From positions 5,022,001 through 5,086,000 of the forward strand of contig NC_092650.1 of the NCBI RefSeq assembly GCF_032118995.1: 64,000 nucleotides of DNA, read 5' to 3'. The DNA is from Asterias amurensis (Eukaryota; Echinodermata; Asteroidea; Forcipulatida; Asteriidae). The notes under the pieces are model-generated. The model saw only the letters and a list, made by a program, of their open reading frames with translations, ran no database searches and was not told the origin of the DNA. Below are positions 1 through 64,000 of this stretch, one piece after another. Position numbers and translations under genes: made by a program. Each line of letters opens with the position of its first letter. The first letter of the stretch is position 1.

Positions 1-486
1 TACTTCTTGTGGAATCGTAGCAAACTTCCCAGCACTAGACGAGGAAAAACATCAAGAATGTATACTTTAAGATTGTTTGTCACATCATTTGCTTTGCATT
101 CATTCTCATGTGAAGTATGAACCGGGCAGGCTTTGGTAGTTTTTCCCTGAATCCTGCAAAAGAAATTAAATATTACCTAATTCATGTGACACTCTGACCA
201 AAAATTATATTATTATTTTTGTTTTAATACTTACATTCATGTCTTGATATACTTGTACATTATATGGATACAAAATATTAATTTCTGCCATATCAAGTCA
301 AAACATTCCATCAGAATGATTTTTTTCTGATCAGTGTTACACACGTAACCATACAAAATAATTAGATTGAAGCAGGGAAACACATGTAAATTCATAAAAA
401 AAACTTATCTCTTTGTCAGATATAAATAGTGTGTATTTTGAATAAATCAATCTTTGCTTAACTTAGTTTTGCATTTCGTTTTCTTT
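1..486. other. AT-rich non-coding stretch with a MITE fragment
   Basis: No gene is recognisable. Positions about 81-129 carry the right end of the MITE family seen whole at 10712-10904 (shared ending GAAGTATGAACCGGGC). The remainder is AT-rich single-copy-looking DNA. Confidence 0.4.
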
Positions 487-697
487 TATTGCCACCTGCT
501 CCTAGGGCTGAAACAGGGTTACCCCTTTCACAGTCCATACGAATGTAGGCTTGGGTATCTTCAACTCGAAAGCCTAGCCGTTAGAGCAGAAAGCACTACC
601 TCCCCAATTGTATGAAGCAAGCGTCACAACCAGGATCCAAACCCACACCCTGCTGATCAAACCCCAGTGCTTGATACCGCCCTGCCGTGACACTCAT
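487..697 (-). mobile_element. tRNA-derived SINE (family B), copy 1
   Basis: On the minus strand this begins with a tRNA-like head (GTGTCACGGCAGGGCGG, then a B-box-like GGTTTGGATCC). It continues into a body shared with 14785-15085, which includes the conserved words CATTCGTATGGACTGTGAAA and GCCCTAGGAGCAGGTGGC (both read on the minus strand). RNA polymerase III transcription is the expected origin, and mobilisation would depend on a LINE partner. The copy is diverged and lacks the poly-A/oligo-T tail region seen in the second copy. Confidence 0.6.
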
Positions 698-773
698 GCC
701 ACAAATTGCAATTGGATGAACTCACTCATTTTCAGGAAAAGCTGATAAGTTACCAGGACCAATTTTAATCTCC

Positions 774-804
774 ATTATTTACCAGTAGTGTCCAGTGCAT
801 TTTA
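774..804. repeat. Fragment of TTAA-type MITE terminus
   Basis: Short match to the right terminus of the dispersed MITE family A (TTACCAGTAGTGTCCAGTGC here, against ACCAATAGTGTCCACTGCC in fuller copies such as 17985-18377). Only the terminus remains. Confidence 0.35.
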
Positions 805-1241
805 AACCCGAGTGTGCCACACTTTTTCCAAGCCCAGCCAATCATCAACTTGCTAAGAGTGCAATTTATGTTCCTGAAATGATGGCATTTAGAGCCGTAA
901 GTTACAAATTATGCGTGGCGGTGAAAGGGGAAATAGAAGAATTAAGATGAATAGTGTAGTGGCCTATTGTGTGCATTTAGTTTTATGTATAAAGTGAAAG
1001 AAGGAAAACCCCACAAACTACAAACTACATGTTTAATACCGAAATACATACAAACCAATAGAATGGCAACGTTTATATGCAATCACAAAAACAAAGACCG
1101 GCAGACTCGTCTAGGCGTCCGAGTGGCCCAAAGCTAAAATCACTTGCCTAAGGCCTGCAATCCACAAATTTGAGCACTGCACGATGTGATAGACCTTGTC
1201 AGGATGGAAAACTGGACTGCAGAATTGGTGGCGTTACTGGC

Positions 1242-1437
1242 CAATGGACCGATCCAGTAGGCTCCGCCCACGACGCACATGTGAGCAAGAACACATGGGG
1301 CTCTCCAATGTCTTTCTGCATAACTCTGCCGCGCGTGGCAAGATACGCGCACGCTTGTCGGACCTAAGTGTCGGACCTTCGTGGCGTTGTGATTGGTCAA
1401 TACGCAATGGGGCAGAGCTTAATGGATCGTTCTATTG
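1242..1437. mobile_element. Small inverted-repeat DNA element (MITE)
   Basis: The ends form imperfect terminal inverted repeats of about 29 bp. The left end reads CAATGGACCGATCCAGTAGG and the reverse complement of the right end reads CAATAGAACGATCCATTAAG; both then run into a GCTC(C/T)GCCC motif. There is no coding capacity. The superfamily is not identifiable because no clear target duplication is visible. Confidence 0.5.
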
Positions 1438-1793
1438 CTATATGCTAAACATACTGGTTTATGGTCAGTGGTTCCCTGGTTGTTTGAAACTTAACTTCTC
1501 TCCGAAACCCAGACTTTCTGGCATTGACTTTTCCTACTAAATGTACTACATGTAGGAACCAGATTTTCTCAACACAATGATGAGGCTATCTATCAGCTGC
1601 TTGCTTCAAACAAGGGGAAATACTTTGTCTTCATAAATTTCCATAGGAAATAATTTTTTTTCCACATGGAACATTCCAAATGAATCAAGAACCTTCAAAG
1701 TTAAGTTCTACCGCGATCATATGCAATATGAGCTCAGCCCTCAATTGACATTAAGCCCCGCCCACAATAAGTTACCCCTTGATTGATATCTTC

Positions 1794-2064
1794 CATAGAG
1801 TTATATAAGAACTAGAGGGCGCATTGGTGATGTTGCTTGCACAAATGTAACGGGACAAGGAGACATGCGAGCCCAATTCTGTATGCGCGTTGAACATGAA
1901 GAACTCGATGCTGTTTTGTCAACTTACAAAATGACGGCACTAACACACGCTCTGTGATGCTGTTTTGCAGGAGTGTTTTGTCAACTTAGAAAATGGCCAC
2001 ACACGCGCATGCCGGTCCGATATGTAGGCCAGTGCGCCCTCTAGTTGTTATATCTAACTCTATG
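1794..2064. mobile_element. hAT-type MITE inserted at the zinc-finger gene's stop codon
   Basis: Terminal inverted repeats begin CATAGAGTTATAT at the left and CATAGAGTTAGATAT at the right (reverse complement), then share AACTAGAGGGCGCA. The element is flanked by an exact 8-bp direct duplication, ATATCTTC, at 1786-1793 and 2065-2072. An 8-bp duplication is characteristic of hAT transposition. The 271-bp element has no coding capacity. Its right-hand duplication overlaps the last two bases of the zinc-finger gene's stop codon, so the element forms the start of that gene's 3' UTR. Confidence 0.85.
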
Positions 2065-2070
2065 ATATCT

Positions 2071-5000
2071 TCACAGTGACATATTCACAATGATATCGTA
2101 ACCCCCTGGCACCACCTCTTGTTGTTCTTGATTGTTTAGTACTACTTGGATCATTTGCATATCGGTTGCTCCGCCCTCCATCGAGGCTGGAGGATTGTCA
2201 CCGGTCGGCACTATCTCCGCCCTCATTGGATGGTGCTTCATAATTTCAATGCCGTGGACGGCGCCCAAGTGTCTCGAAAGGTGGTGCTTGTGTCGGAATA
2301 GATAGTTGCAGATCTGACATTTGAACCTTCCTTTGGTCGTGTGAGCTCGGTAGTGAGCCCTGCATAGTGGTTCAGTCTTGAAGCGCCAGGTGCACCCAGG
2401 GAAGAGGCAAGGAAACGGACGATCCATGGAGTGAACGGCCATATGTTTGGTGAGAGTTGAACGGTCCGTGTACGCGGATCCGCAGATGTGGCACAAGACG
2501 CAGCCGCTGCTGTGCACCTGACGATGCATATGGATCTCGCTGTGGAGCTTGGACTGGAAGCCACACTGTTGACACTTGAAGATCTTCTCCCGGTGAGATC
2601 TCCGGTGTGCGGTCAGCCGGTTCCTGGACTTGAAGGCCTTACCACACTCATCGCACAAGAAGTTCTTCTCCGTGCGATGAGTCTCCATGTGAACCCGCCT
2701 CAAGCGAGCCTTCTTGAACACCTTACCACACGTCTGACAGGGATAACTTTCCAGCGTTTTTTTCTTCTGCCTCTGCTTTACTTTCAGTCTGGTGTTTTTA
2801 TGCCGCAACGGATTCAGGCAAGACCTGTAATTTGACAGGGACGTTATTTGACCTCTGAACTCCTCCCCGTCTTTCTTCTTCTTCTCCAAGAATATCTTTT
2901 CATACTTGCCTACTTTATAATCATTAATAAAGTTCTTGTGGGAGTCAAACATGTGCCTCGACATCATTTCCACCTCATAAGTATGGTGATCGCAGAACAG
3001 GCATCTGTAGATGGATTTACCATAGGTGAATTTGGCTCCTTGTACAGTCACAGTTTCCAAAGCAAATCTGTAGTTGATCGTGTCTCGTAGGTACTTCCCC
3101 GTGGCCTTTTCGGGTATTTGTTTTCTGATTAATGAGTAGACGTTTTCATCCTCGTCATTGATGCACTCAGTGTCAGGGTCAACCACCACAGCGATGATCT
3201 TACCATCGGTCTCGCCAACCTCAACCACCTCATAGGGGTTCTTCTCATTGACTGGGTCGCCTCCTTGAAAACTGACTCTGTGATGGTCAGAGTAATGCTC
3301 CACCATTGATAAGTCAGAAGAGAACTCCTGGAAGCACAGTTCACACCGATACCCCCTGGGTACATCCTTGTCTGAAAATGTGAAGTAATAAAATAATTTT
3401 TCAATAGACCGTACTAAATATGACGTCACCGTTCAAATATCTGCCCTACAACTCTTGGCGTCTTTGTGTGTGTGTGTGTGGGGGTGTGCGTGCATGTGCC
3501 GTAGAAATCAAACTGGGAATGCTGTGTGCAGCGTTCTTCATTGGTGTTTGCGTTTGGACGCGCATACTGTTTGCCCTACAAGATTATTCAATATATAGTC
3601 TACAACATGTACCTTGCAGACATTTTTTTAACAGCCCATTATTATGCATGCACGTTACAATGAACATGATCGGCACATAAAGGATTCTGAAAGAAATCCG
3701 AGTCTCAAGCAACTACCATAATTTTGAAGCAATGCGGTACGCAGCTTTGAAGCCTACAGCATGGCATCCACCTTCACAGCGTGATTTGTTAATTGTACTC
3801 TTGTTTCCCAAGAAGCATCGCGCTATATTTTTAAGATGACGCTTGTGCATATGGGCTAGTGTTGTCACTTTATGTAGATCAATCTTTTCCACTTCACTGC
3901 TATTGAATAAGGGAATCAATGTGTGGTGAAGAGGTTTTTAACTAGTGGTTTAAACCCACGCCGAGGCCTGGACTTGATACATTTACCAAGAGGAAGTTGA
4001 GGTAAATTATCAAGAACCAGGCCTCGGTGGGTCTAAACCACTAGTTGATAACCGATTCAACACACTTTGATTCCCATTCATAAATACCTTTTCAGTCAAA
4101 AAACATCAACACTTCTTGGTCAAAAGGTAAAATAATTGCAAAAATTTTAATTCTTCAATGATTTCTTTCAACACAACACCCCTCCAGCTATGAAATGGTA
4201 AGGCCCTCGGGTAAACAACTCCTTATAAGGAGATGATGTGCATGTCGCGCATATCGCATGATGTGGCACAACTGTTTCAGCCGTTGCTCTCGACCAATAG
4301 GAATGAAGGAAACTGTCTTATAAGCGCAGGTGCAAGCGCCCATGTCACGAACATGTTATAAAACTTTTTACTGGTGTTATAACATCCTTTCAAACAACCC
4401 CTCGTGATGCCCTCTCGACCAATCATTTAAGCATTCATGACTTGGTTGTTAGGCCTAATTGCTAGATTTCTTTACTCTGTGACCATTATCCTCAACATGG
4501 TCTCTACATCACCATTATGACGATGACTCAGAAACCACATGAGATAGTGCTCGAAAAAGTTAAAACATCCTGCATGTCCTGCCACCACTTTTTCATTCAT
4601 CATGAAATAAAATAGTATCTAATTTACTCAACTCTTAAATTGTATCATGCACTTATAGAATGCTTCAATGGGTAAAATATGACCAAGTTTCTAGACTATG
4701 GTTTATAGTTGGAAAGTTCGTCTGCTCGAGAGTTAAGGGGAGTAAAGATGTCAAGGAGGAATCTTCTGACACTCGCCACTTTTCAACATCAAAGGCAAAA
4801 AGAGATAGGTATAACTTAAGGTAAATCCTTGACAGCCAAAGAACTAAAACAAAAGCAAAGGTGGATTTCCAGTAAGCTTGGGCGACACCATGATATTATC
4901 GAATATCGCAATACTAAATTGGAAACGATTTCAATATCGGATCGATTTGGTTTAATCAAAAATATCGATATATCGCGATATCGACTAAGTATTGCAATAT

Positions 5001-7232
5001 CGCGATGTATTTCCCTGCCGAGCCGAGACATCTTGCACCCCATAGGTTTGGAGTAAAACCAGAAGAAAAGGTCATTAGAACACCTCTTTTATGCTATGAC
5101 TGTCTCTTCTACAACTTTCACTGGGAGTTTGAAGACTGATGATGTCAAATTGAATTAATCGTGATTATATCGAATATCGCAAAATAAACTGATATCGCCC
5201 AAGCTTAATTTCCAGAGCCAAAGCTCTGGAACAGTCGCAACGCTCACCCTGTTTCTAATAATGTCTGCAAGCTTAAAAAGCTGTGTAGTCACTAACAAGT
5301 AGGAGGGCTTTCGGGCCTGTATGCTTCGCTTTTGTACATGTTGTATGGGCAAGGGCACCAAGGCATTTTCTTGCTGTACTTATAAGAGGAAACTGTAAAT
5401 TTCTACTGGCTCATTATGAGCATTGAAGGGCACCAAGGCAATGACTAGTGGCACGAAGGCAATTGCCTTTGTTGCCTCCTTGAAGTATTAGGCTTGGAAC
5501 TACTAACTGGAACTACTCGAAAAATCACAGCGAACCTAGTCCTCATCCGGCAAAGGCAAATAATGCAAAAAAACGTGGTCTAATGGTATTGTTGGCCAAT
5601 CCCCCCCCCCCCCCACGCCCAGTGTAGATGCACAATTTGAACTATTTAATGGCGTCGGGACAGAGTGAGGAGGATAGCTTCAGATGATGTATTTAGCAGG
5701 AACAAGAAAATTTCGATAAAGTACATGCATAAAAAAAAATATAAAAAAATGTACATACATGTAGGTCTGAAGATAAAGGATGAGTGGCAGCACTAACTAC
5801 ATGTAGCAAACTGTTTTTGAGTAAAAAAATTCGGACGAGAAAATATTTGTAAAGGAATAAGTTTCATACCTAGCTGGAAAAAAAAGTATAATATTGTGAT
5901 TACGGGTATTATCGGCACAGAGAGTGCTAATGCAGACATCACTTTTTTTGACCCAGAGTGTTGACGTTCAGGTCCAAAGTTACTCTTATAAACAACAACA
6001 GAGTACATTTTTCTACTTTCTCCCAAATCGGAAGCTCTACACGATGACATAGTATCTTCACCATACACCACTGAGCTTTTTAGGAGTACAAAACAAAGTG
6101 ATTTACCATACAAGTGTCAAATACAGAACGCCTCAGAAAGCAGTAGGGCCTATACAGGGATGCAATTTGCAGATTGGTTCAGTTGCTTGAGTAATGCAAG
6201 TGTTGATACATGTACCTTAATATTTGATATTTTAAGTGAATAGTGTCTGAGCAGTCTCAATATCATCAGCAGACACAGGTAGAGTCGAATTTCAGACAGT
6301 ATTTCAAGCAGCCTGGTGCTGGGTTGGCAGAAGATTCTTTCCCCCAGATATTCTGTGTCCCCATACTGTGTATTGTGTTCAGGACAAAATCCATTTAACA
6401 CCACTATAAGCAAATTTGAAAAGTTCTGGAAAACAATGTTTGGTTTTCTTTGTAAACACTCTTGTGTTGTATTAAGCCTGGTTCATACTTCATGCCAATG
6501 CGAATGCGAACGAATTTGACGTGAATTTGACGTCACAACCCATGTCAGCTTGTACAAGTGGAGAGCACCGCTGCAACTCGACTACAGTATCTCACCGCGT
6601 GGGACCATAAACGACTTGTCTTAGTGTTGTATTAGCTCACCTTGTTGGGCTGTGATGGCTCTCTGTTAAGATCAATTAAATGGTAAGACTGATGTTAAAA
6701 GAGAGCCATAACAGCCCAGCAAGGTGGGCTAGCGTCGTGTGTACATCTACACTACTGAGATTCAGTATGTATCATTGCATGAGAGGAACTTTTGCAATAG
6801 CTTTCACACAACACAAACAGACACGTTAAACCACTTCTGACCGTGTTAATTTAGTGATGATAATGACAACTTTTAAAGCGCCGATATACGCCGCAAGCGA
6901 CTCTCATGGCGCTGCTGTATAAAAAACAATTAACAAGCAGGGAAAGTAGCACCACATAATTAGAAAATAGACTAAACAAATGCTTCTTTATGTTCTTGAA
7001 TGCCCAGTGAGGTGATACAGTCACCTGTTTAAACATGGCTACACAATCTCCTCACCACCAATAAGAATGTAATAAACTGGAGGATATTTATGGAAAAAAA
7101 AAATTAAAAGTACTTACGATTTGTTTTATGCTTGAGGAATGCTATGACTGAGTCACATTTGTGCTGACATCGGCCACAAATGAAGGTATCCTGACTGGTA
7201 GCCTCGTCTAGCTTATCCAATGGTTCCTCCAT
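2071..7232 (-). CDS. C2H2 zinc-finger protein, two coding exons, complete
   Basis: Coding exons are 7118-7232 and 2071-3371 on the minus strand. They join in phase (115 + 1301 = 1416 nt) to give 471 aa. The start ATG at 7232 follows an in-frame TAA at 7247-7245 and has a favourable GAAATGG context. Donor is GTAAGTA at 7117 and acceptor TTTTCAG before 3371. The splice completes the first finger: Cys19, Cys22 and His35 come from exon 1 and His39 is the codon formed across the junction. In total nine C2H2 fingers are visible: one at the N-terminus, one near residue 50, one near 170, and six in a tandem block from about 250 to 415. A Lys/Arg-rich stretch precedes the block and an acidic, Gln-containing tail follows it. 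The widely spaced N-terminal fingers followed by a block resemble ZFP64/ZNF341-like proteins, but I cannot assign an ortholog. A nuclear DNA-binding role is inferred. Further small in-phase exons within the 3.7-kb intron cannot be excluded. Confidence 0.85.
3465..3490. repeat. (GT)n microsatellite
   Basis: About ten GT units followed by a G run, in the intron of the zinc-finger gene. Confidence 0.8.
3911..4075. repeat. Near-perfect long hairpin, about 165 bp
   Basis: The two halves are reverse complements over roughly 70 bp, running from GGGAATCAATGTGTGGTGAA on the left to the mirrored TTCAACACACTTTGATTCCC on the right. They include ACTAGTGGTTTAAACCCAC and CGAGGCCTGG, with a loop of about 13 bases. 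Such structures are usually short foldback MITEs. It lies in the intron of the minus-strand zinc-finger gene and would be transcribed as a long stem. Confidence 0.75.
4873..5207. mobile_element. hAT-type MITE with 8-bp target duplication
   Basis: Terminal inverted repeats start TAAGCTTGGGCGA on both strands. An exact 8-bp direct repeat, ATTTCCAG, flanks the element at 4865-4872 and 5208-5215. The interior is rich in ATATCG words and contains a palindromic patch around 4963-4982 (ATCGATATATCGCGATATCG). It has no coding capacity and is 335 bp long. It sits in the intron of the zinc-finger gene. Confidence 0.85.
5300..5500 (+). repeat. Dispersed repeat D, copy 1
   Basis: Shares GGCCTGTATGCTTCG, GGGCAAGGGCACCAAGG and TTGCCTCCT in the same order with 31268-31462. 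The ends are loosely mirrored (GCCTGTATG and, reversed, GCCTAATAC), so it may be a MITE. The family is not recognised. Confidence 0.5.
5601..5614. repeat. Poly-C tract
   Basis: Fourteen consecutive C bases. Similar tracts recur through the window. Confidence 0.85.
6474..6540. repeat. Fragment of MITE family C
   Basis: Matches the terminus of the full element at 10712-10904 (AAGCCTGGTTCATACTTC, then GCGAATGCGAACGAA and TTTGACGTCACAACC). Confidence 0.55.
6631..6731. repeat. Palindromic repeat, about 100 bp
   Basis: Left arm AGCTCACCTTGTTGGGCTGT and right arm (reverse complement AGCCCACCTTGCTGGGCTGT) form a stem of about 31 bp that extends through ATGGCTCTCT, with a spacer of about 40 bp. It is probably a very short MITE. 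Confidence 0.6.
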
Positions 7233-7303
7233 TTCTATGAACCGTTATCAGCCTATAATTAACAAGAGTACAATATTTTATCTTAGTAACTGACATCAAA
7301 GTT

Positions 7304-7436
7304 TCGTTAGCCTTGGAGGGCAGCCTACCTACGAGAAGGAAAACTCTGATCACAAACCCGGGTCGGTAGAACTCGTTAGCCTTGGTCGGCAATCTGCCTA
7401 GGAGAAGGAAGTCTCTGACCACAAAACAGGTCAGAG
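7304..7436. repeat. Two tandem copies of a 68-bp unit
   Basis: Two adjacent diverged copies both start CGTTAGCCTTGG and both contain GAGAAGGAA and CTCTGA.CACAAA. The pair lies just upstream of the first exon of the zinc-finger gene. Its origin is not recognised; a SINE body is possible. Confidence 0.5.
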
Positions 7437-7772
7437 GGGTGGCGTCCCAACCTGAGTACTCAGCCCAGAAAGGAACGATGCTAAATGGTGGGGTACTCCT
7501 TTTTGTTTATCAATCAAGGCTAGAATTTGACACTGGACCACAGGTCTGAGGCCAGCGATTTTAGCCTTGGGCCACTTAGCTTGACCTTACAAGTCCGACA
7601 GGCTTGGTTAGTAATTTCAACACCCAAAGCACTGGAGGGCAGCTCAGAGGTAAGCGAACACACGACTTCAACTGCCTACTAGCCCGTAAGGCATATGCTT
7701 CAATTGCTGAACGTGCAAGCTGCACAAGTAAATGGGATAGAGTGTGGCTAGGGTTTATCGTTTGCCGTAGAG

Positions 7773-8136
7773 TTCAGACAACTCGTCAGGTCAGACAAAT
7801 CGTCAGTCAGACAACTCAACAGCTTGACAAGTCATAAGCGAGAAAACTCGATAGAGCGCCGAAACAAAGTGATTTTCAATGGCACATCTCCGTCACTGAC
7901 AATGTTTACCCACAGTTCCTGGTCACATAAGCATACATCCTGTACTTTTCTAAATTCTTTGAGTGGATTTCAGACGAGTATTCTGTTTGCTTTTCTTTGG
8001 GCAGATTGATAACGCAATCAAATGGAATCGCACCTAACATTATTTGAGTCACACAATAATCTTGATGGCCAATTGGACAAGCCATCGAGTTGTCTGACTG
8101 TCATGTTGAGTTGTCTGATGGACGAGTTGTCTGAAA
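7773..8136. mobile_element. Foldback MITE with subterminal repeats (family E), copy 1
   Basis: The left cluster at 7773-7856 repeats CAGACAACTC(G/A) four times with spacers. The right cluster at 8073-8136 holds the same motif inverted (GAGTTGTCTGA three times). The central 215 bp is unrelated. The same arrangement recurs at 9849-10275, which supports a mobile unit. No target duplication was identified. Confidence 0.55.
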
Positions 8137-8516
8137 ATGATCGACACCCTTCGTGGTCACTGGTGGTACAGTCCCTGACTACTCACTCACTCAGTCCATG
8201 GCTCATCTACAGTGCTAGCCCCATAAATAGTGCAAAATACGCTGGATTTACTCCGCTTCTTGGCCCTACACCTAACTCTCTCCAGGAGGCAAAATCCTTT
8301 TAGGATTAGAAAAAACATTTTATATGCTGATACCTTCCCCTAGTCATGCTAGTTGTGTCACTTATACACTTGTTGAGAGCACATTAATGTGCCCGCTCGT
8401 TTTGGTGTATATTTACGAAATATGTTGCACAAAAAACAGAACTAGAACTAGGACGATAGTGGAACGAACAAGTAGTCTGCACCAAGATGTTTATTGATGT
8501 GCAAGCCTTTAGAGTG

Positions 8517-8745
8517 TCATGGCCGAGTGAAATGGGTACCTGCGAGGGTAGAGGTTGATATTGTGAATGACAAAGCCTTTGGAGCAATATAAACTGTTGC
8601 CCAGGTTGTACATACTCCCAAGGGAGCTGAGAAACATTAAAAAGGTATGTTATTGGCCCTATGACCAGTGCACTAATGTAAAGCGCATTGATACGGTTAT
8701 TGTGAAATGCGCTATATATAAGAATTGGTTATTATTATTATTATC
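8517..8745 (+). mobile_element. tRNA-derived SINE (family A), copy 1, head deleted
   Basis: Starts TCATGGCCGAGTG, the A-box region of a tRNA-Ser/Leu-like head. It then jumps to a body shared with 17108-17455: GGGTACCTGCGAGGGTAGAGG, TTGATATTGTGAATGA, GGGAGCTGAGAAA, AATGTAAAGCGCATTGATAC and TGAAATGCGCTATATA, ending in TTATTATTATT. The B-box half of the tRNA head is missing. Confidence 0.7.
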
Positions 8746-8749
8746 GTTG

Positions 8750-9556
8750 AGATCAATGCATCACTCAACGCAAAAAAGATTTCTCCACCAACAGTACAAA
8801 TTGCCCAGTCTGTCATTGAACCATCTGAATTTGCCCGTAACCTCGGTGTTATTATGGATTCATCATTGTGCATGAGTAGACATGTTGATAATGTTTGCAA
8901 AGGAGCTCTCATGGCTATTAGGAAAATATTACAAATTCGCCGCTACCTGGATGAAGCAACTACTCTTTGTCTTGTTCATGCCTTCATCACTACTAGACTT
9001 GATTCCTGCAATTCACTTCTGTATAGACTCCCCGATAAAGATCTTGCTAAAATTCAACGTGTACAGAACACTGCTGCTCGCCTCGTTTCTTGTTTGCCTC
9101 GTTCTCACCATATTACACCTGTACTAATGCAATTGCATTGGCTCCCAGTTAAGTTTTGAACAGTTTACAAAATTCTTCTGGTAACTTTCAAGGCTCAAAC
9201 ATGTCAATCTCCTGCTTATTTATCTGAACTTGTTCATCATTATTCCCCTACTCGGACTTTACGATCATCTCAACTTTCTGCTACTAGAGCTTCTTCCATT
9301 TTTTATGGCCACAGATCTTTTCTTACGCCGCACCGTTTCTTTGGAATAGTCTTCCTGTGCATATTCTCCAAGCTAATACTTTACAATGTTTTAAGTCCCT
9401 GTTGAAAACTCAATTGTTTAAAGCTTCTTTTTTGTAATTTGCCTATTTGTATCTTGTATCTTTCTCTAATTGTTTATTTTATTGTTTCTTTTATGCGCTT
9501 AGAGGCTTTTGCATTAGGCGCTTTACAAATGTCTTATTATTATCATTATTCTTTGC
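8750..9556 (+). mobile_element. L2-clade LINE, 3' end
   Basis: Encodes the C-terminal part of an L2-type reverse transcriptase polyprotein. The reading frame around 8770-9159 contains SRHVDNVCKGALMAIRKI and a TRLDSCNSLLY motif, and is nearly identical to 57600-57960. After 9159 the coding frame is broken, but LINE-like sequence continues to a 3' tail (GCATTAGGCGCTTTACAAAT followed by TTATTATTATC). The copy is 5'-truncated and lies directly after a SINE. Confidence 0.75.
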
Positions 9557-9603
9557 TCGCCGCAATCACGACAGAATGTGTATCAGCATCAAGCAGCACG
9601 GAC

Positions 9604-9787
9604 TAAAGGTTGGTCACACAGGCCCCGATAACGATAATGAAAACGAAAACGATAAAAATGCACGCCCTCGATTGGATGGATGAGCATGGGGGAATTCTGC
9701 GTGGAGCATTTCAACCAATCGAGTGCGTGCATTTTTATAGTTATCATTTTTTTTCCTCGTTATTGGGGCCTGTGTGACCGGACCTTA
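9604..9787. mobile_element. MITE with about 30-bp inverted ends
   Basis: The left end carries GGTTGGTCACACAGGCCCCG and the right end, reversed, carries GGTCCGGTCACACAGGCCCC. Both continue into ATAACGA. A second mirrored motif (TCGATTGG and CCAATCGA near 9670 and 9715) lies inside. It is non-coding, 184 bp. Confidence 0.65.
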
Positions 9788-9848
9788 AGACTGCGCGCTG
9801 TAGCAACACAAAAAGAATAGCGAATGAAATCGTCGCTCGCGATGCAGA

Positions 9849-10275
9849 TTTCAGACAACTCGTCCAGCGGACAGCTCAACAGTCAGACACACCAACAGGT
9901 CTGATTACTCGACTTGTCAGACAACTCGACAGCTTGACAAGCCATCACTGAGATTTCAGTGAGACAACTATAGACGGAGTGCCAAGACAACAGATGAAAG
10001 ACTGATCCACAAACATTACTGACATCACTCGGCATACTCAATCTGATCAAAAGTAGACATGTCTCGTGGTTGGGGATCGTGCGTACCATACCCCCCGTTA
10101 GGATTTGTAGGAAATTTGTGTGTAAAAAAAAAGTGTCATTAACGGAGGTCCCTTCAACTGCGACATGTCTTGGCCATCTGTCAAGTTGTCTCAAAGTCGA
10201 GTTGTCTGACCCGGTCGAGTTGTCCGAATAGTCGAGCTGTCTCAACTGTCGAGTTGTTCGAACCGTCTAGGTGTC
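9849..10275. mobile_element. Foldback MITE with subterminal repeats (family E), copy 2
   Basis: Clustered CAGACAACTCG-like motifs at 9849-9960 are mirrored by GAGTTGTCTGA-like motifs at 10170-10275. The ~210-bp centre differs from that of copy 1. Four or more repeats of the motif sit in each arm, so the arms look like small tandem arrays. Confidence 0.55.
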
Positions 10276-10305
10276 TGATATCCCATAATATTATTAGACT
10301 CACAG

Positions 10306-10330
10306 TCACACACACACACACACACACACA
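10306..10330. repeat. (CA)n microsatellite
   Basis: About twelve CA units adjacent to the foldback element. Confidence 0.85.
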
Positions 10331-10579
10331 GGGGCACGGCTTTTTTCGCAGGAGTTTCAGTTAAAACCCGAGACCCGTGTGATCTGTTGAGAGTTGTTTT
10401 AAGACCTCGCCACCAATTTCCGCCGTTTTTGCACCTGAGAGGATGTTTTCAATCTAGACGATTGGGCTAGGGTAAAACATATTTTACATTTAAAAAGTTT
10501 TTTTTATAGATAGGGGACCGGTTTTTAAAAATTATTCATTGTTTTTTGCGAAATTGTGACGTCAACTATTTTATCACAT

Positions 10580-10613
10580 TCGCATTTGCACGATGAGGAA
10601 GTATGAACTGGGC
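10580..10613. repeat. Fragment of MITE family C
   Basis: Contains the right-end words CGCATTTGCACGATGAGGAA and GTATGAACTGGGCTT of the family seen whole at 10712-10904. Confidence 0.5.
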
Positions 10614-10711
10614 TTTTTTAGGCGTAGGACCCAAGCATACCAAACGAAGCGAAGGAGTCGTCCAGCGTACTTCCTTTCCTTTTTGGCTCTCATTTAATTT
10701 AAAAAAGTCTC

Positions 10712-10904
10712 AAGCCCGGTTCATACTTCCTGCGAATGCGAATGCGATGCGAATGCTGACGTCACAAATTCGCAACGAAAACTTCGCAGCAGTTCAACTT
10801 TGCTCAATTCACTTGCGAATATCGCTGCGAAAGGAGGGTTGTGACGTCAAATTCACGTCAGATTCGCTTCGCATTCGCATTCACATGAAGTATGAACCGG
10901 GCTT
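10712..10904. mobile_element. Full-length MITE, family C
   Basis: Both ends read AAGCCCGGTTCATACTTC inward, followed by repeated GCGAATGC words and GACGTCACAA. The inverted ends are about 50 bp with few mismatches, and the element is 193 bp. Fragments of the same family lie at 81-129, 6474-6540 and 10580-10613. It has no coding capacity. Confidence 0.75.
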
Positions 10905-11599
10905 CAGTCAATTTCAAGGATCAAGGTTTTCAAGTTTTTTTTTATTTTTACTTTTATCCAAAGAAACTTACTTACTCTAATTTTGTTTATTACAATGCTG
11001 CGGTACACAAGAAGACCTACACATATTCTCCACATTCAATATTAATTCAATGATAATGGGTCGCTTAACCTACCTCTTCTGAAAAGTGCAAAATTCAGGC
11101 TTGTTGTCGCAGCTGTCCAACACAGAAATTAAACTTTCCATTAAAATGAAATAGCGCCCTCAAGCGGTAGCATGCGAAACTAGTAAAGTTTGATACCCAG
11201 ACTTTCACAGATATTTACACCTATTCATCGCTATGTAAAAAGCACGCAATACATGGAAGGTGAACAGCCTTTAGTTATTTAACAGCAGAGATCGGATCAA
11301 TGCTGTGCAAAACTTTGTTATTCAACGTCTGCATTTCTGAAGAATCTGGTGACTAATTTCATTTAAATTCACGTATAGATAACTTTTGTCTCAGTGACAG
11401 TATTTGCACTTGAGAAAGAAGCGCTGAGAAATGCCGATTGTTCATAATCAGATTTGATTTGCAGCCGATCGAGTCGACCATCTTTTCATTATAACAACAC
11501 TACAACTCACAGCAGTGAATTTGCAGAAACAATGTTAAACTTATCTTGAAGTTTCATCATCTTTTTTAAATTGAACACAAACGGTAAGCTGGTAAAGAC
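10905..11599. other. Presumed promoter and 5' UTR region of AFG3L2
   Basis: No gene or repeat family is recognised in this ~700-bp stretch. An in-frame TAA at 11585-11587 lies five codons before the AFG3L2 start. No TATA box or other core element is convincing. Confidence 0.35.
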
Positions 11600-25248
<13,649 letters not shown>

Positions 25249-26105
25249 TTAGCACTGATAGTAGTGGGAGTAAATCCACCATTTGAGACAGCGTGGTGTG
25301 TGTTGTTAAACTATGGACATTTTAGCATGATACTTGATACAAACTAGCCAGTAAAGCAAAGTCGCCCCCTCTGCGATAAATATCAACAGCCTTGGAATTG
25401 TTTGATCCGATTGGATACGACATGTTTATGGCATTTGTCAACTTCGAGATTATTTTGATTTTGTTTTGGCAATTCAATTACAATGGTGCGATAACAGTGT
25501 TGGCTCACAACTACCAGACTGGGTTTCCTGTCAGTAACACAATAATCCCATTTAACACAATAATGTTGTACATTTATAGCCCTCCCACCATATAATTTAC
25601 AAAAAATCAACATTTTCTTAAATTTCTGGTCTTGGGACCATTTGCCATGATGATTTAGGCCTTTAACTGCAGTTGATGACCTTTGTGTATTGAAAGTGAG
25701 GTCGACAGGGAAGAAGACTGGCTCCTGTTACTATATGATTGTTAACATTAATCTGTATTATCTGTCTAAATTGGTCACATTACTTAAACACTGTTGCTGC
25801 CTAAGCCCCAGTTAGCCTTTAGCCCCTTTCACATGAGAGCAATTTAGCGAGGGTCCCTTGTTATATTGTAGCAATGTCAGAATTGAAATGTTGGGTACCA
25901 CACAATTAAGAAGATGTGATGTCTGATGTTATATTGGAAATGCACAATCATTCCAACTCTCTGGAGGTTCTGAGATCAGTTATTTCTCAGATAAAAAAAA
26001 GCATTGTTTTTCTTCTGGAACCGAAGATTTGTATGATTTGAAACTTTGCATGGTGGAAATACGATAAAGAAAGGTTTGCAGTGACACCATGTATAATGAC
26101 TATCT
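25249..26105 (+). other. Presumed AFG3L2 3' UTR and downstream flank
   Basis: Non-coding, AT-rich, with no repeat family recognised. I found no convincing polyadenylation site to fix the transcript end. Confidence 0.35.
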
Positions 26106-26400
26106 CTAATGAGTTGGGGTGGTTCTGAAAAGAACCGTTGGTTTCAATTCAACGTTTCCATTTTCTTGAGAAAGATGCAATTTGAGCCCATGACCCTCAC
26201 ATTGAAAAAAAAAATTGTTCAGCTGAACTTTAAAAGAGCATCACATCAACATCAATTGGTAGATAATGATAACTTTCTAAGAATTGAAAGTACATTTGAC
26301 ACAACATACTCAATTAAACTGATACTCGCTTCATTAAAAAGTTTTTCAGTATTTCAAAAAAACTTCCAATGATGTGCATATGTACCTTCCCTCTTAAGTT
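26106..26400 (+). repeat. Dispersed repeat, inverted partner of 34359-34757
   Basis: Shares GCCCATGACCCTCACATTGA, AAAAGAGCATCACATCAAC and a closing GTACCTTCCCTCTTAAG with the reverse complement of 34361-34610. It is probably a MITE of the group with GTACCTTCCCTT ends. Confidence 0.5.
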
Positions 26401-26409
26401 TACCGGAAC

Positions 26410-26910
26410 TAATTTTGGTGTATCCCAACATGAGATTGTCGGTAGCTGCTCTTTTTAAAGTTTGTTAACCTTTGTTGGGCCAGCCAGTTTGAATTTGCAC
26501 AACTTTAGTACATGACAAACAAACCTCAGCACTGTGTTCAAACATTTTGAAGGTCGAGGGGAGGGGCCACCATTGGCAGATTTCCAAAACTTTACAGAAA
26601 CTTCTTGTAAACAAAATCTGGTTGTACTAACGACAATAAACTGGAATTTTTCAAGCATTCTTTTCGTTTCTTTTATAAAAGTCCATACACATCATAACCA
26701 AATGTCAGTGATGTTGCAACGAGGATAACAGGCACAAGTAATAGGGGATGCACCGGCTTGTATGAGCTCATTGCAAAATGTGCAATACAGGTGTGTCAAG
26801 ATTATAAATAGAGTGATGCGTCAAGATGCAAATTGCAGTCATATACAAGCATTAGATAACAGTGCAAAACTATATGCATCCAAAAACTCATATCAAACTT
26901 GTCTTGGTTA
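26410..26910 (+). repeat. Dispersed repeat J, copy 1
   Basis: About 480 bp is closely similar to 39490-39955 in the same orientation: ATGAGATTGTCGG, AAAGTTTGTTAACCTT, GTGTTCAAACAT, AATAGGGGATGCACCGGCTT and GTGTGTCAAGATTATAAATA in the same order. There is no coding capacity and no clear inverted ends, so the class is unknown. Confidence 0.65.
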
Positions 26911-26992
26911 ACTGATTTTTAGTAGCTACATTAGGCAGAATCAACTTACGGAGAGTATGCATTACAGGGGTCTAAATCAAAAGTGTCTTCAC

Positions 26993-27375
26993 CCTTAAAT
27001 ACACTGGACACTATTGGTAATTGTCAAAGACCAGTCTTCTAAGTTGGTGTATCTCAACATTTGCATAAAATAACAAACAAATTTCAGCGCATTGGTCGTC
27101 CAAGTTGCGAGATAACTATGAAAGAAAAAAACACCCTTGTCACACAAAGTTGTGTGCTTTCAGATGCTTGATTGGGAGACCTCAAATTCTAAATCTGAGA
27201 TCTCTAAATCAAATTTGTGGAAAATTACATCTTTCTCGAAAACTACGTTAATTCAGAGGGAGCTGTTTCTCACAATGTTTTATACTACCAACCTCTCCCC
27301 ATTACTTGTTACCAAGCTAGATTTTATGCTAATAATTATTTTGATTAATTACCAATAGTGTCCACTGCCTTTTAC
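26993..27375 (+). mobile_element. MITE family A, near full-length
   Basis: Starts TTAAATACACTGGACACTAT and ends ACCAATAGTGTCCACTGCC. Between the ends it has the usual AAACACCCTTGTCACACAAA and CTATGCTTGATT-like body. Confidence 0.75.
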
Positions 27376-27917
27376 CTTCTCTGCCCCCTAATACTCCCCT
27401 AATCCCTATCCCTGAAATATCAGTCGGCTGTTGATACTTGAAACTGGGTTATTAAAAAGAGATATCAGCTCACAAATTGTGTTAAATTATTTGTAGAATA
27501 ATGTGCATAATAAGCAAAGTGTATTTCATAAAATGTTTTGGAAGATTTGACAGCGCAAGTGTTTTTTCACGGTTGCTTTGTTTACGGTCAGCTAAGTGTT
27601 TTAAAATAAGGACTGCAGTAGAAGGTCTGCTTTCATTATGAACTTGGCTCCTAGGTGTGCCCCAAGATAAGTGAAGCTATTATGAAACAAACAAGCAAGG
27701 CTAGAAAGTGATGTTGAAACGCACGATACTGAAAGCCCAGAGCAGTTTCAGAGAGGATGTGATATATGATTTGTGGCACACACAGGTATTTCTCAGACGA
27801 TCAAAAAGATTTGACGGATGGTGTACGTGTTTAAAATGGATTTGTCCTTGCACTGAAAGCATTGCATTGCATTACAACATAACCGGTATCAATACTGGGT
27901 GTTATGGAATACATGTA
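27376..27917. other. Non-coding spacer
   Basis: No gene or recognised repeat; unremarkable intergenic DNA. Confidence 0.4.
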
Positions 27918-28092
27918 GACCCCTTGCACAACGCAAAATGCTACACTGACGCTGAGCTCATGTGCCTGTTTTCACGCGCATGAAGAACAGCTATCGTCCA
28001 ATCATTTGCCTCCTTTGACCCCAAGTGAGGGTGCTCTTTGACCCCAGTGAGGGTGCTTTTCGAGCGTGTGACGCCATTTGCAAAGGGTCTAT
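27918..28092. mobile_element. Candidate MITE, about 175 bp
   Basis: The left end TAGACCCCTTGCACAACGC and the right end, reversed, TAGACCCTTTGCAAATGGC are similar over about 19 bp. A tandem GAGGGTGCT word lies inside. A related end (GACCCCTTGCACGCGC) occurs at 24771 in AFG3L2 intron 15. Confidence 0.45.
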
Positions 28093-29849
28093 AGAATAAA
28101 CCAATCCATTTCCCTATTTTAAATTATTGACCATTCACAGCCATGAATACTGAAGTCTGACGCCATAAAATCCCATGACAAAATGTAAGCAGAACAATGC
28201 CAATCGGTAGCTGGTTGTGTTGAGTGTTTCACTTCCTTGCTCTATAGTTTCACAGACCAGAGCAAAACTTATGTGTTGTAGGCCAACACGCTTCCCATTG
28301 ATTGCCAGTAGGTACATGTATAGCAGGTGGGGCTTAACGGCTCGGTCTCGGATATTTTGATCTTGTGTTGATACACGTTATTGATTTTAATGATACAAAC
28401 AATAAAATTTTTGATCAAACCATTGTACTATGCTTGTGTGGATCTTGTGTATACTTTGACCATGTTGACCCTACTAAACCTTATTTATATGTGACCTTAG
28501 CCCCCCCCCCCCCCCTCCCTATTACTCATCATTGTCCGACCCCTGGACAGTAGTTTCGAAACCTCCCTAATTCAGGGCTGTCAAGGTCACAAGAAATCCC
28601 CCAATAAGTCATAATAGAGTGTTGTGTAGGGGCCAGATTGGCCAGGTCGCTGTAAAGAGAATTCCAAGAACACAGCTGTAAGCTCTTATAGAGAACTCAA
28701 TCATGGGGGAATTTCAAGTATGGTTGTTTCCTGTTAATGTCAAACTTGCTATTTGGGTATTGGATGACAGATGACATGATGAAAGTTTAGTTCAGAGTTT
28801 TGGCAGTTTTAGATCAGGTAAAGAGCATTACCCAATGAAAACAAGCAGAGTTTTTTGAGTGGTCCTTGCTCTACTGAGAATGCCTGATATGGTGAAAAGG
28901 CCCCCCCCCCCCCCAAAAAAAAAAAAAAAAAAAAAATCCCATACACTTTATTTTCTTCTTGTACACAAGTACCCCCACCCCACCCTGTAAAGTATTCCTA
29001 AGATTTTAAGCACTCAATGAAAACACAATAGTGGTACATCATGCCCCATAATCATAGTCACCAAATGTAGCTATGTATGTAATAAACAGACATATCCCAC
29101 AATAGGACAATAAACTTGGTACAAGGGTTATAGTGGAATCACAGAGGTAAAAATAGACTACCTCTATAGTGGAACAATGCCTCGACACTGGATGACTGAT
29201 GAGAGATGCGATCATAGCTTCACACGTTTTTTGCCATGAACAAGGAAGATTGTTCCAGATAAACAGCTGCAGGGGAAGCAAAACCTCGCACCACAGTGTA
29301 CTTGCTGCAGTCATACCCTGGGGGACAAGAAGTGCAGTGGGGGGGGGGGGGGGTTTCAAGGGGTGCAAAGTGCCCCACCACAAAAACATTCTGGTGATGC
29401 CCAAACCCAACATCTTTTGTAAAAAAACAGTTTAAAATTCAAACAATTGTAACATCAGCCATGATATGCAATGTATGGATAGACAAATAGAGTGGTAAAT
29501 ATTCTGTAGGTTGCAAAAAACGGTTAATTACTGGCAACATTTAGTTATTTGAAAGCAATTTTTTCTTATATTATTATAGATTATGAGATGAGCAAACACC
29601 CAGTTTTTGCCAGAATGGTTTTGGGCTGGAGTTTCACGCGGAGTCACTGAAGCACGATTTTGTTGTTGTTTTCCTTCACCTCGTCCATGGGTATGTAGAA
29701 ACAAATTTCTACAACTTAAAATGTCATCTAAACTCTTTGTCTGTTTGCCAAGTCCCTCTTTTCCTGTTTGTTCCTTTTTACTTAGAATGCTTTCTTTTTG
29801 CACCTTGTTTGTGAAAGGGTAAGTGCTTTGAAAGGAGCTGTGAATAGTT
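28093..29849. other. Intergenic stretch with long homopolymer tracts
   Basis: Contains C runs at about 28501-28515 and 28900-28914, the latter joined to an A run of about 22, and a G run at about 29338-29352. A minus-strand frame near 29290-29230 gives LFIWNNLPCSW, weakly like a LINE C-terminus. No gene is supported. Confidence 0.4.
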
Positions 29850-30095
29850 TTGCTCATTTGGTCATCAAAGTTGAAAGAAAAAACACCTTGTAACCCAAGT
29901 TTGTGAGCTTATGCCTAATAAAAAGGCGTCATGCCTGACAGAAGTCTTTTAATATTTGAGTGAGAAATTACCTTTCTCAAAAACTCATCCTTCAGAGGGA
30001 GCTGTTTCTCACAATGATTTATACTATCAATAGCTTTCCATTGCAAGTAAGTTTTATTCTATCAAATATTTTGAGTAATATTACGAGTAGTTATG
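29850..30095 (+). repeat. MITE A2-like fragment
   Basis: Resembles the body of 20284-20650 (AAGAAAAAACACC, AGTCTTTTAATATTTGAGTG, AGAAATTACCTTTCTC) but has lost its left end, and its right end is decayed. Confidence 0.5.
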
Positions 30096-31267
30096 ATTTT
30101 ATAAAACTAGTTACATTACAGTTACATTTTTATTAACTGAATTAACAATGGCTTTTGTTTTAAGTATATTGACCAGGCTGGGCTGTCATAATTACACTAG
30201 GTCATTTGGCACCCCCACTTCAGTATGGCATTGGTCATCATGTACAGCAAATGAGCATTATATGAGCTCATTCTGAAAATGAAAAACAGGCAAAATACAC
30301 CCCTACCCCCCCCCCCCCCCCCACCAACCCCCAATACAAAAAAATGCAATGGTTGGCTACTTAAATATAAAGGAAGCCAGCCCTAGTCACTCCTGCTTTC
30401 AAGGTGATTCAGCTTTTGAAAAGCATGGGTTTTCAAAGCAGCTCTACTGTTTAGAAAACCACCATTAAATCTCCCTTGTTGGGTTCTATTTGGCAATTTG
30501 TTTGGATCTGCCAAAAGAAATTACTCATAAAACGTGTTTGCCAGTGGGTAGATACCACTCTTTAGTGAATGGCTTTTTGTGATGCTTTTTTTCACACCTG
30601 TGATTTAGACCTGCATAATCTTGGCAGTATGATTTTGTGACTATCTCAGAAACAAGTCACTCTTTTCAAGTGACACAGCTTTGACAAACAAACACTATAA
30701 TAAAGGCAAGTGTTCACAAAGCAGCTCAACTGTTTAAAAAATCACACTCATAAACAAGACAAACACAAAATAAATTGTGAGTATGAAGTGATTTTTAGGT
30801 GTAGTGGTTTTGTTGATTTGTTTTGCTTGGTTTTTTTTTCCCCAAACAAAGTGTAATGAAGAAAAAAGACAGTGACATGGAACAGCACTCAAAAACTTTG
30901 AAGAGTTAAAAGTTTTTCAATGCCAACAAACTGCAGAGGAAATCAGGCGTGGACTGAGCCTAATTTCACAGTAGTGCTTACTGCAGAATTTTGTGGTTAC
31001 AGATCATACAACCCTGTGGTTTACAGAACCCAACTATTGCACAATTCTGTAGTTAATCAGTGCAATTAAGAAACTGGACCTATGACCATGCAATGACACA
31101 CGTATCGGTGCATAGCAGTGTTCTTCTTTGAATTGTGGGTACATTTACAGAGTTTTTTAAATGAAAATCATGTTAGCTTCGCTTGAACAGTTCTCCCTAC
31201 TATCAAAAAAGAAAAAAGAAATCTAACTGCATGTATGCAGGGTCCAATTGTTAAACTGCAATATGGA
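30096..31267. other. Intergenic spacer
   Basis: Holds a C run at about 30306-30322. A weak MITE H-like left end (CTAATTTCACAGTAGTGC) lies near 30960. No gene is seen. Confidence 0.35.
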
Positions 31268-31462
31268 TTTACCGGCCTGTATGCTTCGTTTTTGAAAGGG
31301 CAAGGGCACCAAGGCATTTTCTCCTTGGTATAGGGCACCCTATGAGGAAATTGTAAAATTCGACTGAAGCATTTCAAGGGCACCTAGGCATGGGCATGGG
31401 ATGGGGGGCATGAGGCATGGAACCAATTGTCTTAGTTGCCTCCTAGAATTATCAGGCTTGGG
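31268..31462 (+). repeat. Dispersed repeat D, copy 2
   Basis: Same ordered words as 5300-5500 (GGCCTGTATGCTTCG, GGGCAAGGGCACCAAGG, GTTGCCTCCT, ATTATCAGGCTTGG). Confidence 0.5.
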
Positions 31463-33146
31463 TAAAAACACTGTAGCAAAATTAAAAAATATTTTTCTTC
31501 TAACTAAATGTATATATTCAGGGGTGAGAGTCATTACTAACTTTAACATCTCAAACTTGGATACAAATTCAAAGTTATGTTCAAATGATGGCATTTCTAC
31601 CGTTTGGTAACCCCTGGGGTTATAGATTCTAAGGAGCTTTTGGAAACAGTATCCAAAGCACCAGAGAAGTAGACAAATGAACAGGATTTCTTTGGTTTGT
31701 GAAACAAATATTGTCTGATTTTCTTCACAAGGCCGACATAATAATAGCCAAAAGTCTGAACAATTTCATCCCTGTATATTGTATGATTAAAGATTTGAAT
31801 GAAAGAGAAAGAAACAAAGCATTATATTTCCTTGTACTTGGTACACTTTATTTTTTTACTGACAAAGCTAAAAAACATCTCCTCGAATCAGATCACAAAT
31901 TACAAATTTCGTCTCCTTCCAATAAATACATCTTCATTTCGTTCAACTAAAAGACCACATGACTGATGAATATCAAATTTTAATCAAATTATACGATTAA
32001 AGCTAACAGATTAAACTACATTTAAATGTGACCAACTAAAGCAATATGACAGCATGTGGATTATTAAAACATTTAAAAAGCTGTCGGGTCTCCAACTAGT
32101 CCATGTCCGGAACAGCTAGCTGCAGTTAATTATAACTTATCAATGCAATACTACCGAGTTTTAAGTGAAATCACATTCATGATAATCACATTCATGATTA
32201 CTGCAATCCTCTAGATCCAGAATTGAATAATATTATTATTTGGATTAATTACTTATTGGAATGCAATCAGGATGTTGAAATTTAGACCACGTAATTCCTT
32301 GTAAGATTTGTTTGTTCGCACAATTGGTACAATCACTTGTAAGCTCTCCGACTTTATCAACAAAACTTGACCACCTTTCAGTAATATTGTCAAGTTTTGC
32401 TCTCAATGTCCACTACTTGTTATCGCAATGTAAAAGCAATGAGCTGTACTATGTAATCATGGAATGAGTTCAGACAATGCAAACATTTTTGGTCATCTAA
32501 CACAATTTTTTTAAAGTAAATATGAACCTAAACAAAAAGAAGAAAAGGACACATTGAACAAATTCTGAAGCTTACATTTTAACTTAACAAATGAAATACA
32601 ACTCACAAGGAAAACTTCTGAATTTGTTGAACATAAAACTTGTTAAACCTAAATTTGAAAACTAAATTTGAAGAATGTCGACAGAATTTATTCTTTAAAA
32701 AAATGTTAAAACTCTACAAGGATTACACAATTTCAAGTTGTATTCAACTAGGTTATTTCATTTCTTTTTGCATTGACAAGTGCTGCATTGATTTGATAAA
32801 CTAAAAAAAAGGGTTTTCAAGAGAACAGAAAAAATTTGACTTAAAAAAAGTATGTAAATTTCAAAAAGGAAATCATGTTTTTCCCCTTCAAAAATAAAAA
32901 GTAGACATTCGTTAGTTTTATCTGATTTCCCAGTCAGTGTCGGCAGTCAGTTATGGAATAATTATTCATTTTGATTGCTTTTTAGGCGAAGCACCTCTGA
33001 TCATAAATTCAGGTGCATTCATGTCATGTGGTAATATTTTTCAATAACCCTGACAATCTGTCCTCAAACATCAAATGGATGATTATGAGAAGTGGCTGTA
33101 CCTCATGTTTCTACCTGGTTCATTGGTGAAAATGTGGAATCAAGCA
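31463..33146. other. AT-rich intergenic spacer
   Basis: A frame at 31699-31950 gives an 83-aa Lys-rich peptide with no recognisable domain, which I do not accept as a gene. The rest is AT-rich and featureless. Confidence 0.4.
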
Positions 33147-33402
33147 GGGCCCAATTTCATAGAGCTGCTTGAGCACAAAATGTTGCTTAAGCAAAAGAAA
33201 TCCTTGCTTAGTAAAATCAGATTACCGGCCAATACTCCACTCAATTGTTATGCTAGGTAAACAACAGCTAAATACCAGCCACAAGCAATGTATATGGCAT
33301 GAAATTTTGCCCAGTAACATGTGTAAAAAGAACGAGCTGTTTTCTTGCTTAAGCAAATTTTTTGCTTAAGCAGCTCTATGAAGTTGGCCCCAGATTGTGG
33401 CA
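33147..33402. mobile_element. MITE family H, full-length
   Basis: The ends GGGCCCAATTTCATAGAGCT and, reversed, GGGGCCAACTTCATAGAGCT continue into a mirrored GCTT(G/A)AGCA region. It is 256 bp. Fragments of the family occur at 19505 and 21237. Confidence 0.75.
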
Positions 33403-34358
33403 CAGACTAGCAGCTTGGAATCACATTTTTAAGAATGTTAAGATATTTAAGATACATGTCCCTTATATTTTGGCACATGGCGCAATGAAAAGGGTCGATG
33501 TTAAAATGGATTTTTTTTCTCAAAAGTCTAAGTGCTTTTTAAATTTGCAAATTTGGTAAGCACAGACACTCTCTTCCTCGATTTCCAGGTTACTAAAGCA
33601 CAATATTTTAGTGCATTCCTCATGAGAAGCTTTCTTCATAGTTTTACACAACATTTTCATTTGGCAAATTAAGTAATTCAGCAATATTTTGTTGTTTTAT
33701 GCAACTGCCCCATGTACCTAACCAGTTTTGCTATGCGGTTATTTTTGCAGCTCACAGACAAATCACTATTTGGTGATGGAGCCTCTATAAACACACACTC
33801 AACCTTAAATTAAACTATGGTGACTAAAATATACACAAAGAAGCAAATGCTCTCTCAACTAAAACGTTTTGTGACGCACTACACCAATCTTAAATAATAA
33901 CAAAATCCTATTTATGTTTTCTTCAAGTTCTAGAGGTAACATTCTTTGCTCATCTGATTAAGTCTATAACATTAAAAGACACGGTAACAAACAACAGATT
34001 TCTTCTGTGGATAAATATTAACATATTATAAATGAAGTAACATTACAAACACTCAAATCAAAACTCACAGTTAATAACAAAATCTGTTCATTTTTTTTGG
34101 CAATTAAAAATTTGAAAAGATAATAACAAATGTCCACACCTCTTGTAAACACCTGGTGCCTAAGTTGCTGGCACCAAGGACCGAGGGTGGCAGATTAATA
34201 CTGTGTTTTAACATACATTCTCCTTAAGATTTCCCTCTAAGGTGGGCTTGCTAGACAGTGCAAAAGTGATCATTATATCACAATACTAGGATCGTAACAA
34301 CAATTATGATCAATATTGAATATTTTGGGGAAATTTTGATTCATTTTTGTCCGGTAAA
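33403..34358. other. AT-rich intergenic spacer
   Basis: No gene or repeat recognised. Confidence 0.4.
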
Positions 34359-34757
34359 CATAAGAGGGAAGGTACATGCACATCACTGGAAGAGATTTGT
34401 TTTAAAATATTGGAAAACTTCAATCATGCACACTTATGTAAATGATTTAGCATGGAATAATAGCTTTGTGTATTTTCATTTTTTAGGTTATAGACCCTTA
34501 TGGTTATCTGCCAATTCAGCAACAGTTGATGTGATGCTCTTTTAACCTTTCAACAGAACAATAACTTTTATCTGTTTTTCAATGTGAGGGTCATGGGTTC
34601 AAATCCCATCTACTTTACCAGTGGACTCATGCACAAGTACAGAATGGCCCCACTGCTTATTGGTGGTGTAAGAGTTTTAAGAAGAACAAAACAGTTCAAG
34701 TTTCTTTGCATCTTTGTAGATGCTGGCCAAACACCATAACATTTTGTACCTTCCCTT
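34359..34757. mobile_element. Candidate MITE with AAGGGAAGGTAC-like ends
   Basis: Starts AGAGGGAAGGTACATGCAC and ends TTTTGTACCTTCCCTT, mirrored ends of about 12 bp that also occur at the right end of MITE A2 (20650). The stretch 34540-34610 is the inverted partner of 26175-26250. Confidence 0.5.
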
Positions 34758-35217
34758 GAAAATAAATGGTGAAGAGCATCCATTCTGCATTTGCTATTTT
34801 ATAAATTAACACAGAATTTGATTATTTCTTATCAATCTTGAGACCTACATATAGCAGCGAGACTACAAAATCGTTCTATAAAGATATTCCAAAAATACAG
34901 TATGAATAATCTGTTAATTTACGACTTTTTCTTATACAATTTAAAAAACACTGTATTACTGCAGTTGGAATACACAGATTCCAATCCAATAACTCTTTAA
35001 ATTTGTGACAGTTACCAAGAACAGACTTTCCCTCGAAAGTGGCTCTTCATTTAAATTAGAAAGCATATTGCACTCCTAAAGCCAATACCATAATACCATA
35101 GTCCTGATAAAATACTCCACTAAGTGTTCTGAAACACAAGCATCATCTGTAGCCAGTTAAATGTGACTGAAAAATAGCGGTTGTGCACAACACCAATGTT
35201 CTGCTGAGTTACGGTTT
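34758..35217 (-). other. Presumed MYLIP 3' UTR region
   Basis: Non-coding sequence directly downstream of the MYLIP stop codon. No repeat is recognised, and the transcript end cannot be fixed. Confidence 0.4.
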
Positions 35218-38200
35218 TCACACTCCTATTGGCACGTTTTCTGTGTGTGTTTCTACCGGCAAGAAGATTCGAAGTCTCTGTTCAATGTCTGCTCGACAGT
35301 GAGGACACGCCTCCACCTGTTCCGCGCAGACGCTGCACAACAGATGGCCGCAGGGGAAGAAAGCTGTATCCAGCGTTGTTGACATACACACCTTGCACGT
35401 GAAGCCGTTTGTCAGCGTTTCCAGTTTCTCTTTCAATGACTTTAAGTTAGTGTCCTCATCTTCATCCGACATTGTACACGCACTGTTCTCTTGGTCAGGC
35501 AGATCACTGAATGTCACACGCTGCATTTCTGAGCACCCAGCGACATGCAGCTTCCTCTTTGTACTGTCATAAACCTCTCTCCATGTCCGCTGAACGTCAA
35601 ACATGAACTTTTTGCCATACTCGGTGTTCTCAGTGAAGATAGATGCCAGAGTTCCCCTGAAGTCACGCACACACTCAGCTCGGATCTGTTGCTGCACTGT
35701 GTCACAGATAAAGAACTCGTGCTTCTCGGTGACCGCTCGGTACAACGCTTCAGTCACCTCTCTACTCGGGAGTTTCACAGAGAGTGTCATTGGGCTTACT
35801 TCACCATTTGCCTCATGGGGGTACGTTACACTGAAACACTTTCCATTGATTGACTCCTTCAGGATCAGGTCGAGTCCAATTCTGATAACAAAAAGAGGAA
35901 AGTACATCAAAGACTTGTGAAATAAAGCAGGTTTTACAACTTTTCTTAGAATCTTTACAACTCTGACACAAAGACAATCAACCAAGTTTGAAAACCATAT
36001 TACTACCAGATCACAGTTAAAGGAGACACTGCAAATAATAAGAAGCTCATGATTCTGCGGGGGGCCTTCCATCAGGATTTCTAAATGCAAAATGTTTTTC
36101 CTGACAACAAAGCGCAACAAAAGTCTCCCAGCACATACCCCAGCTTTATTTCAAACAACAAAAGCCCATACAATAGATGGAAATTTGCAAAAGCCCCACA
36201 AAAGCCCATGTTACGCTTCACTGATATTTTCCACGAGTTCATAACAGGAAAGCTTAGAGCTACACTTAGGTATGTTCAGTACATTTAAATACCAAACAAC
36301 AAAAATGCCACGATCTGTCAAGGGACCCCCTACTACATGATGTATAATGTCAAGGCTACACTCCATTTAGAAACTTTTTATAAAAATCTTTTAGTGGCAC
36401 TCTTTTAGAGTTTTCTCATCAGCATAAGTTGTTTTTTTATGTTCTAAAGTAGAGAGTTTAATCTCAACCAACTGTGTGTATTATATTCTATGACATTAGT
36501 TAATTAACTTCCATGAGATTTGTAATAATACTGTATCGGTAGACATATATTCTGGAGTAATGTAATGATTTATTATTGACGTGACTGATTCATACAAGAT
36601 ACAAGATTAATGTTACTGGGGAGAGTCCTGGATTGACCTAGTGACGTATTAAGGTCACGGTATATTACTGCGCTGTGTGTATATAAAGTAGTACCTTCAC
36701 AACCTCCCTTTTTCGAGAAATTCATATAATAAAATGGCTTGCTAAATGAAGGACTATTTTGGCATATTGAAATCAATAAAAATTGAGAACACTGGTCCAA
36801 AATACTTCAATGAGCGAGATCCAATGATATAAATGTTGTCACATGTATGCAAGAACAGTAAACATACTTTTGAGTTGTTTGGGGTTTAAGTGGACTCCAG
36901 TTTTGTACAACATGCAAACTCTGAATTACAAAGCAGCAATCACTTTCCAAACTGTCATTGGGAAGCGACTTTTGCATTTAAGTAAGCATGGTATTCAAAA
37001 TCAAATGGGTTTTAATATTCAACTGGTTTTATTGCCTTCTAACAAAAAATTAGTTGGCTACATCAATCTCTCACTCACCTCTGCAAGCACTCTACTTTGG
37101 GTTCATCGGAATAAAGATGTATGCCCTGGGGCCCAACACCAAAGAGAACACTGCCTTGACTGGTGTCCCTCGCATGATACAGCTCCATACCGTAGCTGTC
37201 CAACAACGACGCCTCCTGCAGAAACTTATTCTCTGCCTGAGATGGTTTCATCCCTCGTAAGCGTACATGCTCTGCCATGACTTGGGTGATGAACTCATCA
37301 CTGCAGATCCTGCGTGGCAGACATGTGTAATGAGGGGTCTCCGGTCTGTAGTTGCCCTGCTCGGCCTGGGCAAGGAGGGCGGCGAGATGGGCAATTTCCT
37401 TCACGGAGGCCAAGAGTTTACCATTGATGAGGTCCAGTTTTACATCTTGGAAAAACAGCCGTCTGAGGAAAGAACACAAAAATAGTCAATGGGCTTAGCA
37501 AACACACGCACATTTCATTTAATTTGCTTTCTTTCTATTGGTTTACTTTATTTACAATAAAACTCAAACACCTGAATCAGATTTCTGATTTGCTGTATAA
37601 ACATAATTTTAGCTGTGAATAGTAGGCTTAATGCAGCAATGGATACTTTTGTTTTAAGACAATCAAATTACAATATCAACACTCCGATTTAAGTAAAATC
37701 TGCCATTAATATTAATTTGATTGCTGTAACATAAAGTAAAAAAAACAAAATACAACATCAATTAGTTCTATCCTAAATGAATATCTGACCCTCTTAGTTA
37801 ATGAGGAGCATGGATGCATAAATGGTCATGTATCCACATGTACACACTGTACATGTACATAGTAATCCCAAGAGGTAAAAGGCAAAAACTTAATTAATAT
37901 TCATGTTTTATCAACGGCTGCCCATGAAACAGAGGCCACGTTGACCATGGCCTGTGTTGCCCCAGGTTAATGGCCTTGTCCTCTCAAAGGTGAAACACAA
38001 TAAATGCCTCTTGCTGATGTCATAAAAAAAAAAACCTTGAATATTCATTACGCACTCAATAACATTTTCTCAGTATTACAATAGGCAATTGTTTAGTTGT
38101 GCTTTCACTCAATGACAAACAAATCTTACTAGATAAGGATCTATGGCACTGAATGGAAGATTCATGTTTAATTAAACCACACACTGTACACAGCCACGCA

Positions 38201-41200
38201 ACACAAAACCCATTGTCCATTGTATTCTGATTAAGCTTCCAAGCATCACTTGTGGTTTGATTGATCAACCAGAAACGCAGCCATGAAACTGATCATTGCA
38301 AGTGAATATTAATTACCATTGCAGTAATTCCCATGCAGAGCGACTGTGCAATTTGTTTTTGAGTGATCTTCAAGTAGAGCTAAGATAGGCCTAATCCATT
38401 CTTTCAAAGACTTGCCAGATGAAGGATCACCTTTATAGCAACGCAATTAACCTAAAATAAATCAAACGCATTCCTTAATCCTCTTAAAATGTCATCTTGA
38501 TTCAAGAATCAAGTCCCACCCCCAACAACCTGAAAATCATTTCTGTATGCCCTGATGATAATCTCCAAGAAACAAAAACTTAAACGGCTACACAGCAAGC
38601 TCTCTCAAATCCCCCTCCCCCCTTCCCCACACACACATTTTAATTATTACAGATTTCATAAGAAACTGATTCTCAAAATGTTGAGCAATCGTGATTTTTG
38701 CCGTTGAAACACTCGACACAAACACAGCATTTGGGTTCATCTATAAATAATTACAAACACACCCGGTTGACAATAGTATACATTGTAAAGCCACTTAAGA
38801 ATTCATTCAAGGCAAATTGAACCTCAAAATCAAATCAAGCTTTCATGTCAGGACTCCATCAGCATTCACTTATCAGTTATCTAGAGCAATGCATGAACTC
38901 GCATACCTAACCCTTTGCAATAATACCACCGCCCTGGTTATGCTCTGTTGTCTGCCATTATATGCAAAGTCCCATCATTCTTCGGAGAACTGTTTAGCAT
39001 TGAATACCTAGTAGTCTCGTGACCAACCAAATGCACACTACACGTATAGATAGTGCTGTCCAATACATGTAGTGTACAATGTACATGTACCAGCTACGTG
39101 TACACACAGATGTGTTCACGCATCATCACCAGCCCCATTTGAGTGTGTACTGATAATTTACATGTCAAAGGGGGTTCAGCATCTCTATAAAAAATGTCCT
39201 CATTAAATACGTGCACCTAGTTGAAATTAAATAACTTCAAGTGAAGAATGCAAGTTTTCCTTCCTCTATGGTTGATGTAGAGATGAAATTATGTATTCCC
39301 AAAAATGTTAAGTTTAAAAAGACATTTAACAAGGCCACACAATCAGGCTCATGTTGAGTACGAATTGATGTTATGTCATACATGTTTAATCACTAACTTT
39401 TAAGTCCCAAGTCAAGTCCTTATAGGATTGTTTTCTTAAAACTAAAATTATAGAAGATGCAACTCTAGTGATCATACCCACACCATACTTGATATTAGTT
39501 CCATGAGATTGTCGGCAGCTGCTCTTTAAAAGTTTGTTAACCTTAATGGGCCAGGCAGTTTGAGTTTGCACAAAGTGCTTGTCAAACAAACCTCAGTTCT
39601 GTGTTCAAACATATTGAAGGTCGAGGGGGGGAACCATTGACAGCTTTCCAAACTTCACACAAATTTTTTAACTCGTCAACAAAATCTTTTTCTACTAAAT
39701 ACAATAAACTGGCATTTGAAAGCATTTTTGTAATATTCTTTTTATGTCCATAGTAATAAACACAAGGATATAACCAAACTTCTGTGATTTCGCAATACGG
39801 TATGGCATGTAATAGGGGATGCACCGGCTTGTATGAGATCATTGCAAAATGTGCAATACAAGTGTGTCAAGATTATAAATATAGTTATTAAATAACAGTG
39901 CAAAACTAGTGCATCTAAAACTCATATCAAATTTTTTTTTGTTTAACTGATCTTTAGGAAAGGAAAAAGAGTGCAGAGGAGGGCACTCACTCCTTTGAAA
40001 TGCTCGAATAAAAATCTGGAATTCTCCTTCACATACATACAATTGAAAAAACTAATAAAAAACATAAATGTAACATTAATACTGACATTGTTTGTTTTAT
40101 ATAGAATCACTTCCTTAAATATTTTGGCAAATTACATCCAATCTATTCCCGTTGATGTTTTTTATAACTTCCTTTTCAAGAGGAACTTAGGTTCCATGTC
40201 TAGATAAACATCATTATGAGTGGATGTTCAAGAAAACACTAATTATCCAGTTACAGGACTGCATGCGGCTGGTGCATGCAGGTCACATGATTGGGACACA
40301 CACAAGTTATCATGTTTTGATCATGGTTACTGTTGAACGAATAAATTCACCATGGCAGTAACATACACAGTGTGAAAACAGATATTATCTAAGAAACTTT
40401 GATGGAGAGATTGTCTTTGGCTTTTCTTTCTGTCCTTACATAACAGCGCCTTGAGAAAAACACCTAATGTTATAATACTTCCTTAAATAAACAAGACATT
40501 CAGAAAAACAATTTCTCTCAGATTTATTTAAAGGCAGTGGATACTATTGGTAATTACTCAAAATAATTATCAGCATAAAACCTTACTTGGTAACGAGTTA
40601 TGGGGAGAGGTTGATAGTATAAAACATAGTGAGAAACCGCTCCCTCTGAAGTGACATAGTTTTCAAGAAAGAAGTAATTTTCCACGAATTGGATTTCGAG
40701 ACCTCAAGTTCAGAATTTGAGGTTTCAAAATCAAGCATCTGAAAGTACACAACTTCGTGTGACAAGGGTGTTTTTTTCCTTTCATATTTATTTCGCAAAC
40801 TCTGACGACCATTGAGCTAAAATTTTCAGTTTTCTTTTATGCATATGTTGAGGTAGACCAAGTGAGAACACTGGTCTTTGATAATAACCAATAGTGTCCA
40901 GAGACTATAAACACATTCTCACCTTGTTACTTCTTGTAGGACTAAATGCGGCTGAACATGAAACTTGACGCGCAACTGCAGCCTCAGTGGTGAAGGTCCA
41001 GTGAGCTGCGAGTTGATGGGGTTTCGAAGATTGAGCCACATTGGATCACCACCATTTTTCCTTGTAAACTGCAGCCCAAAGTAATCACTTTCTATAGTTC
41101 CCAGTTTTTGGCACACCTGTGGTCAAAAGACATAAAAATTAATCAAACTACTGTCATCTTACTTTAAATGAACTTAATAAACAACAGAACAGGGTTGAAA

Positions 41201-42283
41201 ACCACACAAGATGGAACAAAGGCCAACGTAGATTAAAAAAATAAAACCCAAACAACAATGAAGTCCTATGGTTTATAAATCTAAACACAAACCGTAATTT
41301 GGACTTGCATCTTATTTAGCTTGTCAATTACAAACTTCCTATTAAACTTCAAACAAAGGGATATATATTACACTCTTTAAAAGAAATTTCTGTTGCATTT
41401 GTGATTTTTTTTCTTTGCTGAGCCCTGGCTGAACAATCATCACATAGCTATTTCTATCTGCCATTGATTACCTGAACTGAAGCAATTGTATCACAAAAGT
41501 TCGTGTTTTTAGTGTCTAGCTTGCAGGAAAATCTCACAATAAGGTTTAGCAGGAGAATAATTACAAAAGATAACTTTCAGACAAAGTGTGATTCATTAAA
41601 ACAATCAGTCAGTTTCGAACACTTGTTCTTTTTATTTTATTTGGCACAATGTTGTAAATTGTTGCTGCAGTAAACTGAAATTGTTGTAAGATTATAACGT
41701 ACTAAAGACCTAGCCCCCCCCCCCCACATCATTAATAGCAAGGCATTTTTTATAATTAATAAAACTAAATAGCTGAATAGGTAGCCGTTTACAAAAACAA
41801 TGAACATTTCTAAATTTAATTAGATTGGGAAAACACAATCCAAATACTAAATACTTTTAGTTTTATTATATCGAATAATCAGTACTCATGATGCTTCACT
41901 CATTGAAAACGTCAAACCAAGCAACCATGACAGGGGTTACTAATGTACAACAAAAAAAGTATTTCTTATTAAGATTTTTAAATTATAACTGAGCTGAACA
42001 AATGACAGTAAATATGCTATACAGTTTCTCGCAATACAATATAAACGCAATCTCTGGGATGGGAAATAAAACAAATATACCAAAAACAGAGAAAACTTAC
42101 GGGAAATTGAATACAAATCTGAAAATAGCACATTACATTGTTTGTTTCAAAAGTAAAATCAGCTGGCAATAATTAATATTAAGAACTTCTGCTTACCTTG
42201 TCGAGGCATTCTTGCCCAAGCGATTTCGGAGAGAGTTCAATCTCACAAATGTTCTGATCGGGTTTAGTCACGAGGATAAACAT
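35218..42283 (-). CDS. MYLIP: MYLIP/IDOL-type FERM-RING E3 ubiquitin ligase, complete
   Basis: Four coding exons on the minus strand: 42197-42283, 40923-41116, 37079-37462 and 35218-35881. All have GT/AG sites and are in phase, giving 1329 nt and 442 aa (human MYLIP 445). Exons 1-2 encode the F1 lobe ([28 protein letters not shown]). Exon 3 encodes the F2 lobe and the start of F3 ([31 protein letters not shown]). Exon 4 carries the rest of F3 and the RING at about 384-417 (CKVC, CGH, CSVC, CPHC), with all eight zinc ligands visible. In vertebrates MYLIP ubiquitinates LDL-receptor family members with UBE2D enzymes and binds myosin regulatory light chain. RING dimerisation and FERM recognition of receptor tails are family knowledge. 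The gene converges on AFG3L2 across a 10-kb spacer. Intron 2 holds repeat J and MITE A. Confidence 0.95.
35882..37078 (-). other. MYLIP intron 3
   Basis: Non-coding with no recognised repeat. The open frame that continues upstream of exon 4 on the minus strand is intron read-through; the acceptor TTATCAG fixes the exon start. Confidence 0.5.
37463..39489 (-). other. MYLIP intron 2, proximal part
   Basis: Two kilobases of AT-rich intron. TGTACATGTACA-like palindromic words occur near 37840-37860 and 39070-39090. No gene or repeat family is recognised. Confidence 0.4.
39490..39955 (+). repeat. Dispersed repeat J, copy 2, in MYLIP intron 2
   Basis: Direct-orientation copy of 26410-26910; see shared words there. 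It is antisense to MYLIP. Confidence 0.65.
40528..40912 (-). mobile_element. MITE family A, near full-length, in MYLIP intron 2
   Basis: The left side reads TTAAAGGCAGTGGATACTAT and the right side ACCAATAGTGTCCAGAGAC, with the body reversed relative to the AFG3L2 copies. It ends about ten bases from the donor of MYLIP exon 2. Confidence 0.75.
41117..42196 (-). other. MYLIP intron 1
   Basis: AT-rich, with a C run near 41706-41717. No repeat family is recognised. Confidence 0.4.
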
Positions 42284-44369
42284 CTTGACAACTCGACTTG
42301 CTTGACTAAAATGCTGTAAATGCTAGCTTGTTCTCAGATCAATCCGACCATTTTTCACAGTAATTTCCAACTTCTTGCGAAATCCACACAATGGATTGAC
42401 AAATACGTGCTGTGACATGTACAAACTGCTCTCGCTACTGCAGGGCATGCAAAGCCAGCTAGCGCAGCATCCAGCTTTCGATTTAACTCTGGGGTGTACT
42501 ACCAGTAAAATAGGGTGCTATAAAGTTTAACAATTTGATTTGATTTTATTTTTTATAGTTTATGTTAAATATATAAATTTTACATTTTGTGAAATCAATA
42601 CGTTGATTTATGGCAGTCAATTTTTAACCATTATTTGTTTTAAATATGATAAATTATGCCTAAATTTAGGACTTATTCTTCTCTAAACAACTAAACACCC
42701 CTAATTTAAAAATGGTTTAATCTTTTTACTTTTCTTGACAAACAACCTGGATCATGCATGTGCTGCGTGAAAAAAATCACCACGAGCCAATCAATCCACC
42801 CGGTGACAAGGGGCTAAATACTCTGCCCAATCAAAAAGGGGAATCCCTCCAGCTGGCATAATACGTCATACCTGTTTACCGCAGGAAAACCCCTGCACAA
42901 CGAAGGTTCTAGCTTTTTTTGCAGGCCGACTCCTGCTGGGTTTCCAGGGGCCAGGTCACGATTTTACTTAATCGAATCATTGTTTATCTTCGCTAATTTT
43001 TTTATTTTGCGAACTCGAGAATGATATAACGGTTTACAGTTACGGGTAATAAATGTTTAAACATAAACTCTCCTCCCCCAAAACGTTGCGAAATTGAAAA
43101 CTTGCGGTTTGAAACTGCAAGTAAGATACACATTGTATGCAAATGACCCAATGTCAAGGTGACGGTTCATGCATCATGCATTATGCATTATGCATCATGT
43201 TTCTGGCACGTAGGCTTGCTCTGTGGTGTTCGTAGTAGTATGTGGGCGTAATGTGCATTTTTTTCTGTATTGTTTGTAGTAAAATGGGCAGGCACGTTGA
43301 AAGGCTAAGGTCAGCGGTTAGTTTTTTTTTGTTTTGTTGCCATCTCTACGGGGAATCACATTCCTGTGTCGTGAGTGAGACATTCGAGTATAATTTTCAA
43401 ATCTCCCACGCGGACTTCCCCCGGCCTATGCTGGGCGCAGTATTGGTTTAAACAACCCGGCTAGCCCAATTATAAATATTTTAATTCTACAATATTAAAA
43501 AAAAAAAAAACAATTGTTTTTCTTTATGCAATTAATAATTGACCATCTATGACTTGTTCACAGAAAAATGTGTTTTTCTTTCTCTGTCCTTACTCTATGC
43601 TAGCATTGCCCATCTTTTTGCAGGAATAACTTCTTACTGAAACAATTAAAAGAAGTGTACGTTTGTGTACCCCCCCCCCCCTTTCCCCTCCCTCCCAAAA
43701 CTATGAGTATGGCAATAAAAAAAACATCGTATATTCCTAGTGGTTGGATCACATGGATACCTATAGCCCTGGCGGCCTTACACTTTCGTATTATACTACT
43801 GTAAGAGAAAGCGAATGGATACCTAGCACTAACTTCGATTGTCAACTGAGAATAGAGTAGAGGCTTCACTTGAGTTGTATAGAGGCTTCACTTTGAAGTG
43901 ATAGGTTCATGGCCATCTTTGTGTGTAACAGAGAAAACAGATACGGTTGTTCTTTCCCTAAGGAAATCGGGCAAGTATTCTCTAATAAAGCATCACTGAG
44001 ATACCCTCCTCATGGTAGTTGCTAATATAACCAGAGCTACCAATTGAGAGTCAAGTCAACTGAGAATGTTGACAGGCTTTTTGAAGTGATGGTTCATGGA
44101 AAAACTTCTTCTTCTTTTTTTTAAGTGTAATTTGAGAAACGTTACTGTCTGAAACTTTTCTCACATACGGTGTTCCAAATAAAAAGTAATTGTTCATGCG
44201 CGTAGACTATATGTTATACCGCCTGAAATGCAATTTCCGCAGGTTAGTTTTACTCACATTCAATTCAATTCAATTGTTTATTGTCACACATATAAATACA
44301 TATACAGTGAAATTCACTTCGGCTTGCAATTGAAGAAAACATTGGTTTGCGGTATACACCATGTGTGTA
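42284..44369. other. MYLIP 5' flank and intergenic DNA
   Basis: Presumed promoter directly upstream of 42283, without a recognisable core motif. A short array of ATGCATT words lies at about 43165-43200. An A run (about 43498-43511) and a C run (about 43670-43682) follow. No gene is supported. Confidence 0.4.
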
Positions 44370-44478
44370 TCTACCTATACTGCCGCCCCGGAGTAGATAA
44401 TCGGAAGTTCGGGAGACTTCTCAGTACGGTTCTGAACTGTCCTGCTTTTCAACAGGGCGGATGGTATAGTAAATAGAC
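44370..44478. repeat. Dispersed repeat G, copy
   Basis: TACTGCCGCCCCGGAGTAGA, GGTTCTGAACTG and GGGCGGATGGTATAGTAAAT match the reverse of 19050-19185. Confidence 0.5.
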
Positions 44479-44479
44479 G

Positions 44480-44497
44480 GGGGAGGGGGGGGGGGGG
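44480..44497. repeat. G-rich tract
   Basis: A GGGGGAGGG-type run with about 12 uninterrupted G bases. Confidence 0.8.
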
Positions 44498-44629
44498 GCA
44501 TGGTGTGGGTAGGGCACGCTAAACCAATCAGAGTCTTGGAGAAGGGGGCGTGGGTAGCCACTCAACCAATCACGAGTCTTGGAGACGGGTTGGGCGTGGT
44601 CGGGGACATAAGCACTCCCCGCGCACTTA

Positions 44630-45235
44630 GAGGCAGTGGACACTCTTAGTAATTACTCAAAATAATTATTATAGCATAATACATTTCACGGTAACGAGTA
44701 ATGGGGAGAGTTTGATAGTATAAAACATTGTGAGAAACGGCTCCCGCTGAAGTAATATAGTTTTCAAGAAAGAAGTAATTTTCCACATTTCTTTCATAGT
44801 TATCTCACAACTCCGACGATCAAACAATCGAGCTCAAATTTTCACAGGTTTGTTATTTCATGCATAATTTTTTACGTTGAGATACACCAAGTGAAAAGAC
44901 TGATCTTTGACAATTTATTTACCAACATATGCATAAAATAACAAACCTGTGAGAATTTGAGCTCAATGGTCGTCGAATTTGCGAGATAATAACGAAAGAT
45001 AATAACGTTGTGTGCGTTTGGATGGTTGATTTCGAGACCTAAAATTCTGAAATTATGAGGTCTCGAAATCAAATTCGTGGACAATTACTTCTTTTTCGAT
45101 AACTTTTTTTATGAGTGACTTCAGAGTAGGAAGCCGTTTCTTAAAATGCTTTATACTATCAACCTTTCCCCATTACTCGTCACCAAGTGAGGTTTCATGC
45201 TAATAAATATTTTGGGTAATTACCAAGTGTCCATA
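44630..45235. mobile_element. Two MITE A copies, head to head
   Basis: 44630-44920 is an incomplete family A copy in reverse orientation (left end TTAGAGGCAGTGGACACTCT). 44925-45235 is a second incomplete copy in forward orientation (ATATGCATAAAATAACAAAC to AATTACCAAGTGTCC). Their inner ends meet near 44920. Confidence 0.65.
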
Positions 45236-45872
45236 ATCATAAGTTCAGCAAACTTTCACTAATGATGTCTCATTGAAGATAGATAGTGAGTAATGTGCTC
45301 CGTCTAAATGGTTTATGTGGGTTCTTTTGACACACAACTCGAATGGAATTATAGGCCTTCGAGTCTAAACTGGTATAATTATCTGTGACAGATACAAGTG
45401 AAATAGCATTAGTATCTACCATCGCAGAGCGGATCACAAATCAATGTATTCCGGTTGTTTTTGTTTTTTTGCGGTGCACGATAATCTGAAAAGCTAACTT
45501 ATCTGATTACGGAGAAAGCCGGTCAAAACACGAACAGCTAGCCTAGCAACCGCGGAAACTATGCCCAATTATGTTGTGTGTGCATCATACCATTTTTGGC
45601 TGGTAAAATTGAGCTTAGATCTTATGTCACAGACAATCTAATGTGCTTTCAGTCTGTATGTTTTTGAGGGAATTATTTCTTTTAAGAATTGAGGGCGCCC
45701 TGATCAAACAACGGTCAGAAAACAAACGCACACAAACTGAAGTATACATGATTTGATTTAAATGTACAATGTACAAGCTTTGTGTATGTCACAAAACACA
45801 CGCCAAAGGTCACTGTTCACCGAATTTGACTCCACACGATCGTATTAATTTTTTGGGGACAAAGTTTTCAAC
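45236..45872 (+). promoter_or_regulatory. Presumed promoter/5' flank of a mitochondrial-protein exon
   Basis: Non-coding. An in-frame TAA at 45846-45848 precedes the ATG at 45873. No core promoter motif is convincing; the label rests on position only. Confidence 0.25.
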
Positions 45873-46043
45873 ATGGCATGTCCAAGAATTCTTTCACAAT
45901 CTGTGAACCTGTGTTCTAGAGTATGCAGGGTGTCTGCTTGGGCTACTGCACGTCCGCATTTATTGAACTCTTCATCAAAAATAACAAGGCAGCAAAGTCT
46001 TCCAGTGCCACGACAATTTAGCACATCAACTTCTGGGGTGTTG
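45873..46043 (+). CDS. Putative first coding exon of a nuclear-encoded mitochondrial protein (partial)
   Basis: Starts at ATG 45873 in a strong context (CAACATGGC), with an in-frame stop 27 bases upstream. It encodes 57 residues rich in Arg, Ser, Leu and Ala and almost free of acids, ending PRQFSTSTSGVL, which is typical of a cleavable mitochondrial matrix presequence (an R-x-F/S-type cleavage region). A donor-like TTG/GTAAAAG follows at 46044, leaving phase 0. No second exon is recognised before the window end; if the gene is real its intron contains the giant repeat element. The mature protein cannot be named from a presequence. A spurious open frame remains possible. Confidence 0.5.
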
Positions 46044-46386
46044 GTAAAAGTCGGAGGTCGGAGGTAGCCGGAGGTAGCCGGAGGTTGCGTTAATTGCGTG
46101 ATATTTAATTTAAAAAGATTACTTACACACTCAGATTGAAGTTTGGAAGACTCTTATGCAGTTTACGGGGATTAAAATTCAATTCTGTACCCATTGGGTG
46201 GGGGAAAACTATGCCCCCACGGTACGAACCGACTGGTCGTGTGGAGTACTTGTGTTGAGTAAACAAGGTCACACTGTAGCGCCCTCAAAAAAAAAACGGA
46301 GGTGTGTTTACGCAACGTGTAGTTGGTGCGTACATGCCTATACACGCACCACGCATGAACCCTGCAGTAATATGGTGTATTTAGAC
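46044..46386 (+). repeat. Degenerate outer edge of the left array
   Basis: GGTAAAAGTCGGAGGT at 46043-46058 matches 15 of 16 bases of the array word GGTAAAAGCCGGAGGT. It is followed by three GGAGGTAGCC-like short repeats. Later, ACTGGTCGTGTGGAGTAC resembles the array word TATGGTCGTGTGAAGCAT. The rest is diverged and contains a small hairpin (GTGGGGG / CCCCCAC, about 46201-46220). Confidence 0.45.
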
Positions 46387-49300
46387 TAACAGCCGGAGGT
46401 TAATTTTATTTCTTTATTACTCCTCAGAAAATTACAACAAAATCACAAACGACTCTCTATGTATGTCACCTTATAACCATTATTTTTTTACATTTTTATT
46501 ATTTATGAAAAAGGACTAAAATAATTGCGTCTTTTGATAGCCCGTCTTCACTAGGCCTATGCAGTGTACACACGTACAGTGTACGCCGTATGGTCGTGTG
46601 AAGCATTTATTTTTTATTTTTGACTAGATGGTAAAAGCCGGAGGTAACCTTTTTTTTCTTTATTACTCCTCGGAAAATTACCAAAAAATCACAAACGACT
46701 CTCTATGTATATCACCTGATAACCAATATTTTTTTACATTTTTATTATTTATGAAAAAGGACTAAAATAATTGCGTCTTTTGATAGCCCGTCTTCACTAG
46801 GCCTATGCAGTGTACACACGTACAGTGTACGCCGTATGGTCGTGTGAAGCATTTATTTTTTATTTTTGACTAGATGGTAAAAGCCGGAGGTAACCTTTTT
46901 TTTCTTTATTACTCCTCGGAAAATTACCAAAAAATCACAAACGACTCTCTATGTATGTCACCTTCAAACTATAATTTTTTTACATTTTTATTATTTATGA
47001 AAAAGGACTAAAAAAATTACGTCTTTCGATAGCCCGTCTTCACTAGGCCTATGCAGCGTACACACGTACAGTGTACACCATTCGATCGTGTGAAGCTCTA
47101 TTTTTGACTAGATGGTAAAAGCCGGAGGTAACCTTTTTTTTCTTTATTACTCCTCGGAAAATTACCCAAAAATCACAAACGACTCTCTATGTATATCACC
47201 TGATAACCAATATTTTTTTACATTTTTATTATTTATGAAAAAGGACTAAAATAATTGCGTCTTTTGATAGCCCGTCTTCACTAGGCCTATGCAGTGTACA
47301 CACGTACAGTGTACGCCGTATGGTCGTGTGAAGCATTTATTTTTTATTTTTGACTAGATGGTAAAAGCCGGAGGTAACCTTTTTTTTCTTTATTACTCCT
47401 CGGAAAATTACCAAAAAATCACAAACGACTCTCTATGTATGTCACCTTAAAACTATAATTTTTTTACATTTTTATTATTTATGAAAAAGGACTAAAAAAA
47501 TTACGTCTTTCGATAGCCCGTCTTCACTAGGCCTATGCAGCGTACACACACGTACAGTGTACACCGTATGGTCGTGTGAAGCATTTATTTTTATTTTTGA
47601 CTAGATGGTAAAAGCCGGAGGTAACCTTTTTTTTCTTTATTACTCCTCGGAAAATTACCAAAAAATCACAAACGACTCTCTATGTATGTCACCTGATAAC
47701 CCATATTTTTTTACATTTTTATTATTTATGAAAAAGGACTAAAATAATTGCGTCTTTTGATAGCCCGTCTTCACTAGGCCTATGCAGTGTACACACGTAC
47801 AGTGTACACCATACGGTCGTGTGAAGCATTATTTTTGACTAGATGGTAAAAGCCGGAGGTAACCTTTTTTTTCTTCATTATTTCTCGGAAAATTACCAAA
47901 AAATCACAAACGACTCTCTATGTATGTCACCTTATAACCATTATTTTTTTACATTTTTATTATTTATGAAAAAGGACTAAAAAAATTACGTCTTTCGATA
48001 GCCCGTCTTCACTAGGCCTATGCAGCGTACACACGTACAGTGTACACCATTCGATCGTGTGAAGCTCTATTTTTGACTAGATGGTAAAAGCCGGAGGTAA
48101 CCTTTTTTTTCTTTATTACTCCTCGGAAAATTACCCAAAAATCACAAACGACTCTCTATGTATATCACCTGATAACCAATATTTTTTTACATTTTTATTA
48201 TTTATGAAAAAGGACTAAAATAATTGCGTCTTTTGATAGCCCGTCTTCACTAGGCCTATGCAGTGTACACACGTACAGTGTACGCCGTATGGTCGTGTGA
48301 AGCATTTATTTTTTATTTTTGACTAGATGGTAAAAGCCGGAGGTAACCTTTTTTTTCTTTATTACTCCTCGGAAAATTACCAAAAAATCACAAACGACTC
48401 TCTATGTATGTCACCTTAAAACTATAATTTTTTTACATTTTTATTATTTATGAAAAAGGACTAAAAAAATTACGTCTTTCGATAGCCCGTCTTCACTAGG
48501 CCTATGCAGCGTACACACACGTACAGTGTACACCGTATGGTCGTGTGAAGCATTTATTTTTATTTTTGACTAGATGGTAAAAGCCGGAGGTAACCTTTTT
48601 TTTCTTTATTACTCCTCGGAAAATTACCAAAAAATCACAAACGACTCTCTATGTATGTCACCTGATAACCCATATTTTTTTACATTTTTATTATTTATGA
48701 AAAAGGACTAAAATAATTGCGTCTTTTGATAGCCCGTCTTCACTAGGCCTATGCAGTGTACACACGTACAGTGTACACCATACGGTCGTGTGAAGCATTA
48801 TTTTTGACTAGATGGTAAAAGCCGGAGGTAACCTTTTTTTTCTTCATTATTTCTCGGAAAATTACCAAAAAATCACAAACGACTCTCTATGTATGTCACC
48901 TTATAACCATTATTTTTTTACATTTTTATTATTTATGAAAAAGGACTAAAAAAATTACGTCTTTCGATAGCCCGTCTTCACTAGGCCTATGCAGCGTACA
49001 CACGTACAGTGTACACCATTCGATCGTGTGAAGCTCTATTTTTGACTAGATGGTAAAAGCCGGAGGTAACCTTTTTTTTCTTTATTACTCCTCGGAAAAT
49101 TACCAAAAAATCACAAACGACTCTCTATGTATATCACCTGATAACCAATATTTTTTTACATTTTTATTATTTATGAAAAAGGACTAAAATAATTGCGTCT
49201 TTCGATAGCCCGTCTTCACTAGGCCTATGCAGCGTACACACGTACAGTGTACACCATTCGGTCGTGTGAAGCATTATTTTTGACTAGATGGTAAAAGCCG

Positions 49301-51640
49301 GAGGTAACCTTTTTTTTCTTTATTACTCCTCGGAAAATTACCAAAAAATCACAAACGACTCTCTATGTATATCACCTGATAACCAATATTTTTTTACATT
49401 TTTATTATTTATGAAAAAGGACTAAAATAATTACGTCTTTTGATAGCCCGTCTTCACTAGGCCTATGCAGCGTACATGTACACACGTTCAGTGTACACCA
49501 TACGGTCGTGTGAAGCATTATTTTTGACTAGATGGTAAAAGCCGGAGGTAACCTTTTTTTTCTTCATTACTTCTCGGAAAATTACCAAAAAATCACAAAC
49601 GACTCTCTAAGTATGCCACCTGATAACTATTATTTTTTACATTTTTATTATTTACGAAAAAGGAAAAAAATCACGTCTTTTAATAGCCCGTCTTCACTAG
49701 GCCTATGCAGCGTACACACGTATAGTGTACACCATTCGGTCGTGTGAAGCTTTTATTTTTTATTTTTGACTAGATGGTAAAAGCCGGAGGTAACCTTTTT
49801 TTTCTTTATTACTCCTCGGAAAATTACCAAAAAATCACAAACGACTCTCTATGTATGTCACCTGATAACCAATATTTTTTTACATTTTTATTATTTATTA
49901 AAAAGGACTCAAAAAATTACGTCTTTCGATAGCCCGTCTTCACTAGGCCTATGCAGTGTACACACGTACAGTGTACACCGTATGGTCGTGTGAAGCATTT
50001 ATTTTACTTTTGACTGGATGGTAAAAGCCGGAGGTAACCTCTTTGTTCTTTATTACTTCTCGGAAAATTACCAAAAAATCACAAACGACTCTCTATGTAT
50101 GTCACCTTATAACCATTATTTTTTCACATTTTTATTATTTATGAAAAAGGACTAAAAAAATTACGTCTTTTGATAGCCCGTCTTCACTAGGCCTATGCAG
50201 TGTACACACGTACAGTGTACACCGTATGGTCGTGTGAAGCATTTATTTTTTATTTTTGACTAGATGGTAAAAGCCGGAGGTAACCTTTTTTTTCTTTATT
50301 ACTCCTCGGAAAATTACCAAAAAATCACAAACGACTCTCTATGTATGTCACCTTATAACCATTATTTTTTTATATTTTTATTATTTATGAAAAAGGACTA
50401 AAATAATTACGTCTTTTGATAGCCCGTCTTCACTAGGCCTATGCAGCTTACATGTACACACGTACAGTGTACACCATACGGTCGTGTGAAGCATTATTTT
50501 TGACTAGATGGTAAAAGCCGGAGGTAACCTTTTTTTTCTTTATTACTCGTCGGAAAATTACCAAAAAATCACAAACGACTCTCTATGTATGTCACCTTAT
50601 AACCATTATTTTTTTACATTTTTATTATTTATGAAAAAGGACTAAAAAAATTACGTCTTTTGATAGCCCGTCTTCACTAGGCCTATGCAGCGTACACACA
50701 CTTACAGTGTACACCATTCGGTCGTGTGAAGCTTTTATTTTTTATTTTTGACTAGATGGTAAAAGCCGGAGGTAACCTTTTTTTTCTTTATTACTCCTCG
50801 GAAAATTACCCAAAAATCACAAACGACTCTCTATGTATGTCACCTGATAACCAATATTTTTTTACATTTTTATTATTTATTAAAAAGGACTCAAAAAATT
50901 ACGTCTTTCGATAGCCCATCTTCACTAGGCCTATGCAGTGTACACACGTACAGTGTACGCCGTATGGTCGTGTGAAGCATTTATTTTTTATTTTTGACTA
51001 GATGGTAAAAGCCGGAGGTAACCTTTTTTTTCTTTATTACTCCTCGGAAAATTACCAAAAAATCACAAACGACTCTCTATGTATGTCACCTTAAAACTAT
51101 AATTTTTTTACATTTTTATTATTTATGAAAAAGGACTAAAAAAATTACGTCTTTCGATAGCCCGTCTTCACTAGGCCTATGCAGCGTACACACACGTACA
51201 GTGTACACCGTATGGTCGTGTGAAGCTTTTATTTTTATTTTTGACTAGATGGTAAAAGCCGGAGGTAACCTTTTTTTTCTTTATTACTCCTCGGAAAATT
51301 ACCAAAAAATCACAAACGACTCTCTATGTATGTCACCTGATAACCAATATTCTTTTACATTTTTATTATTTATAAAAAAGGACTAAAATAATTACGTCTT
51401 TTGATAGCCCGTCTTTACTAGGCCTATGCAGCGTACACACGTACAGTGTACACCATTCGGTCGTGTGAAGCATTTATTTTTATTTTTGACTAGATGGTAA
51501 AAGCCGGAGGTAACCTTTTTTTTCTTTATTACTCGTCGGAAAATTACCCCAAAAATAACAAAACTACTCTCTATTCATGTCACCTTATAACCATCATTTT
51601 TTTTAACCTTAAATTTTTATTTATCAAAAAGGGCAAAATA
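46387..51640 (+). repeat. Tandem array A, about 21 units of 238-248 bp (left arm)
   Basis: Unit starts (GACTAGATGGTAAAAGCC) fall at 46622, 46868, 47106, 47352, 47599, 47837, 48075, 48321, 48568, 48806, 49044, 49282, 49526, 49768, 50012, 50258, 50502, 50750, 50996, 51243 and 51488. A first, more diverged unit begins near 46387. Two length classes (about 238 and 246) come from an optional TTTATTTT near the end of the unit. Every unit has an AT-rich middle, AGCCCGTCTTCACTAGGCCT and a GTACACACGTACAGTGTAC block. Identity between units is high by eye. There is no coding capacity. Confidence 0.95.
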
Positions 51641-52087
51641 CATGGGTGAGGCAAACTATAGGCCTACATTATGACTCTAGATTCTCCACCTTTTCCCCCA
51701 CCTCTTCCCATTCTTGATACTGTCGTTTGTGTTTCCATCTTCTTGTGGTCAAGCCAGTCCCTGCCCTTCAACACCGCCTTTGTCCCCCTTATTAAAGAAT
51801 TGAATCTTCGAGACAGTCGTTTTCAAGTTACTTTGAAAAAAAGTGCATTCATACTAAATCAAAATGGGCAAACAAAACAGTGGGTGATGCCAATTACTAC
51901 ATTATGGTTCCAGATTGTGAAACATTTCACACAAACTTAATATTGTTTACACCTAATGCCACGAAGCTTTGTGACAGTCGTTTTTTCAGTTAACTTTGAA
52001 ATGAAAAATCATAATATTTAGTTTGCATCCGACAAACCAATTTCGAAGGGGTAAACAAAACAACTGGTGATGCAAATTCCTTCCATG
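51641..52087 (+). repeat. Degenerate tandem repeat B, left part
   Basis: From about 51780, about two copies of a ~160-bp unit with ACAGTCGTTTTCAAGTTAC, CAAAATGGGCAAACAAAAC and CCAGATTGTGAAACATTTCA. It is much more diverged than array A and continues at 52453-52620 and 57964-60110. Confidence 0.65.
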
Positions 52088-52452
52088 TCAGACAAACACA
52101 CTTTTTTATCTCGCGTCTTCCGATTTTGATAAAAATTGCTGTGCGTGTAGGTCCTAACGAGCAATGAAGGCACACCAATTTTTAGCCCGATCAGACTTAC
52201 CATGTGGTCAGGGCAGAAACCATTAAAATTTGATACCAAATTTGCATACAATGTCGTGATAATTGACATGGTTATGACATATTTTACCAAAAGGGAGCTA
52301 ATTTACCCCAAAAATGTCAGAGTTTAGTGGTTTCTGCCCTGACCACATAAAAAAATATGTGCGCATTCATTACTCAATATAAGGACCTACAACCACAGCA
52401 ATTTTGTTTCAAAATCGGAAGACATGAGGTAAAAAAGTGCGTTGGTCTGGCA
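52088..52452. mobile_element. Foldback MITE with ~125-bp arms inside repeat B
   Basis: The arms 52088-52215 and 52320-52452 are reverse complements (CACACTTTTTTATCTCGCGT against CGCACTTTTTTACCTCATGT; GTCTTCCGATTTTGA and TGTGGTCAGGGCAGAAACCA shared). The central ~105 bp is single-copy. It interrupts a repeat B unit. Confidence 0.7.
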
Positions 52453-52620
52453 ATGAATGACCCTAAGTTCCAGATTGTAAATCAATCAACACTGAAACTT
52501 ATTTACCATACGCTTTCAGAAAATCTTAAGCCACTAATCTTTGTGACTGACGTTTTCAAGTTTGGAAAAAAAAAGTTTGTTTCAGAACATTTAGGGTGTG
52601 TGCATATTTAATACAATTGT
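52453..52620 (+). repeat. Degenerate tandem repeat B, fragment
   Basis: One partial unit with TTCCAGATTGTAAATCAATC and CTTTGTGACTGACGTTTTCA, cut off by the LINE cluster. Confidence 0.55.
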
Positions 52621-53960
52621 TTTTAAGTTGTAATGTTATTGTTGCCATTTCAATAAGACAATGGGTTGGGCATGGGTGTAATCTTATAATTTCTCTGTTG
52701 TTTCTGTCCGGGAGCATGCTGAGTGTCATTTGCGCCTTACTGTTGTTCCTTATTTCAACTCTTACAAGAGGCGTTTATTTGGTTGATTTATTGGTTTCCC
52801 CCTTTTTTTCTCCTCCTTTTTTTCTCTGTTGTTTGGGATTTTTCCTAGATGACGAGAGTGGGTTTCGTTTGGTTGGGTTCTGGGCTTCGGGCGGGTCGGG
52901 TTTATTCACTCCAAAACCACGGGGTGGCGCGTTTGTTTGCTCCATATTTACGGCGTTTCATATGCAATTACTTTGGTCTAAAAAAAAAAAATTGTTTGGT
53001 TTGTACAGCGATGACATGTATAACTTTGAGTAAAATGCTATTCCCTCTTCCCCTCCATTGTTATGGTCGCTATGTTTTCTAGCCCTCTCTCGATAGCCTC
53101 CATAAACTGCCGAGGTTTGGGCAACCAAGCAAAACGTACAGATGTTTTTCATTTTCTTAAGTCGACAAATTATTTGTTTGTGTATCGTTTGCAAGATGTA
53201 CATTTCGATAAGGAGATAAAAGACATTGTTAAGAATGAATGGGGTTCTAGACTGCTGCTTTAGTTCCTTTAAGAGTTATGCTCGAGGCGTAGCCATTTTG
53301 TTCAATTAAAATTTTGAGTATAGAGTCAAGAATGTTAAGACTGATTGTAATGGTAATATGCTTGTTCTCGATTTGGAAATTTGTGATTTACAGGGCAAGA
53401 CTCTCACTAACTTGTATGGTCCCAACACAGATGACCCAATTCTAGGTACAAACAGTTTTCTTTTCAAAATCAACAGGCTGAACTCTAATTTATGTACCTT
53501 TTGTAATTATCAGGACGAGACTCTTATCAATTTTTTGCTCATGTGGCGCTACAATTTCTTTATGGACAGCAGTTGCTTCATTACATGGATTAATTAAAAA
53601 ACTTAGCTAAACATCATCCTTGACCATGAAACGTTTTTATTTGGCAAAACAGACTTATCGTGTAAAGCTACTCACCTTATTTTATTATTTTCCCGTTTTC
53701 ATATCTACAAAATGAAAAAGTCTAGAACAGACCACCCTTCTAAGTTTACAAAACAGAACTAAAAAATTATTATGCCATGGAAACATTTATTTCTTATCTT
53801 TTCTTTTCCAAGTTTATTGTTTTAAGTGTTAATTCTCTCTTAAAAAACGCTGTTTCTTGCTTTCATTATTACTGTATCTTTGTTTTGACGATCTGATGTA
53901 CGTTTTTGTGAAACGTTGAAAATAAACCATCATCCACCGGCAAAAAAACAAAAAAACAAA
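52621..53960 (+). mobile_element. Internally deleted L1/Tx1-like LINE
   Basis: After a 5' UTR-like stretch, frames at 53063-53430 encode the start of an apurinic endonuclease domain (SINCRGLGNQAKRTDVFHF, then LTNLYGPNTDDP). Directly after that, 53430-53597 encodes a C-terminal LINE motif (LCTFCNYQDETLINFLLMW). The whole reverse transcriptase between them is missing. An in-frame stop and a frameshift split the endonuclease part. An A-rich 3' end lies at about 53940-53960. Confidence 0.65.
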
Positions 53961-55981
53961 CGAATTTCTTTACTGAGGTTCACAATAGTAAAACATTTCC
54001 CCAAAATTTCAACGCAAAAGTCGGCAGCGATTGGGAGCCTTGGGATGGTAATTTAGTCAAGTTCGGGTGTGGCGAGAGGAATACAAGAGGCGAAAAACTC
54101 ACCAGGTTCAAACAACCCAAGTTTAGCCGTGAGTGGACATGGAAATCCCCAGATGGATTAACAAGAAACAAAATTGACTATGTACTCATTCAGCAGAACT
54201 GGAAAAGCTGCATCTACAACTCACGCAGCTACCCCAGTGCACATGTTGGAGGTTAGACCAAAAGCAACCAAATGCCCACGTTTTGAAGTGTCAAAACTCA
54301 AGTCAACAGAGACAAAAGACAAATACAAAGTGACAATAGGAGGAAGATTCCAGCCTCTTCTAGACATCCCAGATACGAATGTTGGGGTTGATGTCTTCTG
54401 TCTTCTTGATAATGATATCGGGCTATCAAAACTTTCCCAGAAGAAGGAGAAGAACCAAGTTATATCCTGTTGGATGAAGTTCACCGAGCTATTAGACACC
54501 TCAAGACAGGCAAAGCCCCAGAGCTAAAAGTAACAGGAGAAATAGGCACTAAAATCATACACAAACTGTGCAACAAAATATGGGACACAGGTGAAATTCC
54601 ACAGGAGTGGGGGAGAGCCACAATTGAACCCATCTACAAGGAAAAGGACAAGTTGGATTGCTCCAACTACAGTTGGATTGCTCCAACTATCAGCCTCCCT
54701 AGCCTGGCAGGAAAAGTCTTTGGCAGCATATTACACAGACGAGTGCAGACCCAAACAGAAAACATCCTAGCTGAATCACAAGCAGACCAGGACGTAGCAC
54801 CACCGACCAACTCTTCACTTTAAGACAGTAAGCAGAAAAGTATAATGAGATAAGAAAACCTTTATACTGCTGTTACATCGATTATCAAAAGGCTTTTGAC
54901 AGTCTGGCAGGAGGGTCTCCGGCAAGCCATGCGACACCTGGGCTACCCATCAAAAACGGTAGATCTCATAAGAGCTCTCTACGGTGTACCCCAAAGCGCT
55001 GTACGAGTTAATGGGGAACTCACTTCATGGTTCACTACCACAACAGGAGTCCGGCAGGGATGTATACTGTCCCCAACTCTTCAACATCATCCTGGAACTG
55101 GTATTGAGACTTGCGATTCAAGCTCAACAGATTAGTGCAAGAGTGCAAGGGCAATATATCAACAATCTTCGTTTCTGGCAGAAAACGAAGAAGACCTCCA
55201 GTTTTTAGTTTCAGAGGTTGATACCTTCAGCAAGAAGTTTGGTCTGACAATAAACAGAAGCAAAACTGTAGTCCAAGTCCTTAACAGAGTTAAGATCCAG
55301 CTTAACATCCAGACAGATGGTAAATCCTTGGACCAAGTCGAAAACTTCATCTACTTGGGGGGTGTGATTTCAGAAATCCCCACCAGTGAAACTGACATCA
55401 AACGTAGATGTTTGGACTTGCCATGGGGGCTATGCAAAAGCTAAACTCTATATGAACATCCAAAGACATCAATAATTCAACATAGCTTAATCTTTACAGA
55501 GTCTTGGTTCTACCAATAGCCACCTACAGCTCCGAAACATTGACACTAAAGAAAGCAGATGAACAGATATTAAGGGTTTTCGAGATGGCCTGCTTGAGGA
55601 AAATACTAGGGGTCACCAGAAGGGACAGACTTCGCAACACAAGAGTACGTGAACTGCTTCAATACAATAAAGATCTTCCAACTTCAATTATGAAAACTAA
55701 ACTCAATTATTTTGGGCATGTGAACAGAATGGGCAATGGCCGATACCCCCCAAAATACTTCTCGAAGGCCACATTGCAGGAAACAGACCGAGATGAAGAC
55801 CAGGGAAACGATGGCTAGAAGATATCAAGCACTTCTGTGAAGAGGCTGACATATCCATCTCTGACAGCAGCAGGACACCTATATAGCAAGGAACAGAGAC
55901 CTATGGAGACTCTTAGTTGGGAAGCCATCCCCGGGATCTACCCTGGGGAGGACGGCTATGATGATAATGATGATGATGATG
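53961..55981 (+). mobile_element. RTE-clade LINE, degenerate, with (ATG)n-type tail
   Basis: Frames in order give an endonuclease end (RNKIDYVLIQQNWKSCIYNS), reverse transcriptase blocks (AIRHLKTGKAPE, CCYIDYQKAFDS, TTTGVRQGCILSP) and a C-terminal part (ACLRKILGVTRRDRLRNT, NYFGHVNRMGNGRYPP). It is broken by numerous stops and frameshifts. The tail is GATGATAATGATGATGATGA, typical of RTE elements. The FADD catalytic box region is lost or frameshifted. Confidence 0.75.
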
Positions 55982-57963
55982 TTAGATAATTCCAACCTTC
56001 AACAACATGTTACTTCGTCTCCTCATATCGCTGGACATACATTGGATTTACTGATTTCTAATGTCACTGATGATTTAATTTCTTCGGTTTCAACTCATCA
56101 TGATCTTCCTTCTGACCATGCTGCTGTGAAGTGTCTGATTAATTGCTCGCCCTCAAGCATCAACTAAGCCATTAGTTACTCGCAAACTTCGTTCAATTGA
56201 TATGCCTTATTTTAAATCTGATATTTGTAACTCTTCTTTGATGACGGATCCTGCCATCGATTTAGATGAACTTGTTTTGCCATACGATTCTGTTCTTAAG
56301 GATGTTCTAGATAATCATGCTCCAGAAGTTCTATAAAAACTGTAATACTACGCCCTCATGCTCCATGGTATTGCGATACTTTATGTGCGGCAAAGCATGA
56401 AACGTTGTCGTGAGCGAAAGTGGATAAAATCTGGCCTTGCTGTACATCACGAGTTGTATAAAGAACAGTGTACTATATACAGAGACCTTGTAAACAATAG
56501 CAAATCTAATTATCATCGCCGTCAAATATCCGAGTGCAACCAACGAAGTCTGTTCCGTGTTATCGACAAGCTTTCTTCTCCGAAGTGTTTGAAAAAGCTT
56601 CCAAGTTTTTATAATCCTGTTGATCTCGCCAACAATTTTGCTAGTTTCTTCGAAAACAAAATTAAGAAATTGTATGGCAGATTTGATAATATTCGTCCAT
56701 CACCCATCTCCTTTGACATTCATGATCATTGTATTTCGTCACTCGCCACTCGATCAAATCTTGTTCGGTTATCTCCTGCAAGCTGGACCCTCTGCCATTA
56801 ACTGTTTTTAAGGAGTGCTATTCTGAATTGCTGCCAGTCTTCACAGAGATTATTAATAGATCTTTGTCTTTTGGTTATTTCCTTGATCATCTTAAGGAGG
56901 CTTGCATCCTTCCACTTCTGAAAAAGCAACATTTGGACCCAGAGTGTTTGTCAAATTATCGTCAATTCTCTAACTTGAGATTCATCTCCAAATTGATTGA
57001 GCGTGCTGTTGTTAGTCAACTTCATGACTATCTCCATGAAAATAACCTCCATGCATAAATGCAGTCTGCTTATCGCCCTTTCCACAGTACTGAGACTGCT
57101 CTTGTTCGTGTGTATGACGAAATCTTACGTGCACTGGACAACCATAAGGAAGCAATCCTCGTGCTGTTAGATTTTTCAGATGCATTTGACACTATCAACC
57201 ATGAGCATCTCATTCAACGTTTATCTTCACGCTATGGAATTACTGGAACTGCCCTTAACTGGTTCTCTTCTTCTCTGAACAACAGAACCCAGCATGTTCT
57301 CATCAACAATGTTAAATCAGATCGCCATCATCTCTGGTGTAGTGTTCCACAAGGTTCTGTAGCTGGGCCACTTGAATTTATATTGTTCAGTGCACCCTTG
57401 CCAGACCTCATTGCTGCCCATGGTATTTCTAGTGTTGCTTACGCTGACGACGCCCAGCTTTACATTGCATTTGATCCAGTTGATCGCGCTTCTGCCATTG
57501 CAAAAGTTGAAGTGTGCATTCAAGATGTCAAATATTGGGCGTGTCAAATAAACTTGCTTTGAAGGACTCAAAAACTGAGATTTTATTTTTGCGATCTCGT
57601 TTCGCAAAAAAAGATTTCTCCGCCAACAGTACAAATTGCCCAGTCTGTCATTGAACCATCTGAATTTGCCCGTAACTTCGGTGTTATTATGGATTCGTCA
57701 TTGTGCATGAGTAGACATGTTGTTAATGTTTGCAAAGGAGCTCTCATGGCTATTAGGAAAATATCACAAATTCGACGCCACCTGGATGAAGCAACTACTC
57801 TTCGTCTTGTTCACGCCATCGTCACTACTAGACTTGACTCCTGCAATTCACTTCTGTTAGGACTCCCCGATAAAGATCTTGCTTAAATTCAACGTATACA
57901 GAACGCTGCTGCTCGCCTGGTTTCTTGCGTGCTTCGTTCTCACCATATTACACCTGTACTAAT
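55982..57963 (+). mobile_element. L2-clade LINE, 5' and 3' truncated
   Basis: Contains the end of the endonuclease (LPSDHAAVKCL) and reverse transcriptase blocks (LSNYRQFSNLRFISKLIERA, QSAYRPFHSTETALVRVY, LLDFSDAFDTINHEH, SVPQGSVAGPLEF and the YADD box at about 57440). A C-terminal region nearly identical to 8770-9130 follows. Several stops interrupt it. It begins at the simple tail of the RTE copy and stops abruptly at 57963, lacking the last ~430 bp of coding/3' UTR present in the copy at 8750-9556. Confidence 0.75.
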
Positions 57964-60110
57964 GCAGACAAACTTATAATTTATAAAATATTAAGGAAAT
58001 CTACTGTCACGCAACATCAGGACAGTATTTTTCAGGTTACTGAAATAAAATAGCAACTATCCGACAAAACGAAATCAAAGGAGTAAACTTAATAACAGGT
58101 AATGCAAAGTTCTATATACTATCGGTTCCAGATTGTGAAACATTTGACGAGAACTAAATTCCCACAATAAAATCTTGAGACACGAAGCTTAAGGGCAGTC
58201 ATTTTCAGGTTACTTTGAACAAAAAAATAAGTAAAAATACACGCATTACACAAAGGAGAAAAGCACATCGGGTGCGGCCAATTCATATTATGTTCTAGAG
58301 TGTGAAATATTTCAAACAAACTTACTTACGAAAAGATTTGAGAAATCTCATGCCACAAAGTTTTGTGACATTCCTTCCACTAGTTACTTGGGAAGATGCT
58401 ATAGTCTGCAGCATTCACACTAACTCCAAAGGGTAAAAACAATACGAAAGGTGATTTGCATTTCTTAATTCTTCTGTTCTAGACAACTTACAAAAATACT
58501 GAAGAATTTTTTGGTCACGACATGTGACAGTCGTTTTAGGTCATTTTGAAAAAAAAATAAAAGTGATAATTAGTTTGCATCCGACAAACAAATGTCAAAG
58601 GGGTAAACAAAACAACGGGCGATGCTTAAACTTATTAAAAAAACACAAAGATTTCAGATTATCTTAAGCCACTAATCTTTGTGACAGTCGAGTTTTCAAG
58701 TTTGAAAAAAATAGATTTGCATTAACGGTTAATCCAAATGGGAAAACCAAGCAACGGTTGATGCAAATTCCTATATTACGGTTCCAGACTGGACACGTTT
58801 CAAAGAAATCAATCTTGTTTTACATGTTATGACACGAAGCTCTGTGACATTCGTTTTCAGGTCACTTTCAAATAAAAATTTTTTATAATAATTTAGTTTT
58901 GAACTTCTATTTTCAAACTTTTCCAGAAAATCTAAGGCCACTAATCGTTTTTGGCTGACGTTCTCAAGCTTGATAAAACAAGTTTGCATTTTCACACTAA
59001 ATCCAAATGGGAAAACAAAGAGCGGGTGATTTAATTTTTTTTTTTTGGAGGTTCAAAATTGTGAAACATTTCACACAAACTTAACCAACAAAATTGATAA
59101 CAATAGTTAGCTTTTGATACACTAATTTCAGGTAAACAAAACAACGGGTGATGCATATTCCTTTATAACGGTTAGAAAATATAAATCTTTCCACATTCAA
59201 ACTTATTTACAAAAATATTTGAGAACATCCAGTTTTCAGTGACGCTAAATCCAAAAAGGAAACCAAAACAAAAGTTGCTGCAAATTCCTACAAAATAAAT
59301 TCAGAACACAAAGTTCTCACTCACACTAAATCCAAATGGGAAAACAAAACAACAGTTGCTGCAAATTCCTATATTACGGTTCAAGATTGTGAATCATTTC
59401 ACACAGGCTTAATTTTAAAATAAATTGAGAACATCTTATGCCACAAAGCTTTAGGACAGTAATTTTCAGGTTACTTGAAAATAATAATAACTATAGTTTG
59501 CATCCGACAAACTTATAGACAGGTAATGCAAAAGTCCAGATTGTGAAACATTTCACAGAGATTAAGTTTTGCCGCAAAAAATTAACAAACGATTTTCCCC
59601 CAAAAATTCAACAAACGAGGCTTTACGACAGATATTTTCAGGTTACTATGAAAAAAAAAAAAATTTTGCATTTACCGAAGCGGAAGAACAATACAAAGGA
59701 TGAGACAAAATTTTATTTTACGGTTCTAGATTTTGAAACGTTTTACAACAATGGATTTTTAATTTTGTGTGCGTAATGAAGCTTTGTGATTGTAGTTTCA
59801 GGTTGCATTCGAAATCTTTTCAAAGGCAAACAAACAAAACCCGGGTGACGCATATTAATGAGGTTCTAGATAGTGAAACCTGTCAAACATTAACTTATTT
59901 GCACATTCAAACAGTTTGAAGAAAGTAATCCGCCACACGAAGCTTTGCGACATTCGTTTTCGAGTCACTTTTAAAACGTATTTTTGGCATTCACACCACT
60001 ATTTGCATCCACATCAAAAAAGCATGGGTAGTGCACATTATATCAAAGTTCCACATTGGGCCTACATGTCACACTTAACTTAATTACAAAAAGGACTGAA
60101 GAAATGCAAT
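57964..60110 (+). repeat. Degenerate tandem repeat B, right part, about 13 units
   Basis: The motif GTGACAGTCGTTTTCAGGT or variants recurs near 58020, 58194, 58367, 58526, 58682, 58846, 59454, 59618, 59786 and 59946, with spacings of about 156-174 bp between neighbours. Other shared words are AAACAAAACAACGGGTGATG and GGTTCCAGATTGTGAAACAT. The units are strongly diverged. It is non-coding. Confidence 0.7.
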
Positions 60111-60440
60111 ACAGGTTATGTGGTTCTACTTTAAAACAAACAGTTGTCCTTCAAATTTCGAAGGAAGGCAAAGTAAGAGTGATAAAACGAAACTTCCCGA
60201 CAACTGTTAACGGCTGATATGCCTATACTGGACGTAAAAATAACACAATGTTATTTTCCTCGCGTTAATACTTGGTAATATTCATGCAGTCGTATTTTCA
60301 TGTCACTTTAACGGCGTGGAAAACTAGTTGGTAGTTGACAAAAGTAAATAAGTTTGCAGAAAGATTTAATGTCACCTAACAGTCACCTAACATAAAAACA
60401 AGAACTGAATAACTTAGAATGATTCGGTCAGGTTGTTGTT
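60111..60440 (-). other. 3' flank of the transposase gene
   Basis: Non-coding sequence between repeat B and the end of the PHD-like reading frame. Terminator or polyadenylation signals for the minus-strand gene are not evident. Confidence 0.35.
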
Positions 60441-60773
60441 TCACAGATTACTTTCCACACTACATTTGTCGCACATCCAATGGCTTTCGTCTATCTTCTT
60501 AGCAAATCCGCTTTGCGAAACACATTCGACGGGAAGCCAATCCAAACAGCCCTCACAAAATAGCATTTTTCTTGGTTTTGGTGGCTTCAAACAAGCGTCA
60601 CCTACATAACAAGTTGACCACGTGGCTTCAATTAAACTAGTTTTGATACTTGTTAAGTATGACATAGTATCATTGCCTCGTGGTGGCTGTCTACATATTT
60701 TCAGGCTATTCGCGCAACTAAATTCCGGTGTCGGTACTTTAATTGTTGGCATTTTCCTGAACGAAACGCGCAC
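60441..60773 (-). CDS. PHD-like zinc module, in frame after the transposase stop
   Basis: This 110-codon open frame starts with the codon directly after the TAG that ends the 845-aa protein and is in the same frame, so it reads as a detached C-terminal domain. Cysteines are spaced CYVGDAC, FCEGC, VEC and MCDKC, matching a PHD finger. The histidine expected before the third pair is a proline (LDWLPVEC), so zinc binding may be impaired. PHD fingers usually bind histone H3 tails. Whether read-through, a separate internal start (ATG at about 60750) or decay applies is unknown. Confidence 0.55.
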   Translation of the reverse strand: MRVSFRKMPTIKVPTPEFSCANSLKICRQPPRGNDTMSYLTSIKTSLIEATWSTCYVGDACLKPPKPRKMLFCEGCLDWLPVECVSQSGFAKKIDESHWMCDKCSVESNL

Positions 60774-63311
60774 CTATCGTCTAATCCACGTGGCTTGCAA
60801 AGGGGAGTCATCATTTAATAAAGTGTCTGCAACCCAGTCTCTCATTCGTGGCATATCTGACTGGCTATAACCGCCATGCTTGCCGCGTATAATAGCATGT
60901 CCCGCAGCGCACACGAACACACCGCAATCGTCACCATTTGCCTGATAGGGTGTGTCGATTGGCAAATACACGCACCATCCAGAATTGTCAAAAGTCTTGC
61001 CGTATGTGGCAGTAAGAAGTGCCTGGTACATGTCCAAAAAATGTGCGGCACTCAAAGCATTATCCCCATGCATCGAGTCAACGACTATTACCTGGCGCAA
61101 CTTCCTCACCAAAACAACAAGTATCCAATGATTTCCCCGCACTAACAGAGGGCAAAGCCACACATCCTTTTCAAACACACGATGAACGAGACACCACTTC
61201 ATCACAAACTCAACCTCCCCTTTCTCCCAAGCAGCAAACACGTGAGAGTCTGCAACAAGAAACTTAACGGCGCTCTCAGCCGTTTGTTGCAGATTACATT
61301 TTTCAAGGAATGCCAAAATTACAGCTTCTGTCAGCCAGCAAGCCGGCGACAGCGAAGCAAGATCCGTCAAGTTCACATGGAATGGCCCCACTGCGCAAAT
61401 AACGGATGCCCCCTTTTTGACATGTCCAAGTTTAAACTGGCAAATTTTCCAGGGAGTGTCAGTTTGTGTGTCGTCTCGTTCAGGGTTGTCTTGTTCCGGA
61501 GCAAATGATTTGTTTGTGTGTTGAGAGTTTGGCGTGGAAGTTACGACAGGAGAGAAGTTAGGCGCAAATGATGATGATGGAATGTTTGGCGACGATGGAG
61601 GAGATCCTTCACTCATGTTCCAAGTATCTTCCACCATCGTTGCCTTAATAGAGTCGGGGGCACATGTAATGTCTACATCATCAACCCTGGGTTTTTTTCT
61701 CCCGGATTTGTTCCTTTGTCGCCTGTTTCGTTTAAGAGTTGACAGATTGATGTTTCTTCTGCCGGAAACTCCAGGGGGCATACCTACTGCCAGCCTGCAT
61801 GCAATAATATGGTAGCAGGTTCCCTTGGAGAGACAGGGGCAGAACTCATCAGGAAAGAGCGTTACCGAGTAGTGGTTTCCCTTCGAACCTTGCACTAAAA
61901 ATACGCTCTTCTCGGCAACGCAACTTATCCTGTTATTGTTAATGACCATGCGGGCAAGGCTTAACTGGCTCCTGCAATCAGAATTGATTGACGGTTGTTT
62001 TGGAGCCATAGCCTTTGCTTCCATGACAGCCTCTACAACGGTATCTGGGTTGCTCATCATGAAAGGAAAAACGGTGTCAGAGACACTGCGTCTGAAGTTT
62101 GCATGTTTTGATTTCAACCTGAAATTACCCAAACAACAAAAAACACGCAGTATTTCGTTGTAAAAGAAATTTTGCAGGTAGAACAAAATGAGGACCATGT
62201 TGTCGAGGGCGACCTCCTTCCTATCAACAACTCGTTTGATTACGGCGTTGAAGCTCTCACTGGCATTAGTCGTAATACCAGAATCACTAGTGTAGAGGTT
62301 CAAACGTTCCAAAACCCATCTACCTGTTGAAGACAAGATCGTCGGTTCAAGCTCTAAAAGAAAGTAGTCAAGAAAAGCTTTACTCCACTGGATCTTTAGC
62401 CTGTCTCTGACATCATGGTACTCATTTTGTGTTTCACACATAAGAAGTTCTTTGAAAAAGACAGGGGGTACAGGGTCACTTACAAATAAGCTATGTCGCA
62501 TGGTGAGAACAGAAACATAAAAATCACCCAAATTAAAGGTTGTGTCATATGATACTACGAGGGTGTCTTCCCGTTTGCCAAGTTTGTCGAGTTCCTGTAA
62601 TATCTCCGGCAAACCAACACAAACAACGAGTTCCGGAAGAACCGTAAAATGGAAAATGAAATCACCTAGTTGTTCATCAAGCTGGTACACATTAAACATT
62701 TCGTCATGCGACAGCCGCTTCTTTGCCCTTTCAAACTTTACTTTATTCCTTACTTGTGCCGTGTCTTTTGGATGAAGTACGGGCACACTTTCAGATGGAA
62801 CATTGGTGGAAGTAAGGTTCTTATATATAGCATGTGGAGTTTTGATCTCCGAATCTTCTGCCACTTTCTTTAAAACAGAAGGGCATGTTCTGACATGAGG
62901 ACGAGTGGGTTGCCGTTTAGCATTGCCATGTGGAATGTCTTCACTCCCATAGACTGCTCTATCATTGCCAGTATACTGAATGAGCACTAAAGCGCTAGGT
63001 CCTTGGACAAGATGGAATGCATGTCGTTTAAAGGTATCACCACTAGCATTGGTATGACTATGGTATATTTTTCGCACTCGTGCATCTCCCTTATCAGGAT
63101 ACAGCCTGGCTCCTCCGTGCTTCCACTTTATCTGGTCACATCTCCAGTCTTGGTTAGCGCCTGGATTTTTTGCCCAAGAAAACAAGAAGACGTCACCCCC
63201 CTTTGGATGGACAGGTGATTCGCTAATGACCTTTGACATATCGGGGTTTAGAAGCAGTTTTTCGGCTTCTGCGGTTTTGAAACCCATGTGCCGTGACATG
63301 TAGCGAGCCAT
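60774..63311 (-). CDS. MULE-type transposase fused to SWIM finger and Ulp1 (C48) protease
   Basis: An intronless 845-aa frame. Residues about 56-118 (WRCDQIKWKHGG, then HAFHLVQGPSALVLIQY) resemble a CG-1-type DNA-binding fold, a tentative call. The DDE core begins at 254-262 (SYDTTFNL, D256) and ends near E352 (NASESFNAV). The middle part, which in related proteins holds the second aspartate (VTD.E) and a C-x2-H motif, is absent: PVPPVFF at 281-286 runs straight into KELLMCETQ. A SWIM finger lies at 491-501 (CPC, CYH). A Ser/Pro-rich linker with a basic nuclear-signal-like RKKPR follows. The C48 protease has its complete catalytic set: H728, D745, Q790 and C796 (YQANGDDCGVF). It is transcribed inward from the right array. 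Transposition by this copy alone is unlikely; the SUMO-type protease looks intact. Confidence 0.85.
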   Translation of the reverse strand: MARYMSRHMGFKTAEAEKLLLNPDMSKVISESPVHPKGGDVFLFSWAKNPGANQDWRCDQIKWKHGGARLYPDKGDARVRKIYHSHTNASGDTFKRHAFHLVQGPSALVLIQYTGNDRAVYGSEDIPHGNAKRQPTRPHVRTCPSVLKKVAEDSEIKTPHAIYKNLTSTNVPSESVPVLHPKDTAQVRNKVKFERAKKRLSHDEMFNVYQLDEQLGDFIFHFTVLPELVVCVGLPEILQELDKLGKREDTLVVSYDTTFNLGDFYVSVLTMRHSLFVSDPVPPVFFKELLMCETQNEYHDVRDRLKIQWSKAFLDYFLLELEPTILSSTGRWVLERLNLYTSDSGITTNASESFNAVIKRVVDRKEVALDNMVLILFYLQNFFYNEILRVFCCLGNFRLKSKHANFRRSVSDTVFPFMMSNPDTVVEAVMEAKAMAPKQPSINSDCRSQLSLARMVINNNRISCVAEKSVFLVQGSKGNHYSVTLFPDEFCPCLSKGTCYHIIACRLAVGMPPGVSGRRNINLSTLKRNRRQRNKSGRKKPRVDDVDITCAPDSIKATMVEDTWNMSEGSPPSSPNIPSSSFAPNFSPVVTSTPNSQHTNKSFAPEQDNPERDDTQTDTPWKICQFKLGHVKKGASVICAVGPFHVNLTDLASLSPACWLTEAVILAFLEKCNLQQTAESAVKFLVADSHVFAAWEKGEVEFVMKWCLVHRVFEKDVWLCPLLVRGNHWILVVLVRKLRQVIVVDSMHGDNALSAAHFLDMYQALLTATYGKTFDNSGWCVYLPIDTPYQANGDDCGVFVCAAGHAIIRGKHGGYSQSDMPRMRDWVADTLLNDDSPLQATWIRR

Positions 63312-63652
63312 TTCAAACTGAGATCAACAACGCGAAGGTTGTAGGTAACTAAGACAGTATATAAAACAAACAAAAAGTATAGAACAAACTGTAAACAATG
63401 GATGTGCCGGGGTTCAGCGAAAATCTTTGAAGTTTTAAAACAAACCGATATTGGGCCTAGTTAGGTATGATATGTATTTGTTGAATGTTTAAAAGGGAAA
63501 TAAAATGTACGCGTAATAAATAAGTACCTATATAAACAAACTTGAAGATAAACAGGCTTGTACACGCTCCGATTTACCACAAAACAACTTATTGCAGTCA
63601 GAGAAGAAGACGCACAATAAACTCGTGTTTGAACAAACTGAAAGATTAACAG
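63312..63652 (-). promoter_or_regulatory. Promoter/5' UTR region of the transposase gene
   Basis: Only 341 bp separate the transposase ATG (63311) from the first unit of the inverted array, so promoter activity must come from this stretch or from the array. No clear TATA box or initiator is visible. The label rests on position. Confidence 0.3.
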
Positions 63653-64000
63653 GTCAAAAATAAAAAATAAATGCTTCACACGACCATACGGCGTACACTG
63701 TACGTGTGTACACTGCATAGGCCTAGTGAAGACGGGCTATCGAAAGACGTAAATTTTTGAGTCCTTTTTAATAAATAATAAAAATGTAAAAAAATATTGG
63801 TTATCAGGTGACATACATAGAGAGTCGTTTGTGATTTTTTGGTAATTTTCCGAGGAGTAATAAAGAAAAAAAAGGTTACCTCCGGCTTTTACCATCTAGT
63901 CAAAAATAAAAAATAAAAGCTTCACACGACCGAATGGTGTACACTGTAAGTGTGTGTACGCTGCATAGGCCTAGTGAAGACGGGCTATCAAAAGACGTAA
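63653..64000 (-). repeat. Tandem array A, inverted (start of right arm, continues beyond window)
   Basis: One complete and one partial ~245-bp unit, reverse-complemented relative to 46387-51640. The inner unit carries the variant TATTAAAAAGGACTC together with GTGTACGCCGTATGG, the same combination as the left unit at 50750. The next one carries CACACACTTACAG, as in the left unit at 50502. The order is thus conserved. Confidence 0.95.

Follow-up and report, generated by a model that had tools for sequence, protein, structure and literature searches.

DNA transposons with tandem arrays in their inverted termini have been described before, namely Rehavkus-1_TC and, in other families, Tetris, Galileo and Tm1; the comparisons made here refer to the available portions of these accounts. 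In Rehavkus-1_TC of Tribolium castaneum, an element of 9.5 kb, the inverted termini hold TCsat23 arrays with a 164-bp monomer, mostly in five and eight copies, and the available part of the report contains no mention of order matching between the arms (PMC10218199). For the Rehavkus group, Table 1 of PMC6446971 lists a PHD finger, a minisatellite and duplications of 9 bp. Tetris/DAIBAM of Drosophila virilis carries a terminal domain and ~220-bp tandem repeats in both TIRs, with a short stretch common to the unit and the terminal domain and with a variable copy number; it is apparently non-autonomous, no transposase-coding copy having been found, and it contains few repeats, with large satellite arrays elsewhere (PMC4079207). 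Galileo, a P-superfamily element of Drosophila, has long, internally repetitive TIRs (at least 600 bp), for whose dynamics repair of one TIR from another and exchange or conversion between ends have been proposed (PMC3573991). The composite TIRs of Tm1 of Meloidogyne, a member of the Phantom subclass of Mutator/Foldback elements, hold tandem motifs whose number is unequal between the ends, and its duplications are of 8–10 bp (PMC3169594). Complete arthropod MULEs measure 1.9–10.0 kb (PMC13359780). What leads unrelated transposons to acquire long inverted ends rich in repeats is a matter of unsettled discussion.

The Mutator-type (MULE) element of the sea star Asterias amurensis described here resembles each of these systems in part. 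Like Rehavkus-1_TC, it is a DNA transposon with tandem arrays in its inverted termini, but it measures 20–22 kb, with about 11–22 units per arm against the 5–8 monomers of Rehavkus-1_TC, and this size in an echinoderm also contrasts with the arthropod range given above. It shares with Tetris/DAIBAM the terminal domain and the repeats in both TIRs, the short stretch common to the two and the variable copy number; unlike Tetris/DAIBAM, it has copies that encode a transposase, and no large free array of units was found among the matches listed. Long, internally repetitive TIRs are also common to Galileo and this element, but Galileo has a P-element transposase, not a MULE one, and its TIRs are several-fold shorter than the present arms. 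Tm1 is similar in its composite TIRs and unequal motif numbers, and differs in being a 1080-bp element with 13–15 bp motif repeats and a Phantom-type transposase. Long inverted termini of tandem repeats, the Foldback (FB) trait, are found here as well, a likeness in working and not necessarily in descent. A preliminary description of the locus had proposed an echinoderm Mutator member with unusually long arms. The Mutator type and the long inverted tandem arms are borne out; given that tandem arrays were already described for Rehavkus-1_TC (PMC10218199), only the length of the arms and the matching of their order are unusual. What is new here is the size, the host, the C48 domain of the transposase, of which the available accounts make no mention for Rehavkus, and the comparison of matched with unmatched arms among near-identical copies.

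The window, i.e., the whole stretch of 64,000 nucleotides that was analysed, corresponds to C3:5022001-5086000 of an assembly of 491.5 Mb in 23 contigs. The copy found in it, termed A, spans window positions 46036–68377 (22,342 bp), with 4,377 bp of its right arm beyond the window end; about 4.6 kb had been predicted to follow position 64,000 when only ~350 bp of this arm was visible. A perfect 8-bp target-site duplication, AACTTCTG, lies directly outside both ends (left copy, 46028..46035, + strand; right copy, 68378–68385, outside the window). Both ends start with GGGTGTTGGTAAAAGTCGGAGGTC, and their outermost 350 bp are identical, in agreement with the earlier expectation of a diverged terminal unit on the right. 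The left terminal domain (46036..46387, + strand), in which CGGAGGT motifs are clustered, is followed by the left tandem array (46388..51638, + strand) of 22 anchored units of 238–248 bp, the innermost truncated to ~143 bp; TRF placed this array at 46387–51603, with a period of 246 and 21.4 copies. The interior of ~12 kb (51639..63652), which is common to both sister copies at about 99.3–99.5%, contains two reverse transcriptase fragments, one from a decayed retroelement (54854..55132, + strand; RVT_1, below the Pfam cut-off) and a second at 57059..57559 (+ strand; RVT_1), and a defective transposase ORF of 845 aa that keeps its Ulp1/C48 domain (60774..63311, − strand). A PHD-finger segment in the transposase frame (60441..60773, − strand) is separated from this ORF by a stop codon in copy A. 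The right tandem array, whose inner end occupies 63653..64000 of the window (− strand), comprises 18 units in total and extends to window coordinate 68377 (C3:5090377). Inverted arrays thus enclose the transposase gene on both sides, as had been stated, but they are not equal, the left one being longer (22 vs. 18 units), and the transposase is defective.

The unit lengths follow the same order in both arms of copy A, namely 342, 242, 246, 238, 246, 247, 238, 238, 246, 247, 238, 238, 238 (left arm only), 244, 242, 244, 246, 244 and 248 bp, and collinearity with the outer portion of the left array extends over the whole right array. Aligned over 4,725 bp, the two arms are 99.64% identical, with 17 mismatches, one 238-bp gap that represents a single unit found only in the left arm, and, where the aligned stretch ends on its inner side, a gap of 5 bp. 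Ten of the 17 mismatches fall inside a single unit, as if it had been replaced by a sibling unit, and the other seven are scattered. Two pairs of units to which attention had been drawn, 50502–50750 with 63901–64149 and 50750–50997 with 63653–63900, are identical at 249/249 and 244/247 positions, respectively. In an order test that allowed ≤1 difference, the longest common run comprised 15 of 18 units; none of 2000 shuffles equalled it, their maximum being 11. Independent local amplification, which the preliminary description had argued would not keep the order, is ruled out by this test as the source of the unit order in A. The innermost right unit of A (AR18) and the left unit AL19 differ at 3 positions, so the order match covers the right arm up to its innermost unit. 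The truncated innermost left units of the three full copies (AL22, BL10 and CL15) were left out of the unit counts behind the order tests, the nearest-match comparison and the motif conservation.

The search for further copies yielded two full ones besides A, which are B on the same contig (C3; 20,160 bp, 16 Mb from A) and C on contig C15 (21,927 bp). Both have the same tips, the same interior and the same overall plan as A, and their cores are ~99.5% identical (52/9980 differences for A-B, 53/9990 for A-C and 42/10239 for B-C). The arms of B (9 and 14 units counted, exclusive of one left unit between arm offsets 10 and 593 that the anchor did not detect) gave a run of 3 at ≤1 difference, which 678/2000 shuffles reached, and those of C (14 and 15 units counted) gave a run of 1, which 2000/2000 shuffles reached. 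Given that the arms of B and C lack a matching order, the synchrony is an event in A and not a rule. The claim that the arms are copied or corrected as a unit therefore holds for one of the three full copies, the order in B and C being no better than shuffled; whole-arm correction in every copy is rejected as a general rule, and no standing correction process is needed. The right arm of C contains a 3-unit higher-order repeat of 237/250/246 bp that recurs about four times, which shows local amplification. Each of the three copies has a unit order of its own despite ~0.5% core divergence, so the orders must change fast and the order shared by the arms of A is likely recent. With one of these three young copies having matched arms, two being reshuffled and the tips being mosaic, the process becomes visible and arm-to-arm rewriting becomes testable.

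Assembly of long inverted repeats is difficult, and a single assembly was examined; an assembler might have duplicated one arm of A in inverted orientation. We consider such an artefact highly improbable, given that the arms differ by 17 substitutions, by one whole unit and in their inner lengths, that both ends have distinct flanks together with the 8-bp duplication, and that B and C show the same overall plan with other arm structures. The likely source is the published A. amurensis assembly, which was built from PacBio HiFi and Hi-C data (491.53 Mb in 22 scaffolds, according to the available part of PMC10625585) and whose HiFi reads should span a 5-kb arm together with its flank.

In our assessment, the element is probably a low-copy, cut-and-paste Mutator (MULE) element, Rehavkus-like, whose arms turn over locally and are sometimes rewritten from arm to arm. 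Each arm has a terminal domain on the outside and, inward of it, ~245-bp units in tandem, and the arms change by two routes. By the local route, units are gained, lost and shuffled, as is seen in the 3-unit higher-order repeat and in the single-unit indel; by the second route, end sequences recombine, as is seen in the mosaic tips described below. In A, an arm-long transfer would have made both arms collinear and near-identical, probably through repair of a break with the opposite inverted arm as template. An end broken at excision or replication may thus be rebuilt from the opposite arm with its unit order restored, and the units would expand and shrink between such rewriting events.

How old the match is depends on how the clustered mismatches are counted. 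At the A-B core rate, the 7 scattered differences between the arms compare with 23.3 expected when the cluster is set aside (P = 8e-5), and 8 events, the 10 clustered mismatches being taken as a single one, compare with 24.6 expected (P = 1e-4); all 17 mismatches counted singly against 24.6 expected give P = 0.07. An age of the arm match below that of the A/B split is suggested only if the 10-mismatch cluster is one event and arms and core mutate equally, and the dating of the arm match follows from taking this cluster as one replacement. Without any rewriting, A would retain an older symmetrical state, its arms having been inherited matched, and only B and C would have been reshuffled since. 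The single-mismatch count, by which arm divergence is not significantly below that of the core, is consistent with such inheritance. So is the older copy D on contig C16, which has the right state at four of six left/right diagnostic sites and neither state at the other two, so that the left-type tip of B, C and the contig C8 locus is probably derived. We nevertheless regard inherited symmetry as distinctly unlikely: if the cluster is a single event, the similarity of the arms is too high for that age (8 vs. 24.6 expected). In addition, the units at the inner end of the left arm in A, B and C resemble one another (3–8 differences) and nothing else, so that toward the interior the ancestral arms did not simply mirror each other.

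Eight tips were compared over their first 316 bp, which contain 13 informative sites; 38/78 site pairs were in conflict in the four-gamete test, and the end sequences therefore recombine, either between or within elements. The left tip of C is the clearest mosaic, being left-type at first and right-like thereafter: it shows 0/110 differences from the left tip of B over positions 1–110, and beyond 110 it shows 3/205 differences from the right tip of C and 11/204 from the left tip of B. Recombining ends of this kind would also be expected if one arm of A had come from a different element by ectopic recombination, and not from its own opposite arm. This origin appears quite improbable to us, given that the unit order of A was found at no other locus among the unit-query matches listed and that 33/39 units of A are strictly closer to a unit in their own opposite arm than to any in another element (14/23 in B and 14/29 in C). 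Such opposite-arm nearest matches suggest some exchange within elements. With respect to direction, A is right-type at both ends, whereas the left ends of B and C and the C8 tip are left-type, and the tip haplotype of A weakly favours right-to-left transfer; the right state of D at 4/6 sites means that right-type on both ends may be ancestral. Orthology of the inner units was uninformative for the direction of arm transfer.

A bolder form of the rewriting model is that the end-like arms serve as a self-repairing terminus, a broken end being rewritten whole by the opposite array with its order kept. A would then be freshly rewritten, C would be partly so (its left tip kept and the next ~200 bp right-like), and B and C would have been reshuffled by local amplification. 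We think it unlikely that this stronger version applies; if it does, long tandem arms would be maintained because ends get rescued, and the SUMO protease and PHD reader on the transposase might couple the rescue to host repair or chromatin.

The outermost 60 bp are exactly alike at all six ends of A, B and C, whose flanks differ. The near-copy GATGGTAAAAGCCGGAGGT of the tip GTTGGTAAAAGTCGGAGGT opens 21/22 left and 17/18 right units of A (38/40), the outermost unit of each arm being the exception, so that end-like sites are arrayed along both arms. In the whole genome, the tip was matched with ≤2 mismatches at no fewer than 105 places, at least 14 of them exact, compared to 5 for a reversed control. 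The CGGAGGT motif occurs, pointing inward, 27 times in the left arm and 23 times in the right arm of A, 0 times in its interior and twice in the 46 kb flanking it; the counts for left arm, middle and right arm are 16/0/19 in B and 20/0/20 in C. The motif is exact in 63/63 distinct units. Nevertheless, 35/233 12-base stretches of the unit, CGGAGGT's own among them, score at least as high as CGGAGGT's, and by this comparison the motif is not uniquely conserved within the unit. The tip-like site, present once in most units, is probably a transposase-binding site.

The transposase frame of B and C has 0 stops over 1033 codons and a further 8 in-frame codons from the Met, giving ~1041 aa, and contains a MULE DDE domain, a SWIM-like motif, an Ulp1 SUMO-protease domain and a PHD finger. 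In copy A, 85 codons of it are missing (a 255-bp gap in the core alignment), and with them the second catalytic Asp and the CxxH motif; this copy also has a stop codon ahead of the PHD finger. The window copy is thus non-autonomous and, as read from its coding sequence, should be unable to move itself; the uninterrupted frame of B or C could supply an enzyme that mobilises A in trans. A 1034-aa database protein from a 6.5-kb contig (P0001, 97% identical) has MULE (PF10551, 7.4e-8), Peptidase_C48 (Ulp1) and PHD (PF00628, residues 983–1028) domains, and its C48 part matches the sequences of SENP1 and Ulp1 chains (best 5e-15). The MULE DDE domain with its triad is present in P0001, B and C, and the second Asp is missing in the window copy. 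The triad D248, D313 and E429 and the C334-x-x-H337 motif are invariant in 12/12 aligned relatives and conserved at ≥90% in the 56 relatives listed. The SWIM-like CxC..CxH motif (C568, C570, C576 and H578) is likewise invariant in 12/12 aligned relatives, and lies outside the ≥90% columns of the 56 relatives listed, many of which are fragments; the Pfam SWIM model matches 3/56 of these and not P0001. Over the same 56, Pfam matched seven families in all, including MULE in 47, PHD in 5 and C48 in 4, and CG-1, which is below the cut-off in the window ORF, matched 11/56.

With regard to classification, the element is Rehavkus-like by its architecture, which combines a MULE transposase, a PHD finger and a minisatellite by the TIR (PMC6446971, available part). 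The PHD finger is present in P0001 and in the frames of B and C and is cut off by the stop in A. The minisatellite, described as lying before the 3′ TIR, has its equivalent in the ~245-bp arrays, which here lie inside both terminal domains and not at one end alone. Compared to the Rehavkus TIR range of 26–400 bp, the array-free terminal domain is ~352 bp long, and the inverted match of A runs for 4,725 bp through the array. The hosts of Rehavkus tabulated in 2019 were Arthropoda and Annelida, in contrast to the sea star here, which concerns a known range and not a structural criterion; the sea-star transposase has an Ulp1/C48 domain, and “c48” and “ulp1” have 0 occurrences in the available text of PMC6446971. 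The name Rehavkus is on none of the 56 relatives listed, most of which are nameless. No FLYWCH match was obtained with Pfam in the window ORF, in P0001 or among the seven families over the 56 relatives listed; since Table 1 of PMC6446971 gives “None or FLYWCH or SWIM” for Phantom, a missing FLYWCH alone does not exclude Phantom. A search of viral contigs for relatives gave no pattern match.

Target-site duplications of MULEs are 8–11 bp long, usually 9 bp. A 9-bp (MULE) or other duplication had been anticipated just outside the arms; a duplication is indeed present, at 8 bp in A, where a 9-bp reading requires the right end to be one base shorter than the left and fits only 2/9 with equal ends. 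Candidate 9-bp duplications match at 8/9 positions in B and 7/9 in C and are imperfect though both copies are young; random 9-mers reach ≥8/9 at a rate of 0.0002 and ≥7/9 at 0.0022, rates that include no correction for the number of registers tried. On contig C11, a 210-bp miniature bearing tips of this kind shows an 8-bp duplication. Apart from the full copies, copy D has a few units and is about 76–84% identical in most pieces and 89% in one, and further pieces include a 475-bp end on contig C16 (98%) and lone tips on contigs C8, C13 and C16. Transposase DNA was located only at A, B and C and at two decayed, diverged loci on contig C10 (78–82% identical), among the five scored candidates of a 1-kb query, and no such arrays were seen at the C10 loci within the stretches read. 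Apart from a partial match of 45 bp, the 400-bp left flank of A has no second copy in the assembly, and the search for an empty paralogue was accordingly negative. The window also contains a zinc-finger gene that matches one of Asterias rubens with 99% identity across 96% of its length.

Two decayed reverse-transcriptase segments were found within the transposon at window positions 54400-57900. Both remnants fall in the core stretch that is common to the window copy (copy A) and its full-length sister copies B and C, a shared location which indicates that the reverse-transcriptase segments were probably inserted before the three copies spread. Alignments of copies A, B and C also revealed structural differences among them. 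Copy B (contig C3) contained ~1.28 kb of additional interior sequence relative to copies A and C, at element position ~4931-6215, while ~1.76 kb of additional sequence was found only in copy C (contig C15), on the inner side of the right arm, where it sits between the right array and the shared interior.

A miniature element of 210 bp with tips related to those of the transposon was identified on contig C11 of the same assembly (49205-49414), and it is flanked by an 8-bp duplication, AACCATTT. Among the database relatives of the transposase, one protein (P0006) contained a Macro domain (PF01661).

Elsewhere in the window, at 7774-10278, a degenerate repeat of ~17 bp, TCAGACAACTCG, and the complement of this sequence were found in opposite orientations, in blocks at 7789-7835, 8104-8136, 9849-9930 and 10165-10278; these repeats resemble one or two small foldback-like elements. 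The minus-strand ORFs encoding a C2H2 zinc-finger protein (2074-3429) and a RING-finger protein (35221-36120) are likely host genes.
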